Source: a virus
Strand: one strand, 5' to 3'
Virus record (IMG/VR): IMGVR_UViG_3300031715_000002
Location: 32,200-96,199 of that record
Length of the DNA: 64,000 nucleotides
The translations under genes and the position numbers were made by a program. The notes beneath the pieces are model-generated. The model did not search any database. It worked only from the letters and a program-made list of their open reading frames with translations, and was not told where the DNA came from. Shown here one piece after another: positions 1 to 64,000 of this stretch (positions within the stretch are counted from its first letter, which is position 1; every line of letters starts with the position of its first letter).

Positions 1-38
1 CAGGTAAATGCGCACGGCGGCATGGGTGAGACGGGCAT
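1..38 (-). CDS. 5' end of an unidentified gene, cut by window edge
   Basis: An ATG at 38 is preceded, on the minus strand, by a GGAGG Shine-Dalgarno at about 48-52 with suitable spacing, and the frame stays open to the window edge (starts MPVSPMPP). It would be the next gene downstream of the two small genes that follow TerL. The portal gene is expected near here but nothing in these 12 codons identifies it. Seen: ribosome site and open frame. Inferred: that it is a gene. Confidence 0.3.
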   Translation of the reverse strand, partial: MPVSPMPPCAFT

Positions 39-58
39 CCGTCGTGACCTCCCACGGG

Positions 59-135
59 ATTCTGGAATATTGGGGCTTAGGCGTCAAAAGTGTGGCCTTC
101 TACTGGTACACCACTGTGGCCTTGTACCGGTACAC
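59..135 (-). promoter_or_regulatory. Candidate leftward promoter with an upstream direct repeat
   Basis: Reading the minus strand, TTGACG (87-82) and CAGAAT (64-59) are 17 bases apart. Directly upstream lie two copies of a 20-base element (92-111 and 116-135), 18 of 20 bases identical and offset by 24 bases, each carrying a GTAC-rich core. The predicted start falls close to the GGAGG of the gene at 1-38. The repeats could be operators or packaging-site repeats; function is inferred. Confidence 0.35.
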
Positions 136-151
136 GTACATACACAAACTA

Positions 152-343
152 TTACGCAGTACGCGAGAACCGCATGGCAATGCGATGAAGTTCGGCGAGA
201 TATGCGCGGTATGATCGGATTTGCTCACGCTCTTTGGCGTAGCAGTCTCCACAGACACCATGGCGCATCCTGCCGTTGGCATGGTGGCATCGGTCGCAGA
301 CCTTCCGCTCTCCCCGCTTGTCGATTACGCTGAATCCGCTCAT
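152..343 (-). CDS. Small zinc-ribbon-like protein
   Basis: A 63-residue basic protein with two CxxC pairs (CDRC and CGDC, about 13 residues between the pairs), the pattern of a small zinc ribbon. I chose the ATG at 343 because AGGAA lies about nine bases upstream; a longer reading to 433 adds only a low-complexity arginine- and serine-rich lead. It follows the 81-residue gene in the same direction, downstream of TerL. Small zinc-ribbon proteins near terminase are sometimes HNH nucleases, but I see no HNH residues, so function is left open. Confidence 0.55.
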   Translation of the reverse strand: MSGFSVIDKRGERKVCDRCHHANGRMRHGVCGDCYAKEREQIRSYRAYLAELHRIAMRFSRTA

Positions 344-354
344 AGCGTTAATTC

Positions 355-600
355 CTACAGAGACGCCATGCACTCCATTGGGATATCTGCTGCATCTTCT
401 TCTGGACGATAGGCCGGAACTTCGGAGACGCACTCAAAAATGCAGATCCCTCTGCTCTCAAGTTTCAAATTCCGAGCTTTCTTTTCGCACTCCCCCAGGG
501 AATCGAACCATTCGACCATGCAGCCGAACGGATTTATGAACATGTACTTGTTTTTCATCACAGCCCTTAGCGCATCACTCGCTACTCGCGCAGTTTTCAT
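355..600 (-). CDS. Hypothetical protein
   Basis: An 81-residue protein of unknown role between TerL and the small zinc-ribbon gene. Its central part (MVEWFDSLGECEKKA) and the mixed hydrophilic composition are coding-like, and it is co-directional with its neighbours with only short gaps. There is no recognisable domain, signal peptide or membrane segment. Genes in this place in phages are often small virion-assembly or regulatory proteins, but that is context only. Confidence 0.6.
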   Translation of the reverse strand: MKTARVASDALRAVMKNKYMFINPFGCMVEWFDSLGECEKKARNLKLESRGICIFECVSEVPAYRPEEDAADIPMECMASL

Positions 601-629
601 TTTACGCTACTGCGCACTAACGTATAGGA

Positions 630-1928
630 CTACCCCCGATTCCTCTGCATCCGGTACGGACTCGTCCAACCCTCTGGTTTTGTTGTATTTGAGGACATTG
701 AGAGGTTTGCCGCCATGAAGGAACCGAACTGCTTGCCAGCAGATAGTACTTCTTTGGCCTTCGCTACACCCTGCCAGCCGATTGCGAGCGCCATCACCAA
801 ATCGTCATGCCCCCCGGCCGGCGCCGAGTACTTCATCAGGCCGCCAGCGCCAGGCTTACCCTCAAACGCCTGCAATTCGCCAATCAGTGCCGGGTCATTC
901 GGAATCTTGATTTCGCAGCGCTCGAAGGCCAGAGCCAAGGATTGAATGATCTCAGACTTGCTGGCGTAGGTCGTGGTGAATGCCTGAACCTTCAAGCCGT
1001 CGTTGGCAAGCTGCTCAATAACCGGCTGGCCCATGGAGTTCGCTTCAGCGATGATGAGCGGTTTGCCGTGACGCAGATACATGGCCTGTAGCCGGCCACG
1101 CTGAAGGCTGTACTCGATGCCCCGGAACCGGTCAAGTTCCAACACCTTGCCATCTTCGCTGATGCACGCAAACACGGTGTAGTCGTTCACTCGGCCCCAG
1201 TCCACACCGATGCACGACGGCACACCTTCGAGCGGTTGCACCGATACTGCATCCATGATCTTGCGGAAAACCGCGCCTTGCCACGTGACGAACTGCGCAA
1301 GCCCCTCCTGAGCAAAAGCCAGATCCGTCATATCCCGCTTCATCGCCTCGATCTCTGATGGCAACGTATGCGGGTTCATGTGGCTCGGCATCTGCCAGGA
1401 GCACCACTCTGGCTTTAGCGGATCTTGCCCGTAGGTGAACAGGATATAGAAATCATTAGCCGTGCCGCGCGGTGTGCTCAGAAACCAAGCATCGCCCTGG
1501 TAATCCATTAGTTGCGAACGCAGGTTGAGTTCCCACGCCGTTTTGAGGTTACTCACTTTGGCCGCCTCATCCACCACAATGCGAGCGTAAGCGCGACCGC
1601 GACCCGAATCGGCATCGTTTAGTGACCAGCCCTCAATCACGCCGCCACCAATAATTTCCATGCGGTGATCTTTATCTGACTTGCCTACAATTACTTCTCT
1701 CAGCGTATGACAAAGTGCGCGCCAAACGTCCTCCAAATCTTTGTACGTCGGCGCGAACCACGCAGCGGGCTTACCCTTCAGTGCCGGATGGATTACCCGA
1801 TCCATTCCCAGTGTCGTCTTGCCGAACCGCCGGCCGCAATCCACTACCGTAAACCGCTTCGATTGCTGGATGATCTCCATTTGTGCCGGGTGCGGTTGCG
1901 GGAGCACCAATTGAATGTTCTTGCTCAT
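630..1928 (-). CDS. terL: Terminase large subunit
   Basis: The 432-residue motor of DNA packaging: an N-terminal ATPase drives DNA into the prohead and a C-terminal RNase H-fold nuclease cuts the concatemer. Visible motifs are Walker A GRRFGKTT (about 32-39), Walker B with the catalytic acid in RIVVDEAA (about 114-121), a coupling-motif region near LSTPRG, then nuclease acids in GVDWG (about 242), AEAN (about 290) and HDD near the C-terminus. Length is normal for the family. The start MSKNIQLVLPQPHPAQ places Walker A at the usual distance, so I keep it although the upstream small-subunit frame overlaps it by 158 bases. Its transcription runs toward the left edge. Confidence 0.95.
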   Translation of the reverse strand: MSKNIQLVLPQPHPAQMEIIQQSKRFTVVDCGRRFGKTTLGMDRVIHPALKGKPAAWFAPTYKDLEDVWRALCHTLREVIVGKSDKDHRMEIIGGGVIEGWSLNDADSGRGRAYARIVVDEAAKVSNLKTAWELNLRSQLMDYQGDAWFLSTPRGTANDFYILFTYGQDPLKPEWCSWQMPSHMNPHTLPSEIEAMKRDMTDLAFAQEGLAQFVTWQGAVFRKIMDAVSVQPLEGVPSCIGVDWGRVNDYTVFACISEDGKVLELDRFRGIEYSLQRGRLQAMYLRHGKPLIIAEANSMGQPVIEQLANDGLKVQAFTTTYASKSEIIQSLALAFERCEIKIPNDPALIGELQAFEGKPGAGGLMKYSAPAGGHDDLVMALAIGWQGVAKAKEVLSAGKQFGSFMAANLSMSSNTTKPEGWTSPYRMQRNRG

Positions 1929-2559
1929 GGCCGTTGCCGTTCGTAACGATTACCGTGCTGCGGGTTAGTTTGGTGTCGAGATGCTGGTAGGTGACAGTGA
2001 CGTTGACATCGCCGCCTGCCTTGATGCCTTCATCCCACTGGCCCATCTCGACAGCAATTTGTTTCTCATGCTCACGGAGTTCTCTCAGCAGTCCAGTGTC
2101 TACCGGGTACTCTGGGATCAGTTTCGAGATTTCAACGAACTGCGTCTTGCCATCGACGACACGCTGCTCTGTGACGCGAGCCGATTTGAACTCCACTGCC
2201 ACGAGGCCGGTATCTCCGCCAGGAATCTCAGGCCGGTTGTAGACTTTGGCGCGTGCCTCGATAACCTTGTCCAGGCCCGTGCATCGCTTGTCTAGAGCTT
2301 GGATGCGCTTGTGGCGCAATGCCCGCCCGGAGTTTTCGGTCCTGCGGATGATTTTGGCAAGCTCGGATTGGATGCGGGCCTGGAATTCAGGATAGGTTTT
2401 CCACATCCTGATGGCACGGTCAGTGCAGCCAACCTGTGACCCGATTCCAGCATCGGTGAGCACGTCTTCTGCGAGCATTTGGGCTGCGCGCTCACGCTTT
2501 GGCGTCCACTTCCAAGGCTCCAAAGCCTTTGTTTCTGCGGGGTTTAAGCTACGATCCAT
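1771..2559 (-). CDS. Terminase small subunit-like DNA-binding protein
   Basis: A 262-residue protein directly upstream of TerL. The N-terminal third (about 18-55: KRERAAQMLAEDVLTDAGIG followed by CTDRAIRMW) reads as a helix-turn-helix of the type found in small terminase subunits, which recognise the packaging site and load TerL. The middle is charged and probably helical. The last 50 or so residues (rich in G, N, T, P) come entirely from the 158-base overlap with terL in another frame, so the true C-terminus may be shorter or the overlap may couple translation. Identity rests on position and the HTH; confidence is moderate to good. Confidence 0.7.
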   Translation of the reverse strand: MDRSLNPAETKALEPWKWTPKRERAAQMLAEDVLTDAGIGSQVGCTDRAIRMWKTYPEFQARIQSELAKIIRRTENSGRALRHKRIQALDKRCTGLDKVIEARAKVYNRPEIPGGDTGLVAVEFKSARVTEQRVVDGKTQFVEISKLIPEYPVDTGLLRELREHEKQIAVEMGQWDEGIKAGGDVNVTVTYQHLDTKLTRSTVIVTNGNGHEQEHSIGAPATAPGTNGDHPAIEAVYGSGLRPAVRQDDTGNGSGNPSGTEG

Positions 2560-2598
2560 AGGAAAATAACGGCAGGGCTATTGTATTAGCCCTGCTTA

Positions 2599-3210
2599 TT
2601 ATGCAGCATGTGCTTTATCGCCCAAACTAAACTTGCAACCGCACTCTGGGCAAGTGATCTGATTGGAGCCGCTGCCACTTCCGAGCGAAAGCGGGTCGTC
2701 ACCGCCGAAAGGGATGCCGACGGAAAGTTGGTCCAACAGGTCCGTCAAGCCTGGAGTGAGATTGGCCCCGAGGTCACTCTGGCGGATGTCACCGATGAGG
2801 GAATCGAGCAAGGATTGGTCTGTGCCTGCCATGGCGGCAATCGGGTCCATGGAAGCGAGCGCTAGTTTTTCTTCTGCTTCCGAAAGCTCCACGTAAGTGA
2901 TTGGGACTGTCGGCTGATTGCTGCTGATGGCCATCGCGATTCGCAAATGCCCATCGACCACGTGCTGAGTGGTAATGTTCACTACTACATTCTGGATCAC
3001 GCCGATGGTTTCAAGCGTGCCAGCGAGCGCTTCCTGTTGCGCTTGAGGATGCAAGCGAAAGTTGAAAGGGTTGCTTAAAAGTTGATCTGGCGCTTCCTCG
3101 CCGTAGCCACGGATTCTGTTTTTCCAGACAACTGGGCCGGTTAACGGTTGGCCGTTCTGCGCCTGCTTTTCCTTCGCCAAGTGGCGAGCGCCGCGTTGCT
3201 CACGCATCAA
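2599..3210 (-). CDS. ParB/Sulfiredoxin-fold nuclease-like protein with zinc ribbon
   Basis: A 203-residue protein. The N-terminal half holds the ParB-type core: NPFNFRLHP, then VIQNVVVN and the signature VDGHLR (about 86-91), where family members bind CTP or act as a nuclease. The C-terminus carries CPECGCKF, half of a zinc ribbon. ParB-domain proteins often sit beside phage terminases and adenine methylases; they may help choose the packaging site or act in DNA modification. Two ATG codons lie at the start; the gene overlaps the upstream 66-residue gene by four bases (ATGA). The precise role here is not determined. Confidence 0.75.
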   Translation of the reverse strand: MMREQRGARHLAKEKQAQNGQPLTGPVVWKNRIRGYGEEAPDQLLSNPFNFRLHPQAQQEALAGTLETIGVIQNVVVNITTQHVVDGHLRIAMAISSNQPTVPITYVELSEAEEKLALASMDPIAAMAGTDQSLLDSLIGDIRQSDLGANLTPGLTDLLDQLSVGIPFGGDDPLSLGSGSGSNQITCPECGCKFSLGDKAHAA

Positions 3211-3407
3211 CCGCCCACCTGATCAATACGCGCCGGAAAAATTTTCATTGAGACGACGGCCACTCCATCCTCGTAGGACAGCGAGAGGCTGCCATATAAG
3301 ATTGAAGAGTCAAACGAATCTCCGCTTTCGATGTCGAATGGCTGCAAGACCACGGACGCTCTGCCAAGCACATCTTGCTTCCTGATAATTCTCAGGCCAA
3401 TTTGCAT
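3207..3407 (-). CDS. Hypothetical protein
   Basis: A 66-residue protein that looks like a small beta-rich fold (alternating hydrophobic residues in ASVVLQPFDIESGD and YGSLSLSYEDGVAVVSMKIF). It overlaps the ParB-like gene by an ATGA, which implies translational coupling. No family is recognised. It belongs to the leftward TerS/TerL transcription unit. Confidence 0.6.
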   Translation of the reverse strand: MQIGLRIIRKQDVLGRASVVLQPFDIESGDSFDSSILYGSLSLSYEDGVAVVSMKIFPARIDQVGG

Positions 3408-3429
3408 ATCGCTTCAGGATACCGCCGTT

Positions 3430-3786
3430 TTACGCCCCCATCCCCATCTGAATTCGGTAGCCCATGTGCTTCAACCAGTCTATCGAAACTGAGAGCACTG
3501 GCATTTCCGACTGGCGGTTGAGTTCGTGATATTCGCGGCGGGTGCGCTGGTAGATCGGGCAATCTGGCGTGACACGCACCGGCATGGCGAAGGCTTCTTT
3601 GGCCTGGATGTACTTGACACGCGACCGCGACCCGCCCACGAGGAACATGCCGGTCAAGATGAACAGCTTGGCGTCCTCGAAAGGAACATCGGCAACGAAC
3701 TTGCGCTCATGGTCCAAGTACATGACGCTCTGTGCTTTAGTGGCGGATACCGCATCCGCAATGTGTTTTTCTTGGAGGAGTGCCAT
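3430..3786 (-). CDS. Hypothetical protein (start uncertain)
   Basis: A protein of 118 residues if the ATG at 3786 is used (MALLQEKHIADAVS...). An in-frame GTG at 3870 would add 28 residues that look non-coding (serine, arginine and glycine rich); neither start has a clear Shine-Dalgarno. The body contains VADVPFEDAKLFILTGMFLVGGSRSR followed by basic residues and TPDCPIYQRTRREYHELNRQ. No domain is recognised. It is the first gene of the leftward TerS/TerL unit, divergent from the rightward operon at 4028. Confidence 0.55.
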   Translation of the reverse strand: MALLQEKHIADAVSATKAQSVMYLDHERKFVADVPFEDAKLFILTGMFLVGGSRSRVKYIQAKEAFAMPVRVTPDCPIYQRTRREYHELNRQSEMPVLSVSIDWLKHMGYRIQMGMGA

Positions 3787-3962
3787 CGGAAGGAATTTTG
3801 ACCGGCTGGAAATAGAACCGCCCCGCGGTGTCGGGCTACCGCAGGTGATTCTATCCAGCCACGCGCTCACAGCTTAGCGGACCCGCGCGTCGGCCCGTAG
3901 TGCGGTGATTGCTTAGGACGTTGTGCCCTTTGGCATTTCGTAAGCGATTGTACCTTATAGCG

Positions 3963-4017
3963 CAATGGTAATGGAAGAAAAATGCCATTGACTCCACAGG
4001 ATTACATGTTATATCCT
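3963..4017 (+). promoter_or_regulatory. Rightward promoter with inverted repeat over the -35
   Basis: TTGACT at 3988-3993 is followed after 16 bases by TATATC (4010-4015), or after 18 bases by TATCCT (4012-4017). A perfect 6-base inverted repeat, CAATGG (3963-3968) and CCATTG (3985-3990), overlaps the -35 and may be an operator. The first ATG of the downstream HTH gene is at 4028, so the leader would be very short. This is the only clear start signal in the divergent gap between the leftward packaging genes and the rightward operon. Confidence 0.55.
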
Positions 4018-4027
4018 ATGTTGTCTC

Positions 4028-4225
4028 ATGATTCCATCGAAGCCGCACCCAAAGCGCTCCACAGACCCTCAGATGGACGGCTACCTCACACCACAGCAGG
4101 CGGCCAAGGCGATAGGCGTCACGCGGAGGACCATCTACAGAATGATCTCAACTCATAAGCTCAAGGCGCGGCAACCCAGCGGCCCACATGGGGTGTGGCG
4201 GATAAGGCGGGAGGATCTACCGTGA
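4028..4225 (+). CDS. Excisionase/MerR-like helix-turn-helix protein
   Basis: A 65-residue DNA-binding protein. YLTPQQAAKAIGVTRRTIYR (about 17-36) followed by MISTHKLKARQPS and VWRIRREDL is the classic HTH_17/excisionase layout: a helix-turn-helix, a short wing and a final RxxDL. Such proteins act as excisionases or small repressors and activators. It is the first gene of the plus-strand operon and lies under a good promoter, so it may regulate itself. No integrase is seen in the window, so an excisionase role cannot be claimed. An internal ATG at 4073 is an alternative start. Confidence 0.75.
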   Translation: MIPSKPHPKRSTDPQMDGYLTPQQAAKAIGVTRRTIYRMISTHKLKARQPSGPHGVWRIRREDLP

Positions 4226-4467
4226 CCGGTGAACTGCAAGAGATGTACATCGCTCTCGGGATATCTCTGTTGTCTCTTATCGCGAGTTGTATCGTACTTA
4301 GAATCCCACACCGCCTGTTTCACCAGTGGGAAAAGTGGCAGGAGATTCCACCAGACCCAATTGGCATTCAATCCCTGTACTTGATTCAAGAGCGCTGCTG
4401 CAAGACGTGCGGGCTGAATAAAGATGAGGTGATCGACAAGGTTACCGGGAGGTTGGCGTTGCTATGA
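4222..4467 (+). CDS. Small membrane protein with CxxC motif
   Basis: I start it at GTG 4222, inside a GTGA overlap with the HTH gene and after GGGAGGATC; a longer frame from 4195 lacks such a site. The 81-residue product has one strong membrane segment near the N-terminus (YIALGISLLSLIASCIVL, about 9-26), then a cytoplasmic part containing CCKTCG, a possible metal or redox site. It overlaps the next gene by ATGA. No family is recognised. Confidence 0.6.
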   Translation: MTGELQEMYIALGISLLSLIASCIVLRIPHRLFHQWEKWQEIPPDPIGIQSLYLIQERCCKTCGLNKDEVIDKVTGRLALL

Positions 4468-4613
4468 CTATGCTCCAGGACGCCATCGCGCGCGTTTACC
4501 GGCAGTTGCAGTATGCACTTGACCGCCGAGAACTGAACGCCAAAGAGCGTCGCCTGTTTGAGATTACGAGGGCCGCTACGGAGCGATACAGCCGAGAGGA
4601 AACGAGGAAATAA
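4464..4613 (+). CDS. Small basic helical protein
   Basis: A 49-residue gene that starts in the ATGA overlap with the membrane-protein gene and ends at TAA 4613. The product (MTMLQDAIARVYRQL...) is highly charged and likely one or two helices (RRELNAKERRLFEITRAATE). The codon pattern and tight coupling on both sides support it; no function can be assigned. Confidence 0.55.
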   Translation: MTMLQDAIARVYRQLQYALDRRELNAKERRLFEITRAATERYSREETRK

Positions 4614-4617
4614 AGTC

Positions 4618-4749
4618 ATGTTCTTTCGCGTCCAAGCCGCGCCACGCCGCGCTGAAGCACCGACTGATACTCAGGGGCCTGCCAGCAATTCGGAAGGCGC
4701 AGAACGCCCACGGCACATCGACGCATGGAATCCGAGCGGCAAGGTGTAG
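4618..4749 (+). CDS. Very small hypothetical protein
   Basis: A 43-residue frame starting at ATG 4618 with a good GAGGAAA ribosome site ten bases upstream, four bases after the previous stop. The sequence (MFFRVQAAPRRAEAP...) is low in structure and rich in P, A, E and R. It ends just before a terminator-like hairpin. Supported mainly by the ribosome site and position. Confidence 0.4.
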   Translation: MFFRVQAAPRRAEAPTDTQGPASNSEGAERPRHIDAWNPSGKV

Positions 4750-4763
4750 GGATACCCCCAAAC

Positions 4764-4797
4764 GCGGGGAGTACCTAACTCGTACTACCCGCATCTT
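4764..4797 (+). terminator. Candidate intrinsic terminator or attenuator
   Basis: A stem of about ten pairs with two single-base bulges: arms GCGGGGAGTAC (4764-4774) and GTACTACCCGC (4782-4792), 7-base loop, followed by ATCTTTTC. It lies between the small genes and the OB-fold gene, so it may reduce read-through or act as an attenuator before the internal promoter. Confidence 0.45.
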
Positions 4798-4802
4798 TTC
4801 CC

Positions 4803-4831
4803 TTGCAATGATCGCTATCCAAGCGCAGAAT
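4803..4831 (+). promoter_or_regulatory. Candidate internal promoter of the OB-fold gene
   Basis: TTGCAA (4803-4808) and CAGAAT (4826-4831) are 17 bases apart, 78 bases before the ATG at 4909. The -35 matches the TTGCAA of the strong promoter at 6967, which suggests a shared class of promoter, but the -10 is weak. Confidence 0.35.
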
Positions 4832-4908
4832 GAGAATTGCCAAGCGGTTCCTACACACTCTGGATCAGAGCAAAAGGTGCTGAGAACCGTGAGGCAAATT
4901 TTACTCAT

Positions 4909-6264
4909 ATGACACCAACAGCAGATCGTCCCACCACGCCGGAAGGCAACCTGATCTACCGTATCCCCGAGGGCAACATGGAGGCCCTTAAGGTTCGGGT
5001 TGAGAAACTGAACCGCCGCGCCGCCAAGCTGCACATGGGGCCGCTGGTGCTGTCTGAGATCGGCGAGGCATTCGAGACGCGCGTAAAGCACGCCGATTCG
5101 ACTGGCGACTTCGGCCCGCGCCGCCGCATCGAGTATCAGTTACGCTTTGCCCTCGTGACACTCACTGGAAACTGCCCGCGCGTCAACGGTTGGGCCATGG
5201 CCGCTACCATTCAGCACGAAGATGGCGGAAATATTCTGCGCACCGTGCCGGGATTTGAAACCAGCCTGCCGCTTGAGTATCGTACCGCCGAAACTGGATG
5301 CGATCATTGCCAAACCAAACGCATCCGCAAGGACACCTATGTCCTTCAGTCCGAAACCGGCGAATGGAAGCAGGTCGGGCGCAACTGCCTTGCCGATTTC
5401 TTGCGCACCGAGAACGCAGCGGGATTGGCTGAATACGCCGAACTGCTTGCGGGGCTGGACGGCGAGCTTGGCGCTTACGAGGATGAGGGTTTCGGCGGCT
5501 CTGGCATCCGGGTTTACTGGAACACGCTAACGTTGCTCACCCAGGTTGCTTGCTGCGTACGCGCCGATGGATGGTGCTCTCGGACAGAGGCGCGGAACTC
5601 TTATGTTCCCAAGTGCGCTACGGTAGACGCCGCGCTCAATTGCTTCGACCAGAACTTCTGGGACCGGCTCACGGCCAGCAAGCAAGCTGCGTACACCCCG
5701 ACCGAAGAGGATAAAGCCAAGGCAACCGGCGCTATCGAATGGGCACAATCGCTCTCAGCCGATGTCACCAACGATTACCTCTGGAACATTCGCGTCGTCA
5801 GCCAGCGTGAGCAGATTGGCCCGCGCGAAGCCGGCTTGGCCGGTTCCATCATCGCCGCCTACAACCGCTATCTGGAACAAGAGATGGCCCGCAAGTACGA
5901 ACGCGATAATCCGAGCAACTGGTTCGGCGAAGTCGGCAAGCGCGAAGTATTCACGTTTACCGTGATGGGTTTGCGCGAAATGGAGAACGATTTTGGCCTG
6001 ACTACGCTGGTAACGTTCCGCGATGCCGCCGGCAACCGCGCGAAGTGGTTCTGCTCCGGGGAATGCAGCATGGAGGTCGGCTCCGTGGTTACGGTAAAGG
6101 CGACCGTCAAAGAGCACGACGAATATAAGGGAAGCAAGCAGACGCTGCTGAGCCGTGTGTCTCTGTACGATGCGGCCGCAGAGGCGGCGGCAAAGGCTGA
6201 AAAGAAAGTAGCCGCCAAAGCCGCTCGCAATGCAGCCAAGGCCAACTTGCAGGAGGTGGCTTAA
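4909..6264 (+). CDS. Zinc-finger and OB-fold-like phage protein
   Basis: A protein of 451 residues from ATG 4909, which has GAGG upstream; an in-frame ATG at 4837 would add 24 unlikely residues. A four-cysteine type patch, GCDHCQTKRIRKDTYVL followed by VGRNCLADFL (about 131-167), resembles a zinc-stabilised domain found in unnamed phage and plasmid proteins. The C-terminal third (about 370-430: LTTLVTFRDAAGNRAKWF, VGSVVTVKATVKEHDEYKGSKQTLLSRV) has the strand pattern of an OB-fold and suggests single-stranded nucleic acid binding. The last 30 residues are an alanine- and lysine-rich tail. A role in DNA metabolism is inferred. Confidence 0.6.
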   Translation: MTPTADRPTTPEGNLIYRIPEGNMEALKVRVEKLNRRAAKLHMGPLVLSEIGEAFETRVKHADSTGDFGPRRRIEYQLRFALVTLTGNCPRVNGWAMAATIQHEDGGNILRTVPGFETSLPLEYRTAETGCDHCQTKRIRKDTYVLQSETGEWKQVGRNCLADFLRTENAAGLAEYAELLAGLDGELGAYEDEGFGGSGIRVYWNTLTLLTQVACCVRADGWCSRTEARNSYVPKCATVDAALNCFDQNFWDRLTASKQAAYTPTEEDKAKATGAIEWAQSLSADVTNDYLWNIRVVSQREQIGPREAGLAGSIIAAYNRYLEQEMARKYERDNPSNWFGEVGKREVFTFTVMGLREMENDFGLTTLVTFRDAAGNRAKWFCSGECSMEVGSVVTVKATVKEHDEYKGSKQTLLSRVSLYDAAAEAAAKAEKKVAAKAARNAAKANLQEVA

Positions 6265-6410
6265 TGATCCGCTACACCATCACCACGAATGGCTACGGCA
6301 CCATCGAGCTTGGCGGGATGGCCGATAAGGCCATCGAGTACGAACGGGAGCGCGCCAAGATGACGGCGGGGCAGCGCGCGGCGAGCCTGTGCGCGCAGGA
6401 GAGGGACTGA
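6264..6410 (+). CDS. Very small hypothetical protein
   Basis: A 48-residue gene starting in a TAATG overlap with the OB-fold gene, whose last codons supply AGGAGG as ribosome site. The product starts MIRYTITTNGYGTIELGG and continues as a charged helix. It overlaps the next start by one base (TGATG). Translational coupling on both sides is the main evidence. Confidence 0.5.
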   Translation: MIRYTITTNGYGTIELGGMADKAIEYERERAKMTAGQRAASLCAQERD

Positions 6411-6565
6411 TGACTTGGGACGAAGAAACCGAGAACTTTCTGCCGGCCCAATGCGATTGCGGCAACTGCGATGAGTGTTGTGAGCGCGCAGTGCGCGAGA
6501 TGAACCGCGCGGGAGAGGTCGAGGAACAACAACTGGCGGTCGAACTGCCGGAGGAACTTCAATGA
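6410..6565 (+). CDS. Small acidic cysteine-rich protein
   Basis: A 51-residue acidic protein with five cysteines in a tight cluster (CDCGNCDECC, about 15-24), a likely metal site. It starts in a TGATG overlap and ends in an ATGA overlap with a membrane-protein gene. No family is known to me. Confidence 0.5.
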   Translation: MTWDEETENFLPAQCDCGNCDECCERAVREMNRAGEVEEQQLAVELPEELQ

Positions 6566-6696
6566 TCCTCTGCTCTCTCGTTTGCCTCGCTATTGTGGTC
6601 TGCCCAATCGCGCTTGGCGCGGTGCTCTGGTGGGCCGCAGAACGCACGGCACTGGTGGTCGATGAATGGCTGGAGGGACGCCATGAGTTGGATTGA
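6562..6696 (+). CDS. Very small membrane protein
   Basis: A 44-residue protein that is almost entirely one membrane segment (MILCSLVCLAIVVCPIALGA...) with a short acidic tail. It starts inside an ATGA overlap. The adjacent gene encodes another single-span peptide, so the pair could act together, for example in lysis timing or membrane signalling; this is speculation from size and pairing. Confidence 0.5.
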   Translation: MILCSLVCLAIVVCPIALGAVLWWAAERTALVVDEWLEGRHELD

Positions 6697-6808
6697 GATC
6701 ACCATAGCGTGGATCTTTGCAGTATGGATGCCGCTGTCGTTTGTGGCCGTGATGGTCTGGGCGGCATGGCAAGGAATCAAGTTTCTCGCGGCGCTGCTGC
6801 GAGGTTGA
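6683..6808 (+). CDS. Very small membrane protein
   Basis: A 41-residue protein starting at ATG 6683 with GGAGGGA upstream and overlapping the previous gene by 14 bases. One long membrane span (about 6-35, WIFAVWMPLSFVAVMVWAAW) and a short basic end. It closes the rightward operon. A holin-like or superinfection-immunity role is possible but not shown. Confidence 0.5.
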   Translation: MSWIEITIAWIFAVWMPLSFVAVMVWAAWQGIKFLAALLRG

Positions 6809-6966
6809 GCCGGGATGGCTCCCGTTAGCCCTTTGGGCGAAAGGCCAGTTGCCGGACTTACAACCGGTAGCCAACCGCCATGGTGGCAGTGCGCGAAAGC
6901 TGGCGGTGACTTTTTGCGGAAGAGTTGGGTTTTCAAGACGAAAACTCACCGAAATTTATAGCGAGT

Positions 6967-6996
6967 TTGCAAAGTTTACGGCCCTTGCCCTATAAT
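6967..6996 (+). promoter_or_regulatory. Strong sigma70-type promoter without a clear gene downstream
   Basis: TTGCAA (6967-6972) and a perfect TATAAT (6991-6996) with an 18-base spacer. The 9-mer TATAGCGAG occurs just upstream (6957-6965) and again at 7089-7097. The transcript would begin near 7003 and run straight into three stem-loops, with no convincing protein gene on this strand afterwards, so it probably drives a small RNA. Confidence 0.6.
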
Positions 6997-7003
6997 GGGG
7001 TTC

Positions 7004-7101
7004 CCAGTCTCTCCGCGGGGATTGGAAAGGTCGTATAGAGCGATACCACGGGCGGTTGCGCTATCAGCCGCCCAGTCGCTCTCAACCCTATAGCGAGGGT
7101 T
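7004..7101 (+). ncRNA. Candidate structured small RNA with three stem-loops
   Basis: Three consecutive hairpins follow the predicted start. H1: CCAGTC (7004-7009) with GATTGG (7020-7025), including one G-U pair. H2: outer stem AGAGCGA (7037-7043) with TCGCTCT (7076-7082) and inner stem GGGCGG (7050-7055) with CCGCCC (7068-7073), 12-base loop. H3: AACCCT (7084-7089) with AGGGTT (7096-7101), 6-base loop. There is no uridine run after H3, so it is not a plain terminator. It matches no RNA family I know. An antisense RNA, a protein-binding RNA or a leader are all possible. Confidence 0.45.
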
Positions 7102-7463
7102 TGTGAGAACAATCAAACGAAGGCCATCCCGAAGCATTAACCCAACACACCCTCATACCGCGCTTCGCTCATTTCGAGGTGCGGCGGGTGTCTTGCGCCG
7201 CGTGTGGTGGACCTCCGGCACAAGCGTTTCTCGAAGCCAACCATCGCAACCAGTTGCTTTACTATCTAGCCCGATACCCCAGTCCCCGAGGGGGATGCGC
7301 GCGGATACCTGCGTCTGGCTGACGTAGGTTAAAACTCCGGAGACCTGCGCTTAATGGGCTTGCGCAGGCTGAACCGGTTAGATGGTTTAGCTTTAGAGTT
7401 TACCCGCATAGGGAAGGCTAAGGATTTGAAGAAAACACCTAGCCCAAGGGCGTTTTGCGTACT
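7102..7463. other. Stretch without a convincing gene
   Basis: The stretch lies between the candidate small RNA and the YkgJ-like fragment. A 74-codon plus-strand frame starts at 7103 but its product is arginine-, serine- and proline-rich with no ribosome site, so I do not call it. No tRNA cloverleaf, terminator or repeat is evident. It may be the 3' part of the RNA transcript or a scar of the neighbouring rearrangement. Confidence 0.4.
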
Positions 7464-7742
7464 TTATTTCCCCAACCTGAACATCGCACGCATCCGCATT
7501 GCCCCTTCTGCCTCGGTAATCGGCTTCTCTGCGCATACCCCATGGCTGCAAATCAATCCACGCGGCCCTGTCCCCATCAATCGGCACACCATCGGGCGCA
7601 CTTCGTAAACGGAGCATCTGTGGTCCTTCAACAGACTGCAATCAAGCGTTCCGGACTTATGCGCCATGAACAGGCTTCGGTCGCCTTCCGGCTCATGGCC
7701 GATGAACTCAGAGATGCGCTCCCATTCAACCCGCGTCTTTGC
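7464..7742 (-). pseudogene. YkgJ-family cysteine-cluster protein, 5' truncated
   Basis: The frame LLKDHRCSVYEVRPMVCRLMG matches the C-terminal half of YkgJ-type proteins, whose cysteines bind zinc or an iron-sulfur cluster (here CSVYEVRPMVC). The frame is open upstream through RVEWERISEFIG to the junction with the transposase remnant at about 7742, and the usual N-terminal CxxC part is missing. So an insertion with an adjacent deletion appears to have removed the 5' end. A 67-residue product from ATG 7667 could still be made, but it would be half a domain. Confidence 0.6.
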
Positions 7743-8542
7743 GGCGGCGAAGGATCAGGTGGCGCTCGTGCATCAACTTCCGGCGCTGCTTGACCTCCAT
7801 CGACTCCCTGAGTTCCTTGCGGACGGCATCCAGGCAGTGATTCGCTATCTTGACCACATGGAACTTGTCCACCACGACTTTGGCATTGGGCAGCACCTTC
7901 AGTGCTGCGTCCCTGTAGGGACGCCACATATCCATCGTCACGATATCTACGGCGTTCTTATTCAACCGTTCAGTCATCCACTTGATTACAGTGGGCTTAT
8001 TCCGGTCCACCAAAAGGTCGATAAGCGAATTCATCTCGACGTTCGTGAGCACACACCGGGGCTTGCGGATCAGGAACAACTCGTCAATGCCTAACCAATT
8101 CGGCGTCACCGGACGGTACTCGGCGTCGAGCTTGTCCGTGTGCTCCGTGAAGATGTTGCGGACGGTCTTCTCGTCAACACCAACGTCGGCGGCGACTTCC
8201 GTGAACGTGCGCTCCAAGGAACGCTTCTTGATGTACTCGATCAGGCGGCGAGTCATCGTGCGCTTCTCGTCCATGTCGGGGAGAACCTGCTGGAAGGTCT
8301 TTCCGCAGTCGCCGCACTTGTACCGCACCCGCATGACCTTCAGGCCCACCCGGCTTACCGTGGATGGGCGTATCTCCGAAGTGCTGTTCCTCCACGCCAT
8401 GCCGATTCAGCTTCGGCGGCGTGACTCCACAGCGAACACAACACACGGGAGCCTTGGTGTACTCTGCCGTAATCACCATGTCGTCGTCGTTGTGGTTTGT
8501 TTCCAACACGTTCCAGTCTTTCAATCCAATGATATTGGGCAC
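7743..8542 (-). pseudogene. ISL3-family transposase remnant (copy 1)
   Basis: The N-terminal part is read from GTG 8542 (MPNIIGLKDWNVLETN, with zinc-finger cysteines CCVRC) to about 8353; an extra C there shifts the frame, and the rest (VGLKVMRVRYKCGDCGKTF ... VGVDEKTVRNIF ... GIDELFL ... VVDKFHVV) continues in another frame. Two of the three DDE acids are present (GIDEL, VVDKF). After RRRKD the frame leaves the family sequence at the YkgJ junction, so the final third with the catalytic glutamate is gone. About two thirds identical by eye to copy 2 at 20.0-21.0 kb over the shared part. Not functional. Confidence 0.85.
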
Positions 8543-8562
8543 TCTGTCATAATATCAAACAT

Positions 8563-8580
8563 CGGATTACACTGTGGAGT
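8563..8580. repeat. ISL3-type inverted end (left-facing)
   Basis: The 18 bases cggattacactgtggagt match, in inverted orientation and with two mismatches, the 18 bases at 9380-9397. The same core recurs at the 3' end of the second transposase (21006-21026). The outermost bases expected of the end (GGCTATT) are not present here, so this is probably a decayed or internal copy. Confidence 0.5.
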
Positions 8581-8794
8581 ACTCACGGTACTACTTTCGG
8601 ATTCTGCCGTGAAGAAGACTTGCTGAGAGAGACGGCCAGCGGCAATCTCGCAGTACTTCTCTTCGATCTCGATGCCAATACCACGACGCCCAAGGTGCTT
8701 TGCTGCCACCATTGTTGTGCCGCTCCCCATGAATGGGTCCAGGACGGTTTCCCCCGGTCTGCTCCCCAACGAAACAAGCCATTTCATCCAACTG

Positions 8795-8820
8795 AGTGGC
8801 TTTGGGCAGTGGCTTTGGGC
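8795..8820. repeat. Perfect 13-bp tandem duplication inside a methyltransferase gene
   Basis: The unit agtggctttgggc occurs twice in a row (8795-8807 and 8808-8820). Thirteen is not a multiple of three, so the duplication alone explains the frameshift in the methyltransferase gene. Such duplications typically come from replication slippage. Confidence 0.95.
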
Positions 8821-9379
8821 ACGGATGCCCATTCTTCTCGCCGATGTCGGTGCTGGAGATGGCGATGGCCTTCGATCCCTTATGCAAATCGGGAGATGAA
8901 CCGTAGAACATGCAGTGGGCAAGCGACGAAAACCCCCAAGCATTCCGGCCACACGCAGCAGGAAGAAACACTCCACCAACGGCTGTGGGGCGGGGGAAGT
9001 CCCACATCATCGTGCCAGCGCAAAAAACGATGGCCCTCTCTGAGTGCTTTATCGCTGCGTCAACCACGGGCACGACCACACTCAAGAAGTTGGCATATGT
9101 GTCGTCGTATGATGCGTACTTCTGCTTGGCTAGGTATTGTGGACGCTTCTCCTTCGATGCGTCATGGTTGCCGAGATTCACGCCGTAAGGTGGGTCCGTC
9201 AATACCAGATGAACGGGTGCGAGTGCTGGTATAACGTCCCGGCTGTCGCCGTGGTAGATCGTAATTCCGTCCTGTTGGTAGTAAGGTTTCAAATGATGTC
9301 CTTGGCGGATTCCGCCGTGTTCAACCACGCTACATTCCGATTTTGCATAGACGAGTTATTGGGGAGAACAGAGTACGAA

Positions 9380-9403
9380 ACTCCACAGTCAAATCCGAAT
9401 AGC
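9380..9403. repeat. ISL3-type terminal inverted repeat (right-facing)
   Basis: actccacagtcaaatccg (9380-9397) followed by aatagcc to 9403. The final 14 bases match closely the right end of the second ISL3 remnant (tcaattccgaatagcc at 21011-21026). It lies five bases from the stop codon of the 98-residue gene, marking where the mobile segment that holds the methyltransferase and transposase entered. Confidence 0.6.
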
Positions 9404-9407
9404 CTTT

Positions 9408-9704
9408 TCAATTTGAATCAGCTTTTTCGCGGGAATCATACTCACGGTTCAGCCTTTCAATCTCAACCTCAAACGACATACCCCACAGAGCCTCGAACTT
9501 GTGCCGACCGAGGCGTTCTACTGAAAGCATCCCGGCTTGATGCCTTGCTGGCTTGCCAGAATGGGGTTCTTTGCCACTTTCCCGCCTCTGTGGGCCACGT
9601 TCGGCTCCCGGTTGAGGGATAATGGCACCCCCTCCCTTGCGCGTGGCATTGAGGCTTGTGCACTTCAGTGACTTTTTGCGGATCAGTGGCTTGCGGTGGG
9701 GAAT
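9408..9704 (-). CDS. Hypothetical basic protein
   Basis: A 98-residue protein starting at ATG 9704 in an ATGA overlap with the end of the cytosine methyltransferase. It begins MIPHRKPLIRKKSL, has a basic low-complexity centre, and ends in a likely helix (WGMSFEVEIERLNREYDSRE). Possibly a small DNA-binding partner of the methyltransferase; no family recognised. Its 3' end abuts the mobile-element end. Confidence 0.5.
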   Translation of the reverse strand: MPHRKPLIRKKSLKCTSLNATRKGGGAIIPQPGAERGPQRRESGKEPHSGKPARHQAGMLSVERLGRHKFEALWGMSFEVEIERLNREYDSREKADSN

Positions 9705-10578
9705 CATCTGGACGGCCAAAAACATTCGGCAATATGGAGCGAAAGAGGGAATGGGATTCTGGCGATCATGGCGCTGGCGGCCTTGCGCCGCGGTGAATTG
9801 CTCGGGAAGTGGGCAGCCACGTCGGGATCTGCTAACCATGCGCGTCCGGAGTGCCCCGGCTGCTTCACTCCGCTCACCGCCACCGCCGCGCTCTGAAACG
9901 AGCCTCCCGCCATCCCCTTCTCGTGCTGATGGAAGTTGAAGCCGTCCACCTTGACGTGCCCCTTGGCCGAAACAGACGCCATCCCGAACTCAAGCGGCCC
10001 GCTGCGCACGATGCGACCGCCCACGTCTTCCACATCGCCCCAGAGGTAGTACGAGCCGTAGTGCGCCTTCGCCCGGCCTACCCACGGCTGCGCGCCCTTA
10101 ACGTTCTCGACCACCATGGGGATATAGCGTGGCGCGAATTCGCATCCGTCAAGTTTCGTGGCAGGGTGATAAATTCCGCAGCGTGCGCAACCATACGCCT
10201 CCGTGGCCGCTTCGCTGGCCTCTCGCTGGATGCGGAAGCAGGCGTCGAACAGAGCATTAAGGCTCTCTAGGCGGTCGCCGAACGGAGAATCCCGCTCCCA
10301 CCTCTGCCACCGAACCTCCGCTTGGCCAGATTCCACGGCATGGCCATGTAGGAGTACCGCTGGCACGGAGGCGAAGCGACAATGCAGGCGGCATCGCGAA
10401 ACTGGCTACCATGGATCGTGCGAACATCCTGAAGCACCAACTCCGCGCCTTCAGGCACAGGCCCATGGTGCGGGCAGTGCTCAATATCAAACCCGATTGC
10501 TCTACCGCCAAGCGAGAGCCAGCCCGCGCTCCATCCGAAGCTGCCTGCAAACAGTTCGATCATTAGAGGCGGGTTCAC
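9704..10578 (-). pseudogene. DNA cytosine-5 methyltransferase with one frameshift
   Basis: From GTG 10578 (AGGAA eight bases upstream) the frame reads MNPPLMIELFAGSFGWSAGW (motif I), and ASPPCQRYS (motif IV, catalytic Cys) up to AKRR near 10321. There the frame is lost, and a neighbouring frame continues with RWQRWERDSPFGDRL, PMVVENVKGAQPWVG (ENV motif VI), YLWGDV and the C-terminal RKAASAMIARIPFPL typical of phage cytosine methyltransferases. One missing base near 10321 explains the break. Function would be 5-methylation of cytosine to protect phage DNA. Either a dead gene or a single-base assembly error. Confidence 0.85.
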
Positions 10579-10606
10579 GCAAAGAGTTCCTGGTTCTTGC
10601 TCTTGC

Positions 10607-11167
10607 TCATCGTGAAGCCCTCCGTCTTGATTCAGAAATGCTGGCAGGGTCACCGAAACGCAGGCGCGGTGGTGGCGTGGCCATTACTGGCTCCGCTGGA
10701 ATAGCGAGCGGTTCGCATTTCTCGCCGACCATCACAGCATCGCAGAAGGCCGCAATGCGCTCTTTGCTTGCGTGCTGGCCGTCCCAGTCTCCACCGTACC
10801 TTGGACCTTCGCCACGATCCGGTGAATGGAAACTACACTGCCCGAATCCCGGCAAGTCCACATAGAGCACTTGGGATGCTCGCTCACCAAACACCACGGC
10901 TGGATCTTCTTTCCAACCCCAAACAAACCCGAGCGATTCGCCGTGTATGCTCAGCAAGCGGCACAGTTCTCCGAGGGACCATTGCTTTACGTCGTAGGCC
11001 GCGCGCCGCCATTTGCCACGGCGGTAATCCTTAGCCCGGCTGCTACGCTTCTGGCAACGGAACAAGGCCACGGCGATTTCGCCGAGTGTCCCGCGTGAAG
11101 CCAACTCAGCATAGTACGCTTTGGTGACTTGCCCGTCGTTCTGCGAGAAAACCTGTGCCGCTGTCAT
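10607..11167 (-). CDS. Conserved phage protein of unknown function
   Basis: A 186-residue protein. The middle (LYVDLPGFGQCSFHSPDRGEGP followed by GGDWDGQHASKERIAAFCD) is a conserved block that I recall from unnamed phage proteins near methyltransferases. The N-terminal half has lysine- and arginine-rich helices. It overlaps the cysteine-peptidase-like gene by ATGA at its start. Enzymatic role unknown. Confidence 0.65.
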   Translation of the reverse strand: MTAAQVFSQNDGQVTKAYYAELASRGTLGEIAVALFRCQKRSSRAKDYRRGKWRRAAYDVKQWSLGELCRLLSIHGESLGFVWGWKEDPAVVFGERASQVLYVDLPGFGQCSFHSPDRGEGPRYGGDWDGQHASKERIAAFCDAVMVGEKCEPLAIPAEPVMATPPPRLRFGDPASISESRRRASR

Positions 11168-11730
11168 GATGGCCGCTCCACTTCAAGTACGTGTGTCAGA
11201 TGCCATCCGCCATTGGCCTTTGGCTCGCATTGCTTAAGGAGCCACGGCACAACACTATCGTGCCATTCGGACAACGGAACCCATCCACCAACGCTCATGC
11301 AATTCACATCGAAGATATTCGGCTCTTCACTTTGAATTGAGGAGTCAGCAACTATCCAGTGAGTGTGCCGATAGCGGACCAGAATCGGAACCCCCGGAGC
11401 CGTCCATGGGCCTTCCCATTGCACGCGCACCAATCCGAAGCGTGGCCAAGGGTGCAGGCCATCGTTGAACCAAGCCGTACCGCCTATCGCCTTACGTGGA
11501 CTCCAATTGAGTCCAAGACGGTTCAGGCACTCAAACATCAATGTTGGGTTGGTATACCCCTTACTCTCGAAATCGCCCATGTGGGGTCGCAGTGCGTCTG
11601 GGGTTAGCCCGGAAACAACAGCCAACGCCGCCGGGCCACAATTGAAACCCCACTCGTCGCCGGCGCGCTCTGCATCGGACAGCGTGAATCGTGGCGCTAC
11701 TAATCGAGAAACAATGCGTGCCGCTGCCAT
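11164..11730 (-). CDS. Papain-like cysteine peptidase-fold protein
   Basis: A 188-residue protein with the order of a papain-like or C39-like active site: GFNCGPAALAVVSG (Cys about residue 31), RYRHTHWIVAD (His about 120) and FDVN (Asp/Asn about 137). The stretch between, FESKGYTNPTLMFECLNRLGL, fits a substrate-cleft domain. No signal peptide is seen, so it would act in the cytoplasm, for example on a host protein or a ubiquitin-like tag. Family assignment is from the catalytic pattern only. Confidence 0.55.
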   Translation of the reverse strand: MAAARIVSRLVAPRFTLSDAERAGDEWGFNCGPAALAVVSGLTPDALRPHMGDFESKGYTNPTLMFECLNRLGLNWSPRKAIGGTAWFNDGLHPWPRFGLVRVQWEGPWTAPGVPILVRYRHTHWIVADSSIQSEEPNIFDVNCMSVGGWVPLSEWHDSVVPWLLKQCEPKANGGWHLTHVLEVERPS

Positions 11731-11747
11731 ATGGACTTCAGCCTTTG

Positions 11748-12032
11748 TTATTTCGAGAACTGTTTGATTAAGCCCGCCATGTGGGCATCTATCTCAGTGA
11801 CTTCATGCACGTCGAAATTGACGTGAGCCTTTGCCGGATATGCCGCCATGAGAGCATCCAACGCCTGCTTATCTGGCACGGAAACCACAGCGTACTCGCC
11901 TGAGCCGTCCTTAAATCCGCCGATGCTCTGGAAGAATCTCTGGTTGGCCGAAAGCCACTCCGCAGCCTGATGAAAGGTTTCCGCAGTCGGGTTCGTACCC
12001 GGCTTTGGTGAAACGGTGATATGGAACGTCAT
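11748..12032 (-). CDS. Small ferredoxin-like alpha/beta-barrel-type protein
   Basis: A 94-residue protein. Alternating strands and helices (MTFHITVSP, AAEWLSANQRFF, GEYAVVSVPDKQALDALMAAYP, VNFDVHEVTEID) look like a small dimeric alpha/beta fold related to DUF3303 or YCII-type proteins. The ATG has a GGAGG site upstream. Function unknown. Confidence 0.55.
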   Translation of the reverse strand: MTFHITVSPKPGTNPTAETFHQAAEWLSANQRFFQSIGGFKDGSGEYAVVSVPDKQALDALMAAYPAKAHVNFDVHEVTEIDAHMAGLIKQFSK

Positions 12033-12057
12033 TGTTGCCTCCTCCTCTGAAAGTTAT

Positions 12058-12975
12058 TTATGCGGTGGCTCCGTAGTTTGGTACGCCTGGGAGTTGCGGC
12101 CCGTAAGGCAGCACCGGAACATCGTCCCAAGTACGAGCATCAAGCGTTCGCCCGGCTTTCTTTTTGTCTGCAAATCGCACCATCGGAGCGGCGATGTGAT
12201 AAGCAGCACCAGATATTGGAGCAAACTGTCCCCACTGCTTCCAAAGAAACGGCAGTGGCCACGGTCGTCCCATATCAGCGCGATTGCGGCAATCATCGCG
12301 AAGTTTTCTCGCCCAGTCCACTTGGCAGGGGCGCGCGCGAGGACCAGATTCGCCACCACCGATCACCCAATCGAAGTAAGGTAGCCATGAGTTGTAGTTT
12401 ATGACATGCGTATCCCGATAGGGCTGTGGTGTCCAATCCAACTCGCTTAGGAGCGGCTCGCACGATGCAAATATCAGTGATCCAGGGAAGACGCGCTGGA
12501 ATTGGATGATGTGTGGCATGCGCTCATCAAGTCGCCTTTGGTTCTCCAGCGTCACACCGAACATAGCATTACGCGGCCAATCTTTGTCCCAATAGGCAGG
12601 AAACATCCGTACCGCGTTCTCTGGGCGCTTCGTCAAAAATAGCCAAAGCAGATTCGGTGTGCTCACGGCAATATCGAACACGCGACGGCGTAGCGGCTCA
12701 AGTTCCTCGCGGTCCTCAAGCACGTCGCACATAGATCCACAGAACACGCGGTGCATAACGCCAAGTCTCTCAGCCGCCTTGTTCCATTTGAACGGCTGCT
12801 GCCAGTGATTCTCCCCGAAGAAACGGCGGTCTACATCTTGCCCCCAGACTTTCAGGCCAACCCGCTTTGAAAATGATTCGGCGTAGCAATTCTGGCATCC
12901 CTCGCTCACTTTGGTACATCCCCAGATCATGTTAAAAGTGTGCTCCGTCCATTCGATCTTTGAATTTTCGGCCAT
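12058..12975 (-). CDS. DUF5131 (phage Gp37/Gp68) family protein
   Basis: A protein of 305 residues from ATG 12975. The N-terminus SKIEWTEHTFN followed by IWGCTKVSEGCQNCYAE is the hallmark of the DUF5131 phage family, whose CxxxxxxCxxC motif resembles a radical-SAM cluster site. Later conserved blocks are RVFCGSMCDVLED, WLFLTKRPEN, FGVTLENQ and VIGGGESGPRARP. The family is common in phages beside replication genes, with no proven reaction; a role in nucleotide or RNA modification is often proposed. It overlaps the MazG-like gene by one base. Confidence 0.9.
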   Translation of the reverse strand: MAENSKIEWTEHTFNMIWGCTKVSEGCQNCYAESFSKRVGLKVWGQDVDRRFFGENHWQQPFKWNKAAERLGVMHRVFCGSMCDVLEDREELEPLRRRVFDIAVSTPNLLWLFLTKRPENAVRMFPAYWDKDWPRNAMFGVTLENQRRLDERMPHIIQFQRVFPGSLIFASCEPLLSELDWTPQPYRDTHVINYNSWLPYFDWVIGGGESGPRARPCQVDWARKLRDDCRNRADMGRPWPLPFLWKQWGQFAPISGAAYHIAAPMVRFADKKKAGRTLDARTWDDVPVLPYGPQLPGVPNYGATA

Positions 12976-13487
12976 TACGCCCCCTTCGTTTCCGCACTCG
13001 GCACGCACACCACCAGATCGGCATCTGCCTTGCGCGCCAGACTGCCTCTGATTTCCTCCACCGGCTTCGCTTCAATGCGCTCGATTTCGCGTAGCGCCAC
13101 TTCCCGGAAGGTGGTTTCATACGCCGCGCACCAGCCCAACAGGGTGACTGCCACGCCGCCGGCCTCTTGCTGCGGTTGCCCCGCTGGGCGTCCGTAGACA
13201 TGGAAAATTTGCCGCATCACTGGGTCGAACGGGATGCCTTCTGCTTGCGCCAACTCGACTGCCTCTTCGAGCAAGCGGATGGCGCGCTCCTGCGGGGCAA
13301 TATGGTCCGCTCCGATGCGCGTGCGAATCCATTCGGCTACGCGGCGCTCAAGAAACCCAGAGGGCATCTCGCCTTCGATGATAATCGGCGCAGGCGACTT
13401 CAGGGATTCTATCTTTGTTGGCTCAAAACCGGCCATGCTGCCATCTTGCGCCTTGCTATCAAGGTATCGTTCGTATTCAGCGATCAT
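12975..13487 (-). CDS. MazG-like nucleotide pyrophosphohydrolase-fold protein
   Basis: A protein of 170 residues from ATG 13487, which sits in an ATGA overlap. QERAIRLLEEAVELAQAEG (about 80-98) carries the EExxE pattern of all-alpha NTP pyrophosphohydrolases, and the second helix pair is GGVAVTLLGWCAAY. These enzymes hydrolyse NTPs or dNTPs to monophosphates, and phage copies may lower ppGpp or alter nucleotide pools. The N-terminal 60 residues are extra. Metal ligands in the second helix are less clear than in true MazG. Confidence 0.65.
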   Translation of the reverse strand: MIAEYERYLDSKAQDGSMAGFEPTKIESLKSPAPIIIEGEMPSGFLERRVAEWIRTRIGADHIAPQERAIRLLEEAVELAQAEGIPFDPVMRQIFHVYGRPAGQPQQEAGGVAVTLLGWCAAYETTFREVALREIERIEAKPVEEIRGSLARKADADLVVCVPSAETKGA

Positions 13488-13711
13488 GCAAACAGCCCCA
13501 CCTTCTCGCCTTGCGCCGGCCGCACATCCCACCCGGCATGGTGATCCAATCCAGGCACAATCTCATATCCACGGACGCGCAGCCAGCCTTCCAACTCTTC
13601 GGTAGGCCGGTGCTGGCCAACCCACAGGTTCATGAACCAATCCGAAAGGCGGATGGCACGCTGCTTGCGGTTTACGAGGGCGAGTACGGATTCGGAGAGG
13701 ATGAGGTTCAT
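13484..13711 (-). CDS. Hypothetical protein
   Basis: A protein of 75 residues from ATG 13711, coupled to both neighbours by ATGA overlaps. RLSDWFMNLWVGQHRPTEELEGWLRVRGYEIVPG reads as two or three helices with tryptophans. No family recognised. Confidence 0.55.
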   Translation of the reverse strand: MNLILSESVLALVNRKQRAIRLSDWFMNLWVGQHRPTEELEGWLRVRGYEIVPGLDHHAGWDVRPAQGEKVGLFA

Positions 13712-14259
13712 AAAACGCTCCGACTGCCAACTGCGGGGCAACTCACCGAATGCGGGACGATGCCCTGCTTGGCCAACTCGCGCGACGCGACCAACCTAGG
13801 CCCAGGTTCCTCTTGCCACTGCACCCGATTAGTTGCCACCAATGCCTTAGCAATTTCATCTACGCGGGCATTGAAGGCACGGCCCTCAGCCAGAATCTCT
13901 TTCCATGGCTTGCCGCACATGCAACAATCAGGCGCGAGCGAGATTGGCTGCGGAGGGCCGTATTTTTTCCGCCATTCCTTCTCTCGATCAATACGGACTT
14001 CTTCTTGTGCGGTAGTATTCGCATTCACCTGACGGATGATTTCTACGATGGTGGCGGGCGCAGGACACTCCTCACATTGATCAACCGCCATATCGACTAC
14101 CTGCCGTACAGCCGAGTCAGACTTGCATCCGCCCAGGAGCACGCGTTTGAATTCGGCGGCTCGCGCCTTCGCCTGCTCTGGAGAACTCTTGGCACCTGGC
14201 GCGAAAGGGATTTGCATCAACCTGGCAATTTGTTTGTTAATTCCGGCGTCATCAATCAT
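13708..14259 (-). CDS. Hypothetical protein, possible helicase-loader type
   Basis: A 183-residue protein directly downstream of the replication organiser. The N-terminal part (INKQIARLMQIPFAPG, KARAAEFKRVLL, AVRQVVDMAVDQCEECPAPATIVEIIRQV) is helical, like the N-terminal half of DnaC-type or lambda P-type partners, but no Walker motif is present. A CCMCG motif lies near the centre (a metal site). Position next to a replication gene suggests a replisome accessory; the sequence does not prove it. Confidence 0.5.
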   Translation of the reverse strand: MIDDAGINKQIARLMQIPFAPGAKSSPEQAKARAAEFKRVLLGGCKSDSAVRQVVDMAVDQCEECPAPATIVEIIRQVNANTTAQEEVRIDREKEWRKKYGPPQPISLAPDCCMCGKPWKEILAEGRAFNARVDEIAKALVATNRVQWQEEPGPRLVASRELAKQGIVPHSVSCPAVGSRSVL

Positions 14260-14260
14260 G

Positions 14261-15070
14261 CTATGCCTCTTCGATAATTTCGCTCATGGTTTTAGCGCGC
14301 GCTGGCCAACGCGAGGTCCACCCATCCTCCGCACATTGAGCCAACCAGCCCATTTTCCCGTTGGTACTGCCGGGGTTCATGATTGCCCCACGCGCCACGT
14401 CCGCAGACTTGCAATAGCTTTCCAGGCAAGCGAAAATGGCACCCTCGTTATCGGTGGAAACATACATCATCCACTCGCGCTCTACGCCAGCCCGGCCATA
14501 CTTCCTGGGGTAGAGTTCCCAGAATTCCTCAAAACGGCTGGATGCTGCGGTAGAGGGAATTTTACGCGCGGTTCCATTTGTATGTACTGTTGTGTTTTGT
14601 ACTGTTGTTCCTTGTACTGTTATGTCTTGTCCTGTAACGCCACTTTTTGCCAACGTGGTGGGATTTTCCGCCACTTCATCGGCAGATTCCGCCACTTCAT
14701 CGGCAGAATTTCCCAAAGCCTCTGTTTGCAGGGCTTCTAGCCATCCTATTTCGACCAATCGGGGGATTACCTCTTGGAATACTTGGGCTGGCAATCGGGA
14801 GATTCTCCCAAGGGAGCGGCAGATTCCGCCAATGCCTTGGGGGATTCCGCTAGGAAGAGTACCGCGATTTTCGCGCGGGGTTTGCTTTGCGGCGATCTCA
14901 ATTATAGCCACCCAAGCTCCGAAATGGGCCGCTCCGTTTGGATGGTCCACGAGGGCCGTATATCCTTCCCCGTCCATCTTTGTTGGAACTGCCACCCAAT
15001 CGAGGCGCTTTAGTTTTCGGCTGGCAGCGTTCTCAAAATCTCTATCCCAATTAGTTATGCGGTAGATCAC
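14261..15070 (-). CDS. Phage replisome organiser-like protein
   Basis: A 269-residue protein. The N-terminal 100 residues (NRGTLPSGIPQGIGGICRSLG and VIPRLVEIGWLEAL) have the winged-helix pattern of phage replisome organisers and Lin1244-like proteins that bind the phage origin. The C-terminal block RFEEFWELYPRKYGRAGVEREW is the DnaB-interaction type module seen in phage replication proteins. Between them is a threonine- and glutamate-rich linker with a short internal repeat (NSADEVAESADEVAEN). It would start replication by recruiting a host or phage helicase. A long hairpin lies just upstream of its start. Confidence 0.75.
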   Translation of the reverse strand: MIYRITNWDRDFENAASRKLKRLDWVAVPTKMDGEGYTALVDHPNGAAHFGAWVAIIEIAAKQTPRENRGTLPSGIPQGIGGICRSLGRISRLPAQVFQEVIPRLVEIGWLEALQTEALGNSADEVAESADEVAENPTTLAKSGVTGQDITVQGTTVQNTTVHTNGTARKIPSTAASSRFEEFWELYPRKYGRAGVEREWMMYVSTDNEGAIFACLESYCKSADVARGAIMNPGSTNGKMGWLAQCAEDGWTSRWPARAKTMSEIIEEA

Positions 15071-15093
15071 TTATCGGCCATCCCTCAATGGCT

Positions 15094-15154
15094 GTCAGCG
15101 GGAGCGGTATGAGGGTACCGCCCCGCTGCTGACATTTCCGTGGGCTTTCGCCCA
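15094..15154. promoter_or_regulatory. Long hairpin plus short tetraloop hairpin upstream of the replication gene
   Basis: Arms GTCAGCGGGAGCGGTA (15094-15109) and TACCGCCCCGCTGCTGAC (15116-15133) form about 15 pairs with one small bulge and a 6-base loop. Next to it TGGGCTTTCGCCCA (15141-15154) folds into a tight stem. No uridine run follows in either direction, so this is not a simple terminator. It lies in the leader of the replisome organiser and could be a regulator, a protein site or part of an origin. Confidence 0.5.
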
Positions 15155-15218
15155 ACAGAACGCATTGTACCGCAACTCACGGTAGATTCAAAGCCAAAAA
15201 ATGGTGCTCCTGTGGCCC

Positions 15219-15410
15219 TCACGGCGCCACCTCCAGGAAATCCGCATGGAACTCCTCTGAGCGCTCCCTGCCATCAATCCGCACCGTTACCAACTCATTC
15301 CGCTGGCCAACCACGATAGCTCGCGTGAAGCGCTGGTCTACGAGCTTCTCTCTGGCCTCGTGGCTGAGCACGACGTGCTGGCGTGGACGGAAGCGCTTGG
15401 GAGGAGTCAT
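15219..15410 (-). CDS. Small beta-rich protein
   Basis: A 63-residue protein from ATG 15410 (MTPPKRFRPRQHVVLS...). The longer frame to 15527 is antisense-like and lies inside the next gene. The strand pattern (QHVVLSHEA, TRAIVVGQRNELVTVRIDG) suggests a small SH3-like barrel. The gene follows the DUF2303 gene by five bases. Function unknown. Confidence 0.55.
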   Translation of the reverse strand: MTPPKRFRPRQHVVLSHEAREKLVDQRFTRAIVVGQRNELVTVRIDGRERSEEFHADFLEVAP

Positions 15411-15415
15411 GGAGT

Positions 15416-16255
15416 TTACGCAGGCGTGCCGTTCAGGATTGTGGTTTCGGTTGCTGCGGCAATCTGATTCACGATGGCCCTGAAGGCATCCCGTTCGATG
15501 TTGGCCGCGCGCCAGAGGTCGTACCACATGGCCAGTTTACCGGCCGCCAAGCGCCACCGGAGCCGCGCTACCACCTTGACCGGATCGCCGCCCTGGTAGA
15601 TCGGTATCTGGATGGTGAACGTCTCCGGCACGGCAAACTCACCCGCCGCGCCGCAGACGCCCTTGACCATCTCGTTGTAGCGGAACTTGATGCCCGCGTT
15701 GGTGCGGACGGCCGACTCGCAGTTGATTTCACCCGAGGCCACGATGGTCCGGGCGATCTCCAACATGGTGGCGGGCGCCGGGTCCACGATGTCTGGCGAG
15801 TTGTCTTCGATGAACTGAGCGAAGACATCCTGGGCCACCTGCTTGCCGTCCTGGCTAGTCCTCCACAGAATCCACTCATCCGATTTGCGGAGCGCGATTT
15901 CTATGGTGTGCTGGCACCAGCGCGGGACGGCCACACCGTATTCGTCTCCCAGGCCCTCATGGTAATCCAGCACCGCCTTGATCTGGCCGCTCTTTTCGTC
16001 CGCGAAGATACGGGAATCTCCATCGCTGAAATCGCCGAAGTACTTCACGAACGACAGCGCGTCGTGAAACTTCACATTGGCTTTGATGCGCGGGGGCCGC
16101 TCGCGCAGTTGCTCGTTGACGGGCAATTGGACCACAGAGTAGCCTAGCGGCGCGAGAACACTCGGAACACCCCCATCGAGCGATGAGGTAAACGTTTCCC
16201 CGGCGCGCGCCAGCGCCGCAATCTCTTGAATCGCTTCTTTGGTGATGTCAGCCAC
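15416..16255 (-). CDS. DUF2303 (YfdQ-like) family protein
   Basis: A 279-residue protein starting at GTG 16255 with AGGAG upstream. The pattern DALSFVKYFGDFSDGDSRIFADEKSGQIKAVLDYHE and WRTSQDGKQVAQDVFAQFIEDNSPDI is characteristic of DUF2303, the family of YfdQ in the E. coli CPS-53 prophage. The family is frequent in phage early regions beside recombination genes; its biochemistry is unknown. It overlaps the upstream 111-residue gene by eight bases. Confidence 0.85.
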   Translation of the reverse strand: MADITKEAIQEIAALARAGETFTSSLDGGVPSVLAPLGYSVVQLPVNEQLRERPPRIKANVKFHDALSFVKYFGDFSDGDSRIFADEKSGQIKAVLDYHEGLGDEYGVAVPRWCQHTIEIALRKSDEWILWRTSQDGKQVAQDVFAQFIEDNSPDIVDPAPATMLEIARTIVASGEINCESAVRTNAGIKFRYNEMVKGVCGAAGEFAVPETFTIQIPIYQGGDPVKVVARLRWRLAAGKLAMWYDLWRAANIERDAFRAIVNQIAAATETTILNGTPA

Positions 16256-16583
16256 GTGGTTCTCCTACGGAAGCACTCTTGCGGTCTGGCTCGAAGAGTT
16301 TCTGCTGGCGCGGGTCCTCGCGCGTCAGTGTGCCATCCTGAGCCAAGAAAAAGATGGAAGACCCGATGGAGAATTCTGGTTTCTTGACCTTGGAATCATA
16401 ATCGATCTTCATCTCAATCTGGCCGTCCTTCTGCTTTGATGGGCTAAGGGAAAACTTGATCGACATCTCCCCTTTCATATTGGTTTCCGCCACGGCCTCT
16501 ACCAACTCGGTGAATTTCCGGCTGATATCGATGGCCACATTACCGTCTCGCATCTCGGCTAAAACAGACAGAATGTCTGTCAT
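16248..16583 (-). CDS. Conserved phage protein upstream of DUF2303
   Basis: A 111-residue protein. The central part EMSIKFSLSPSKQKDGQIEMKIDYDSKVKKPE is beta-rich and charged; the N-terminus is a helix. Small genes of this kind often precede DUF2303 in phages. It has a GGAGGA ribosome site and overlaps the next gene by eight bases. No function can be given. Confidence 0.6.
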   Translation of the reverse strand: MTDILSVLAEMRDGNVAIDISRKFTELVEAVAETNMKGEMSIKFSLSPSKQKDGQIEMKIDYDSKVKKPEFSIGSSIFFLAQDGTLTREDPRQQKLFEPDRKSASVGEPRG

Positions 16584-16597
16584 TGTTTCCTCCTAAC

Positions 16598-17134
16598 CTA
16601 CTCCTGCTCCTTCAGCCACAACTCGAAGGCCTCTTCCAGCACCTGCTCCTGAGTGATCTTGCGGTAATCAAGGACCGCCTGAATCCGCGCTACGAAGGCC
16701 AGAGGGACCACGGCCAAACTCATATCTATGGTCGCCAAGCGTAGGGATGCTGGCCGCCCCGTGCGCCTGGGCTTCGGCGGATTAGCGCGGAAAGCCTCAA
16801 CCTCTACACGCTGGAAGATGTACTCTTGTCCACGAGCGTGCTTACGCCACGATGGCGTGAGTTTGCCAATGCGCACCATGCGACGAATCGTTCCATCGGA
16901 TATATCGAGGTACTCCGCCGCCTCACGCACCGTCATCACCGGGCTTGGGCTCGGCTCCTGATGGCTCATAGCCTCGAATCCTACGCCCCATTCCGGTGCA
17001 TCGGTCGGCAAACTCTCCATGGCCTTAGCGATTTCCTCGCGGGTTAGCCCGTTCATCCGGACGGCGAACTCTTGCTGCGTCATCCCTAAATCTCCATTCC
17101 GTGCCATCGGTGCCTTAGCCGTAGCAGTCATCAT
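16598..17134 (-). CDS. Helix-turn-helix DNA-binding protein
   Basis: A 178-residue protein with a central excisionase/MerR-type helix-turn-helix (about 66-116): MTVREAAEYLDISDGTIRRM then IGKLTPSWRKHARGQEYIF and a final VEAF. A basic linker (PPKPRRTGRPAS) follows, then a C-terminal helical domain (AVLDYRKITQEQVLEEAFELWL). The shape fits a transcription regulator of the early operon or a DNA-binding recombination accessory. Two ATGs sit at the start. Confidence 0.7.
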   Translation of the reverse strand: MMTATAKAPMARNGDLGMTQQEFAVRMNGLTREEIAKAMESLPTDAPEWGVGFEAMSHQEPSPSPVMTVREAAEYLDISDGTIRRMVRIGKLTPSWRKHARGQEYIFQRVEVEAFRANPPKPRRTGRPASLRLATIDMSLAVVPLAFVARIQAVLDYRKITQEQVLEEAFELWLKEQE

Positions 17135-17137
17135 GGG

Positions 17138-17617
17138 TTACCATTCCTCGAATCTCAAATCAGGGTACTTCGCCATGAACCACTTTGCCTTGATCCTGTA
17201 AGCATCTGGGCGAAATCCCTTGGCGTCCACGACCACCGTTTCACCGGTGGCTATTTCCTTGTACCGGAAGTCTGCAATATAGTACACCGGGCGCACGTGC
17301 TTTCCCCACTTCGTATCGAAGGAATCTTGAAGTGCAAAACGCGGCTGCACCTGGAGAGCGACAATGTGGCCGCACCGTTCCATGGCCAGCAGTTTTTGAT
17401 ACGCTTCCGCTTCTCGGATGCTCTGGAATACCGCACCGCCACTCATCCTGTAGGCCAGCACTTCTTTCCGGTTCTCAAATACCTGTCCCTCGGCAGAGAC
17501 GAACTTGTTGCCGTATTTCTCACGCTTCGGCAGAGCGGTGGCCGTGGTCTTTATGACATCAGGTTGCTTGAGCCTATCGAAGTGGGCCAGCACGTCTGAT
17601 TCTGTCCAGCCACTCAT
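17138..17617 (-). CDS. DUF1064 nuclease-fold protein
   Basis: A 159-residue protein. The block LQVQPRFALQD, then YYIADFRYKE, VVVDAKG and YRIKAKWFMAKYP matches DUF1064, a PD-(D/E)xK nuclease-fold family of phages that is often annotated as an endonuclease or Holliday-junction-resolving enzyme. The catalytic set is D in ADF, then E and DAK in VVDAK. It probably trims or resolves recombination and replication intermediates. Coupled by ATGA to the tiny upstream gene. Confidence 0.85.
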   Translation of the reverse strand: MSGWTESDVLAHFDRLKQPDVIKTTATALPKREKYGNKFVSAEGQVFENRKEVLAYRMSGGAVFQSIREAEAYQKLLAMERCGHIVALQVQPRFALQDSFDTKWGKHVRPVYYIADFRYKEIATGETVVVDAKGFRPDAYRIKAKWFMAKYPDLRFEEW

Positions 17618-17685
17618 TTCCGTCTCTTCCCCGCAGCAATTAGAGCGCCCTTTTTAACTGCTTCGAGTGCTTGTCCAAAGTTCAT
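17614..17685 (-). CDS. 23-residue peptide resembling the N-terminus of DUF2829 (Tad2-like)
   Basis: The frame starts at ATG 17685, in an ATGA overlap with the gene upstream, and stops at 17614 in an ATGA overlap with the nuclease gene. Its first residues MNFGQALEAVKKG match the typical start of DUF2829, the family of the Thoeris anti-defence protein Tad2, but the rest of that domain (WNGK and beyond) is absent. It is either a degraded remnant kept for translational coupling or a true micropeptide. The family similarity is from memory and short. Confidence 0.45.
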   Translation of the reverse strand: MNFGQALEAVKKGALIAAGKRRK

Positions 17686-18125
17686 ATTTTTACCCCCATC
17701 AACGCCAACTCCACCAGTGGCTCCCGGTGGTCACACTGCCCCACAGCCCGGCACACGGCACATGGCCGCTTGTAGGCAATCGCCAGCAGAGTCTTAACCC
17801 GGTTGGCCTGTAAAACGGCAGGAAGCGGGCTTTCCGTTCTCTCTGTGGGCATTGGGCGCGGCTTAGGCTCCTCCAATACCACCGGAGGGCCTACCGCGGC
17901 CTGGTGACAGTGGTAATGTACTACCGAGTGATCTATCCGCAGCGCTTCACTGGTGTCCCGCTGAGACAACCCCATGCTGCGTAACTGCTGGCACGCATCG
18001 CGGCGGGCGCGGGTGACTCTGCGCGAGCGTGCCCCTTGCAATATCGCGGATGGCAGCACGTTGTTGCGCCTGGCAACTGCGGCGATGATGCGCTCAACGC
18101 GGGACCGGGAAAGGCGGGTGGTCAT
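17682..18125 (-). CDS. Stand-alone DnaA domain IV-like DNA-binding protein
   Basis: A protein of 147 residues from ATG 18125. Residues about 8-70 follow the DnaA C-terminal domain: VERIIAAVARRNNVLPSAIL, then ARSRRVTRARRDACQQLRSM, and the signature-like IDHSVVHYH (DnaA: DHSTVLHA). There is no AAA+ ATPase part. The C-terminus has a CAVCRAVGQCDH metal-like site. It could bind DnaA boxes of phage or host to regulate replication or transcription. Overlaps both neighbours by ATGA. Confidence 0.75.
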   Translation of the reverse strand: MTTRLSRSRVERIIAAVARRNNVLPSAILQGARSRRVTRARRDACQQLRSMGLSQRDTSEALRIDHSVVHYHCHQAAVGPPVVLEEPKPRPMPTERTESPLPAVLQANRVKTLLAIAYKRPCAVCRAVGQCDHREPLVELALMGVKI

Positions 18126-18736
18126 TGTGCCGCTACCTCCGCTGTAGGTGCTTTGCGGGTGGCGGCATCGTATTGCTGAATACCCCAGACGATTGCATAG
18201 AGGCACCACAATAAGTGATAGGCGTACTCTTTTCCGTCTGGCAACTCGCAAGTGTCAAACTGAAACCCATCGTGCTTGAAGTCCCGAGCCGCTATCAGCA
18301 GATCTAGCTTACAGTCTTGGCAAAGCACCTCATCCCGTAGCGCTTCCATGACAGATTGCAACCGATCTCCTTCAAGGTCATAGTATTCAGTTAACTGGGC
18401 AACGAGGCGCTGCTTAAATAATTCCTCGGAGAATACCTTAGCCCCGTCCCTGCCGCCGTGCGTTCCATGCTGAAGTTTTTCAGCCCAATAGCTCGCATTG
18501 ATGCGCAGTTTGGAATCGCGGAAGAATGAGAACATGTCTGGCAATCGCGCGAATGTCCAGCACCCCATGTCGGCTGCGATTGTGAGAAACCCAGGCCACG
18601 TCACAAGATCGAACCACATATTCCAGTGATTGTCTGGACGCTTAAACTTGATGTGCCGATAAATCCCGCTATCGAGCAAAATGTTGATCTTGTGATCCCG
18701 AACATCGCGCAGGAAATCTTCAGGGGTTATGCTCAT
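18122..18736 (-). CDS. Conserved phage protein of unknown function
   Basis: A 204-residue protein: ITPEDFLRDVRDHKINILLDSGIYRHIKF then WFDLVTWPGFLTIAADMGCWTFARLPDMFSFFR. This block recurs in many phage early regions as an unnamed protein. The C-terminal part holds a cysteine pair (CQDC) and a tryptophan-rich helix. Overlaps both neighbours by four bases. Biochemical role unknown. Confidence 0.7.
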   Translation of the reverse strand: MSITPEDFLRDVRDHKINILLDSGIYRHIKFKRPDNHWNMWFDLVTWPGFLTIAADMGCWTFARLPDMFSFFRDSKLRINASYWAEKLQHGTHGGRDGAKVFSEELFKQRLVAQLTEYYDLEGDRLQSVMEALRDEVLCQDCKLDLLIAARDFKHDGFQFDTCELPDGKEYAYHLLWCLYAIVWGIQQYDAATRKAPTAEVAAQ

Positions 18737-19302
18737 CGCGCAACCTCTTTCTCAGGCGACAATGCCGGATTAGAACAAATCAATCTGATGTGATGCCAGT
18801 ATTCCGCTGTAAGCCAATGGAAGCGCTGCGCGCTGTACCGACGAATGTCCAGCATTCCCAAATGGCCGTCCGAGGCAAAACCCTCAACCGCTCCAACCAC
18901 TTCGGCCCCCGGTAGCATTTGTGCTGTGGGATCATGAATCAGGTGCATCCATGCTATTCCAGAGACCAGAATCAATTTGGAGCACTCCAGGCAGGATGGA
19001 GCCATACTCGCGCAAGGCTTGTTGTCCCTCATCTTCACGTGCAACATCCATGATCCTGCTAGGCGTTCGAGAGCGGCGATTATTGCCGCCTGTTCAGCAT
19101 GAATCGCCGTTTTTCCACAGTTCCGTTTACATCGGTCGCTGCCATCACACTCAAACGGCCCTGGCTGATGATTGTACCCATGGGAGATGAACCGATTATC
19201 AGCGGAGGCAATGACCACTCCACGCTTGCTTTGACATGGCGAGTACGCCGCCGTTGAGAGAGCATACGGGACCCAAGAAGCAATTTGGGATTCGGTACTC
19301 AT
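18733..19302 (-). CDS. dCMP deaminase-like zinc enzyme
   Basis: A protein of 189 residues from ATG 19302. The cytidine and deoxycytidylate deaminase motif is visible as IHAEQAAI (zinc His and catalytic Glu) and APSCLECSKLI (PxxCxxC zinc cysteines). An extra cysteine patch, ECDGSDRCKRNC, precedes it as in ComEB-type dCMP deaminases. The enzyme would convert dCMP to dUMP and feed thymidylate synthesis, or act on a modified base. Its last codons (SPEKEVAR) also provide the AGAAAGAGG ribosome site for the next gene. Confidence 0.8.
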   Translation of the reverse strand: MSTESQIASWVPYALSTAAYSPCQSKRGVVIASADNRFISHGYNHQPGPFECDGSDRCKRNCGKTAIHAEQAAIIAALERLAGSWMLHVKMRDNKPCASMAPSCLECSKLILVSGIAWMHLIHDPTAQMLPGAEVVGAVEGFASDGHLGMLDIRRYSAQRFHWLTAEYWHHIRLICSNPALSPEKEVAR

Positions 19303-19676
19303 TTCGCCGCCTCTTTCTCCGGCGACCACAGCGCCTCTTGCGGCTCATCGCCATTGCAGGCGCGACCGTCGCTCAATCTCTCTCCCCAGATCCAACGATT
19401 AACGTACCAGACAAATGCTATCGCCGCATCGCCAGCGTGGCCGGTGGCTTCATCAATTGCGGCTTCCAACCCGTTGCGCGGCGGCACATGGCCAGTCTCT
19501 TTGCTGAACTGCGCAACAATATCAGCATCCTGCGCGGCGAAGTTCAGGCAACCGTACCACGCGGGCAACACGATCTCACTAGTTGGCATCAGCGCGTGAA
19601 TGCGCTCTTGCACAGAGGCAACGGATTGCTTCGTGATGCGCCTTGGCGCACCAATGGCTTTTGACTTTTCCTTCAC
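19299..19676 (-). CDS. Hypothetical protein, first gene of the left early operon
   Basis: A 125-residue protein starting at GTG 19676. The N-terminus is basic (KEKSKAIGAPRRITKQS); the middle has two helices (AAIDEATGHAGDAAIAFVWYVNRWIWG). Its C-terminal codons, like those of its neighbour, spell SPEKEAAK and carry the ribosome site for the following gene. It is the first gene after the strong promoter at 19.8 kb. No family recognised. Confidence 0.6.
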   Translation of the reverse strand: MKEKSKAIGAPRRITKQSVASVQERIHALMPTSEIVLPAWYGCLNFAAQDADIVAQFSKETGHVPPRNGLEAAIDEATGHAGDAAIAFVWYVNRWIWGERLSDGRACNGDEPQEALWSPEKEAAK

Positions 19677-19804
19677 TGGCTTCCCTCGGCCTCTCGATAA
19701 ACCGCGAGAGGGGCGGGTCGGAGGCCGAGGAAGGCGTTAAGCGATCCCTACCCCTCGTCCCGCAGTTTCACAACACCCAACGTGGCCTACGCTGGATATC
19801 GTGA

Positions 19805-19833
19805 ATAGTATTACGAATCCATTGTTAAGTCAA
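19805..19833 (-). promoter_or_regulatory. Near-consensus promoter of the leftward early operon
   Basis: On the minus strand TTGACT (19833-19828) and TACTAT (19810-19805) are 17 bases apart. The leader of about 120 bases to GTG 19676 contains a 7-pair hairpin, CCTCTCG and CGAGAGG (about 19686-19707), that could attenuate or stabilise the message. It should drive the genes from 19.7 kb down toward 10.6 kb. The upstream ISL3 remnant begins within about 200 bases. Confidence 0.75.
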
Positions 19834-20019
19834 TAACAAATTTCACAGTGTTGGCTAAGCCCCTGTACCCTTTGGCCAGCGGCGTTGCGGTTCCAACTCC
19901 ACGGCCTTTGTCGTCTGCCGTTTCACTGGCTGTGGCGGGTTGTCCAGCAGGGACAAGAGGGCCTTCATCTTTGCGCGCATCCGTGGGTAGTGGGCTACTT
20001 TCGATTCCCGGCAGCTTGA

Positions 20020-21024
20020 GCGGCTCGCCGTCTCCGTGAGTACGTCCAGCGCCGATCTCTGGAGCGGACCTTTACGGAAGTTGGCGTCGATATTGGCGTG
20101 GACGAGAAGACCATCCGTAACATCTTCAACGAATACGTTGCGGATCTCGATGCAAAGTATTGGCCGCTCACGCCGAACTGGATTGGCATTGACGAACTGT
20201 TTCTCGTCCGCAAGCCCCGCTGCATCTTCACGAACGTCCAGCAACGCACCATCATGGACCTGTTGCCCAATCGAGATCAGGCCAGCGTTTTGAAGTGGCT
20301 CATGCGGCGACAACTGCGAGAACTGGTGGAAGTTGTCACGATGGATATGTGGCGACCCTACCGGAACGCTGCGCTCGAAGCGATGCCGAACGCCGTGGTG
20401 GTCGTTGACAAATTCCACGTTGTCAAAATGGCGAACCATGCTCTCGATTCCATCCGCAAAGGTCTTCGAGACGGCATGGACCTGAAGGAACGCCGGAAGC
20501 TCCTGAGAAGCCGCCACTTGATCCTTCGCCGCCGCAAGGATCTCAGCGACAAAGACTACGCAGCGATGGAAGAGTGGACGAACGCCATTCCCGCACTGTT
20601 CGCCGCCTACCAAGCCAAAGAGGACTTCTTCGACATCTATGAGTGCAAATCGAAGGTCGAAGCGATGGAACTCTACGACACCTGGAAGGCTTGCCTGGAC
20701 AAGCGAACCGCCGCTGCCTTCTTCGAGTTGATCCGAGCCGTGGATAATTGGCGTCCCGAAATCTTCAACTACTTCGATTTTCCAGGGGCCACCAATGCGT
20801 ACACGGAGGCCGCTAACGGCATGGCGAAGGTCGCCAATAGATTGGGCCGGGGATACTCGTTTGAGGCCATCAGAGCCAAGGTATTGTTCGGACAGGCCAA
20901 GCATATCAAGCGCCCCAAATTCGGAGAAACAGCGCTGGAAAGCGCTGACACCTACGGTGTGTCCCTGCCAAGTTTGATCGAGATGTTGGACGCAAATCAT
21001 TCAGACACACTCAATTCCGAATAG
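20020..21024 (+). pseudogene. ISL3-family transposase remnant (copy 2), 5' truncated
   Basis: The frame is open from after a stop at 20017-20019: RRLREYVQRRSLERTFTEV, then VGVDEKTIRNIF-like, GIDELFLVRKPRC (first Asp), VVVDKFHVVKMANH (second Asp), and the C-terminal ATNAYTEAANGMAKVANR with the catalytic Glu, ending at TAG 21024 inside the element's right end. The first 85 or so residues, including the zinc finger, are missing, so it is not functional. An inverted-repeat end (21006-21026) overlaps the stop codon. Related to but clearly distinct from copy 1. Confidence 0.85.
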
Positions 21025-21026
21025 CC
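21006..21026. repeat. ISL3 right terminal inverted repeat
   Basis: cacactcaattccgaatagcc ends the element directly after the transposase stop codon. Its last 16 bases differ at one position from the end at 9388-9403. The partner left end is not found at 19.84-20.0 kb, so the left part of the element has been lost. Confidence 0.65.
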
Positions 21027-21419
21027 GATCTGCGGATTCTTCGGAATCGACACCTCCCCGATCCACTCGAAGCCGCCCGCCTCGAACAGATCCACCACCG
21101 CCCCCCGGAAGTCCCGCCGCCCCATGTACCCGTGCTGATTCTTGTACCGAAGGAGCTGCTGGATGTGAATGCACACGTTCCGCCCCGGCTTCATCACCCG
21201 CAGCAGTTGGTGGATGAAGAACCGCATATGCAGCCCGAACTGCGACCCCCGCATATCCACCCCGTCCGGGTTGTTCCCGATATCCTCCGGCTTCCCCGAG
21301 TACATAAAGAGCGCCCCGAACGGGATCGAACTCACCGTCAGGTCGATACTCTCCGGCTCCAGGTGCCCGAACATCGCCGGAATATTGTCCTCGTTCCAGA
21401 TCTGAGCGTTAATCCCCAC
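21027..21419 (-). pseudogene. DNA methyltransferase 5' fragment cut by the ISL3 element
   Basis: From GTG 21419 (GGAGG six bases upstream, within the end of the sulfurtransferase gene) the frame reads MGINAQIWNEDNIPAMFG, then DLTVSSIPFGALFMYSG in the place of the catalytic (D/N)PPY loop, and FFIHQLLRVMKPGRNVCIHI. This matches a phage N4/N6 methyltransferase subfamily. After SIPKNPQI the reading enters the transposon end and stops at 20997, so the C-terminal half is lost and is not found on the other side. It probably formed an operon with the sulfurtransferase. Confidence 0.75.
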
Positions 21420-22599
21420 AGACATCCTCCAGGAATGGCTGTACCACGCCATCCGCAAACATCGGCTCCAACACTGCATCCCCCGCCGGTTCGGTACCAT
21501 CCCACCCGCGCGGCCACGTATTCGCCTCAGTCAACTCACGAATCCGGGCTTCCTCCTCAGGGTTAATGAGGTCGATCTTCGGCTGCCCGACTTGCTCTGC
21601 TGCGTCGTTAATCTCCCCCTGCACACCCAGCACAGTAGACAACCCGAACTCGCGTGCCTCCATCGTCAACGGCCCGACCCTCTGCTGGTTTTGCGACAGC
21701 GTGCCATCCTTCCGCCGCTCGCCGCCCGCCTTACGGATGCGATGGGCGTGGTTGAAAGTCAGCTCCTCGTAGAGCGGCTTAAGCCGAAGAAGCGGGGCTA
21801 GGTAAGACCATTCCGGCCGCTCTACTACGCCGCGCAATGCCTTGTCTTGACTCGCCAGCGGACAACCGATACATCCGGTCCGTGCGTTGATCTCCACGGC
21901 CTCATCGCCGCCGTAGACGTTCGCCACCATCCGCGTCGGGTATTCGTGCTCCCCGAACATTAGCCAATCCCACACGTGGCATACGCGCCAGTGAAGCAAC
22001 GGAGCCAAGGTATCCGCCACCGCCTCCGGAGTCGCCTCCTGGAACCATCCCTGCCCGCACTCCGCCCCATCCCGCGAGCAACTCATGATAATCCTGCTGT
22101 CGCGCGCCGCAGATTCCCCTAGCCGGACCCCCGTGAGCATCAGGAGCTTCTCGCCGGCGGTTTCCCGGAGTTCCTTGAGCGCGTTCAACATCGGCTCGAT
22201 CTTGATCTGGCTGGTACACCAGCGAAATCGGTTCTTCGGCGGGGGAACCCCGCGGCCGAACATGTACACGAAGTAACGGTCGTCCATCGCCGGTAGAACC
22301 ACCCGCGCGCTAAAGCCCTTGCTCCGCAACTTCTCCATCATCCGCATCGCGGATACCTGGAGCGGTGGTATCTCCATCCGGGTGTCCGCATAAAGGATCG
22401 TCAGCGACTCCGGCCGTGGAATCACGCCACTCTCGATCAGGTGCGCGACAATCGTCACCGTCGCACTGGAGTCTTTCCCTCCGCTGTAAGCGATGGCCCA
22501 ATGCTTGAACCGCGGAGCGTACGCCCTCAGCGACTCCACCGTTAACTCGATGGATTTCGGTAGTGTCAGTCGCTCCGACTCGAAGAGATTTGCGTTCAT
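21409..22599 (-). CDS. DndC/CysH-like sulfurtransferase (PP-loop ATPase family)
   Basis: A 396-residue protein with the PP-loop IAYSGGKDSSA (about 35-46), the nucleotide-binding site of the PAPS-reductase and adenine-nucleotide-hydrolase superfamily. Conserved cysteines follow: FRWCTSQIK (Cys 128), SCSRDGAECGQGW and GCIGCPLASQD, an arrangement like DndC, which uses an iron-sulfur cluster to put sulfur into DNA backbones. CysH-type assimilatory reductases are the alternative. No other Dnd genes are seen, but a DNA methyltransferase fragment follows directly, so DNA modification or protection is a reasonable inference. Confidence 0.8.
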   Translation of the reverse strand: MNANLFESERLTLPKSIELTVESLRAYAPRFKHWAIAYSGGKDSSATVTIVAHLIESGVIPRPESLTILYADTRMEIPPLQVSAMRMMEKLRSKGFSARVVLPAMDDRYFVYMFGRGVPPPKNRFRWCTSQIKIEPMLNALKELRETAGEKLLMLTGVRLGESAARDSRIIMSCSRDGAECGQGWFQEATPEAVADTLAPLLHWRVCHVWDWLMFGEHEYPTRMVANVYGGDEAVEINARTGCIGCPLASQDKALRGVVERPEWSYLAPLLRLKPLYEELTFNHAHRIRKAGGERRKDGTLSQNQQRVGPLTMEAREFGLSTVLGVQGEINDAAEQVGQPKIDLINPEEEARIRELTEANTWPRGWDGTEPAGDAVLEPMFADGVVQPFLEDVCGD

Positions 22600-22808
22600 G
22601 CCGCCATCCCCTCCAGCGCTATCTTGTAATAGCGCTCCTGCTCCTCCGCGTCCGCCTCGAAGTTCCCCGCCTTGCGCAGGATATTCTCCAGGATCGGCCC
22701 CTCCAGCTCCACGATGAACGGAATATGAATCCGCACCTCCAAATGGTTATGGATGGCGTAGCCCATCATCAGTACGAATGCCACGATCACAACAGCAACC
22801 ATCATCAT
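22596..22808 (-). CDS. Small membrane protein
   Basis: A 70-residue protein with an N-terminal membrane helix (MMMVAVVIVAFVLMMGYAI) and a charged soluble tail (EDADAEEQERYYK-like, helical). It overlaps the sulfurtransferase gene by ATGA and the upstream gene by ATGA. No family recognised. Confidence 0.55.
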   Translation of the reverse strand: MMMVAVVIVAFVLMMGYAIHNHLEVRIHIPFIVELEGPILENILRKAGNFEADAEEQERYYKIALEGMAA

Positions 22809-22963
22809 TGCTTGCCTCCAGGCGGTATCAACCGCTCGCCTATCTCATCTGGCCTGTACCCGTGACTACGCAGTCCACAGCGTAGCCAATGCGTGCCGTT
22901 CCATTCGGCCACTTCCCAATCCTCCACGAAGCGGACCCAGTAGAAGCCGTGGGCTGTCATCAT
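22805..22963 (-). CDS. Small tryptophan-rich protein
   Basis: A 52-residue gene that starts at ATG ATG 22963 and ends in an ATGA overlap with the membrane-protein gene. The product (MMTAHGFYWVRFVEDW, then VAEWNGTHWLRCG and YRPDEIGERLIPP) fits a family of small phage proteins with paired tryptophans. Coupling on both ends supports expression. Function unknown. Confidence 0.6.
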   Translation of the reverse strand: MMTAHGFYWVRFVEDWEVAEWNGTHWLRCGLRSHGYRPDEIGERLIPPGGKQ

Positions 22964-23160
22964 TCCTCGCTGTCCTGTGCTTCCAGAACGCCGATTTGCT
23001 GGCCGGCGATGAACTCGCGATGCTCTGCGGTGCCAGCCGGATACGGATTACTCTGATGCGATTTTAGTTCGGAACTGGGCCATTCTGCTTGCATGTAGGA
23101 ATAGTAAACCTGCTGGCGTGGGGTCATCGCCTTGAACTGCTTCAGTTTTACCGGACTCAT
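22960..23160 (-). CDS. Hypothetical protein
   Basis: A 66-residue protein, basic at its start (SPVKLKQFKAMTPRQQVYYSYMQAEW) and acidic at its end. It overlaps the next start by four bases and the upstream gene by four bases. No domain recognised. Confidence 0.55.
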   Translation of the reverse strand: MSPVKLKQFKAMTPRQQVYYSYMQAEWPSSELKSHQSNPYPAGTAEHREFIAGQQIGVLEAQDSEE

Positions 23161-23345
23161 AATTCCTCTTTCCGCTCTCGCAACGCCGTGATGATGCGGC
23201 TCGCCTCGGCAGTGGTCAATTCGTCCAGAAATCGGATGGTACGCCCCAACTCTTCGCTCATGAATGCCTTTCGCGCAGCGCGGTCGAACCCAAGATCGTT
23301 GAACAGGATCTCCAGATAGTTAATCTGTGGAGTCGTCGCATTCAT
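23157..23345 (-). CDS. Hypothetical protein
   Basis: A protein of 62 residues from ATG 23345 (NATTPQINYLEILFNDLGFD...), mostly helical: AARKAFMSEELGRTIRFLDELTTAEASRIITALRERK. This resembles the short helical substrate-like domain found in phage proteins that bind single-stranded DNA or other proteins, but no assignment is safe. It overlaps the zinc-ribbon gene by 26 bases. Confidence 0.55.
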   Translation of the reverse strand: MNATTPQINYLEILFNDLGFDRAARKAFMSEELGRTIRFLDELTTAEASRIITALRERKEEL

Positions 23346-23496
23346 ACCCGTCCTCCGGGTCATCCCACGGTGCGCAGCCAAAAGCAAAGAACAGTCCGCA
23401 CTTTCGACACCGATTGCCGTAGTACTCCTCAATGAAGAAGCACTCGCCACCTTTGGCGCAATCTACGCCGCTATTACCTTCCGTGAGGGCACTCAT
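23320..23496 (-). CDS. Small zinc-ribbon-like protein
   Basis: A 58-residue gene starting in a TGATG overlap. The protein (MSALTEGNSGVDC...) has cysteines at CAKGGEC and CRKCG plus later single cysteines, and is acidic at the C-terminus. A zinc-binding fold is likely; role unknown. Confidence 0.5.
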   Translation of the reverse strand: MSALTEGNSGVDCAKGGECFFIEEYYGNRCRKCGLFFAFGCAPWDDPEDGYECDDSTD

Positions 23497-23732
23497 CACA
23501 ATGGCCTTTTGCGATGTGTCGCGCCAGCAAACATCCCCAAATCTGCCAACCTCACAGATGCAGCAAGCATTGGGACCTGAAACGCCTTGCAGAATGCCTT
23601 GAGAAAATCATCATCCACAAGGCTTACGCCTTCTGGGTAATGCTTTCTAATCCATTCAAGCACCAGTCTCTCAGGCATCAGTAAGCACATGGCGAACAGG
23701 TTAGCTTCGCGGTCTTGCTCTACGGTGCTCAT
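23496..23732 (-). CDS. ImmA/IrrE-like protein, C-terminal part only
   Basis: From ATG 23732 the 78-residue product reads EQDREANLFAMCLLMPERLV and ends with FQVPMLAASVRLADLGM, which is the second half of ImmA/IrrE (DUF955) metallopeptidases. The catalytic HExxH that should come before it is absent here. Short proteins of this kind occur in other phages, so it may be a working non-catalytic relative rather than a break. ImmA proteins cleave Xre-family repressors; an Xre-type gene exists at 59.5 kb. Confidence 0.65.
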   Translation of the reverse strand: MSTVEQDREANLFAMCLLMPERLVLEWIRKHYPEGVSLVDDDFLKAFCKAFQVPMLAASVRLADLGMFAGATHRKRPL

Positions 23733-24448
23733 ACCTGCACACACACTAAAGGCTGATTCTCGCTACCTCCAGCCTCTAGGAATAAACACGACTCGCGTCC
23801 TTTGAGGCGCACCGGACGACCAGCCGCTTTCTCTGTTTCCACCACTGCTTTGACTTGGGCCAATTTCTCTGGAGAGCGCCATTGCAATGCCAGAATCATC
23901 GCCGCTGGAAGATCCCGCTTGGCATCATCCTCGACCATATCGACAATCTCTTTGGCGAGTTCAGTCTTGAGTAACTTCACGTCTTCATCTGGCGCTCGAC
24001 GCATCTGCTCGACGTAGACCTCAAAGGCCCGCCAGACCAAAAAAGGGACAGACTTATCTGCCATCATCGTTTTCAGTAGGCCTTCTGCGAACTGCCGGAT
24101 TTGCTTTACCGGAGCGGCCAACATAGGAGTCAGCAATTCATCAATTCGCGCCTCATGCCTGTCGGCTTCGTCTTTATCGTGTGCGATAGCCAATCCGACA
24201 AAGACACGATGCCATTTCTCGATCATCTCTGTAACATTCATGGCCTTTTTCCTCTTGCGGCTAGGCTCCTTACATGCATAGAAGCAAATACAGCCGACCT
24301 CTCTCGCCCAATGAACCGGAGACGGATAACTCCGACTAGACACATTTAGCGCGTAGATAAACTTTCCAAAATCGTAGCAACTGAGTACGAGCGTTCGCAC
24401 GCCTTCGGCAGGATCAACCACCGATGTAGGTATATGCGGACCACTCAT
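23729..24448 (-). CDS. Hypothetical protein
   Basis: A protein of 239 residues from ATG 24448, in an ATGA overlap with the upstream gene. The N-terminal 90 residues have several aromatic residues and cysteines (LSCYDFGKFIYALN, GCICFYACKEP). The rest, from an alternative start MNVTEMIEKW at 24241, is helical and ends with LKGRESCLFLEAGGSENQPLVCVQV. It could be two domains or two genes joined. No recognised family. Confidence 0.5.
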   Translation of the reverse strand: MSGPHIPTSVVDPAEGVRTLVLSCYDFGKFIYALNVSSRSYPSPVHWAREVGCICFYACKEPSRKRKKAMNVTEMIEKWHRVFVGLAIAHDKDEADRHEARIDELLTPMLAAPVKQIRQFAEGLLKTMMADKSVPFLVWRAFEVYVEQMRRAPDEDVKLLKTELAKEIVDMVEDDAKRDLPAAMILALQWRSPEKLAQVKAVVETEKAAGRPVRLKGRESCLFLEAGGSENQPLVCVQV

Positions 24449-24699
24449 TTCGCTCTCCCCTTCCACCTCGGAGTGGCCGCCGCCAACCACAACAGACCAG
24501 CGAGACGCTTCTGCCACTCTACTAAGGATTTGTCAGCCCAGTCTGCCGTATTCTGAATAGCACTCTCTACCGTATCGCCACATGAAGGAAAGGCAACGAG
24601 AAATACACGCTCCCAGAAATCGCGCTCCATTCCCCTCATAGTATCCGCAGCGCGAAGTGTCAATAGCGTTTCCTCAAAATTCATTTCGTTACTCTCCAT
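24445..24699 (-). CDS. Hypothetical helical protein
   Basis: A protein of 84 residues from ATG 24699, which lies in a TAATG overlap with the AAA ATPase gene. It is helical and tryptophan-containing (RGMERDFWERVFLVAFPS, WADKSLVEWQKRLAGLLWLAAA). It may partner the ATPase. Function not recognised. Confidence 0.55.
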   Translation of the reverse strand: MESNEMNFEETLLTLRAADTMRGMERDFWERVFLVAFPSCGDTVESAIQNTADWADKSLVEWQKRLAGLLWLAAATPRWKGRAK

Positions 24700-26090
24700 T
24701 ACAAATTGACGATATGGAAATCGGAATCCGAGAGTCGCGAGATAAACCACTGCAACCCGGTTTGCTTCGCAGCGGCAACGAAGCTATCAAAGTGCGCCGT
24801 GTCCAAGCATTCCAGCCCGTCTGCGCACACGATGCCTAAATCTTTCGCGCGCATCGCGCCGATCTTAACCCAGAACTGCGTGCGCCGCTGCGTGTTGATT
24901 TCCGAGAGCGGTACGCCGTTGAGGTAGGGCACGCCGGCCTCGACCTTCAGCCCTGGTATCGGCAGATTCTTCATCAGGTCTTCGCGGATGGCGTCCACAT
25001 GAGCTATTGCCGCTGTCATGAGCGTAGATTTCTTTTCGAGCAAGTCTGCCACGCGCTCAGCCTCTTCAGCTATCTTGACGGTTTGTGCGGCCCGCTGTTG
25101 GCCCTCGGCGTTCTTACGCGCTTCAGCCTGTTCAGTTATCAACCGCTCGCGCTCCGGTCGCGTGTCGTCTTCCAGTTGCTTCAGCGCCGCCTGATGTTCG
25201 GCCATCAGGGTATCGACCGCAGATTGCGCCAGCGCCTTAGCAGCATCGGTACGCTTTGTGCGCTCCGCTTCCAGCAGCCTGATCTGCGCGTCTATCTCTT
25301 TGTCGATGGTTTCCTTTTCAGCGCGTAGCAACTCGGAGATATTCATCCGCGCTCCAGCCGTGTGCTTCTCGGCCGCAATGCGCGTCTCGGTTTGCTTGCT
25401 GGCAAGCGCTTGGATTTCCTCTTGGATGGCTTGTGCCTTTGCGCCCCAATCGACGCCATTCTGGGCTTCTGGGCCGATGGACTCACGCAACTGCTGTCCG
25501 TTAATCTTCTTGCTCTTGGCCTCCCGGTTCACATCCGTCCGGAGATCGTAGACGGTATTCGCAACCAACTTGAGAGCGTCAAGCGCCGGCAATTTCTCAG
25601 CCTTCTTGAGCGCGGCATTGACCTCCGGCGATGCCACATCGGCTACTGCGGCAATGAGCTTCGCCTTATCCAGCGTGAGCGGGATAGTTTCCAAGATAAT
25701 CTCAGCCTGCCGCTCCTCACTGGCATTCATCGCCTGCCCAATTGGGTCGATGGAAACCGAATCAAGTATGGATTCCAGAAACGTAGCGGGCGCCCCGAGC
25801 CTACCGGCTGAACTGCTCTTGATGCTGATGGCCTTTGCTTTCCCAGGCTCGAACGACCTGCGAATCTCCCAAGTCTCGCCCTCGTCTTCGATGACGGCGC
25901 GAATCTCGCCGCTAGTAGCGCCAGCGCGGAGCATACGCGGTTGCGCCTTGCCGAAAAGGCCAACAACCAACTGGATTAGGCTTGTCTTATTCGATCCATT
26001 TTTGCCAAGAGCCGCGACACACTCCCCGCATTCGAGAGAGAACGTCTCGAAGCCTTTTATGTTGCTGGCGGCGAGTGATTTAATCCTCAT
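24699..26090 (-). CDS. RecF/SMC-type AAA ATPase
   Basis: A protein of 463 residues from ATG 26090. MRIKSLAASNIKGFETFSLECG then GKNGSNKTSL (Walker A, about 29-38) is the start of RecF/SbcC-type ATPases. A long coiled coil follows (about 220-380, many E, K, A, Q heptads), and the C-terminal part has LGIVCADGLECLD and a VNL end in place of a standard Walker B. It lies in a recombination operon with a YqaJ exonuclease and a probable annealing protein. It likely handles DNA ends or recombination intermediates. Confidence 0.8.
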   Translation of the reverse strand: MRIKSLAASNIKGFETFSLECGECVAALGKNGSNKTSLIQLVVGLFGKAQPRMLRAGATSGEIRAVIEDEGETWEIRRSFEPGKAKAISIKSSSAGRLGAPATFLESILDSVSIDPIGQAMNASEERQAEIILETIPLTLDKAKLIAAVADVASPEVNAALKKAEKLPALDALKLVANTVYDLRTDVNREAKSKKINGQQLRESIGPEAQNGVDWGAKAQAIQEEIQALASKQTETRIAAEKHTAGARMNISELLRAEKETIDKEIDAQIRLLEAERTKRTDAAKALAQSAVDTLMAEHQAALKQLEDDTRPERERLITEQAEARKNAEGQQRAAQTVKIAEEAERVADLLEKKSTLMTAAIAHVDAIREDLMKNLPIPGLKVEAGVPYLNGVPLSEINTQRRTQFWVKIGAMRAKDLGIVCADGLECLDTAHFDSFVAAAKQTGLQWFISRLSDSDFHIVNL

Positions 26091-26344
26091 GGCTTTCCTC
26101 CAGATGGAGCGCATCCAGGTCGTGGCCCAGTGTCTTCAATGACAGCCTTGAGCGTCCCGAGTACGGCGTTGCACCAAACGATACTGGCAGTGGCTTCCTC
26201 ATAGGCATGGCGACCCTTGACCGCATCCTCCATCACCTCTGAGCCAGTCCATGCAATGTAGTGAGTCTGAAGGCTGGCCATCAGTTCGTCCTTCAACGCC
26301 TGCTGTTTGGCGATGGCTTCGCGGATTTGGGATTCAGTTAGCAT
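26087..26344 (-). CDS. Hypothetical protein
   Basis: A protein of 85 residues from ATG 26344 (LTESQIREAIAKQQALKDELM...), overlapping the ATPase gene by ATGA. It is an all-helical protein with one tryptophan pair and a proline-rich C-terminus. No family recognised. Confidence 0.55.
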   Translation of the reverse strand: MLTESQIREAIAKQQALKDELMASLQTHYIAWTGSEVMEDAVKGRHAYEEATASIVWCNAVLGTLKAVIEDTGPRPGCAPSGGKP

Positions 26345-26358
26345 TAGTTTAACCACGG

Positions 26359-26838
26359 CTATTTAACAAACACTTGCTGCGGCACTGCCTCCGCAACGCG
26401 CTTCTGCTTCGCTCTCAGTTTGGCGGCCATCTTATAAGCTCGCCCTCCGATGTTGTTCATGGATGACCGCCCCTCATCTAGCCATCGGTCGCGCCACTGT
26501 TCTCGCTTGGCTGGATCGTCAATCAATTCCAGGCCAGCCTTGTACGTGCTGCGGTCCTGCTGATACCCAATCAGGCAGGACTCGAAGCATTTCGCCAACT
26601 CAGCCGATTTCTCTTCGGTGACGCGGGTTATCAGGGCATCCAGCGTGCAACCGAAGTGCTCTTGGCAGTATTCCTCGTGGCCTCCTAAAAGAAACAGAGG
26701 TATCTCGATTGCCCCACCATCAATCGGCTTAAAGCCGTACTGGCCACTTCCGAGAAACAGGCAGGCCACTAGCGCCACGTCAAGTGATGGAGCCTCAATG
26801 GTGTATGGATCGCTTGGGTTAATGATTTCGTAGAGCAT
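26359..26838 (-). CDS. Conserved phage protein of unknown function
   Basis: A 159-residue protein: MLYEIINPSDPYTIEAPSLDVALVACLFLG, then ALKGYQQDR-type helices and REQWRDRWLDEGRSSMNNIGGRAYKMA. The start pattern with ADYEAA or PSLDVA recurs in unnamed phage proteins of recombination operons. It ends just before a short intergenic space. Role unknown. Confidence 0.6.
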   Translation of the reverse strand: MLYEIINPSDPYTIEAPSLDVALVACLFLGSGQYGFKPIDGGAIEIPLFLLGGHEEYCQEHFGCTLDALITRVTEEKSAELAKCFESCLIGYQQDRSTYKAGLELIDDPAKREQWRDRWLDEGRSSMNNIGGRAYKMAAKLRAKQKRVAEAVPQQVFVK

Positions 26839-26846
26839 GGATTTTG

Positions 26847-27062
26847 CTATCTTCCGTCCCCGTACCCGGACCCGTACCCGTACCCGTACCCGTACCCGGA
26901 CCCGGACCCGGACCCGGACCCGTCCCCGGACCCGTCCCCGGACCCGTCCCCGTACCCGGACCCGGACCCGGACCCGTCCCCGTACCCGGACCCGGACCCG
27001 TACCCGGCCCCGGACCCGGACCCGGACCCGTACCCGGACCCTATTTGAAGTTGCGTAGGCAT
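26847..27062 (-). CDS. Glycine dipeptide-repeat protein
   Basis: A 71-residue product starting at ATG 27062 inside the end of the DUF6948-like gene, with AGGAG about 12 bases upstream. After MPTQLQI it is entirely a run of about 31 Gly-X dipeptides where X is Ser, Tyr, Asp or once Ala. The DNA is a 6-base tandem repeat. Such a chain would be disordered, sticky and possibly phase-separating. It is co-directional with all neighbours, but it could also be a non-coding repeat that happens to be open; both other strands' frames are open too. Confidence 0.45.
   Translation of the reverse strand: MPTQLQIGSGYGSGSGSGAGYGSGSGYGDGSGSGSGYGDGSGDGSGDGSGSGSGSGYGYGYGYGSGYGDGR
26854..27039. repeat. Hexanucleotide tandem repeat, 31 units
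   Basis: Thirty-one successive 6-base units of the form CCGnnC on the plus strand (CCGGAC, CCGTAC, CCGTCC, once CCGGCC), with no insertion out of register over 186 bases. Because the unit is six bases, length changes would keep the reading frame. Unit order is irregular, so this array has both expanded and mutated. Confidence 0.95.
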
Positions 27063-27391
27063 TTCTCAGACTCCTTCGAGCAAGGGATTATCTCGATCCT
27101 GCCTTGCACGAAATTTTCGGGCGCTTCAACCGACACCTTGCCGCCAGAGATACCAGATACGGCGATCTCAGTACAAGATAATGCCCCCTGCCAACTCCAG
27201 ATACGCCGTGTTTCCTTCAGTGTTACTTCTCCACCGTTTACTGCTGTGACGATGCCCACATGCACGCCAGCCGAGCAGCACCGCACGACACAGTATTTGC
27301 CGATAGCAGCGTGGTTACCGTTTTGCGCTGGCTGGCTGAAAAGCTTTGCCAATTCGCGCGCTTGTCCGATAGTCAGTTCGTCTATGTTCAT
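27041..27391 (-). CDS. DUF6948-like conserved phage protein
   Basis: A 116-residue protein. ELTIGQARELAKLF (about 5-18), then KYCVVRCCSAGVHVGIVTAVNGGEVTLKET is the typical start and beta core of a phage family often named DUF6948, with the later AVSGISGGKVSVEAPENFVQG. These sit in recombination and replication operons. No reaction is known. Family naming is from memory. Confidence 0.6.
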   Translation of the reverse strand: MNIDELTIGQARELAKLFSQPAQNGNHAAIGKYCVVRCCSAGVHVGIVTAVNGGEVTLKETRRIWSWQGALSCTEIAVSGISGGKVSVEAPENFVQGRIEIIPCSKESEKCLRNFK

Positions 27392-27400
27392 AGGAATCCT

Positions 27401-28780
27401 TTACTCAAAACTCAGCGCATCCGTATGTCGCTCGCGTTTGCCTTTCTTGGTTTCGGCCTTGGGTGGCTCGCCTGCAGGACCAGTTAGGCCAATCGACCCC
27501 ATGGTCTGCCACTTCGGGAACTCACCCGGCTCCTCGATGACGCGGTATAGCACACCCTCGTAGATGCACTCGGTACCCAGTTTCAGGTCATCCGGAGCGG
27601 GCATCTCGCCTTTGGCGTATGTGATGATCGGCGGTTTGCCAGATGCCGTTTCCTGGGGTTTCTGGGACGTTTGCTGGCCTGTTGGCTCCGGGGTGGCAGT
27701 AGAAGGCTTGGGTGCCTCCTGGGCAGGCTCAGCGGGCTTGGGAGTGGCGTCGGCGGCGGGCTGCGGAGCGCTGCCGGCCGGTTCCGTTTTCATGCGCACG
27801 GTATCGTCCTGCTGCTTTTTCTTTTGCGCTTCGATCTTTTCCAAGATAGCCAGTTTGGCGGCGGTGGGCTTCTCACCTTCCTCTGGCTGTTCGTTCAGCG
27901 CCATCACGTCTTTCCACGTGGCTACGCCTTCGCAGATGGCCATGTAGATGCCGCGGAGGTTCACGTACTCGCCGGGCGTGCTGGCGGACACCGGATGCCC
28001 TAAGTATCGCTCAATCATGGACGGCAGGATGCCCTTGTCCGCGAAGGCGTCAAGAATCTTTTTCTTGGTGCCCTCCGGGTCGCTCATCGCAGAATTGGCA
28101 AGCGTATCCCAGATCTTACGCTTCCACTCCTGTTTGTAGTGCGGCGGGAGCAACTTTTCGGCCAGCGTGCGGATGGCCTTGCTCACCGATGCTGCTTCCG
28201 ATTGGGAAACTTCGGCGTCCGTCGCCTGAATGATGTACACGGTATCGCCGTAGCTGTTCTCGCGTGTGGCAAGCGGCGTTTGGCCCTGTTTGATTTTCCG
28301 GCGCTCAACGGTTTTCGGAGTCGTGATGACCCGCCAATAGGCGTTATTGCTTTCGATATCCCAGACACCGACACGTGTTACGCGCTTTTGTTCGTCTTCT
28401 GCCAGCACAATGGTTTGCACGTCGATGTTGCCAGCCTCATAAATGACGGCCTCTAGGAATCTGATAGAGAATCCGGTGGGCCACTCTTCGGGAGCCTTCA
28501 GCAACCGCTCGCGTTTGTCTAAGTCGGCCCAACCTTCTGGCGCGCGGCTGATTGGCTTGACGTAGAGTGCTTCTGCGCAGAACTCGCTATCGCGGCAGAG
28601 CTTCATCATGTTCTGCCGCACGTCGTCCCATGAACGCCGGTTGCGGATGGCGACCATGATTCTGGCCTCGACCATGGCGCGCTCTTGCGCCGCCAGCGCG
28701 ACGGCTACTGGGTCTTGGTTCCTCGCCACTGCGTAATCATCGCGGCGGACGATATCGGTTGATTCTCGTAAAGGTGTCAT
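27401..28780 (-). CDS. Probable single-strand annealing/recombination protein
   Basis: A 459-residue protein. The region about 85-260 (FSIRFLEAVIYEAGNIDVQT, RVGVWDIESNNAYWRVIT, TVERRKIKQGQ, YIIQATDAEVSQSEAASVSKAIR) is a conserved block of a large phage family that occurs beside YqaJ exonucleases, where a RecT- or Sak-type annealase is expected. A proline- and alanine-rich linker (about 345-400) leads to a short C-terminal beta module. It would pair complementary strands made by the exonuclease. Assignment is by context and pattern. Confidence 0.6.
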   Translation of the reverse strand: MTPLRESTDIVRRDDYAVARNQDPVAVALAAQERAMVEARIMVAIRNRRSWDDVRQNMMKLCRDSEFCAEALYVKPISRAPEGWADLDKRERLLKAPEEWPTGFSIRFLEAVIYEAGNIDVQTIVLAEDEQKRVTRVGVWDIESNNAYWRVITTPKTVERRKIKQGQTPLATRENSYGDTVYIIQATDAEVSQSEAASVSKAIRTLAEKLLPPHYKQEWKRKIWDTLANSAMSDPEGTKKKILDAFADKGILPSMIERYLGHPVSASTPGEYVNLRGIYMAICEGVATWKDVMALNEQPEEGEKPTAAKLAILEKIEAQKKKQQDDTVRMKTEPAGSAPQPAADATPKPAEPAQEAPKPSTATPEPTGQQTSQKPQETASGKPPIITYAKGEMPAPDDLKLGTECIYEGVLYRVIEEPGEFPKWQTMGSIGLTGPAGEPPKAETKKGKRERHTDALSFE

Positions 28781-28789
28781 CTCTTCTCC

Positions 28790-29836
28790 CTACTTCCAGT
28801 TTCTTGGGCACAGCAACTTGCGCGCGCCATGCTTTGTAACTATCTGGCTTTGTGCCGCCAGTTGCTCGAACGTTTGCGCCCACCAGTCGGGATACGTTTG
28901 GTCCGCTACTAGCGCGTATCGCTTCAGTAGCTCAACCCGCCACCCCAACTCCCGCGCTACCTTTTCCCAGTCCACCCCAACGCTATCCGCATCCTTGCGC
29001 CACGTCACCTTGCCCAGGCTGCTATTCAGGCCGTCCGCATCGCCAATCAACTGCTTGACTTCATTGCTGAGCGATTCTTTCTCCTGTTCGGCGCGGTTGA
29101 ACTCGTCGCGCGCCAACTTCAGGCGCATCAGTAGCGCCTCTTCCTCTCCCGTGGCCTGCCGTAGCACTTCCACGTTGCGCGGGAATCGCTGCCTGAGATA
29201 TTCCTTGGCCGTCTCCGTACAGCCGATGGGCGGCGCTACGCGCGCCAGCACGTGCTCACGCCAGAACTTTTCGCACTCTTCCAGCAGCACCGCTTCCAAA
29301 TCGGCATCGAAGTGGATGCGGTAAATACGAAGATCATCAAGCCCGCAGATTGCCGCGGCATCGGACCATGGCAGGCCGGTTGTGGAACAAGCCCACTGCA
29401 ACTGAAGGCTCACACGGTCGGGTACCTTATCGGAGCCAGTCTCGCCCCATTCATAGGCCTGGTCCCAAGACACCGTTTTCGCATCAACCATCCCGAGCGC
29501 TTGGATTCCAGCGGCAGGCACATAAATCGGCGTGGCAGAAGACGCTTCGCTACTGATTACGAAAGCATCGGGGCTTACTACCTGCCATTCTCGGTCGGGA
29601 TGCCGGATGGTTTCATCGAACCAATAGCATTTACACCTACGCTCATCGCCGTACCACGCGACTACGCCACGTTCCAGGTATTTTCCGCGGCGCATTCTGG
29701 CGTTTGGCGGTTGCCGCTTTACTAGCCCCAGCTTATCGGCGTAAACTGAGAACCTGTCGCGGCGCGTATCTAGGCCAACGACGGCACACACATCACTGCC
29801 ACCAATTCCACGTGCGCGTATGCGATTGTCAATCAT
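28790..29836 (-). CDS. YqaJ-type viral recombinase exonuclease
   Basis: A 348-residue protein: IGGSDVCAVVGLD (about 11-23), a GKYLERGVVAWYG helix, SPDAFV, then GMVDAKTVSWDQAYEWG with catalytic acids and VSLQLQWACSTTGLPWSDAAA. This is the lambda-exonuclease-like YqaJ fold (PD-(D/E)xK). It would resect double-strand ends 5' to 3' to feed the annealing protein. The C-terminal third is a coiled coil plus small domain, common in this family. Confidence 0.9.
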   Translation of the reverse strand: MIDNRIRARGIGGSDVCAVVGLDTRRDRFSVYADKLGLVKRQPPNARMRRGKYLERGVVAWYGDERRCKCYWFDETIRHPDREWQVVSPDAFVISSEASSATPIYVPAAGIQALGMVDAKTVSWDQAYEWGETGSDKVPDRVSLQLQWACSTTGLPWSDAAAICGLDDLRIYRIHFDADLEAVLLEECEKFWREHVLARVAPPIGCTETAKEYLRQRFPRNVEVLRQATGEEEALLMRLKLARDEFNRAEQEKESLSNEVKQLIGDADGLNSSLGKVTWRKDADSVGVDWEKVARELGWRVELLKRYALVADQTYPDWWAQTFEQLAAQSQIVTKHGARKLLCPRNWK

Positions 29837-30069
29837 TTACTCCTCTTCCGCCTAACTGCCTGCCAACCGCTTCGCCACTCGAAACTTTCAGCGCTCGCAA
29901 GCGGATAAGGATTATCGAGCAATCGCCTTCCATCACGATTCGCTCGCATACCTGCTCTCTCTGCCTTTAGCAAGGCTCGCTCATGCGCTTGCTCGGCCTC
30001 CACTTGCTCATCCACCATAGCGATTACGCTGGCCCAGTCCACGCGCTCAAGAGATGAGGGGAAGCTCAT
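29833..30069 (-). CDS. Small Rmf/CrpP-like protein
   Basis: A protein of 78 residues from ATG 30069. The C-terminal half GMRANRDGRRLLDNPYPLASAESFEWRSGWQAVRRKR follows the pattern of ribosome modulation factor and CrpP-type domains (AxxxGxxAxxxG, NPY, WxxGW). Such domains bind ribosomes in host hibernation factors, or carry small enzymatic roles in the CrpP group. Similarity is short; the N-terminal half is a plain helix. Overlaps both neighbours by four bases. Confidence 0.5.
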   Translation of the reverse strand: MSFPSSLERVDWASVIAMVDEQVEAEQAHERALLKAERAGMRANRDGRRLLDNPYPLASAESFEWRSGWQAVRRKRSK

Positions 30070-30629
30070 TGCCTCAACCTCCACGCCAGTTTTGCCGCCA
30101 GCCGCGCATCGGCCAGTGCATCGTGCGCGCCATCAACCGGAATCCCCAGAAATTCGCATACCGTGGTTAGCTTTAGGTTGTTCGGCTTGTCTGCGCGGTC
30201 GAAGTACTTCCAGGCGGCCAATTGCAGGCAGTCCAACACGTGGTAGCTGCACGGAAAGAACTGATCACCGTACAACCGTCGTAGCCTCGGAAAATCGAAC
30301 GTCAGCGCATTGTAGCCAGCCAACCGCGCCATGCTGTACGGATTCCCCGTTCGCTTCGAGATCATCTCAATCGACCGGTATGGCTCCATCCACTTCGAGA
30401 ACTTGCGCACGGCATCCGCTGGCGGGATGGCTTCAGCCTTCCAGACTTCGCGGTCGTAGCCGTTCATCTTCAGCGCTTCGGGATCGGCATCGACTTCGTT
30501 GAATTGCAACTTGGCCTCAAACTGCGAGACTTCCGTGCCTGAATCGTCAACGGCAATTGCCGCCAACTGGATGTCCGGTTGCGTGTCAAGCAAGCCGCCG
30601 GTTTCGAGGTCGAAGAAAATGGTGAACAT
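30066..30629 (-). CDS. DnaQ-like 3'-5' exonuclease
   Basis: A protein of 187 residues from ATG 30629 (MFTIFFDLETGG). The DEDDh motifs are clear: FDLETGG (motif I), YNALTFDFPRL (motif II) and DGAHDALADARLAA (motif III with His). Length and order fit proofreading or RNase T-type exonucleases. It probably helps phage DNA replication or recombination. A longer frame to 30713 adds a poor lead. Confidence 0.85.
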   Translation of the reverse strand: MFTIFFDLETGGLLDTQPDIQLAAIAVDDSGTEVSQFEAKLQFNEVDADPEALKMNGYDREVWKAEAIPPADAVRKFSKWMEPYRSIEMISKRTGNPYSMARLAGYNALTFDFPRLRRLYGDQFFPCSYHVLDCLQLAAWKYFDRADKPNNLKLTTVCEFLGIPVDGAHDALADARLAAKLAWRLRQ

Positions 30630-30723
30630 GTTTATCCAGCCAGAAGCACAGCCAAAAGTCTGGGCTTTCCGGATTTCGTTGTGTCGCTTCGTACATTGTT
30701 CGCTCTCATTCATTTAGTTCTCT

Positions 30724-31668
30724 CTACGGATTTTGCTGTGGCGGAACACACTCAAATCCGGTGTTCATACTGATCTGTTCCGGCTCCGCTACGAGTTCGC
30801 ATAGCGGCAAGACCGACTGCGATAACCGCTTGGCAGCGATCTCGCAATACTTCTCTTCAATCTCGATTCCGATGGCCCTTCGGTAGCACTGCTTTGCGGC
30901 CAGCAATGTGGTTCCGCTGCCCATGAAGGGGTCCAAGATCACGCCATCCGGCGCATGGCGCATGAGGGATGCCAACAAGGGCAACGGCTTACGGTGCGGG
31001 TGCTGGTTACGCCCCACGCATCCGTTACCCGTCCTAAATCGGAGGATCGAAAAGGAGCCATCATCTACCCGACGCCAGCCAGCCCCCCGCACGAAGATCG
31101 GCTCGTGGTTATAACGCCACGGCCCCCCGTTTAGGCCACCTTCAGCCTTATCCCAAACCAGCCTGTAATCCCAATCGCCCGGAGGCTCTGGTAGCCGTGG
31201 GGTTGAGAAGATCAGCATTGGCTTGTTGGTGGCACCGATAAGCCAATCACGCACCGCACAATCCAAGTCGTTAGCGATCACATCGCCGTGTCTGCCGTAG
31301 CTTCCCGCTAACGCCTGAAGGCCGTAGGGCGGGTCAGTGATGACGCAATCCACTTTTGGCAGATACGATAGGATTTCCTTGCAATCGCCGTGATAGATCG
31401 TGATGCCGTCTTCGTTGTAGTATGGCTTCAGCATGGCATCCCGCTCCCGTTGTAAAAGTTCACGTTCCGCTCTCCAGTCCAGTTCGCCCCACAGTGCGCC
31501 GAACTTATCCGGCCCGTCGTAGGCTTCACACCACGCAATCTCCCGGTCACATCGTTCGATTGCGGCGGCGTAGCTGGTAATCGGGATTGGCTTGCCCATA
31601 GCGTTGAATCCGCTATCGGCATCAGTCTCAATTTTGGATGGCCTCGCCTGTCCAAGAAATTCCGCCAT
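30724..31668 (-). CDS. DNA N4/N6 amino-methyltransferase (intact)
   Basis: A 314-residue protein. After an 80-residue helical N-terminal extension comes LKPYYNEDGITIYHGDC, the catalytic TDPPYGLQ, and later ILDPFMGSGTTLLAAK with GIEIEEKYCEIAAKRL (SAM binding), the order of beta-class methyltransferases. It would methylate adenine or cytosine at the amino group, protecting phage DNA. The first half of the core is close to the broken copy at 8.5-9.3 kb. Its last codons run over an inverted repeat of the ISL3-end type. Coupled by TAATG to the upstream gene. Confidence 0.9.
   Translation of the reverse strand: MAEFLGQARPSKIETDADSGFNAMGKPIPITSYAAAIERCDREIAWCEAYDGPDKFGALWGELDWRAERELLQRERDAMLKPYYNEDGITIYHGDCKEILSYLPKVDCVITDPPYGLQALAGSYGRHGDVIANDLDCAVRDWLIGATNKPMLIFSTPRLPEPPGDWDYRLVWDKAEGGLNGGPWRYNHEPIFVRGAGWRRVDDGSFSILRFRTGNGCVGRNQHPHRKPLPLLASLMRHAPDGVILDPFMGSGTTLLAAKQCYRRAIGIEIEEKYCEIAAKRLSQSVLPLCELVAEPEQISMNTGFECVPPQQNP
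30727..30760. repeat. Pair of ISL3-end-like sequences at the methyltransferase 3' end
   Basis: cggattttgctgtgg (30727-30741) and acacactcaaatccg (30746-30760) are imperfect inverted partners, only a few bases apart, and each resembles one end of the ISL3 elements elsewhere in the window. It could be a scar left after loss of an element or just a transcription stem-loop at the end of the gene. Confidence 0.4.
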
Positions 31669-31835
31669 TATCGGTCTCCCTTAACCCTTGGAAGTCCAGC
31701 CCTGAGAGCAAGCACGATGATGTCTCTCTTCGGCAATTGCCTGTCGATGCTCACATGCTCAATCTCGCAGTTCAGATCGGCAGGAACCCTCACCCGCAAT
31801 GTTAAAAACCTGCCAGGCTCTCTTGGCTTACTCAT
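31668..31835 (-). CDS. Ribbon-helix-helix type small regulator
   Basis: A protein of 55 residues from ATG 31835; an ATG at 31859 would add eight. LTLRVRVPADLNCEIEHVSIDRQLPKRDIIVLALRAGL fits the ribbon-helix-helix pattern: one strand with alternating polar residues, then two helices. Such proteins bind operators as dimers. It is the first gene of the operon and stands almost directly on its predicted promoter, so autoregulation is likely. The fold is inferred. Confidence 0.55.
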   Translation of the reverse strand: MSKPREPGRFLTLRVRVPADLNCEIEHVSIDRQLPKRDIIVLALRAGLPRVKGDR

Positions 31836-31846
31836 GCTCGTTACCG

Positions 31847-31875
31847 TTTTTACCACCATTACCGCTTTGTGTCAA
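31847..31875 (-). promoter_or_regulatory. Promoter of the right early operon (consensus -35)
   Basis: On the minus strand TTGACA (31875-31870) and TAAAAA (31852-31847), 17 bases apart. Transcription should start near 31840, only about five bases before ATG 31835, so the first message would have almost no leader. It heads the operon from the ribbon-helix-helix gene to the sulfurtransferase at 21.4 kb. Confidence 0.65.
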
Positions 31876-31905
31876 GAAATAATTTCCGCCATCCACAAAA
31901 CACTA

Positions 31906-31933
31906 CGGCCCGGCTCCTCTCGAAACCGGGCCG
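31906..31933 (-). terminator. Terminator hairpin of the late operon
   Basis: Perfect 8-pair stem, CGGCCCGG (31906-31913) and CCGGGCCG (31926-31933), with a 12-base loop, downstream of the last late gene on the minus strand and followed in that direction by TAGTGTTTTG. It separates the late operon from the early promoter at 31.87 kb. The uridine run is short, so efficiency is uncertain. Confidence 0.65.
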
Positions 31934-31940
31934 CAAGTTG

Positions 31941-31968
31941 ATAACTCGTAGTTATATCTATGAGTTAT
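31941..31968. repeat. 28-bp inverted repeat over the late operon stop codon
   Basis: ATAACTC (31941-31947) and GAGTTAT (31962-31968), extended inward by a G-T mismatch and TAG/CTA, around a TTATAT centre. It overlaps the stop codon (31965-31967) of the bifunctional glycosyltransferase. With the adjacent GC hairpin it may form a two-part terminator, or serve as an operator. Confidence 0.5.
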
Positions 31969-34181
31969 GGCAGCAATTCCTGATAATCCTTGTAAATCTG
32001 CAATCGCGGGTCATCAGGCGCAAGCACATGCCGGTCCTGGTATGGCGTCATTCTCTCCGGCGGCGTGTCCTTCTTGAAGCCCCCGGCGAAGTGCATCACC
32101 CGCAGGAAGTCGCCGTTGACAGTGTAGTCTTTGGGATATCCACCGTGATCCCAACATTCGATTGGCTTAACGTCGCGATCACAGATATTCCAGAAAGCGA
32201 CATTATAACCGGGATGGCGTAGGAGTCTCGCTCTCGGATCGAAGTCCAGCGCGTACCGCAGCCAAGACTGCTCGCTGTAAAGATGCTTCGCAGGGTCGAT
32301 TTGTGGGTAGGCCGCCGTCTGGTTTCCCCACCAGCGGATGAATGGGAGCGCCGCTGGCGTGGCCGCGAAGAAACCGCTGTTGTAGTTGCCCGCAAGGTTT
32401 AGGCACTCCTGCATCCGTGGCCATTTGCCATCATCGGGATACGGGACCATTGTGTGTGGCGTCACCAGCATGGATGCGCCGGCCGCTATTTCGCGCTCCA
32501 CTTCGACAAATGGGCCGTAGGTGTACGTGTCGCCATCGAGGAAAACCGCAATATCGAAGCCGCGCGCTTCCAGTGCGTATTGCATGATGCGCGGGCGCCC
32601 GACGACACCCCAGATTTTCAGGACATCAGAAAGCCCCAAGTCGGAGGGATTGAGGACATGGTCAAAGATCCCGCCATACTCAGACTTTGCTGCGTCAGTT
32701 AGCAGAACTGCGAAATACTTTGGATTACATCGCTGAGCCGATTCGGCTGCCAGCATCGTCTGCGGCAGAAACTCCTTGCTGGAGATGAAGCATAGGCACT
32801 TTCTTACTGATAGCTTCTTGGTATCCGCTGGTGGCGTGTCTTTACGGGACTGAGTTGGAGTGGCCGGCAATGACGGCAGGGAATGTCCGACTTCTGTCAT
32901 GCGCGGATCGGGTACCCAGGCCACTGGCCCAAGAGGGATAGTGGCCCCATTGGTATCACATCCCTCTACATCTAGTTCCCTCCATTTTTCGGCCCAATCG
33001 GCGATGGGGATTTTCTTGATGACTTCCGCGAAATGCCTCTCACCGTCTTCAAGGTACTTCGGATTCTTTGGCTCGTAGCACAGGGCTTCCTGCCAGTGCT
33101 TCGTCGATCCTTCCTTATCTCCCAACCACCACAGGCTGGCGTACAGCATCTCGTGAGGCACTGCGCCGTAGTGCCTCAGGTTGTTCATGTAGTAGCCCAC
33201 GAGCGGCACCGTCAAACTGGCCGCCGCATAGGCCGCGCACTGCCCAGCGTGCCCCGGCTTGGTGTAGTAGTACTCTGCGAGTCGGATCAGCGCTTCCCGC
33301 CGCGTGGGGTCCTTTGCGAATGCGCGATGCCAGCACTCCAAGGCTTGCTCATCGTCCCCGAGCTTCTGGCAGCACTCCCCGATGTAGATGAGCGATTGCG
33401 CTTGCTCAATTGGCCACGCCGGCATTTCGATATGCCGCTGAAACTGGCAGATTGCCGAACGATAGCGCCCACTGAACATCAATTCTCGCGCAAGGTAATG
33501 CGTGTTGCGGTCGTTGTTCGGATTGAGTCTGAGGTCCACCATTAGTCCTGGCAGGTCGCTTGCGTGCCCCTGGTGCTGCGGGTGGTGCTCCATCGAAAGC
33601 ACCGATTCCGGCGCGCGCTTAATCTTCGCGGCATTGCCAACAGGATGCTCGTGGATAAAGTTCACCCACCTGACTTTGCGTCGGTCGTAAAAGCGTTCCC
33701 GGTCAAACTGGATCAGCGGATTGCCGTACTCATCGCTGCTGTAGACGTAGTTGCACAGGATTTGCTCAGTATCTGGCTGTGCAATCATTTGCTCCAGCGC
33801 GTCAATGTCGAAGTGCGGCAACGTTTCATCGCAATCCGGCATAAAGATCCAATTGTTCGATGCCTGCTGTCCTGCAAAGTTCCGCGCTGCGCTGTAATCG
33901 AAGAACCGATCACCAGCCTTGATTGCTGGCGGTTCACCTTTCACAATAAAGCGATTGTTCAGGTCGTCGGCCTCATCTAGCAGCACGGTGTGCATAAACT
34001 GCGGACCACCAGACAAGACATTAATGCAAGATTCTTCCGCCAGTTTCACAGTGCCATCTGTTGACCCAGTGTCCACGAGCACCACTTCGCCGCCGCGCTT
34101 GCGAAATTCCTTCAAGCACTCTAGCAGGCGCGGCAGCGTGGCCGCTTCGTTCTTGGCGATCATCACAACGGAGAAGTTCAT
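31965..34181 (-). CDS. Bifunctional glycosyltransferase (GT2 - TPR - GT8-like)
   Basis: A protein of 738 residues from ATG 34181, in an ATGA overlap with the upstream gene. Domain 1 (about 1-200): SVVMIAKNEAATL, DTGSTDGT and the metal motif PDCDE of GT2. Middle (about 215-400): helical repeats of the tetratricopeptide type (ALIYIGECCQKLGDDEQALECWHRAF). Domain 2 (about 460-730): CLCFISSKEFLPQT, the DxD motif FLDGDTYTY and the C-terminal YNVAFWNI and VMHFAGG as in GT8-like enzymes. It would add two sugars in sequence, to a virion protein, the host surface, or modified DNA. Last gene of the late operon. Confidence 0.8.
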   Translation of the reverse strand: MNFSVVMIAKNEAATLPRLLECLKEFRKRGGEVVLVDTGSTDGTVKLAEESCINVLSGGPQFMHTVLLDEADDLNNRFIVKGEPPAIKAGDRFFDYSAARNFAGQQASNNWIFMPDCDETLPHFDIDALEQMIAQPDTEQILCNYVYSSDEYGNPLIQFDRERFYDRRKVRWVNFIHEHPVGNAAKIKRAPESVLSMEHHPQHQGHASDLPGLMVDLRLNPNNDRNTHYLARELMFSGRYRSAICQFQRHIEMPAWPIEQAQSLIYIGECCQKLGDDEQALECWHRAFAKDPTRREALIRLAEYYYTKPGHAGQCAAYAAASLTVPLVGYYMNNLRHYGAVPHEMLYASLWWLGDKEGSTKHWQEALCYEPKNPKYLEDGERHFAEVIKKIPIADWAEKWRELDVEGCDTNGATIPLGPVAWVPDPRMTEVGHSLPSLPATPTQSRKDTPPADTKKLSVRKCLCFISSKEFLPQTMLAAESAQRCNPKYFAVLLTDAAKSEYGGIFDHVLNPSDLGLSDVLKIWGVVGRPRIMQYALEARGFDIAVFLDGDTYTYGPFVEVEREIAAGASMLVTPHTMVPYPDDGKWPRMQECLNLAGNYNSGFFAATPAALPFIRWWGNQTAAYPQIDPAKHLYSEQSWLRYALDFDPRARLLRHPGYNVAFWNICDRDVKPIECWDHGGYPKDYTVNGDFLRVMHFAGGFKKDTPPERMTPYQDRHVLAPDDPRLQIYKDYQELLP

Positions 34182-34599
34182 CTGGTAAGCCTCACAGTAA
34201 AGGCCATCCGATTCCATCGCTCGGCGAATCTTGTCTTTGCCATTTCAACCATCTGCTCAAACGTATATTCACCTTCTGCGAAGTACGTACTGTTGCATCC
34301 GCCTCTTCGGTCCACAGAACGGTCCCAGAAGGACAGTGCCGTCCATCCCCCAAGATGGTGGAGCAAAGCGTCGCCCTCGACGCATCCGTACCCCATGGAC
34401 CAGTAAGACCGATTGAAGCGCGCACTTTCCCATCATCGCTCCAAGACCAGTAGATACTTGGGGCGAGTTGTGCTATGTGATGGCTTTTATGACCGCCTTG
34501 TAATCTACATTGAAAACGTCCTTCAGGACGATAACGTGAGAACTTGGCGTCGGCTGGTGTGAGGGCGGCGCAGCGTGCGTTATCCTGTTCTTGAGCCAT
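34178..34599 (-). pseudogene. Conserved phage protein with one frameshift
   Basis: The start ATG 34599 has a strong GGAGGGAG site and reads MAQEQDNARCAALTPADAKF, CRLQGGHKSHH and SIYWSWSDDG to about 34430. A second frame then carries WESARFNRSYWSMGYG, GGWTALSFWDRSVDRRGGCNSTYF and ends in an ATGA overlap with the glycosyltransferase start. The second part has the look of a conserved phage protein, and the overlap shows that its frame is the real end. One missing base near 34430 would join the parts. Programmed shift, dead gene or sequence error are all possible. Confidence 0.55.
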
Positions 34600-34629
34600 C
34601 GTTGCTCCCTCCTATGGAGCGTGCTGGCT

Positions 34630-34661
34630 GGCCGTGCCGGTGTTCTCGCATCGGCGCGGCC
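34630..34661. other. 10-pair hairpin between fibre gene and downstream gene
   Basis: GGCCGTGCCG (34630-34639) and CGGCGCGGCC (34652-34661) with a 12-base loop form ten pairs on the plus strand with one G-U pair, or nine with one mismatch on the minus strand. No uridine run follows on the minus strand, so it is more likely a processing or attenuation structure than a terminator. Confidence 0.45.
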
Positions 34662-34697
34662 TTCAGGGAACAGGATACCACCAAAAGGCGGGATGGG

Positions 34698-36919
34698 CTA
34701 ATTGCCCAGAAAGAGGTAGTAATACGAAGTGCTGGCGGAGAGGCCAGTAAACGTTACCGAACTGTTTCCAGCGGCGTAGCCTACGGTACCGCCCGCTGCG
34801 CTGTGGACATCGGCGTAGTAGAGGCCAGTGAAAGCGTGGTTGAACGTCAACGTGCAACTGGTAACCGTGCCGCTACCGGTCGTAAAGAACCCTGTGGTGT
34901 CTGACCCGGTGACGCTCGCGCCGCTACCGCATGTGGAAATTGTTGGAGCCGCGCCAGTAGGCCACACGTGGTAGTTGTTCAGCAATTGCAGGATTGGATG
35001 CGCAAACCCACTCGGGAGAAATTCGATGCCTCCTACAGAACCCGCCATCTCGCGCATACCGGATGCGTTCCCGGTAGCAATGTCCTGCATTTGAACCGAT
35101 TGAGTGATGCCACTAGTTCCATTTGTGATGATACTCGGCGCAGCGAAAACCGGCTGGACGTTGTTGGTGGCGTTGAGTGCCGCCGTGAGGTACGGCAGGT
35201 CGGAAGCAGACGCAACGTTCAGCGTGGTCCCATTGTTCTGTGCGTGCTCATTACTAATCGTCAATCCGGCTACGCCTGCAACCTGATCGAAGCAAAACAT
35301 GTTCCCCGAATTGGCGTAGTCGTTGTTCATAAAGAACATCCACTCGGAGCCGTGGAACAGCCCAAAGAAACAGGCTGGCGTCGTGCCGCCAGCGAAACCG
35401 CCAGTCTCGTTATCGTGGAACTCGATATTGTCAGTAAAGTCCATGGCTCCGTTCAGGCCACCAGTGCCCGTACCGTTGCCTCCATTGAACATCCACGTGT
35501 TCGACACGCGAATGTTGGCCGCGTTGTGCGTATGGACTACCCCGGTCGCAAGGTATCCGCCGCTCGAATAACCGGATGGATTGTTGCTCATCGGACAAGT
35601 AATCTGCGTAGTACTCGTGACTGTCGCCAAGCACGCGCTGTTGTAGGCCGCTGGACTCGCCCCGTAGACCACAATCGGATACGTCAGCCCGCTTATCAGA
35701 CCATGAGCGGAACCCGTGTTGACTGTGAGAGTGCCACTCGACCAACTGGCTGAACTGATCGGCATATTGATGCCGCAACCATCAAACTTGCTGTGGTCAA
35801 TGTAGGTGAAGAACTCTGCGATGTTCGCGCCGCTCGCCCCAGGACCGTTGAGCAAGATTGCGTATGGCGAATAGTAGCAGTTCACCTGAAGGTTATTGAC
35901 GTAGAAGCCGCCCACGTCTCCAGTGCTCGATTTGACGATTTCCAGCGCTGCCCTGCCGGGGCCGTAGTTCACCGAGTACGCTGGCCATCCTGGACCTGAG
36001 ATGTGAGTGTCAAGTACATGGTTTTCTCCAGCCGTGGCAAATACAGGGCTGGCCGATTGATCTAGTTGCCAATAGATCCCGTCAATACCTTGACCTATCA
36101 GTTCATTGTTTCCGGAAATCCACGTCCCACCATCACTGGAAGCATAGATACCGTAGGAGCCGCCATAAACGCCAATATTGTGAACACGACCGTTCACCAC
36201 AAATTCAAGGTTGATGCCGGTCGTTACAGCGTCCGTAGAAACAAGATCAAGCAGGAAGTCGCTGAGGTCTGGACCGTTCGGTGGGTAGTTCGATGGGATG
36301 ACCGTTCCACCGCTGCTGTAGCCACCTGGATTGCTAGCCATCGCAATAGAAAACGTGGTGCTCGTGATGGCCGTGACAATGGAAAGTGCGCCCGGATTGT
36401 ACCCAGATGGACTCACGTTCTCAATTGCTACGTGCTGTCCGACGAATAGCGTGTGCGCTCCAATAGTGTACGTGGCTACGCTGCTGGCCCAACTTGCCGT
36501 AGTGACGGTATACTGCATCGAAACGTTGATTAGAGTGCCGCCAGTGACGCTAGCGTTTTTGCGCAATACGCTGTTGTTGCGCCCCGCCGCGCCGCCGAAA
36601 TGGATTGGCGTTTTGATTTGAAGCGCGGTAGCTGTACCGGAGCCACCAACGATGCTCACACCAGTGCAAAGCAGAACGTGGCCAGAAGAGTACGGCCCAT
36701 TGCCGATACCATAGGCTTCCGCTGCATTGATAGCCGATTGAATCGCTGATGTGTCATCGGTCGAGCCATCGCACTTCGCGCCGTAGGAGCGAACGTCAAA
36801 CCATGGTGTCAACCGGATTTCCGTAATCCAATTGATTTGGGTCAATTGGAAAGTGCAGAACAGGAGAGCAAATAGCCCCAACAGGAGACCAGCAATCCGG
36901 CGGGTTTTCTCTTTGTTAA

Positions 36920-36923
<4 letters not shown>
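34698..36923 (-). CDS. Right-handed beta-helix tail fibre/spike with membrane anchor
   Basis: A 741-residue protein. After a hydrophobic N-terminal segment (about 10-27, [16 protein letters not shown]) comes [20 protein letters not shown] (about 43-62), the signature start of pectate-lyase-type beta-helix proteins used as phage tailspikes and depolymerases. The long body is rich in S, T, G and N with repeated strand turns. Two internal stretches repeat ([15 protein letters not shown]-like and [11 protein letters not shown]; a similar [10 protein letters not shown] near 200). It probably binds or cleaves host surface sugars. The hydrophobic N-terminus is unusual for a virion fibre. Confidence 0.75.
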
Positions 36924-39409
<2,486 letters not shown>

Positions 39410-39413
39410 AAGT

Positions 39414-42400
39414 TTAGATGTAGTTGTACAGAATTCCGTTGGCAAAATAGAACTTGTGCCCAGACAGGGAGATGATACCCGTGTAGCTAGCAATAAACCC
39501 ACCAGGAGAATTGAATGTTTGCACATCCCTCACATACAGGGTGTCAATTGAGGCCGGCCCTGGAACTCGAAGCAATAGGCTCACTCCAGGGATGCCAGAG
39601 TCCGTACCGTTGATGGTTACCGTTCCGGCATTCCCGGTGAGGCTCATCGTGCCACCAGTCGCAACGATGTTCGCCCCACTGAACACAGCAATCGAAAACC
39701 CGGTGGCCGATAGCGACATCGTGCCTACGCTGTTTGTAATCTGAATGCCCGTGGTCGCATTGATGTTGATGTACGGGTGTGTAGTGTCTCCGTCCACCGA
39801 ATAGATGCGCAACTGGCCCGGAGTGATGGAAACAGAGGAACCACCGGAACCGGAGGAAATGAGTGTTCCCGATGCCGAAATTGAGGTGTACGGCTGACTG
39901 AAATTGGGAGTACCTGAACCTGTGGTTGCCGAAGATAGGAGCACGCCAGTCGCATTGATAAACGTTGCCGCGCCTGTGCTACTACCAATGCCACCATAGA
40001 TCAACATTCCTGTATTCTGGATTTGAACGAACGGATAATTCGTGAGTCCAGCAGTTCCAGGTCCATTGGCCGCGCCGAACAGCGATAATCCGCTGTTGGT
40101 GAGCACCATCACCGGATTGCCGCTGCCTTCGCTCAACACTACCGCGCCAGTGAATACCTGGCTGATTCCAGCGCTGTTCAGATTGTTGCCGTTGACGGCA
40201 TTGAGCGCAATGGCTGCATTCGTGACAGCACCAGCAGCAAGTTTGGTTGCATCTACCGATGCCGCCGCCAAATACGTGCTCGTGACGCCCGCCACCGCAA
40301 GCGTGAGTTGCCCGGAGGTATTGACTGAGATCGGTCCGCCCACCTTGACTTGCTGGACTAGCAGCACATTTTCCACGTACCAGTTCAGGCCGCTCGAAGC
40401 ATCGCCAGATGCCACGAACTGGACACGGATGTTTGCTGCTTTCGGTAGCGCTACTGTCGCTGTCAGAATGTTGGTGTTGAATGCAGGCAGCGTGCCAGCA
40501 ACTCCGACTAGTGGATACGTTGCCGTGCCGCCGCCTACAGCCGTGACGAGCAAGTTGGCTGTGAACGTCCCAGGCTTTCCAGCATCGCACGCAAGGTCGA
40601 ATTCCAGCGTGAAGGACTGCGAGGTCTTCAGCGAATGCGGGACTTGCTCTTGAATCGTGGCGTTATCGACAATCTCAAGCTGACCGTTGCTGTTGACAGA
40701 GACGTTGCTAGGATTCGATGTGACGTTCCAGCCAATCAGTCCAGGGTTGCTTCCCGTGGTAGGAGTAAACGGGTTAGCAACCATGTTGGCATTGCTGGTT
40801 TCGGTGTAGCCTTGCCCAACGTGGAGAAAGAAAGTCTGCGTCTGAAGAATAGTGTTTGGATCGCTTCCATCCCACGGGGTAGCGCCATTCGTGCTATTTC
40901 TATTCAGCCCGTACCACTCGAATAGAATCCATTGGATTGGCAGATTCGCGCTCGACATTGCGTTTGGCGATGGGTAGTTGATGTACAACCCAGGCCCAAT
41001 GCCTTGCGTGCTCCACGATTGCGTAGCCCCGTTGTTTACGCACTGCACGCCGAGTTGATAGCTCGATGGATTCGAGACTCCGCCAGGATCACCTTGCGTG
41101 AATGTGGTCCCATCGTAACTCCCCCACTGAAGGACTGACTGGTAATACCAGCAATTAGGATCTCCATTGCCCGGTGGGGTGTAGTTCACCAGCACAGCAG
41201 CATAGGGATTACCAAGAGAGTTGATGCCTCCGTAGATGTTGTCCGGAGTAGGCGTCAACCCTTGTCCATTTGTGACGGAGAATGAGATCCCGCCAGCAAT
41301 CGGAGGCTCAATTACTTCTGAAAACGGCGAGCTCAGTTCGACCACGGCAGGCGCAACCAACGCCGTGATATCGGCGAGCGTGAGCGCGGTTGGCCCATCT
41401 CCGCCCCATGAACCTTGAACGATGGCGCACTGGAAATTGACCGCTGGGCCATTCCACAGCGGAAAGTCAATCGGTGAGGATGTGCCGGTAAATGGAAACC
41501 ACCCTACCCAATAGAAGGCAGGCGCGGTGCCAGAACTGTAACGGAAGAAAAACCAGATGGTCGCTACATAAGGTATGCCAGCATGATTTGGCGTTGGTGT
41601 AACCGTGATGACCGCATGGGTAGATTGATCCGTGAGGTCGATGTAGCGCGCTGTCTCGGTTGCCGTTACAGCAGTGATCTTGATAGAGTCAACTGTGAAT
41701 GGGCTAGAGGCTACCGCCGCAGCCGTCACACCGTCGATGCCCTGTGAGATTCCCTCAACAGTCCAGTTCGGTTGATCTGTTGTCGGCAGCGGGTAAATCG
41801 GCTGAAGCGTGTAATTAACTGTCGTCCCAGTGATGCTTTGGATACCGTTCAGTACGATGCCGCCCTGGCCGGCCGGAGCGGTGGATGATGTCCCTGGAGG
41901 GAATGCCGAGACGATGATGGAGTCGAGCAAACTGTACGATGGGTCGGTGGTCGGCAGCGTGATTACGCCGCTGATTTGCACACCTGAATCGTTGCCCACC
42001 AGCACGTAGGTGAGCACTGCGGTAATTGAGACGATAGCCGGTGGTGTAGTGGTCAGACCCCCAGAGGTAGCAAGGTCGCCACCGGATAAACCGCCAACAA
42101 TCTCCGCGCCACCGCCGCCGCCAATCAAGTCCTGCCAAAAGTCCAGCCACGAACCGATCTGCGCTACGTCAATGACCGTTACGGAGTAAGAGTAATGGCC
42201 GCTACCAGGCATCGGCAGGCCGGCCTTGATGGGCACTAAGTCCGCAGAGACTTCCTGAACAACGTAGCTCTTCGGCGTCCCGATTGAGCCTACCAATGCT
42301 CCGACGCCTTCCGGATTGGAGTTATCCAGAGCGATACTCAAGTATTGCCCTGGCTTGAGTCCTGCAATGAACGTGCTGAAAGTGAACAGGACAGGGATCG

Positions 42401-44141
42401 GCAAGTAGGCCGCCAACGCCTGCTGCGCTTCGGCTAAGCCCGTTACGTTGCTCGCAATACCAGTGTTCGTTTTTAGTTGCTGGTACTTTCCTGTGCCGCC
42501 TTCAATGACAGCGCGGGCAGTGACAGCAGACGTGTCCTCAACCACAATCGAATCGCCGCCAAGGCGCGTGTATTGAACCTGAACGTCGCGTGAAAGGACC
42601 GGAGTATTGCTCGGTACCGATGCCAGCGCAATCTGCGTTTGCCCAGGAGTGTAGTAAAGGTTAGCGCTAGCCGACTGCCCATTGATGGCAACCGAAAGCG
42701 GTGCGGTATTGTTTACTCCTCCGCCAGATGTCGAAGGATGCAGCCACGAGAACGAAGATGATGTGGACGCAAGCGCCGCTGAATAGGCGCCGGCCGGTTT
42801 GTTGACTACTCGGATTTGCCCGCCACTCACGACTGAAGCATTAACCAGCGGGTTTTCCCATGTTGGCAAGCTGAATGTGACACCAGCCAATTCCACGCCA
42901 GCCCGCGTTTGCATGGAGTTCAGCGCATCGACAAAGTTCTGTGCCGTCGCCGCGGCATTCGCCCCGATGAGCACTTGGCCCCATTGCGTGTTATCGAGAA
43001 CGGTCTTCAGTGTATAGACGCCACCCTGCTGGATTCCAAGATCCTGCCATACCAATTCGAAGTCGCTGGTTGTGCCGCCAGTGTCGTTCCACGATGGCAT
43101 CGTTGGCCCGGAAAAGTTGCTGGTGGGAGAACTGACGTGCGTCACCTGTTGCGTGTGGCCGGCAGGGTCAATGATGATTTGGCCCACCTGATATGGGCTG
43201 TTCGGTTGCCATGTGTATGGCGAACTGCTGCCGGTTGGGTAGGTGATAGTAATCGTGTCGCCATCCGTTCCAGCGCCAGTGAATGTGCCAGTCTGCTGAC
43301 TTTGTGAACCTTGCGTCGTCCACGCAAAGGTTACTTGACTCGGTGGCCGCAGAAGCTGGAAATAGGCTGGCAAGGCACCGTATGATGATGACAGGAACAA
43401 TTCCGAGCTTTGGGCAAACGCACTCGGGTTGATCTGCAAAATCTGACGGTTGCGGTAATCCTGTCGGTTTTGCTCCCACTCCATTGAGAGCCATTCAAGA
43501 TCAGCGCTCGCAAGAGTGAACGGGGAAGGCGTCGTATTTGGCAGGTTAAAGTAGAGGCTTGGCAGCGGGCTTGTGGTGATGTCAATGCCGCAGATGAAAC
43601 CGCTCAGCGCCGCGAATTGCTTGATGACGGACCACAGGGTAGGCCAGTTGGGAAAGGTTACCGATGAAGGAATCGCGCTAACGTTCGTCGGGTCAATGGA
43701 GCCGAGCTGAATCAGCGGGCTACCTGCCGTCATCAGCTTGTTGAACAAATCGGTAACGATGAATCCGCATGACTGCCCGGAGTATGCAATCGTTGGTGGG
43801 ATGCGGATGGTATCGAGCGTCGATTCCAGCGACACGCATGAAAGATGGAAAATCTGCTCGCCGCCAGCACTCTCCCACGCCAGCTTCACGCGGTCGATAG
43901 TGCCCACGAACACGGGCACGTCACCAGAAACAGTCTGATCGTAAAGGAACACCTCGCAGCCGATGGTCGGCTTGTAGGTATCCCCCTGATGCACGCGCAA
44001 GGCGATATCCGCCGTGCCGCGCTGCAAGGATGTCAGGTTAAACGAGTGCTTCTGGCCTTCACTGAAGTCCAGACGGCCTGTTTGGTCGGTGGGGCCTAAG
44101 GGGGAAGGCTCGTTGATGATGAGCCATGCGGTGGTGGACAT
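39414..44141 (-). CDS. Tail hub/tip protein (large central tail protein)
   Basis: A 1575-residue protein. The N-terminal region (about 1-200) has the make-up of a siphovirus tail hub: GTADIALRVHQGDTYKPTIGCEVFLYD, FVGTIDRVKLAWE and WSVIKQFAALSGFICGID, a pattern seen in distal tail and Tal-like proteins. The middle is beta-sandwich or fibronectin-like, and the C-terminal 350 residues are glycine-, serine- and threonine-rich repeats (GTLISSGSGGSSVSI, TGIQITNSVGTMSLS), like fibre shafts. It follows the tape measure, as in other siphoviruses. No clear ribosome site is seen at ATG 44141. Confidence 0.75.
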   Translation of the reverse strand: MSTTAWLIINEPSPLGPTDQTGRLDFSEGQKHSFNLTSLQRGTADIALRVHQGDTYKPTIGCEVFLYDQTVSGDVPVFVGTIDRVKLAWESAGGEQIFHLSCVSLESTLDTIRIPPTIAYSGQSCGFIVTDLFNKLMTAGSPLIQLGSIDPTNVSAIPSSVTFPNWPTLWSVIKQFAALSGFICGIDITTSPLPSLYFNLPNTTPSPFTLASADLEWLSMEWEQNRQDYRNRQILQINPSAFAQSSELFLSSSYGALPAYFQLLRPPSQVTFAWTTQGSQSQQTGTFTGAGTDGDTITITYPTGSSSPYTWQPNSPYQVGQIIIDPAGHTQQVTHVSSPTSNFSGPTMPSWNDTGGTTSDFELVWQDLGIQQGGVYTLKTVLDNTQWGQVLIGANAAATAQNFVDALNSMQTRAGVELAGVTFSLPTWENPLVNASVVSGGQIRVVNKPAGAYSAALASTSSSFSWLHPSTSGGGVNNTAPLSVAINGQSASANLYYTPGQTQIALASVPSNTPVLSRDVQVQYTRLGGDSIVVEDTSAVTARAVIEGGTGKYQQLKTNTGIASNVTGLAEAQQALAAYLPIPVLFTFSTFIAGLKPGQYLSIALDNSNPEGVGALVGSIGTPKSYVVQEVSADLVPIKAGLPMPGSGHYSYSVTVIDVAQIGSWLDFWQDLIGGGGGAEIVGGLSGGDLATSGGLTTTPPAIVSITAVLTYVLVGNDSGVQISGVITLPTTDPSYSLLDSIIVSAFPPGTSSTAPAGQGGIVLNGIQSITGTTVNYTLQPIYPLPTTDQPNWTVEGISQGIDGVTAAAVASSPFTVDSIKITAVTATETARYIDLTDQSTHAVITVTPTPNHAGIPYVATIWFFFRYSSGTAPAFYWVGWFPFTGTSSPIDFPLWNGPAVNFQCAIVQGSWGGDGPTALTLADITALVAPAVVELSSPFSEVIEPPIAGGISFSVTNGQGLTPTPDNIYGGINSLGNPYAAVLVNYTPPGNGDPNCWYYQSVLQWGSYDGTTFTQGDPGGVSNPSSYQLGVQCVNNGATQSWSTQGIGPGLYINYPSPNAMSSANLPIQWILFEWYGLNRNSTNGATPWDGSDPNTILQTQTFFLHVGQGYTETSNANMVANPFTPTTGSNPGLIGWNVTSNPSNVSVNSNGQLEIVDNATIQEQVPHSLKTSQSFTLEFDLACDAGKPGTFTANLLVTAVGGGTATYPLVGVAGTLPAFNTNILTATVALPKAANIRVQFVASGDASSGLNWYVENVLLVQQVKVGGPISVNTSGQLTLAVAGVTSTYLAAASVDATKLAAGAVTNAAIALNAVNGNNLNSAGISQVFTGAVVLSEGSGNPVMVLTNSGLSLFGAANGPGTAGLTNYPFVQIQNTGMLIYGGIGSSTGAATFINATGVLLSSATTGSGTPNFSQPYTSISASGTLISSGSGGSSVSITPGQLRIYSVDGDTTHPYININATTGIQITNSVGTMSLSATGFSIAVFSGANIVATGGTMSLTGNAGTVTINGTDSGIPGVSLLLRVPGPASIDTLYVRDVQTFNSPGGFIASYTGIISLSGHKFYFANGILYNYI

Positions 44142-44151
44142 TTTTTATGGC

Positions 44152-44179
44152 TTGACAACTATTGGCTATCATGATAGCC
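44152..44179 (+). promoter_or_regulatory. TTGACA promoter element with a perfect 16-bp palindrome
   Basis: A consensus -35 TTGACA lies at 44152-44157. GGCTATCATGATAGCC (44164-44179) is its own reverse complement over all 16 bases and contains the start codon ATG 44171 of the next gene. A poor -10 (TAGCCG) lies 17 bases after the -35. A protein dimer on this palindrome would block the promoter and the start of the gene, so autoregulation by the first gene product is a natural hypothesis. Confidence 0.6.
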
Positions 44180-44359
44180 GTGGCCGAGACGATACGCGAA
44201 TGCGGCGAAGCACCGAGCTGGACGGTATACGCTGCGCTGGTTGGCCGCGTCACGCTGGAAGGTTACCAGTCGATTCTGCGCAACCTGAAAGGCGCGGGGT
44301 TGATTACCGAGGACGCCAGCCATTTGCTGCGCTGGATCGGCCCGAAACTGGCTGCATAA
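44171..44359 (+). CDS. Small winged-helix-like regulator
   Basis: A 62-residue protein from ATG 44171, within the palindrome. IRECGEAPSWTVYAALVGRVTLEGYQSILRNLKGAGLITED followed by LLRWIGPK resembles a small winged helix: helices, a recognition-like helix (YQSILRNLKGAGLI) and a short wing. It is the first gene of a plus-strand cassette that interrupts the minus-strand tail region. Repressor of its own promoter is the simplest role. Confidence 0.55.
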   Translation: MIAVAETIRECGEAPSWTVYAALVGRVTLEGYQSILRNLKGAGLITEDASHLLRWIGPKLAA

Positions 44360-44374
44360 CAAGGAGAGCCTCAA

Positions 44375-44776
44375 ATGATCTGGACTCGCGAACCGAACTC
44401 CGTCAACGACAAGCCGAGCTACCTCGCTGGTACCTCGAAAGCCGACTACCGAATCGTTCCCGTATCGGGCGGCTTCCGGCTGCACTACAAAGTCATCGAC
44501 AGCAACACTTGGGCCTGTGGCGAATGGCACACCAAATTGAAGTGGACCAAAGAAATGGCCGCATCGCTGGATAGCCAACTTGGGCCGGCCATCCCTTCTA
44601 CTGTTTGCGCGGAGTTTCGTGAATTTCTCCGCGAAACCGGATCGGCATGCCAGATGCCGAAAACTCCAGAACAAGTCTATGAACTGTGGCGCGAATATAC
44701 TCGCGTATGCTCAAACTACGATCAAAGTCCGGTTAAATCTGAATTCCTTGAATGGTACAAGGATCAACTCCGCTAA
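44375..44776 (+). CDS. Cassette protein of unknown function
   Basis: A 133-residue protein with a good AAGGAG site seven bases before ATG 44375. The N-terminal half is beta-rich (ADYRIVPVSGGFRLHYKVIDSNTWACGEW), the C-terminal half helical (PEQVYELWREYTRVCSNYD). No known domain. Accessory genes in such isolated cassettes often alter host defence or metabolism, but nothing here proves that. Confidence 0.65.
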   Translation: MIWTREPNSVNDKPSYLAGTSKADYRIVPVSGGFRLHYKVIDSNTWACGEWHTKLKWTKEMAASLDSQLGPAIPSTVCAEFREFLRETGSACQMPKTPEQVYELWREYTRVCSNYDQSPVKSEFLEWYKDQLR

Positions 44777-44844
44777 ACCCCTCCCTGATGATGGCCCGGC
44801 TGGTTCACCGGGCCGAAACCCGATAGGTCGGAGGAAACCAAAAG

Positions 44845-45075
44845 ATGATAAGCACCAGATACGGAAATGAAATCACGCCGGTAGAGGCTGTTTATGACCA
44901 TGAGACCGGTAATTTTGTGGCTTGCTTTGCCACTCGCAAAATCGACAACGCCAAGCGCTTCTACACGGTTGGCCAGATCCGGGCGACCGACGGTGTAGCG
45001 GAGATCCTTTCCGCGCTAGAGTCTTTGCCGAAACGCGCTGACAACGAGGTCTTGGACTGCGAGGCGTGGCGTTAA
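44845..45075 (+). CDS. Cassette protein of unknown function
   Basis: A 76-residue protein with a GGAGGAAA site before ATG 44845. Beta-rich start (TPVEAVYDHETGNFVACFATRKI) and a helical end (VAEILSALESLPKRADNEVLDCEAW). No family recognised. The stop codon is immediately followed by the next ATG. Confidence 0.6.
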   Translation: MISTRYGNEITPVEAVYDHETGNFVACFATRKIDNAKRFYTVGQIRATDGVAEILSALESLPKRADNEVLDCEAWR

Positions 45076-45274
45076 ATGCTCACTCCCTCCCGCGCCCGTC
45101 ACATCCAATCCCTACGCAAAACCAAACGGGGGGGGCCACAATGGTGGTCGCCCCCGCACGGAACCTGAACATGCCACGCACGCACGCTACCGACAGGGAT
45201 GCCGGTGTCGGAAGTGCTTGGACTTCATGTCAGCCTACGAGCGAAACCGCCGCGCTACCTCGAATTCGGGCTAA
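45076..45274 (+). CDS. Small zinc-finger protein split at an 8-G tract
   Basis: From ATG 45076 the frame reads MLTPSRARHIQSLRKTKRGG, then meets eight G in a row (45128-45135) and soon stops. One step forward the other frame continues NGGRPRTEPEHATHARYRQG and CRCRKCLDFMSAYERNRRAT to TAA 45274. The CRCRKC pattern with nearby His is a common phage zinc finger (YRxGCRCxxC). A +1 shift, or a different G count, joins the two parts. This looks like a switchable tract, a programmed shift, or a homopolymer error. Its end overlaps the convergent tape measure gene. Confidence 0.5.
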
Positions 45275-48200
45275 ACTGATTCCCTGTAGACTTCAGGTAG
45301 TACGGCAGTTTCTTCGCAATCGTCCGCGCGAACACGTCAGGATCGGTTACCCCGTGGGCATGGACGTGGATTTCCCCAACCTGATAGCTTCCGCTGCCAC
45401 CTCCGCCCGCTTGCATGGCGCGGTAGCCTGATGCTTCGTCTTTGTTGAGGATCTTTTCGCCAGCGTGGATCACAGCCATCCCAGTGGACAGCACATCAGC
45501 GCCAGAAGCGGCCAATGGGATTGCTGGCGCAACCTTCAGTAGTCCTCCGAGTATTCCGCCGCCAAGAGACGATGCGCTTTCTGCTGCCCCCGCTGCCGTG
45601 ATTGCCGCAATAATCGCCGATGTGGCTGTCGTAATTTCAGTTCCGATTCCGGTCACGATAGCCGTTGAGCTTGTTGTAATTGCAGAGGTCAATGTAGCGG
45701 TTTGCGTTGCGATAGCCGTAGTGACAGCCGTGCCTCCAGCAGAGGTTCCAGCGAATCCAGCCGCCCCTGCTGCCGGCGAAAGCGCCGCTGAGAAAGCGCC
45801 GCTCGACTGCGGCAAAGACTTCAGCGCATCTAGCGTACCGCTACTGGCCTGCCCACCCGGCAGCAGCCCCACAATAAGCGAACGCAGGCGAGAGAATACC
45901 GTACTCGCTACCAACCGCGTGGCCTCCGATTCGATGGACTTGAAGACTTGCCGCATGTCACGGTCGAAGTTCTTGCCTGCCGTGGCGGCATTCGCAAGGC
46001 CAGCCCCAATCTTGTCAAAGGCATCGTTGAAGGTTTTCTGCGCATCCACGGCGAATGCGCCTAACCCTTTGCTCGCATCCTCTTGCGCCTTCATCTGAGT
46101 TTGGATGAGCGCCAACTGGGCGATGTACCCAGACGCATCTTGCCCACGCTGGAGTGCAAGTTTGATCTCTAATTCCAACTGCTTTTCAAGCCCTGCATTG
46201 ATTTCAGCAATAGGCGCGTTAATCGCGCGAAGCCGGTCGATAGCCTCAGCCGTTTCCGCAATCTGAGTAGTGAGCGCCTTATCGCTCTCCACGCCCAACA
46301 CTTTGTAGGCTTCCGCGTCTTCCTTTACTGCGTCCTTAGCGCCGCCGGTCAACCGCTTGTCCTGAAGCGATTGCAGTTGATTCTCAAGCGCCTGTCGCTT
46401 GGATGCGTAGTTGGTGTCGGCTGTGTACTGATTGTCCAGCAATGCGATTTCGCGAGCGATGGCCGCGCGCTCTATCGCTTCCTCTTGAGCGTCCAATTGT
46501 CGGTCAACGGCGAGTTTTTGAAATGCCGTGATCTGATGGAGTGAGGCTTCCTCTTCAGCCGCCTTGCGCTGCGATTCGAGAACCCTAACGCTATGCTGTT
46601 GCGCGCCTTTAATGGCCTCCTCATCGGCCTTAGTGCGATCCTCTTCTAGTTTAACGTTCAGTTCGCGGATGTGGTCTGAAATCTCGCGCTCGTAGGACAA
46701 CTCTTTATTGAGGGACTCAACATGATCCTTGACAGTCTGCTCAAAGGTTTTACGCTTTTCTTCAGATACCTTGATGGCGGCTTTAACATCCTCGGTAGCG
46801 AGCTTATCCTTGGCAGCCTGCAACTGCGTCCCGAGGGACGCCACTGCCTCATCGTTGCCGGCCTGCCGCTCCAAGGCAATCTTCTTAGCGATGCCATCGG
46901 CAACAATGTCGTACTCCTGTTTATTGAATGCCTGGAGTTGCGCGAGTTGCTGCGCTTGCGTTAGCCCGCGTTCTTTGGCGTCTTCCTCATACAAAAGCCT
47001 TCTGATTTCCAATTGCGTCTTGGCCAGCGCTTCTTCTTGCTCAAAAGCCGCTTTCTGCGCTGCTACCGGTTCGGCAATCTTTATTTGTGGGACATGCTCA
47101 GGCTTGGAGATTACCTCCGCAGCCTTTTCGTGTGCTGCGATTAGCCCCTGGATTTCCTTCAGCGCATCCGCATCCAGTTTTCTGAGATTCTCCAACTCTA
47201 CGGCTGCTAACCCGTAGTTGTGGGTCATCACATCCGCCGCTGCCTGCCCAAGCCCCTTAATTTCCTGAACGAAAGTACGGAGTGAACGTACTCCGATCTC
47301 GAATGTAAAGGCTACTTCTGTAACCCATTTCGCTACTGCTGTAAGCGCTGGAGCAAGCGCCTCACCTACAGAATTGAGGGCCAAAGTCCATGCATTCTGC
47401 ATCCGTATGAGACTACCGGATGTCAACTCAGCAGCCTTTTCTGCCGAACCTGAGAACTTGTCCATGGCCTCAATTAGGTCGCCTACACGGGTTGCCTCGG
47501 TAAGTCTCTTAAAGTCCTTCGATACGGCCTCTACCGAAACCCCCATCACCTTGGCGAGGTCTTCGCTATTGATACCGAGTTGGCGCAATTGACGCGCGCC
47601 AGCCATCCCGCTAAAGGCGATATTCTCAAGAGAATTGGCTACTTGCTGGAAACTGAATGGCAACACCGCCGATGCATCGGCTAGAGCGTGAATGGCTTCT
47701 GTCGTCTGTCGGGAACTGAATCCGAACGCCGCCATCTTCTGCGATGCTTCCACCAGAGAAGTGAATGGCACCGCCAAGTCCATCGAGGTTTTCTTCAACT
47801 CATCAATAGTCGCCGCCGCTTCGCTTGCACTGCCGCGCATTTGCGCAATGCCGAACTGGGCACGTTCGGTTGCAGCATATACGTTGATGGATTCAGAAAT
47901 AAAACTCTTCAGGGCAGCAACGCTTAATGTGATCCCCGTGAACTCCAGAACACTATTGAGTAGTCCACGCACCTGTCCAATCGTTAAGTTGGCTGATCTA
48001 GATGTTTGGAGAAGGGCTGTCTGTAATTGCTGCGTCGAAGTCGCCGCCGCTTGGGCTGCTTGCGGTATCGGTGCCAGTGCTGCAGTTACGTTCGCTATTG
48101 GAGTCGCAGCACTTGTGGCCGTTTGAGCGGTAGCAGCAAGAGATGGTGCGATTGTCCCGATGGATTGCGCCGCTTGAGAGGTTGTGGCCGATGCAGTATT

Positions 48201-48416
48201 CATGGCCGCCCCAAGCGCGGCCATGGCCTGAGTAGTGGTAAGTCCTTGGTTTGTCAGGGCCTTAATGATTTCCTCTAGATTGTCAATATCTGGAGAGAGG
48301 ACAGCCGCAGCCTTTCCCATCTCGTCCAAATGCTTTGTGATGCTGGACATCTGCGGGGCAGCATCCGCAAAGTCCACCCTCATCCGGACGATCAAATCAC
48401 CTAATGATTCCGCCAA
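45255..48416 (-). CDS. Tail tape measure protein
   Basis: A 1053-residue protein with the usual features of a siphovirus tape measure: an N-terminal helix and A/T/Q-rich low-complexity stretch (about 70-150), a TMP core (IRGSASEAAATIDELKK, FGFSSRQTTEAIHALADASAV, ENIAFSGMAGARQLRQLGI, PALTAVAKWVTEVAF), long coiled coils (about 440-850), and a glycine-rich C-terminus with hydrophobic segments (SLGGGILGGLLKVAPAIPLAASG). Length sets tail length; about 1050 residues fits a tail of roughly 150 nm by the usual rule of thumb. Confidence 0.9.
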   Translation of the reverse strand: MAESLGDLIVRMRVDFADAAPQMSSITKHLDEMGKAAAVLSPDIDNLEEIIKALTNQGLTTTQAMAALGAAMNTASATTSQAAQSIGTIAPSLAATAQTATSAATPIANVTAALAPIPQAAQAAATSTQQLQTALLQTSRSANLTIGQVRGLLNSVLEFTGITLSVAALKSFISESINVYAATERAQFGIAQMRGSASEAAATIDELKKTSMDLAVPFTSLVEASQKMAAFGFSSRQTTEAIHALADASAVLPFSFQQVANSLENIAFSGMAGARQLRQLGINSEDLAKVMGVSVEAVSKDFKRLTEATRVGDLIEAMDKFSGSAEKAAELTSGSLIRMQNAWTLALNSVGEALAPALTAVAKWVTEVAFTFEIGVRSLRTFVQEIKGLGQAAADVMTHNYGLAAVELENLRKLDADALKEIQGLIAAHEKAAEVISKPEHVPQIKIAEPVAAQKAAFEQEEALAKTQLEIRRLLYEEDAKERGLTQAQQLAQLQAFNKQEYDIVADGIAKKIALERQAGNDEAVASLGTQLQAAKDKLATEDVKAAIKVSEEKRKTFEQTVKDHVESLNKELSYEREISDHIRELNVKLEEDRTKADEEAIKGAQQHSVRVLESQRKAAEEEASLHQITAFQKLAVDRQLDAQEEAIERAAIAREIALLDNQYTADTNYASKRQALENQLQSLQDKRLTGGAKDAVKEDAEAYKVLGVESDKALTTQIAETAEAIDRLRAINAPIAEINAGLEKQLELEIKLALQRGQDASGYIAQLALIQTQMKAQEDASKGLGAFAVDAQKTFNDAFDKIGAGLANAATAGKNFDRDMRQVFKSIESEATRLVASTVFSRLRSLIVGLLPGGQASSGTLDALKSLPQSSGAFSAALSPAAGAAGFAGTSAGGTAVTTAIATQTATLTSAITTSSTAIVTGIGTEITTATSAIIAAITAAGAAESASSLGGGILGGLLKVAPAIPLAASGADVLSTGMAVIHAGEKILNKDEASGYRAMQAGGGGSGSYQVGEIHVHAHGVTDPDVFARTIAKKLPYYLKSTGNQFSPNSR

Positions 48417-48420
48417 GTGC

Positions 48421-48690
48421 TCACACCTTTTCTAAATACGGTCCAGCTTGCTGCGGACTAGCGCCAGCGAGCGTGCCCATCACCAGATTAGCGCTGGCCT
48501 CATCGTCCAACTCGCCGCCCATGGAAGACGCGCCACTATCGGCAAGCAGCGGGAATAGTTCGCCCGGCTCCGGTGCTTTGCCTTCACCGAAATGCGCCGA
48601 TGCGCAGATTAGCCAGTAATCGCGCCTGTCTTCTGAGATCCTCTGCGAATACCACTCACCCGAAAGCAAGTAGTATTTCCGCAGCGTCAA
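48421..48690 (-). CDS. Tail assembly chaperone second frame
   Basis: Listed from a TTG at 48690 (TLRKYYLLSGEWYSQRISEDRRDYWLI), but the frame is open further upstream (FRLTEEDIGRL) and overlaps the end of the gene before it in the -1 frame. Small second chaperone reading frames of siphoviruses are usually made by ribosomal frameshift between the tube and tape measure genes. So it is probably expressed as a C-terminal extension of the upstream protein. Confidence 0.55.
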   Translation of the reverse strand: MTLRKYYLLSGEWYSQRISEDRRDYWLICASAHFGEGKAPEPGELFPLLADSGASSMGGELDDEASANLVMGTLAGASPQQAGPYLEKV

Positions 48691-48710
48691 TCTCCCGATG
48701 TCTTCCTCAG

Positions 48711-49232
48711 TTAAGCGAAAGCGTCCTCTGGCAACACGATAGAGTCTCCCCCACCAGCGGCGACTACGCTGTGCTGCGGATTCGGCTCCTTCGCCGCTCC
48801 GTTCACTGCCGTTGCGGACGGAGCTTGGGATTCCCCCATTTCTTCCGTGTCTGGGCTGTTGGCGTTATACCCTGACAGAAAGGCCAGCAGCAAAGCAACG
48901 ATGGCCTTCGGCTTGGGCTTAATGATCTTGCCTACTTGCGCCAGCGTCAATGGCCACACTGGCTCCCCTTGCTTATCGTACTCATGCACTGCCGCCCAAA
49001 TCAGCGCGCGGAGGTCCTTCACGGGTACCCTCCGCGCAATCTCGATATCGGTGATTACCTTCCCGTCTTTCTGCGCCTCGACGATAGGCTTCACGGCATC
49101 ATGAAGCGCGGCGACGGTATCGAGAAAGAACTTTCCCGTCGCATCCTCGTAGGCACACATGCCGTTGAGGTCGAAGCACAAGAATCGCTCCCGGTCCAAC
49201 ATCACCGGGACGCGCGTTTCAGCAATAGGCAT
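48711..49232 (-). CDS. Tail assembly chaperone
   Basis: A 173-residue protein between tube and tape measure genes: LDRERFLCFDLNGMCAYEDATG, a middle helical DIEIARRVPVKDLRALIWAAVHEYD and LTLAQVGKIIKPK, then a low-complexity tail (SPDTEEMGESQAPSATAVNGAAKEP). The pattern fits gpG-type chaperones that coat the tape measure during tail assembly. Near its end a GGTGGGGGAG run precedes the overlap with the second frame. Confidence 0.7.
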   Translation of the reverse strand: MPIAETRVPVMLDRERFLCFDLNGMCAYEDATGKFFLDTVAALHDAVKPIVEAQKDGKVITDIEIARRVPVKDLRALIWAAVHEYDKQGEPVWPLTLAQVGKIIKPKPKAIVALLLAFLSGYNANSPDTEEMGESQAPSATAVNGAAKEPNPQHSVVAAGGGDSIVLPEDAFA

Positions 49233-49251
49233 CTGATTGTTGCTCCTGTTC

Positions 49252-49695
49252 CTACGGCACCGAAGTGGTAATCTGATCGGTCAACTGCATCCCGATCTTG
49301 ACCGCCAATACGTTGTCTACCGGGACGTTGAATGAATGATCCGACAGATAGAACTTGGACAACATGCTGCCGAACGAATTCGGGAATGTCATCTTGAAAC
49401 TGTTCTCCGTCAGTGTGATCATTTGGTCCCAAAGGGATCCACCTTGGTTGAATCCCTGTGTCGGATCGGCGATGGCCCAGTTCATCTCGAAGGTGAGTTC
49501 ACCGGGGTTGATGAGCACGGCGAGAAAGCGCCGGAAGTTCAGCGGCGTATCGTGCGTCGTGATGTCCACGGTGTGCGGTTTGGTGGTCGGGCCGCTGATG
49601 GAGCGGACCTGAGAAATCGACCCGACGTAGGACGGGGGCGAGGCTGTATCACTTAACTGCAAAATTGTGCCCTTGGCACTCGTAATGATCGGCAT
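49252..49695 (-). CDS. Major tail tube protein
   Basis: A 147-residue protein with the length and strand pattern of siphovirus tube proteins: SAKGTILQLSD, VGSISQVRSISGPTTKPHTVDITTHD, LNFRRFLAVLINPGELTFEMNW, and GGSLWDQMITLTENSFKMTFP. It forms the hexameric rings of the tail. A good ATG with ribosome site lies 36 bases after the upstream gene's stop. Confidence 0.85.
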   Translation of the reverse strand: MPIITSAKGTILQLSDTASPPSYVGSISQVRSISGPTTKPHTVDITTHDTPLNFRRFLAVLINPGELTFEMNWAIADPTQGFNQGGSLWDQMITLTENSFKMTFPNSFGSMLSKFYLSDHSFNVPVDNVLAVKIGMQLTDQITTSVP

Positions 49696-49731
49696 TTTAT
49701 CTCCTTTGGGATTCTGGCTGCGGGTTGGCTC

Positions 49732-50421
49732 TTATGCCAGCAATTTGCTTTCTTCCAAATTCTCTTGATAGGTCGGAAGTCTTACGAGGTAGACCCCCAT
49801 CTCTCGAAACTCATCTGCGACGGTAGACTCAGTTATCGTCCCTGCTTTCAGCCCATCCAAACATCGTTTGGCATATCTGGCCGCCGCGTAAACAGCCGGG
49901 ATGTTGAGTGCTAGGCTGATCTCGTATGCTACAAACTCAAGGCTTGTCGGTCGTTGGCCGCGCGGCGCGATATCGTAGAACTGAAATAACGCCACTGCCG
50001 CTTCAATCGCCGGTCGCTCCACGATGCGCTTACCAACGCGAAATGGTACGGGCTGTGGGATGGAGCCTTGCTCTTTGCGCGTCAGGATTATCGGTTCTTC
50101 GATTACCGGCAACTCTTCCGCTTTGGCATGCGGCATCATGTCTACGACTTCCAGGAACGAGCGGAGAAACTGAGCCAATTGGGCTGGCGGGGCATTGTGA
50201 AACCGCAATTTCTGTTGCCAGTGCCATACCTCGGAGCGAATGGGAGCGATACGGTAGATGCCCGATACCATGTCGATCATTGTGGCTACATGGTTCTCGC
50301 TGTTGGTCAATTTGGCGATGTAGCCTACCGGCACGCGCTCCGGTGGCTTGACCGTTAAAGTGTAAGCTTTGAGGATGACGCGGGCGGCGTGCAAAGACGC
50401 AGCAGTGACACGATGGGCCAT
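49732..50421 (-). CDS. Hypothetical protein in tail module
   Basis: A 229-residue protein, helical at the N-terminus (ASLHAARVILKAYTLTV) with a later stretch of SLEFVAYEISLALNIPAVYAAARYAKRCLDG. It lies just before the tube gene. It could be a minor tail or regulatory protein; no family is recognised. Confidence 0.55.
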   Translation of the reverse strand: MAHRVTAASLHAARVILKAYTLTVKPPERVPVGYIAKLTNSENHVATMIDMVSGIYRIAPIRSEVWHWQQKLRFHNAPPAQLAQFLRSFLEVVDMMPHAKAEELPVIEEPIILTRKEQGSIPQPVPFRVGKRIVERPAIEAAVALFQFYDIAPRGQRPTSLEFVAYEISLALNIPAVYAAARYAKRCLDGLKAGTITESTVADEFREMGVYLVRLPTYQENLEESKLLA

Positions 50422-50445
50422 AGGGGTGAGTGAAACTGAAAGGAG

Positions 50446-50784
50446 CTATTCCGGTTCGTCTTGCCCTTGAGCGGAGACGCAACGACCATTGCGGATGTAT
50501 CCGTGCCAACCACAATGGGACTCGCAGTTAATCGAAGGATGAAATGTAGGTGCTTCGCGGTTTCCGCCCCAATCCCACTGCGGACGACCGCCGTTCTGCC
50601 CTTGTGGGTCGCGCTTGATATCGGCTGTTCCTGCGATGAGGAGATTGGCGCATTTATTGCGCTGTAGCAACTTTGGTAGACCTCGGTTATAGCCGACACA
50701 TCGAAAGGTGAACCGGCACGGCTTCTGCCCCTCAGGACATGGATCGCCTTCGAGTGTCAGAAATTCAACGTTGGCCGTGCTCAT
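50446..50784 (-). CDS. Conserved cysteine/histidine protein
   Basis: A 112-residue protein. FTFRCVGYN, then WDWGGNREAPTFHPSINCESHCGWHGYIRNGRC is a block known from unnamed phage proteins (DUF6527-like), with Cys and His ligands for a zinc ion. It may be a small zinc protein with a nucleic-acid role. Overlaps the upstream gene by four bases. Name is from memory. Confidence 0.6.
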   Translation of the reverse strand: MSTANVEFLTLEGDPCPEGQKPCRFTFRCVGYNRGLPKLLQRNKCANLLIAGTADIKRDPQGQNGGRPQWDWGGNREAPTFHPSINCESHCGWHGYIRNGRCVSAQGQDEPE

Positions 50785-51089
50785 TTCTCATCTTCCGGCG
50801 CGAAACTCGCCCCTGCCAAATCCGCGCTCACTTCCCGCAGCACTTCTCGGCCATCTGGCGCAAGAATCCCGGTATTCATCATTTGCGGAGCCGGCTTGAC
50901 TACGGGAGCATGTCCGCGGCGGTGGTCGTCAAGCACTTCAAGGCAGTAGCCTCCGAATGTGCATTGCACGCCAGATTCGTAAACGAACGGGCACATAAAG
51001 TATCGGTGGCCACGCCATCTAGCGATCTGCAATCGCCGCCCGTCCACGATTACAAAGTTCGGGTCGTTGGGGTCTGGGATTTCGCTCAT
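50781..51089 (-). CDS. Hypothetical protein
   Basis: A 102-residue protein: NDPNFVIVDGRRLQIARWRGHRYFMCPFVYESGVQCTFGGYCLEVLDDHRR. Three cysteines and two histidines in the middle suggest a zinc-binding fold. It overlaps both neighbours by four bases (ATGA). No family recognised. Confidence 0.55.
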   Translation of the reverse strand: MSEIPDPNDPNFVIVDGRRLQIARWRGHRYFMCPFVYESGVQCTFGGYCLEVLDDHRRGHAPVVKPAPQMMNTGILAPDGREVLREVSADLAGASFAPEDEK

Positions 51090-51796
51090 CGAATGAACTC
51101 CTGATACATCCGCACGTCATCCCCAATCCACTCTCTCAGCACCGTCAACTCCGGGTCTGGCTTCCACGCATCCGCCATGATTTCCGGCCGATGCCCGATG
51201 CCGATTCCCGGCCTGCCAGGTAGCCCCTTGATGCCAACGCTCATCCGAAGATCAATCAATGCCCCAGGCTCATAAGCCTTACGCCATAACCGCACGTCGA
51301 TGAACTCGGAAGATTGCGAATTGCAGATGTCCGTTAGCACGGGTAGCCACGATTTGCGGATGGCCGTCTGGCACAAGCTGGCGTGGCGGTTGTTGCTTAA
51401 CTGGCGGTAGCGCTTGGAGGGCACGTGGTAATAGCGGGCTGGAGCTTCGCCGGCAATCGGGAAGTGGTCGAGTTGCTTCACCAGCGTCTCGATGTAGGTA
51501 TCGGCAAAGCGGTCATCGTCCTCAAGAAAGAAAACCTTGTCGAACTGGACACAGGATATCGCCGCCAACAGGTTGCGCGCCAGCGTGTTCTGACCGTAGC
51601 CCCACTTCGGCTCTGGGAAGATGCGCGTAACCGTCATTCCGGGCCGTTGCGGCGGTTGCCAATCTTTGCCGTCCACATCATTTACCACAATCCACTGAAT
51701 CAAGCCGGGGTAGGTCTGGCGAGCCACAAAGCGCTCACACAGGGCAAACGCCTGCGGGCGCCCACCGGTACAGGTGATTATAGAGATTCCGTCCAT
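51086..51796 (-). CDS. GT2-type glycosyltransferase
   Basis: A 236-residue protein. ISIITCTGGRPQAFALCERF, IVVNDVDG, and the metal motif FFLEDDDRFAD (about 92-102) fit a GT-A fold family 2 enzyme, with a conserved C-terminal GIGIGHRPEI. It would transfer a sugar from a nucleotide sugar to an unknown acceptor. First of a block of glycosyltransferase genes within the structural module. Confidence 0.75.
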   Translation of the reverse strand: MDGISIITCTGGRPQAFALCERFVARQTYPGLIQWIVVNDVDGKDWQPPQRPGMTVTRIFPEPKWGYGQNTLARNLLAAISCVQFDKVFFLEDDDRFADTYIETLVKQLDHFPIAGEAPARYYHVPSKRYRQLSNNRHASLCQTAIRKSWLPVLTDICNSQSSEFIDVRLWRKAYEPGALIDLRMSVGIKGLPGRPGIGIGHRPEIMADAWKPDPELTVLREWIGDDVRMYQEFIR

Positions 51797-51850
51797 GCTG
51801 TAAAGTCCGATTCTAGGCCACTGGCGGGCGATATGAGCGAAGGGACCGGG

Positions 51851-52012
51851 CTACTTGAACAGATTGACGGTATCCGGCCCAATGCGCAACAGGAAGGCCA
51901 GCAAGCCGAACGCAAACGAAATGCGTCCGATCTCTTGCAGTTTGGGGTTTACGGCGAGCGCGTACATCAGGACACCAATCAAAGCGATAAGGAGCGAAAC
52001 GAAGATTATCAT
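51851..52012 (-). CDS. Small two-span membrane protein
   Basis: A 53-residue gene from ATG 52012 with an AGGCAGG ribosome site. Two hydrophobic segments (IIFVSLLIALIGVLMYALAV and ISFAFGLLAFLLRIG) form a hairpin in the membrane. Such tiny two-span genes are found in many phage late regions; a holin or superinfection-exclusion role is possible. The 54 bases between its stop and the neighbouring gene hold nothing visible. Confidence 0.6.
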   Translation of the reverse strand: MIIFVSLLIALIGVLMYALAVNPKLQEIGRISFAFGLLAFLLRIGPDTVNLFK

Positions 52013-52030
52013 GTTCGTACCTGCCTTTCC

Positions 52031-52726
52031 CTATTTTACCGCCAAGGCGTGCTTTTCCCTGAACTTCTGCCGCATGGCCGCCATGGATGCCGCCGTGCTG
52101 CCCATCGTGCGCGCGAAACTGGCAGACGATTGATGCTGTCCGAACCCGTGCTTTACCACGGCATGATTGGCGACGGCTAGCTTAAAATCGGCATTGTGCG
52201 CGCGCTGGCTCAGATCTTCATCCTCAGCACCGTAACCATCAAAACTCTCATCAAACAGTCCGATTGTATCGAATACGATCCGCTTGATGTAGACGCAGAC
52301 GAAGGCGAGATAGGGCCGCTGGCAAATGCTCACAGGATGCAACTGGTTTACCCTCGGATTCCACTTCTGCTCGTTGTTCCCCACGCCGCCAATGACGCGG
52401 GGGGAGACGATGCCGATGCTGGGGTCAGAGTACGCTACGTCTGAGAGCGCTTGAATCGTGCCGCAATGCTGGAATTGTACGTCGTCGTTGACTAACAGAA
52501 CGTCCGAATCTCCGGCGAATTTGATGCCGATGTTGGCGTTGCGAGCGTAGATGAAAGGCTCGACACCACATAAAAACTTCCATCGCCCGCGCGGAATGGG
52601 AATCTCGACATTGCGGCTCGTCACCAATATCCGAAGCGCATCCGGTTCGTACCGATAGAGGTACGATTGGAATCGGTCGAAGATGTCCGCGAAACCGGTA
52701 AGCGTGACTACGGCAACGTCAGGCAT
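52031..52726 (-). CDS. GT2-type glycosyltransferase
   Basis: A 231-residue protein with LLVNDDVQF (DxD-type site, about 76-84), and the C-terminal FDESFDGYGAEDEDLSQRA typical of galactosyl- and related GT2 enzymes. It has the NAN (ARNANIGIKF) motif. The gene overlaps the next by eight bases. Donor and acceptor unknown. Confidence 0.75.
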   Translation of the reverse strand: MPDVAVVTLTGFADIFDRFQSYLYRYEPDALRILVTSRNVEIPIPRGRWKFLCGVEPFIYARNANIGIKFAGDSDVLLVNDDVQFQHCGTIQALSDVAYSDPSIGIVSPRVIGGVGNNEQKWNPRVNQLHPVSICQRPYLAFVCVYIKRIVFDTIGLFDESFDGYGAEDEDLSQRAHNADFKLAVANHAVVKHGFGQHQSSASFARTMGSTAASMAAMRQKFREKHALAVK

Positions 52727-53468
52727 GCCACTCCTTCAGCGTCTTCGGATCGCGTAACCATTTCGTTTGGTCCCAATCATTGTACTGCACATGCCAACCG
52801 CGCGCCCGCTCCTCTGGGTCATACCGTTCTAGACGCTCATGCACTATTTTACGCTCCGCTTGCGCCGATGTGCGAATGGGGTAGTGCTTCAATATAAACT
52901 TGTGCGGGTAGATGCGGACGAACTTGCTAGGCCCCCAATGGCCGCCAGTTTCGGCCAACCGCAAGGGTCCAGCCGTGGTACGCCGCCAAGCCTTGACATG
53001 CGTGCATCGGCGATTGTCAACGTGATCTTGAGTGTAGTAGCGGAAATATCGTTCTGGGTCGCCTCGGTAACCATCATCGACCGGCATGAAGTGGTAGACG
53101 TCGAAGTCGATGGCCGTGTAGCCTTTCGCGTCCACGCGGGCCAGCGCGTCAATCATGCGCTCGCCTGGCACTGGGCTGCGGCGAATTTCGTCTGCATCAT
53201 TTGACATGATCCATGTCGCATCCGATTCGCGAGCGATTTGTTCAATCCGCTGCAATAGCGGCTTCCACGAGTAATAGCGCGATGGGCCGTCAGCAGGGAA
53301 TTTCTCGTATCCGACCAACGGAAAAGACTGAGCGATCTCTGAACTGCCATCCGTGCTCCAATTGTCCACGACGCGAACCTTGAAGCCTTGCTCATGGAGA
53401 TGGCGCAAAGTCCAACACAGGATGTCCGACTCGTCGAATACGGTCATGACCGCAAGAGCGGTGATCAT
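52719..53468 (-). CDS. GT2-type glycosyltransferase
   Basis: A 249-residue protein: VVDNWSTDGS (about 33-42) and SNDADEIRRSP (about 89-99, metal site) are GT2 marks; the rest, YTAIDFDVYHFMPVDDGYRGD and WGPSKFVRIYPHKFILKHYPIR, resembles glycosyltransferases of bacterial surface polysaccharides. Overlaps both neighbours by a few bases. Confidence 0.75.
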   Translation of the reverse strand: MITALAVMTVFDESDILCWTLRHLHEQGFKVRVVDNWSTDGSSEIAQSFPLVGYEKFPADGPSRYYSWKPLLQRIEQIARESDATWIMSNDADEIRRSPVPGERMIDALARVDAKGYTAIDFDVYHFMPVDDGYRGDPERYFRYYTQDHVDNRRCTHVKAWRRTTAGPLRLAETGGHWGPSKFVRIYPHKFILKHYPIRTSAQAERKIVHERLERYDPEERARGWHVQYNDWDQTKWLRDPKTLKEWHA

Positions 53469-54301
53469 TTAACGTATCCTTCGCCTTGGATTCGCCCCGG
53501 CCATCGCTCCCCGCACAACTCCACAAACTCAGCCACTTGACCTTTGACGCTCGCCAAGTAGGCTCTGAACTCAGGCCATGCTTGCGGTAGCGTGGCCTTG
53601 GCGCGGTCCAAGTCTTCCGCTCCCCACGCTACCCCATTGAACAGATACCCGGCGTGCGATTCCAACTCTTGCCGTGTTCGCTGTCCATCGGGAATCACAA
53701 GCGCCACGCAGCCGCACAGTGCCGCCAGCAATGGCAGCATCGAAACGTGGTCATAGCAGACGAACAGTTTGTGGCGGTTGAATGCCGTAATGAGTTGCTC
53801 ATCGTCGTTGTACCGGTCGATCAGAACTGCGTCTGCCGGATGCTGATTGAGCGGTCTGCCGAGTCCCTTGCGGACGGCGTAGCATGTTCCGCTTCGCCGT
53901 TGCTTCAGGTCTCGAAACTCCGAGAAGTTGCGCCACACCGTCAGAACGCCCTTGACGTTGCTGGCGTACCGAGGCTCCAAGCGGAAACTGGAATTCCACA
54001 TCATCACGACATCATCTGAGCCGTAGTCCTGTTCAGGATGGTCGCTGAGTATCCAGCGGACTACCTGCCTCGCTTCCATCGGGTTGCCCTTCACGCCGCC
54101 TGGATAAATCACGATCTCATCTGGTTGAGCAATCGCGCGCCTCGGTCGAACCTCGCCCAGCCAAGCGGAGTTTTTGCCGTGGCATTGGACCAACACCGTA
54201 GGGTGTCCGAGGCAGCATAGCTCATGAGCCAATCGGTGAAGCGAAAGCACACCGCCGCTCGTGGTTGTGTAGTTGGCTGAAGCCCAAACGATGAAGCGCA
54301 A
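53465..54301 (-). CDS. Glycosyltransferase-like protein (GT4/GT-B type)
   Basis: A 278-residue protein: MRFIVWASANYTTTSGGVLSLHRLAHELCCLGH is the start of a GT-B fold enzyme (Gly-rich loop after the first strand), and the C-terminal half LFVCYDHVSMLPLLAALCGCVALVIPDGQ carries the conserved donor-site region with few motifs. It fits a truncated GT4 enzyme or a WavE/LPS-type transferase. Overlaps the GT2 gene by four bases. Confidence 0.65.
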   Translation of the reverse strand: MRFIVWASANYTTTSGGVLSLHRLAHELCCLGHPTVLVQCHGKNSAWLGEVRPRRAIAQPDEIVIYPGGVKGNPMEARQVVRWILSDHPEQDYGSDDVVMMWNSSFRLEPRYASNVKGVLTVWRNFSEFRDLKQRRSGTCYAVRKGLGRPLNQHPADAVLIDRYNDDEQLITAFNRHKLFVCYDHVSMLPLLAALCGCVALVIPDGQRTRQELESHAGYLFNGVAWGAEDLDRAKATLPQAWPEFRAYLASVKGQVAEFVELCGERWPGRIQGEGYVK

Positions 54302-54307
54302 GGCAAG

Positions 54308-54973
54308 TCACGCAGCCAACTTGTCGTAGAAGCCTGCGGAAACTCTCGCCCGCACCTTCGCGGCATCGGCCAGCACCGACCGATGGTTGACCACGCTGTC
54401 TTGGGCTTGGTGGACATTGTAGGCCACAAGCGGCCTTTGCACATGCACGGGATTCCATCGTGCCCCCAGCCGTATCCAGTAGTCCCAATCGGAAGCCCGC
54501 GGCACGCTCATATCGAAACCGCCAGCCCATCGGTAGGCTTCGCGGCTCCAGAAGGCTCCAGGCAACGGGATGAAGTTCTCACGCTTCAGCCGTGCGTAGT
54601 CCCACTTGAGTACTCCGAGCACCGATGGGACACCGTAGGGATTCTGGTTTACTAGGACGGAGCCGTAGCCCCACTCGTTGAACGCCATGGCCGATTCGAT
54701 CTCTGAAAGTGCTCCTGGCAGCATCTCATCGTCATCGGCCTGAAGCATGAAGATATCGCCGTGTGCATGCGCGATGCCCCAGTTGAAGCGATCCACGCGC
54801 CCCGGCATGTACTCGTAGAATATCCGCTCATCTTTCGGGATGACGCTACGCACGCTCTCTCCGCCGTCTACGATGAGCAATTCCCAATCTTTGTAGTCCT
54901 GCATCCGTATGGCTTCGATGGCCAACGGGATGAACGTGCGGCGGTTGCACGTTGGCATGATGATGGAGATCAT
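54308..54973 (-). CDS. GT2-type glycosyltransferase
   Basis: A 221-residue protein with the clear GT2 start SIIMPTCNRRTF, the donor-site VDGG, DADDDEML (about 79-85) and the C-terminal DWDYWIRLG typical of the family. It completes the set of glycosyltransferases in this block. Overlaps the tiny upstream gene by ATGA. Confidence 0.85.
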   Translation of the reverse strand: MISIIMPTCNRRTFIPLAIEAIRMQDYKDWELLIVDGGESVRSVIPKDERIFYEYMPGRVDRFNWGIAHAHGDIFMLQADDDEMLPGALSEIESAMAFNEWGYGSVLVNQNPYGVPSVLGVLKWDYARLKRENFIPLPGAFWSREAYRWAGGFDMSVPRASDWDYWIRLGARWNPVHVQRPLVAYNVHQAQDSVVNHRSVLADAAKVRARVSAGFYDKLAA

Positions 54974-55140
54974 TTTTCAAACTGCTTCGCCAGCCCAGGT
55001 CCACGATACATCATTGCGCGCTTAGCGGATTGCTCGGAATCCCCAACGCAATCTGTGGGTGTATCGCTTGGACCGAACCACTGCCAGTGGATGCCGGTGA
55101 AGCGGAGCGAAAACACAATTCCTTCCACTGTGCAAGTCAT
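54970..55140 (-). CDS. Small hypothetical protein between glycosylation genes
   Basis: A 56-residue gene from ATG 55140 to 54970, coupled by ATGA at both ends. The product (MTCTVEGIVFSLRFTG, then WQWFGPSDTPTDC) has three cysteines and a conserved-looking SEQSAKRAMMYRGPG. No family recognised. Confidence 0.5.
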   Translation of the reverse strand: MTCTVEGIVFSLRFTGIHWQWFGPSDTPTDCVGDSEQSAKRAMMYRGPGLAKQFEK

Positions 55141-55808
55141 AGCGCCTTCAGTCTTTCAATGGTAACAGGATCGCAAAAGCGAATTGCCAGCATCGTATCC
55201 TCAACATGGAACAGGTCGCGATTTTCAGCCAGCCCATCAAGAAACGCTGTGTTCTCCTGACACTCTGAATTTTGGTAGTCGTGCCACAGGATACAACCCG
55301 TCCGCTGGTAGTTCAGGATGTTCTCGGCGTTTCGCGTGTCGCACTTGACGCCGGCCGTAGTGTGGTCCCCGTCGATAAACACGAGATCCATATCGCGCGG
55401 AAATGCGTCAAAGATACGCGAGTCTCCAATCAAGCAAGTGATTTTCCGCTCTCCCGGCGTACCTGAAAACTCCAACGGAAACTGAGAGCGCCAATCGTAC
55501 ACATCCAGCATCCCAGACTTAGCCAGCGTCTCATCGTCCGCGTCGAGCGTCCAGATTCGCGCATCTTCCGGCGAGTTCATTGCCATATGCAATGTGGATG
55601 TGCCGCGAAATGTGCCAAACTCAAAAATCCTCTTTGCCTTTACGATACGGATGCAGGCGATTAGGCACTCCAATTCCAGCGAACGTAAACTGTTGTCTGC
55701 GTACCAGAGGATGCGCCGTATTGGCAGCATCATCCACATGCCGCGATCCATAGGGCATTTCTCTTCCACGAGGGCAAAGAGTTTCCATGGTCTTATGTGG
55801 TGCATCAT
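55137..55808 (-). CDS. SAM-dependent methyltransferase (small-molecule/sugar type)
   Basis: A protein of about 223 residues from ATG 55808. RIFEFGTFRGTSTLHMA (motif I) and DLVFIDGDHTTAGVKCDT (motif post-I/II with FIDGDH) are those of class I SAM methyltransferases of the Methyltransf_24/cephalosporin-hydroxylase type, which often modify sugars in polysaccharide clusters. Among six glycosyltransferases, a sugar-methylating role is a fair inference. A longer frame to 55880 is possible. Confidence 0.75.
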   Translation of the reverse strand: MMHHIRPWKLFALVEEKCPMDRGMWMMLPIRRILWYADNSLRSLELECLIACIRIVKAKRIFEFGTFRGTSTLHMAMNSPEDARIWTLDADDETLAKSGMLDVYDWRSQFPLEFSGTPGERKITCLIGDSRIFDAFPRDMDLVFIDGDHTTAGVKCDTRNAENILNYQRTGCILWHDYQNSECQENTAFLDGLAENRDLFHVEDTMLAIRFCDPVTIERLKAL

Positions 55809-55908
55809 CTGGTGACAGTATAAAAAGCCCAGCGCGTTTATGGACGCCAATCCAGAGGCGCGCCGGGCTGCTCCGCTCAATCAACAGCGTGAGCAAATCG
55901 TAGCACGC

Positions 55909-56163
55909 CTACGAAACCGGCGCAATCCACTGGTTATCCCAAGCGTACTGAAGCTGCTTGATGGCTTTAGCCGTGTACTGGTTGGGGGATGTTCCAGCAT
56001 CGAAAGGAAGAGACTGCGTCGCATTGTAAACAGTCCCGAGGAAGTTCATGCTTTCTCGGACCACCTTGTATTGCACTGTGCCAGAGGTTTCAAAGTTGCG
56101 GTACGCCGAGAGAGCGCTGAAGTAGCGGCGCACGCCAAGATTGCGGGTTGTGTTTGTAGCCAT
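55909..56163 (-). CDS. Small late protein
   Basis: An 84-residue protein with MATNTTRNLGVRRYFSALSAYRNFETSGTVQ and a C-terminal AIKQLQYAWDNQWIAPVS. The composition (N, T, Q, aromatic) suggests a virion or assembly protein. A purine-rich site lies before its ATG. No family recognised. Confidence 0.5.
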   Translation of the reverse strand: MATNTTRNLGVRRYFSALSAYRNFETSGTVQYKVVRESMNFLGTVYNATQSLPFDAGTSPNQYTAKAIKQLQYAWDNQWIAPVS

Positions 56164-56173
56164 GTGATCTCCT

Positions 56174-56551
56174 TCATTTATTCTGCTTCTTGCGTTCTTT
56201 TACGACCCACATGCAAAGTTGCGTGCGGTTGGACATGCCGGTCTTTTTGAAGATATGAAACAGGTAAACTTTGATGGTTCCTTCGGAGAGGTGCAACCTA
56301 TAGGCCACGAGTTTGTTGGCAAGTCCTTCATCGGTAATCAGATCAGCGACTTGACGCTCCCTGACGCTCAACGGGGCACCAATACTGTCTCCTTTCCCGG
56401 CAGGCCGCTTTGATTTTGTTTTATCTTTGCAAGCAGGGCAAACCTTAACACGCTCACTGATAGAGAAGAACTCCTCCCCGCACCGCGAGCAGTTATGCTC
56501 AGTCAGGATGGCAGTCGGTTCTGCAAGGCTGCGTGGTCCGCTCCTGTCCAT
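56174..56551 (-). CDS. LuxR-type HTH regulator with a zinc ribbon
   Basis: A protein of 125 residues from ATG 56551; an ATG at 56581 adds ten. CSRCGEEFFSISERVKVCPAC (about 22-42) is a zinc ribbon; the C-terminal LSVRERQVADLITDEGLANKLVAYRLHLSEGTIKVYLFHIFKKTGMSNRTQL is a clear LuxR/GerE helix-turn-helix. Without a receiver or ligand domain it may act as a late or early gene activator. It overlaps the Maf-like gene by 53 bases. Confidence 0.8.
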   Translation of the reverse strand: MDRSGPRSLAEPTAILTEHNCSRCGEEFFSISERVKVCPACKDKTKSKRPAGKGDSIGAPLSVRERQVADLITDEGLANKLVAYRLHLSEGTIKVYLFHIFKKTGMSNRTQLCMWVVKERKKQNK

Positions 56552-57209
56552 AATCCGCTCCGAATTGTAGCGCCGCTTCAATCGGTTGATACGGCCAGCA
56601 CTTCAACGCACTACCGGGCGTGCAGTTGACGACCTCCACGCCAGCATCGGCCAGTGGCTTCACGAGGTAATTGAACAGCGGCAGCATCGAATCCGCCAGC
56701 ACGCGCGAGAATGCCATGGCCAGTTTCCCGTAGCCCTCGTGCCAGTGCGTGCGCGCACCGTCGCAGTGCATATCGTAACCCAGTAGCAGAATCTTGCTCA
56801 CGCCGAAGTGATACGCGAGGTTGATAGCCTGATACCCGGCATTCGAGCCGTGGCGCAATTTGCTTGAGTCCGTTTCCAGCCCCATTTGCCCGCTGAATTG
56901 CATTTGATGAATCTGTGGATGGTCCGCAAAGCCTTGCTCACCGGCTACGAGAAACCCATTGCTGATTTGCTCATGCCAACTGCTGGAACTGTCGAGCGAG
57001 CGCGGATTCGCTAGCGATTGTTCGATGAACCATGAACGGTCGCACCAATACGTGACATCAGCCCATGGAGCCATGCGCCAACTGCCGTTTATTGTGATGA
57101 CTCGGCACTGGCCGCGCAACGATTCGGCATCGAAGCCCCGTAGCGAGGGACCGCCGGCTAGGATAGCGCAGGTTTCACCGGACCAGATGCGGGGGACGGA
57201 AAACAGCAC
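56499..57209 (-). CDS. Maf/DUF115-like glycosyltransferase-fold protein
   Basis: A 236-residue protein. CAILAGGPSLRGFDAES (about 14-30), then GSNAGYQAINLAYHFGVSKILLLGYDMH (about 123-150) is the pattern of DUF115/Maf-type proteins, which transfer nonulosonic or related sugars to flagellin or are of GT-A fold. A second copy lies at 60.7 kb. Both sit among head genes, suggesting a virion sugar modification. Family match is by the two motifs. Confidence 0.65.
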   Translation of the reverse strand: MLFSVPRIWSGETCAILAGGPSLRGFDAESLRGQCRVITINGSWRMAPWADVTYWCDRSWFIEQSLANPRSLDSSSSWHEQISNGFLVAGEQGFADHPQIHQMQFSGQMGLETDSSKLRHGSNAGYQAINLAYHFGVSKILLLGYDMHCDGARTHWHEGYGKLAMAFSRVLADSMLPLFNYLVKPLADAGVEVVNCTPGSALKCWPYQPIEAALQFGADYGQERTTQPCRTDCHPD

Positions 57210-57212
57210 CGC

Positions 57213-57626
57213 TTATTCTCGGGATCTGTACACGCGCCAATTGGAAATGAAATTCGGTCTAGACAAATCGTCTGAAAATGCAACGGGGTGCGCGTGCATC
57301 GCCTGTATAAAAAACACCCCAGGAAGCAAGACAGGAGACCCAAGTATCTCCTGCGCATCCTGCAAAGCGTTGAACACCGCGAGCCACTGATTGTAGACCA
57401 CAGTGTACTCGAATCGCGGATTCCCGCGCACGCGCGTCTGGAAGGTGTCACGCTCGTTCGCACGCGAGAGCGTATCGAATGGCATCCCGCCAGTGTCGAA
57501 TAACGAGATTACCTGATTGGACTCGTTCGGTATGACGCCACAGTAGATGGGCCACGCGCTACCAAAATTCCCGCCTACCCCTTGGGCAATGAGATAGGCT
57601 TGCACGTCATTCAGAAGAATGCCCAT
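57213..57626 (-). CDS. Tail terminator/neck protein
   Basis: A 137-residue protein: LNDVQAYLIAQGVGGNFGSAWPIYCGVIPNESNQVISLFDTGG, the typical start of phage tail terminator or minor capsid proteins, and FEYTVVYNQWLAVFNALQDAQEIL. It would close the top of the tail for head joining. Position between gp10-like and tail genes agrees. Confidence 0.7.
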   Translation of the reverse strand: MGILLNDVQAYLIAQGVGGNFGSAWPIYCGVIPNESNQVISLFDTGGMPFDTLSRANERDTFQTRVRGNPRFEYTVVYNQWLAVFNALQDAQEILGSPVLLPGVFFIQAMHAHPVAFSDDLSRPNFISNWRVYRSRE

Positions 57627-57852
57627 GGATTTAAGGGGTTATGCTGGCGTGCCGGATCAAAACCGGCCAAACTCCATCCCCACCGATTGGAACTCACGCA
57701 CGGCTTCGAGTTGCCGATTCGCTACTTTACCGGAGTCTTGCAAAACCCCGATTCCAAATCTAAGGTGTTCGTGGCCGCCTCGATTACGGACTCACGGGAG
57801 TTTTTCCCTCTTGGGTCCATCATGTTAACACCACATGCAGACGCCAGCAAGC

Positions 57853-58356
57853 CTACTTTATCACGCGTTCTGCGGCTGCGCGCAAGCGCCCTGGTAATTG
57901 GTTCTGAGTTTCCTTTACAGGATTCTCCAAGAACTTCGGCCCAGAACCGGGACGTGTCCACTGGATCTCTTTCCCCGCCGCTACTGCCTTTGTCCAACTC
58001 CAATTGGGTGATGGCGGCTGAGATCCTTCCATTGCCTCATGCACGTACAAGGCGTAGCCTTTAGCTGCACCACCATACCCAAGCACCACAAGCCCATCGT
58101 TCGCGTCCGCTGGCTTCTCGCCAAATGAATACGCGGGGCTTCCGCCGTCCCCAATGCCAAGCTCGGGACACTCCACGTGGCCGCTGTTCATCAGCGTGCC
58201 GGTCTTCAGCGGGCAACGGCGCTTGCTTTCCGTCATCGTCTCTTCAGCCCAGCGGTAGGCTTCGCCCATCACCTCTTTGCGTACCTGTGGTGCGAGTTTG
58301 GTCAACTTGTCCTTGAGGGCTTCGATGCCGGTGAGGCTGAAGGATGCGGAGGGCAT
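57853..58356 (-). CDS. HK97 gp10-like neck protein
   Basis: A 167-residue protein: FSLTGIEALKDKLTKLAPQVRKEVM, then SKRRCPLKTGTLMNSGHV and YALYVHEAMEG, the gp10 family signature (helix, KTGxLxxS, YAxYVHE). It links head and tail. The 226 bases between it and the terminator gene hold only short frames (33 residues at most) that I do not call genes. Confidence 0.85.
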   Translation of the reverse strand: MPSASFSLTGIEALKDKLTKLAPQVRKEVMGEAYRWAEETMTESKRRCPLKTGTLMNSGHVECPELGIGDGGSPAYSFGEKPADANDGLVVLGYGGAAKGYALYVHEAMEGSQPPSPNWSWTKAVAAGKEIQWTRPGSGPKFLENPVKETQNQLPGRLRAAAERVIK

Positions 58357-58357
58357 G

Positions 58358-58741
58358 TTAACCGTTGCTGCTTCCTAAAAATACTTTCATGTAAAGGGGC
58401 GCTCCAGTCTCATCCATGAAGGTCGAGAATGAGAGAATCGGCGGAACGATAACGGCCCCTTGCGTATTCGTGGTAACGTCCCCATTCATATATACGAGAT
58501 CCTCATAGCCCACATTCGGTGGTGGCGTTGCCATGATCCATATCACGCTCGCGCTCAGCACTTCAGCGCCTTGCCCCTTTGTACCACGCTCGTAAGCCGC
58601 CACGCGCTCAGCTTTGAATACGCGCCGACCGTTGAACGTCTGAACCGAACCCCACGACGGCGAGCCATCCTGGTCGCGGGATACCATCGGTTGCCAGCAG
58701 ACGGTGGCTGGCGTGAGCGGCAGGAAATCCAGGATGTTCAT
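58358..58741 (-). CDS. Head closure (stopper)-type protein
   Basis: A protein of 127 residues from ATG 58741 (MNILDFLPLTPATVCWQP). Its size, position between connector and gp10-like genes, and beta-rich sequence (GAVIVPPILSFSTFMDETGAPLYMKVFLG) fit a head-completion or stopper protein. There is no clear family motif. Short spacing to the next gene. Confidence 0.6.
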   Translation of the reverse strand: MNILDFLPLTPATVCWQPMVSRDQDGSPSWGSVQTFNGRRVFKAERVAAYERGTKGQGAEVLSASVIWIMATPPPNVGYEDLVYMNGDVTTNTQGAVIVPPILSFSTFMDETGAPLYMKVFLGSSNG

Positions 58742-58805
58742 AGAACTAAGTCGGCTAAGATCTGCCACATTCTAACACGCCGTGCGCAAGACGATGCGGC
58801 CATAG

Positions 58806-59294
58806 CTAAGGAACAGTCGTCTGATTAGATGATTGCAGTTGAGATGCGCCTGGTGCCGTAGAATTATTATCCATGCCGTCAATTTGCGAGGCAGGTTGGA
58901 TCAGATCAGGATTGCTATAGGCCGCATACTTCTGACTCAGCGATTGGCCGCCGAAGTACACCGGCACGCCCGCCATGGTCGCGCGCCTGCGGAGAGAGAT
59001 TGCAAGTGCTGAGAATTGCTTCAGGAGATTCGAGTACGAAATCTTGAGGTCGCCCACCGCTGAGTCCACATTGCGGGCGAGTTTGGCTGCGATGTCATCC
59101 GCACAATTGGCGGCTGGAAGGTAGTTGCCCTGCGGAGGTGGATTCGTTCCGTAGACGCGAGTGATCTCGTAGTTCACTTCGGCGTCTTGGAGGTAGTACA
59201 CTGGAGTAGCCCCAAGTCCACCGGTATCGCCACAGAGAAACCTTGTTTCGTCTTTCGGCGAGGTTGAGGGGTCGCCAGAATATGTCGCAGGCAT
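58806..59294 (-). CDS. Head-tail connector/adaptor-type protein
   Basis: A 162-residue protein: DETRFLCGDTGGLGATPVYYLQDAEVNYEITRVYG and AANCADDIAAKLARNVDSAVGDLKISYSNLLKQ. RFLCGDT and the internal helices match phage adaptor proteins that attach to the portal. Its position after the capsid genes is as expected. Overlap with the tiny upstream gene is absent; they abut. Confidence 0.65.
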   Translation of the reverse strand: MPATYSGDPSTSPKDETRFLCGDTGGLGATPVYYLQDAEVNYEITRVYGTNPPPQGNYLPAANCADDIAAKLARNVDSAVGDLKISYSNLLKQFSALAISLRRRATMAGVPVYFGGQSLSQKYAAYSNPDLIQPASQIDGMDNNSTAPGASQLQSSNQTTVP

Positions 59295-59501
59295 TTATGT
59301 CGCCTCCGTCTCGTTCACTCCATCCCAGTACAAGCGAAACGATTGATATACCTTCTCCCAGTCATCCTCGTGGACTTTAATAGTCCACCCAACAATGTTG
59401 CGGACCTCTTTCTGGAGTGGAAACAGGCAAGAGATTTGGTCAATGCGCATAATGATAGGCTCGGACGTCTCCCTGAATCGGAACTCCACTAAGTATCTCA
59501 T
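59295..59501 (-). CDS. Small late hypothetical protein
   Basis: A 68-residue protein with MRYLVEFRFRETSEPIIMRIDQISCLFPLQKEVRN and a C-terminal DWEKVYQSFRLYWDG. It abuts the adaptor gene and overlaps the Xre-type gene by four bases. No family recognised. Confidence 0.5.
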   Translation of the reverse strand: MRYLVEFRFRETSEPIIMRIDQISCLFPLQKEVRNIVGWTIKVHEDDWEKVYQSFRLYWDGVNETEAT

Positions 59502-59716
59502 GAGTCATGCCCCGGGAAGACGCTCAACATCGTCAGTATAGCCTTTTCGAATACTGGGAGCGGTTTGGATTCGCCCCGCTCCCAGCGCGCAATGGTGTTT
59601 CCGGTGGTGTCGATCTTTCGCGCCAATTGCTCTTGCGTGAGGCCCAGCCGCTCACGCTCCCTTTTCACTTGCGACGGGAAGCGGCTCTCCAGCGGCTTCT
59701 TCTTTGGCTTCAACAT
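59498..59716 (-). CDS. Xre/Cro-type HTH regulator
   Basis: A 72-residue protein: VKRERERLGLTQEQLARKIDTTGNTIARWERGESKP (about 17-52) is a canonical Cro/CI helix-turn-helix. It lies inside the head gene block, overlapping the C-terminal codons of the 341-residue gene by 65 bases and the small gene after it by four. It may repress early genes late in infection. There is no C-terminal oligomer domain. Confidence 0.85.
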   Translation of the reverse strand: MLKPKKKPLESRFPSQVKRERERLGLTQEQLARKIDTTGNTIARWERGESKPLPVFEKAILTMLSVFPGHDS

Positions 59717-60677
59717 TGGATTTGTCCCCGGTGAATGCGGCAGATTTCAGGCCAGAAAAGATGCTGGTGCCGAGCACGTCCTTCTCTTTTTCATCCTGCA
59801 AGCCGAACCAAGGTCCGCTGTAGTTGTCGTGGACTACGGGAGCAGCAACTTTCTCACCAGTGATTTCTTCTGCCGTCTTGGCATCCACCAAGTAGAAGGC
59901 AAACACGACGGTCGGCTTGTCTTTCCAGACTTCGATGCCGTGCGGGTCTTCGTAAATCTTCTGAATAATCTTTCCGCCCTTGCCGATACCCATCTCGACG
60001 TGGGGGGCAAAGGAGCGTAGGAGCGACTTTGGGACAACGGATTCGCCGGAATGGAGCGAACCGGTAAAGGATGCTTGCGCCAAATATCCCGTAGGCCCTG
60101 TATATCCGGTAATACCAGATACCGGACCCCAATCCATCGTTGTGGAGTAGGGTTGTCCCATCACGCCTTGGTATGGATAATACTTGGTCTTGATCTTGGC
60201 ATCGTCCTTCGGGTCAAAGATAGCCAGACCGATAGCGCCCGTCTTGCTGTCCGCGCCGATGAGTTGCTCTGCTACCGTGATGCCTTCGCCCTTCTTGTGC
60301 GGCGTGGCCACGAACTGATGCACGGTGCCATCCACGTCTTTCCATCCATCAATCCACGGCTGCGGCGGGCACACCAGATAGTTGTCCTTCTCCAGCTTCG
60401 TCCCGAGCTTTTGGCCAGTGAGCGCATTCACGCCACCGGCCCCAACGAGCACGGCGACAGGTTTTGAATAGGAGTGGAACGAGATCCACATCGCCTCGGT
60501 ATCGTGCAGCGACATGAACAGAGCATCGTCAGCCCAATCGGTCGGGCAGTTGTTGCGGTAATCGGAAACCTTGTACAGATGCATCCTGCCAAGGCTGGGC
60601 GGGAGATTGCTGGCGGCGCGACCTTCAGCCACGCGCACGGTACGGTGAAAAGTGACTTCGAGATTGTTGGGTCTCAT
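59652..60677 (-). CDS. Conserved protein of unknown function (FHRTVRV family)
   Basis: A 341-residue protein: NNLEVTFHRTVRVAEGRAASNLPPSLG, then YVCP-like YLVCPPQPWIDGWKDVDGTVHQF and TVAEQLIGADSKTGAIGLAIFDP. This block recurs in an uncharacterised bacterial and phage family. The C-terminal region has repeated lysine- and glutamate-rich ends. It lies between the Maf-like and Xre-type genes in the head module. Role unknown. Confidence 0.6.
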   Translation of the reverse strand: MRPNNLEVTFHRTVRVAEGRAASNLPPSLGRMHLYKVSDYRNNCPTDWADDALFMSLHDTEAMWISFHSYSKPVAVLVGAGGVNALTGQKLGTKLEKDNYLVCPPQPWIDGWKDVDGTVHQFVATPHKKGEGITVAEQLIGADSKTGAIGLAIFDPKDDAKIKTKYYPYQGVMGQPYSTTMDWGPVSGITGYTGPTGYLAQASFTGSLHSGESVVPKSLLRSFAPHVEMGIGKGGKIIQKIYEDPHGIEVWKDKPTVVFAFYLVDAKTAEEITGEKVAAPVVHDNYSGPWFGLQDEKEKDVLGTSIFSGLKSAAFTGDKSNVEAKEEAAGEPLPVASEKGA

Positions 60678-60699
60678 GGCTACTAACTATACACCGTGA

Positions 60700-61302
60700 C
60701 TATACGCTTGTAAAGCCCGCCGCTTGTGGAAACGCCACTATCGCCGACTCCCGACTCCAGTTCACAACCTCTACCCCTGCGGCCTTAGCTTGCGGCAACA
60801 CCGTATTAAATGCCTTAGCCCAGTACGGATACTGGCTCTTGTACTCGCCACCGCCGGCCATATCGAAGCCCACAAGATTGACTTGCTTCGCACGTTTGAG
60901 GTAGGCCAGATTGAGGGCCGCGTATCCGCCATTGCCGCCTGTATTGACGATGCCAGGATCTTCGCTCCACCCGTCCCGATGGCCCCACTGCAAGTACGTC
61001 ACGCCTGGTATTCCGCCGCAATCCGGCCATGTTTCCAGCGGGAGCGCGATAAACTTCTCTCCCTCGAATCCTGCGATAAAATCCCGGTTGCGGCGTATCC
61101 ACCGATGGTCCAGGGAGAAGAGCGATTCCAGACACCGGCCGCCCGACTGGCACGCCGCAACCGGCAGTGCATGGCCGTTCACCGAAAGCACGCGGCCATG
61201 GATAAGGGAGAGGTCGAACGTTTTGAGCGATGGGCCACCGCCGATAATCCAGAGTGGCGAATCATCCCACCATGGCGAGCAATCGGCGCTGTAACTGTGC
61301 AT
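60700..61302 (-). CDS. Maf/DUF115-like glycosyltransferase-fold protein (second copy)
   Basis: A 200-residue protein: SPLWIIGGGPSLKTFDLSLIHGRVLSVNGHA and GGNGGYAALNLAYLKRAKQVNLVGFDMAGGG match the two motifs of the first copy at 56.5 kb (GGPSL; NLAY and LLGYDM). Paralogous to it. It overlaps the C-terminal end of the SAP-type gene by 41 bases. A role in sugar transfer to virion proteins is inferred. Confidence 0.65.
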   Translation of the reverse strand: MHSYSADCSPWWDDSPLWIIGGGPSLKTFDLSLIHGRVLSVNGHALPVAACQSGGRCLESLFSLDHRWIRRNRDFIAGFEGEKFIALPLETWPDCGGIPGVTYLQWGHRDGWSEDPGIVNTGGNGGYAALNLAYLKRAKQVNLVGFDMAGGGEYKSQYPYWAKAFNTVLPQAKAAGVEVVNWSRESAIVAFPQAAGFTSV

Positions 61303-61720
61303 GGTTGCCTTGCGATTGCAATCCGAAGCGTTCGCAGAGTTTTGCCAAGTCGCGGCGCGAGAGGCTGTGAATTTGCTCCATTGTGATCCTGCTGACGCGT
61401 GGCGCTACTGGCTCCTGCCCCTCTGCTTTCTGTTCAGCAGGCTCGGAAGGCTCTTCCCTGCCTACACCATGCGCTTCGCAGAATGGGGCCAACTGCGGGT
61501 CTGCCAGCGCATAATCCAGCAGTTCTATGCGGCGTGTAGGGGTATCGTACAGACGTGCGAGCACTCGCGATTCGAGCACTCCATGTGGCACCTCTTCCCC
61601 GATCCCGTAATGCTTGTCTCCGATGTTCAGCCCGCAGGACTTCCCGACCACAAACCGGGCCGTGCGGAAGTCGATTGTCTTGACTTGCGGGCGCTTGCAA
61701 AGTAAACGTAGGACGGACAC
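61262..61720 (-). CDS. Small protein with C-terminal SAP-like domain
   Basis: A protein of 152 residues from GTG 61720. The N-terminal 100 residues are mixed alpha/beta; the C-terminal 35 (SRRDLAKLCERFGLQSQGNHAQLQRRLLAM) has the SAP helix-turn-helix DNA-binding pattern (LxxxCxxxGLxxxGxxxxLxxRL). In the head module it could be a DNA-binding capsid accessory. A longer frame reaches to 61759. Confidence 0.6.
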   Translation of the reverse strand: MSVLRLLCKRPQVKTIDFRTARFVVGKSCGLNIGDKHYGIGEEVPHGVLESRVLARLYDTPTRRIELLDYALADPQLAPFCEAHGVGREEPSEPAEQKAEGQEPVAPRVSRITMEQIHSLSRRDLAKLCERFGLQSQGNHAQLQRRLLAMVG

Positions 61721-61783
61721 TAAAGTTTCTCCCTGAGTTTGCTGGCGGGGACTCTGCATCCCCGCCTATGTAAGTTGTTGATT

Positions 61784-62788
61784 CTAATGGGCTGATGCAA
61801 AGAAAACTCCAAGCTCCTTTCCTGTCAACCCAAAGGCGTACGCCTGCTCGCACTCGACGTAATCGCCTGCGATGACTTCCCACCGGTACTTCTTGATCCG
61901 CATCCCGGCTGCGGTCGCGCCCTCCAACCCTTGCCAGTTGAAGGTGTATCCACCGCTGACCACACGCAGCCCCGGAGAGGGCGCGGCGTACGTCAACAGC
62001 GCATTGTTGCCCGCGATGTAGGCGAAGGTATCCGGCGTGGTATCGCTGTTCGGAACGTTGTTCTCCGCGCTGCTGGTTTGAATCGCGCGGGCGACCACAA
62101 CCTCATCCACTTCGAACACTTGCGCCAAGTCCGACTCCTTCACTGTCACGATGCCGGGGCCGGTCTGTCCATACTTCAGACGGTCGGTGATCTCTGCGTT
62201 GGTTTTGAGGTCATTGTAGACCTGCGCGCCAAGCACGAGTTTGTTCGGCAGGTAGCCCGTTGCCTGTTCAATGACGATGGAGGCGTTCAGGATGTCTTCG
62301 ATTGGGGTGGATCCGGCTTGGCTCCACTTCTGGAACTGCCCGGCTGACGGAGTTCCGGTAACGCCGGTGAGGTCTTCGCCCCATACGCCGGTCTTGAAGA
62401 AACTGCTGCACCAATTCACATCGCGGTTGATGAGGGCCTGTTGCGTGACGTAGAACGTCGCGTCCGCATCGGGGTTGAGGCCCTGGTCGCTGTTCGCGCG
62501 GACCTGATCGGGAATCGGCTCCTTAATCGCATAGACTTCGCAATTATAGCTGGCGGTTGCCAGTTTGTAGCCGCCGCCAGCCGCTTCCGCGCCGGGCGCG
62601 CGCAACTGCATGGAGTTGCGGTACATATCGCCGCGATTGAAGATGTAATACAAGTCCGACTTGAACGTCACCGGCATCGGCGGGAAAACGCGACCGGCCA
62701 CGAACTTGTTAAGCTGTTGCTGGTACATGATCGTCAAGTTCGTCAAAGGACGATTGACGTGTACCATTTGTAATGTGGGGGTTGGCAT
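61784..62788 (-). CDS. Major capsid protein
   Basis: A 334-residue protein with a strong AGGAGG site. VNRPLTNLTIMYQQQLNKFVAGRVFPPMPVTFKSDLYYIFNRGD is the N-terminal arm of HK97-fold capsid proteins that keep the encapsulin-like FxxxxxxPVxxQSDxYxxF pattern, and the core has IEDILNASIVIEQATGYLPNKLVLGAQVYNDLK (spine helix and following strands) and the A-domain end GYTFNWQG. It builds the icosahedral head. The 100 bases before it hold the ribosome site and weak stem-loop GCGCA/TGCGC. Confidence 0.9.
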   Translation of the reverse strand: MPTPTLQMVHVNRPLTNLTIMYQQQLNKFVAGRVFPPMPVTFKSDLYYIFNRGDMYRNSMQLRAPGAEAAGGGYKLATASYNCEVYAIKEPIPDQVRANSDQGLNPDADATFYVTQQALINRDVNWCSSFFKTGVWGEDLTGVTGTPSAGQFQKWSQAGSTPIEDILNASIVIEQATGYLPNKLVLGAQVYNDLKTNAEITDRLKYGQTGPGIVTVKESDLAQVFEVDEVVVARAIQTSSAENNVPNSDTTPDTFAYIAGNNALLTYAAPSPGLRVVSGGYTFNWQGLEGATAAGMRIKKYRWEVIAGDYVECEQAYAFGLTGKELGVFFASAH

Positions 62789-62888
62789 GGATTTGCCTCC
62801 TGATTTGTGAAAGCTGAGAGAGAGGGGTTAAAGAAACTGAGAAGAGTTAAGCCTGGGAAGGTTCGGCGCAATACCTCTGCGCTCAGAA

Positions 62889-63266
62889 CTAGCTACCCGG
62901 CTGGAAAACGATTTCGGTCATGGAGCCAGCGGCGCCGGCCGCCAAGGCCCATCCGAGCGTGGAAGCCCCCGAAGTTGAGGGAACGGCCGCGCCGGTCGAA
63001 TCGCACATCACTGCTTCGCCAGCATTGACAGTGCCGTTGCACATGATTTTCGTGATATCGCCGGGCGAGCAGCAGGCGCCCGGCTCCCCAACGTTCGGGG
63101 TGTCCTGAATCACGCTGATGGCGAGTTGCCCGGAGCCGCACTGAACGAGTGCGCCAGTGCTGTCCAGCTTCACGAAGGTGTACTGCCCTGTCGTGTAATT
63201 GGTATCGGTTTGGAAGTTATGGTTTGCCGGAATGGACTTCAAACCGCGAATAAGATCATAAGCCAT
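62889..63266 (-). CDS. Capsid decoration protein (DUF2190 family)
   Basis: A 125-residue protein with the DUF2190 pattern: YTTGQYTFVKLDSTGALVQC, PGDITKIMCNGTVNAGEAVMCDSTGAAVPS and LGWALAAGAAGSMTEIVFQPG. The family binds outside the capsid (gpD-like) and stabilises it. Strong GGAGA site before its ATG 63266. Directly upstream of the capsid gene, as expected. Confidence 0.85.
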   Translation of the reverse strand: MAYDLIRGLKSIPANHNFQTDTNYTTGQYTFVKLDSTGALVQCGSGQLAISVIQDTPNVGEPGACCSPGDITKIMCNGTVNAGEAVMCDSTGAAVPSTSGASTLGWALAAGAAGSMTEIVFQPGS

Positions 63267-63391
63267 TTTGGTTTCTCCTTAATTGCGTGGCTTGCTTCTG
63301 AATTGGAATGGAGCCTCCCGCGGCCTGCGTGAGCCGGGGTGTCGGAGGAAACACTTTGGTAAGCGCTGTGACGTTGGGAGGCAGAGAGTGA

Positions 63392-63874
63392 CTACTGGCG
63401 AGTGCCAACCCTTTGCGCGTATTGATGGTCGTACTCGGCGAACAACTGCGGATTCTCCTTCATTAGTGTGAACGTGGCCTTACCAACATCGCAGTTGTCG
63501 CGCTTGGCGATCTTCTCGACTTCAGCGTTGAAGACGCGCTCCATCGGAATGACGCCATTGCCTTGCCCGCTCTTGCCCACTTCGCCGAATTCGCCGGCCA
63601 GCGCCTTGTCTGCGCTCTTCATCGCATCCAGCAGTTCGGTGTAGTCCTTCGACTGCTCCCCGAACGCATCGGCCATCTTCATCAGACGGATGCCCTTCTC
63701 TTCTGGGGAGCCGGGGGTGTGCGGCAGTTCGGCTTCGGCAACCTTGCTGAACTTGACGATGCGCTCCTGCTTGCGAATTGCAGACAGTTCTGCCTCCGCC
63801 TTGGCCAGTCGGTCCTCATTCTTGGCGATACGGGCGGCTTCTTCTGCATCGCGCTTCTGGGCCTTGCGCTTCAT
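63392..63874 (-). CDS. Scaffold-like protein, probably cut or truncated at the window edge
   Basis: A protein of 160 residues from ATG 63874, helical and charged, KRKAQKRDAEEAARIAKNEDRLAKAEAELSAIRKQER with a C-terminal DYTELLDAMKSADKAL... QLFAEYDHQYAQ: the look of an internal scaffold protein or the C-terminal scaffold part of a head protease. The frame remains coding-like (acidic and lysine-rich) upstream to a TAG at 63995-63997, so the upstream gene may be broken or use another start. Position just before the decoration and capsid genes fits. Confidence 0.55.
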   Translation of the reverse strand: MKRKAQKRDAEEAARIAKNEDRLAKAEAELSAIRKQERIVKFSKVAEAELPHTPGSPEEKGIRLMKMADAFGEQSKDYTELLDAMKSADKALAGEFGEVGKSGQGNGVIPMERVFNAEVEKIAKRDNCDVGKATFTLMKENPQLFAEYDHQYAQRVGTRQ

Positions 63875-64000
63875 CTCTTCCTCGTCCTTGTCATCCTCAT
63901 CCGGTTCGTCATCGGCTCCCGGCTTGTCGGGCTTGTCGCTGCCGCTCTTCTTGAGTTTCGCCGCCTTCTCCGCCTTGGCCAGCAGAACCAGTTTCTAACT

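Follow-up and report, generated by a model that had tools for sequence, protein, structure and literature searches.

Why should a short block of plus-strand reading frames lie within a tail region that is otherwise carried by the minus strand? The question arises in the window considered here, the last 64 kb (64,000 nucleotides) of the 96,199-base IMG/VR record IMGVR_UViG_3300031715_000002, which comes from an environmental bacterial virus. The minus strand carries nearly all the recognisable genes of the window, including these:

630-1928, minus strand: terminase
28790-29836, minus strand: RecE-like exonuclease
36920-39133, minus strand: tail fibre
61784-62788, minus strand: major head protein (phrog_1005)

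The head protein is about 44% identical to those of the best-matching GenBank phages. Genes for the portal and the prohead protease are found towards the end of the record opposite the head protein. Since head genes are found at both ends, all on the minus strand (61784-64000, with the head protein, and L002:1-8237, with the protease, a Mu-F-like protein, and the portal), the record may represent a near-complete genome that is permuted and was opened within the head module. Adjoining the portal gene, outside the window (L002:2205-5327; record G000 2205-5327), is the gene for a 1040-aa protein that joins histidine-phosphatase, 2H/LigT-type phosphoesterase, and XkdF-like prohead protease domains, an unusual fusion.

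The window holds auxiliary genes as well, on the minus strand, encoding a PAPS reductase-like protein (21409-22599; phrog_12882, E=4.8e-161), a glycosyltransferase (31965-34217; phrog_13126), and a DUF5131 protein (12058-13008). Two matches to ISL3-family transposases lie on opposite strands, one covering the helix-turn-helix (HTH) and roughly half the DDE domain (7726-8400, minus) and the other almost the whole DDE domain (20098-21024, plus). A further plus-strand block, at 4837-6565, opens with a gene whose 475-aa product belongs to phrog_2319 (E=9e-74), a group of unknown function; two small coding-like ORFs come after it.

The block at issue, called here the cassette, lies between the minus-strand ORFs 39414-44141 and 45255-48416, as an earlier, sequence-only reading of this DNA had noted. 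The features of the locus are:

39414-44141, minus strand: large tail protein (the "hub" of the sequence-only reading), downstream neighbour of the cassette in the late direction
44162 or 44171 to 44359, plus strand: gene 1, 65 aa from TTG 44162 or 62 aa from ATG 44171
44375-44776, plus strand: p133, 133 aa, coding score 7.4, Shine-Dalgarno match of 6 bases
44845-45075, plus strand: p76, 76 aa, coding score 9.9, Shine-Dalgarno match of 5 bases
45076-45274, plus strand: ORF4 region, reading frame broken
45255-48416, minus strand: tape measure protein (phrog_991, E=7.4e-7; TMP_3 and TMP_2 matches that miss the Pfam cut-off; related proteins in G001 and G004)

The tape measure gene is upstream of the cassette in the late direction, and its last codons overlap the cassette's end. 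Its product has no match among GenBank phages, and the large tail protein has no family match and no relatives in IMG/VR or phages. No RNA families were found.

Four genes had been counted in the cassette. Three of them stand as coding-like plus-strand ORFs (gene 1, p133, and p76); the fourth has no intact ORF. Under a codon model built from 20 of the window's genes, gene 1 scores 8.7, and spurious ORFs score as high as gene 1, p133, and p76 in 2, 3, and 1 of 104 cases, respectively. Shine-Dalgarno matches of 5 bases, the length found before p76, are reached by 2.9% of random sites; no such site was found for gene 1. The earlier view that the three products other than gene 1's belong to no known family is borne out by Pfam, NCBIfam, PHROGs, and PADLOC, which cover neither gene 1 nor the other ORFs, apart from a weak match of the ORF4 tail to phrog_23251.

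Morons take no part in virion assembly or lysis and are usually expressed independently, from a promoter of their own and often with a terminator (PMC2629481). The cassette is rather likely to be of this type, an accessory block of about 1.1 kb acquired by a tailed phage where the tape-measure gene meets the following tail gene. It would then comprise an acidic, minimal winged-helix protein, two ORFans, and the broken remains of an ORF associated with zinc knuckles and HNH endonucleases. How well do its parts agree with such an origin?

Searches with p133 and p76 gave nothing significant in IMG/VR, GenBank phages, or plasmids, nor, in the case of p133, in GTDB genomes, by single-protein scans that use exact short peptides and so can miss distant relatives. 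To judge from these scans, both are ORFans in the collections searched, so that codon statistics and ribosome-binding sites are what supports their reality. In L028 a stretch resembles p76 (E=0.014), but it runs on the strand opposite a larger ORF and was dismissed as a chance match. For p133, an AlphaFold2 model made with no alignment is not reliable (pLDDT 43).

The ORF4 region is broken. An ORF beginning at 45076 stops at 45168, the frame ending at 45274 has no ATG, GTG, or TTG start, and codon usage is non-coding in all frames. Between the two parts is a run of eight G's (45128-45135), the only run of at least 7 G or C in the window. The run may reflect a sequencing error, a frameshift that has become fixed, or a tract of variable length. 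The second frame gives HATHARYRQGCRCRKC and ends in a zinc-knuckle-like tail, which weakly matches the C-termini of phage HNH endonucleases (phrog_23251, E=0.0013). Like the endonucleases of phrog_23251 and phrog_4234, it has an HxTxxxYxxGCRCxxC-like motif at its C-terminus; unlike them, it lacks an intact frame, and no HNH catalytic core was found in an intact frame of ORF4, the knuckle-like match being confined to the broken one. An ORF4-like stretch in L003 (E=0.06) was inspected and judged unrelated.

Whether related phages carry the cassette at the same spot can be seen in two IMG/VR records, G001 and G004, both partial, which are the only ones found by scanning IMG/VR with a tape-measure profile and whose head proteins are 60-65% identical. 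The cassette is absent after the tape measure in both. The next tail gene of G001 overlaps the tape-measure stop by one base, and in G004 the two are about 0.2 kb apart, with no 50-aa ORF in between. No winged-helix gene was found elsewhere in these two partial records. The moron layout proposed earlier is supported in part, by the position between two tail genes and the absence from two kin; self-regulation and expression from a lysogen are not supported. The gene that follows the tape measure in the kin is weakly similar to the hub over residues 536-674 only and is otherwise largely unrelated. Since the neighbouring gene has been exchanged too, a module swap is inseparable from a clean insertion. 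The tape measure itself ends in FSPNSR, which overlaps the end of the cassette and has no counterpart in the kin, and this tail hints that the original stop may have been replaced.

Gene 1 had been said to look like a winged-helix regulator, and a winged-helix fold is indeed what AlphaFold2 predicts (pLDDT 91, from 11 sequences), with elements in the order H1-S1-H2-H3-S2-wing-S3. The predicted fold is like the winged-helix domains of MarR, ROK repressors, and E2F/DP (Foldseek TM-scores of about 0.65-0.77 over the query), at E-values all greater than 0.001 and with cullin-type winged helices matching equally well. Unlike small winged-helix DNA-binding proteins, gene 1 is acidic, its family seems to lack a conserved basic recognition helix, and it has no significant sequence match in PDB. 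All 12 family members are acidic (core pI 4.5-6.3), and the net charge of the recognition helix ranges among them from -3 to +1, the latter being the value in gene 1.

The relatives of gene 1 come from 11 phage records, one in GenBank and 10 in IMG/VR (found with a two-sequence profile); there are none in GTDB genomes, by a one-pattern scan, and none in plasmids. The family has in common the motifs P-S-G-x-L-Y-A and H-L-L-x-W, and the matches of its other members to known families are weak and mutually inconsistent. With the fold as predicted, it is an uncatalogued family of phage winged-helix proteins. None of the 11 records shares this phage's head protein. Most of the relatives seem to be located among early or DNA-metabolism genes, an impression gained from the raw surrounding ORFs. 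The closest of them, L022:4977-5474, has a cysteine-rich, zinc-ribbon-like extension at its C-terminus.

Perhaps the cassette is a recombined piece of another phage's early region that is now decaying: gene 1 would be cut short at the N-terminus, and the whole, with its broken ORF4, would retain little function or none. The alignment of gene 1 with L022 starts at TTG 44162, ahead of ATG 44171, and the aligned relatives have 4-12 N-terminal residues more than gene 1. There is no room for these: a stop codon lies at 44153, and on the other strand the hub gene begins only 20 bases from the TTG. The late start without a ribosome-binding site, the close hub gene, and the state of ORF4 all speak for decay. 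However, gene 1, p133, and p76 are still open and coding-like in their codon usage. Also, the differences between gene 1 and L022, by codon position, number 21/10/36, and this third-position excess is the pattern of a protein apparently under selection, though it reflects both lineages. Decay is on the whole an unlikely account of the cassette.

Self-regulation had been claimed as well. In this account, a palindrome spans the promoter and start codon of the winged-helix gene, and the protein binds there and so represses the downstream genes. The 16-bp palindrome, GGCTATCATGATAGCC at 44164-44179, is exact. Simulated sequence with the same dinucleotides, however, contains 1.1 perfect 16-bp palindromes per 64 kb, with at least one in 57% of simulated windows, so about one is expected here by chance. 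When only the 85 bases about the start codon are considered, the palindrome beats 60 of 60 shuffles. Being rare near a start codon but expected in a window of this size, the palindrome is suggestive in its placement, not in its mere existence. TTGACA, the proposed -35, is present at 44152-44157 but has no matching -10 (its best partner is TAGCCG), and the claim of a promoter built on it is not confirmed. A better, though moderate, candidate is the following:

44144-44172, plus strand: best local promoter-like pair, TTTATG-17-TATCAT, by consensus match (rank 21st of 127,940 positions, by a matrix of approximate hexamer frequencies; sigma-70 rules may not fit the host)

The -10-like TATCAT of this pair is contained in the palindrome, and this, together with a winged-helix fold that has DNA-binding proteins among its Foldseek neighbours, favours self-regulation. 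But the pair would start RNA near 44180, behind ATG 44171, and so cannot serve a product begun there. Moreover, since the alignment with L022 begins at TTG 44162, the palindrome falls in codons homologous to those for helix 1 in the family. At the gene starts of the 11 relatives there is no inverted repeat comparable to it. The acidity of the family, which often extends to the recognition helix, argues in the same direction. The longer DNA pattern of promoter and palindrome was not found in IMG/VR, nor in a second copy in the 96-kb record. No terminator-like site was found at the 3' end of the cassette, and the hairpin between p133 and p76 is ordinary for its composition. Autoregulation of the modelled protein through the palindrome is possible; a self-regulated operon in the full sense is distinctly improbable. 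Very improbable, too, is a scheme in which a shortened member of a new winged-helix family binds the palindrome over the -10 and its own start and controls two ORFan effectors, while ORF4 is switched by changes in the length of the eight-G run.

Expression from a lysogen, the other part of the earlier proposal, is unsupported, as no tyrosine integrase or serine resolvase was found in the 96-kb record, which may be incomplete. Cro/CI-like HTH matches are present in the record. One of these, to HTH_3, lies among head-tail genes (59498-59716, minus strand; record 91760-91867, E=1.3e-11).

One more possibility, suggested by the general pattern of a small HTH gene with small ORFans next to it at a moron-type site, is a counter-defence operon (e.g., of anti-CRISPR type) with its own regulator. 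In anti-CRISPR operons with an aca regulator, an HTH gene of a known aca family accompanies the acr genes; the HTH gene is usually last, and here it is first. There is no family match of any kind; PADLOC, which covers defence and not counter-defence proteins, gave none for the cassette products. Furthermore, neither p133 nor p76 accompanies any winged-helix relative in the loci examined. Such a role is extremely doubtful.

To return to the moron-type cassette, it has in its favour the plus-strand coding signal, the absence from kin, the distribution of the winged-helix family, the Shine-Dalgarno sites of p133 and p76, and the broken ORF4. It has against it that the kin are two and partial, that a module swap may have occurred, that there is no convincing promoter and no 3' terminator, and that two of the products are ORFans. 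The ORFs, the predicted fold, the family, the position, and the absence from two kin are what the analysis shows; acquisition route, expression, timing, and function are inferred. The cassette would have plus-strand transcription of its own, separate from the late tail transcripts of the minus strand. Those transcripts would cross it antisense and so would tend to shut it off late. The target of the winged-helix protein may be DNA or a protein partner.

The nearest known parallel is the ant moron, or immunity I region, of P22-like phages, a regulator-bearing block within a late operon, some of whose genes are degraded (PMC2629481). Like it, the cassette is a small block inside a morphogenetic cluster, variable or absent in relatives, with a regulator-like gene and unknown genes, some of them degraded. 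Unlike it, the cassette has neither an antirepressor nor a known repressor family, and it has been compared with two partial kin only. Regulator-bearing blocks in late operons are thus already known. The general picture would be unchanged even if the moron reading is right. In that case, the junction of the tape measure with the tail gene that follows would be one more insertion site of the moron type, and a family of small, acidic winged-helix proteins of phages, as yet uncatalogued, would be indicated. Also, p133 and p76 would be simple candidates for functional screens.
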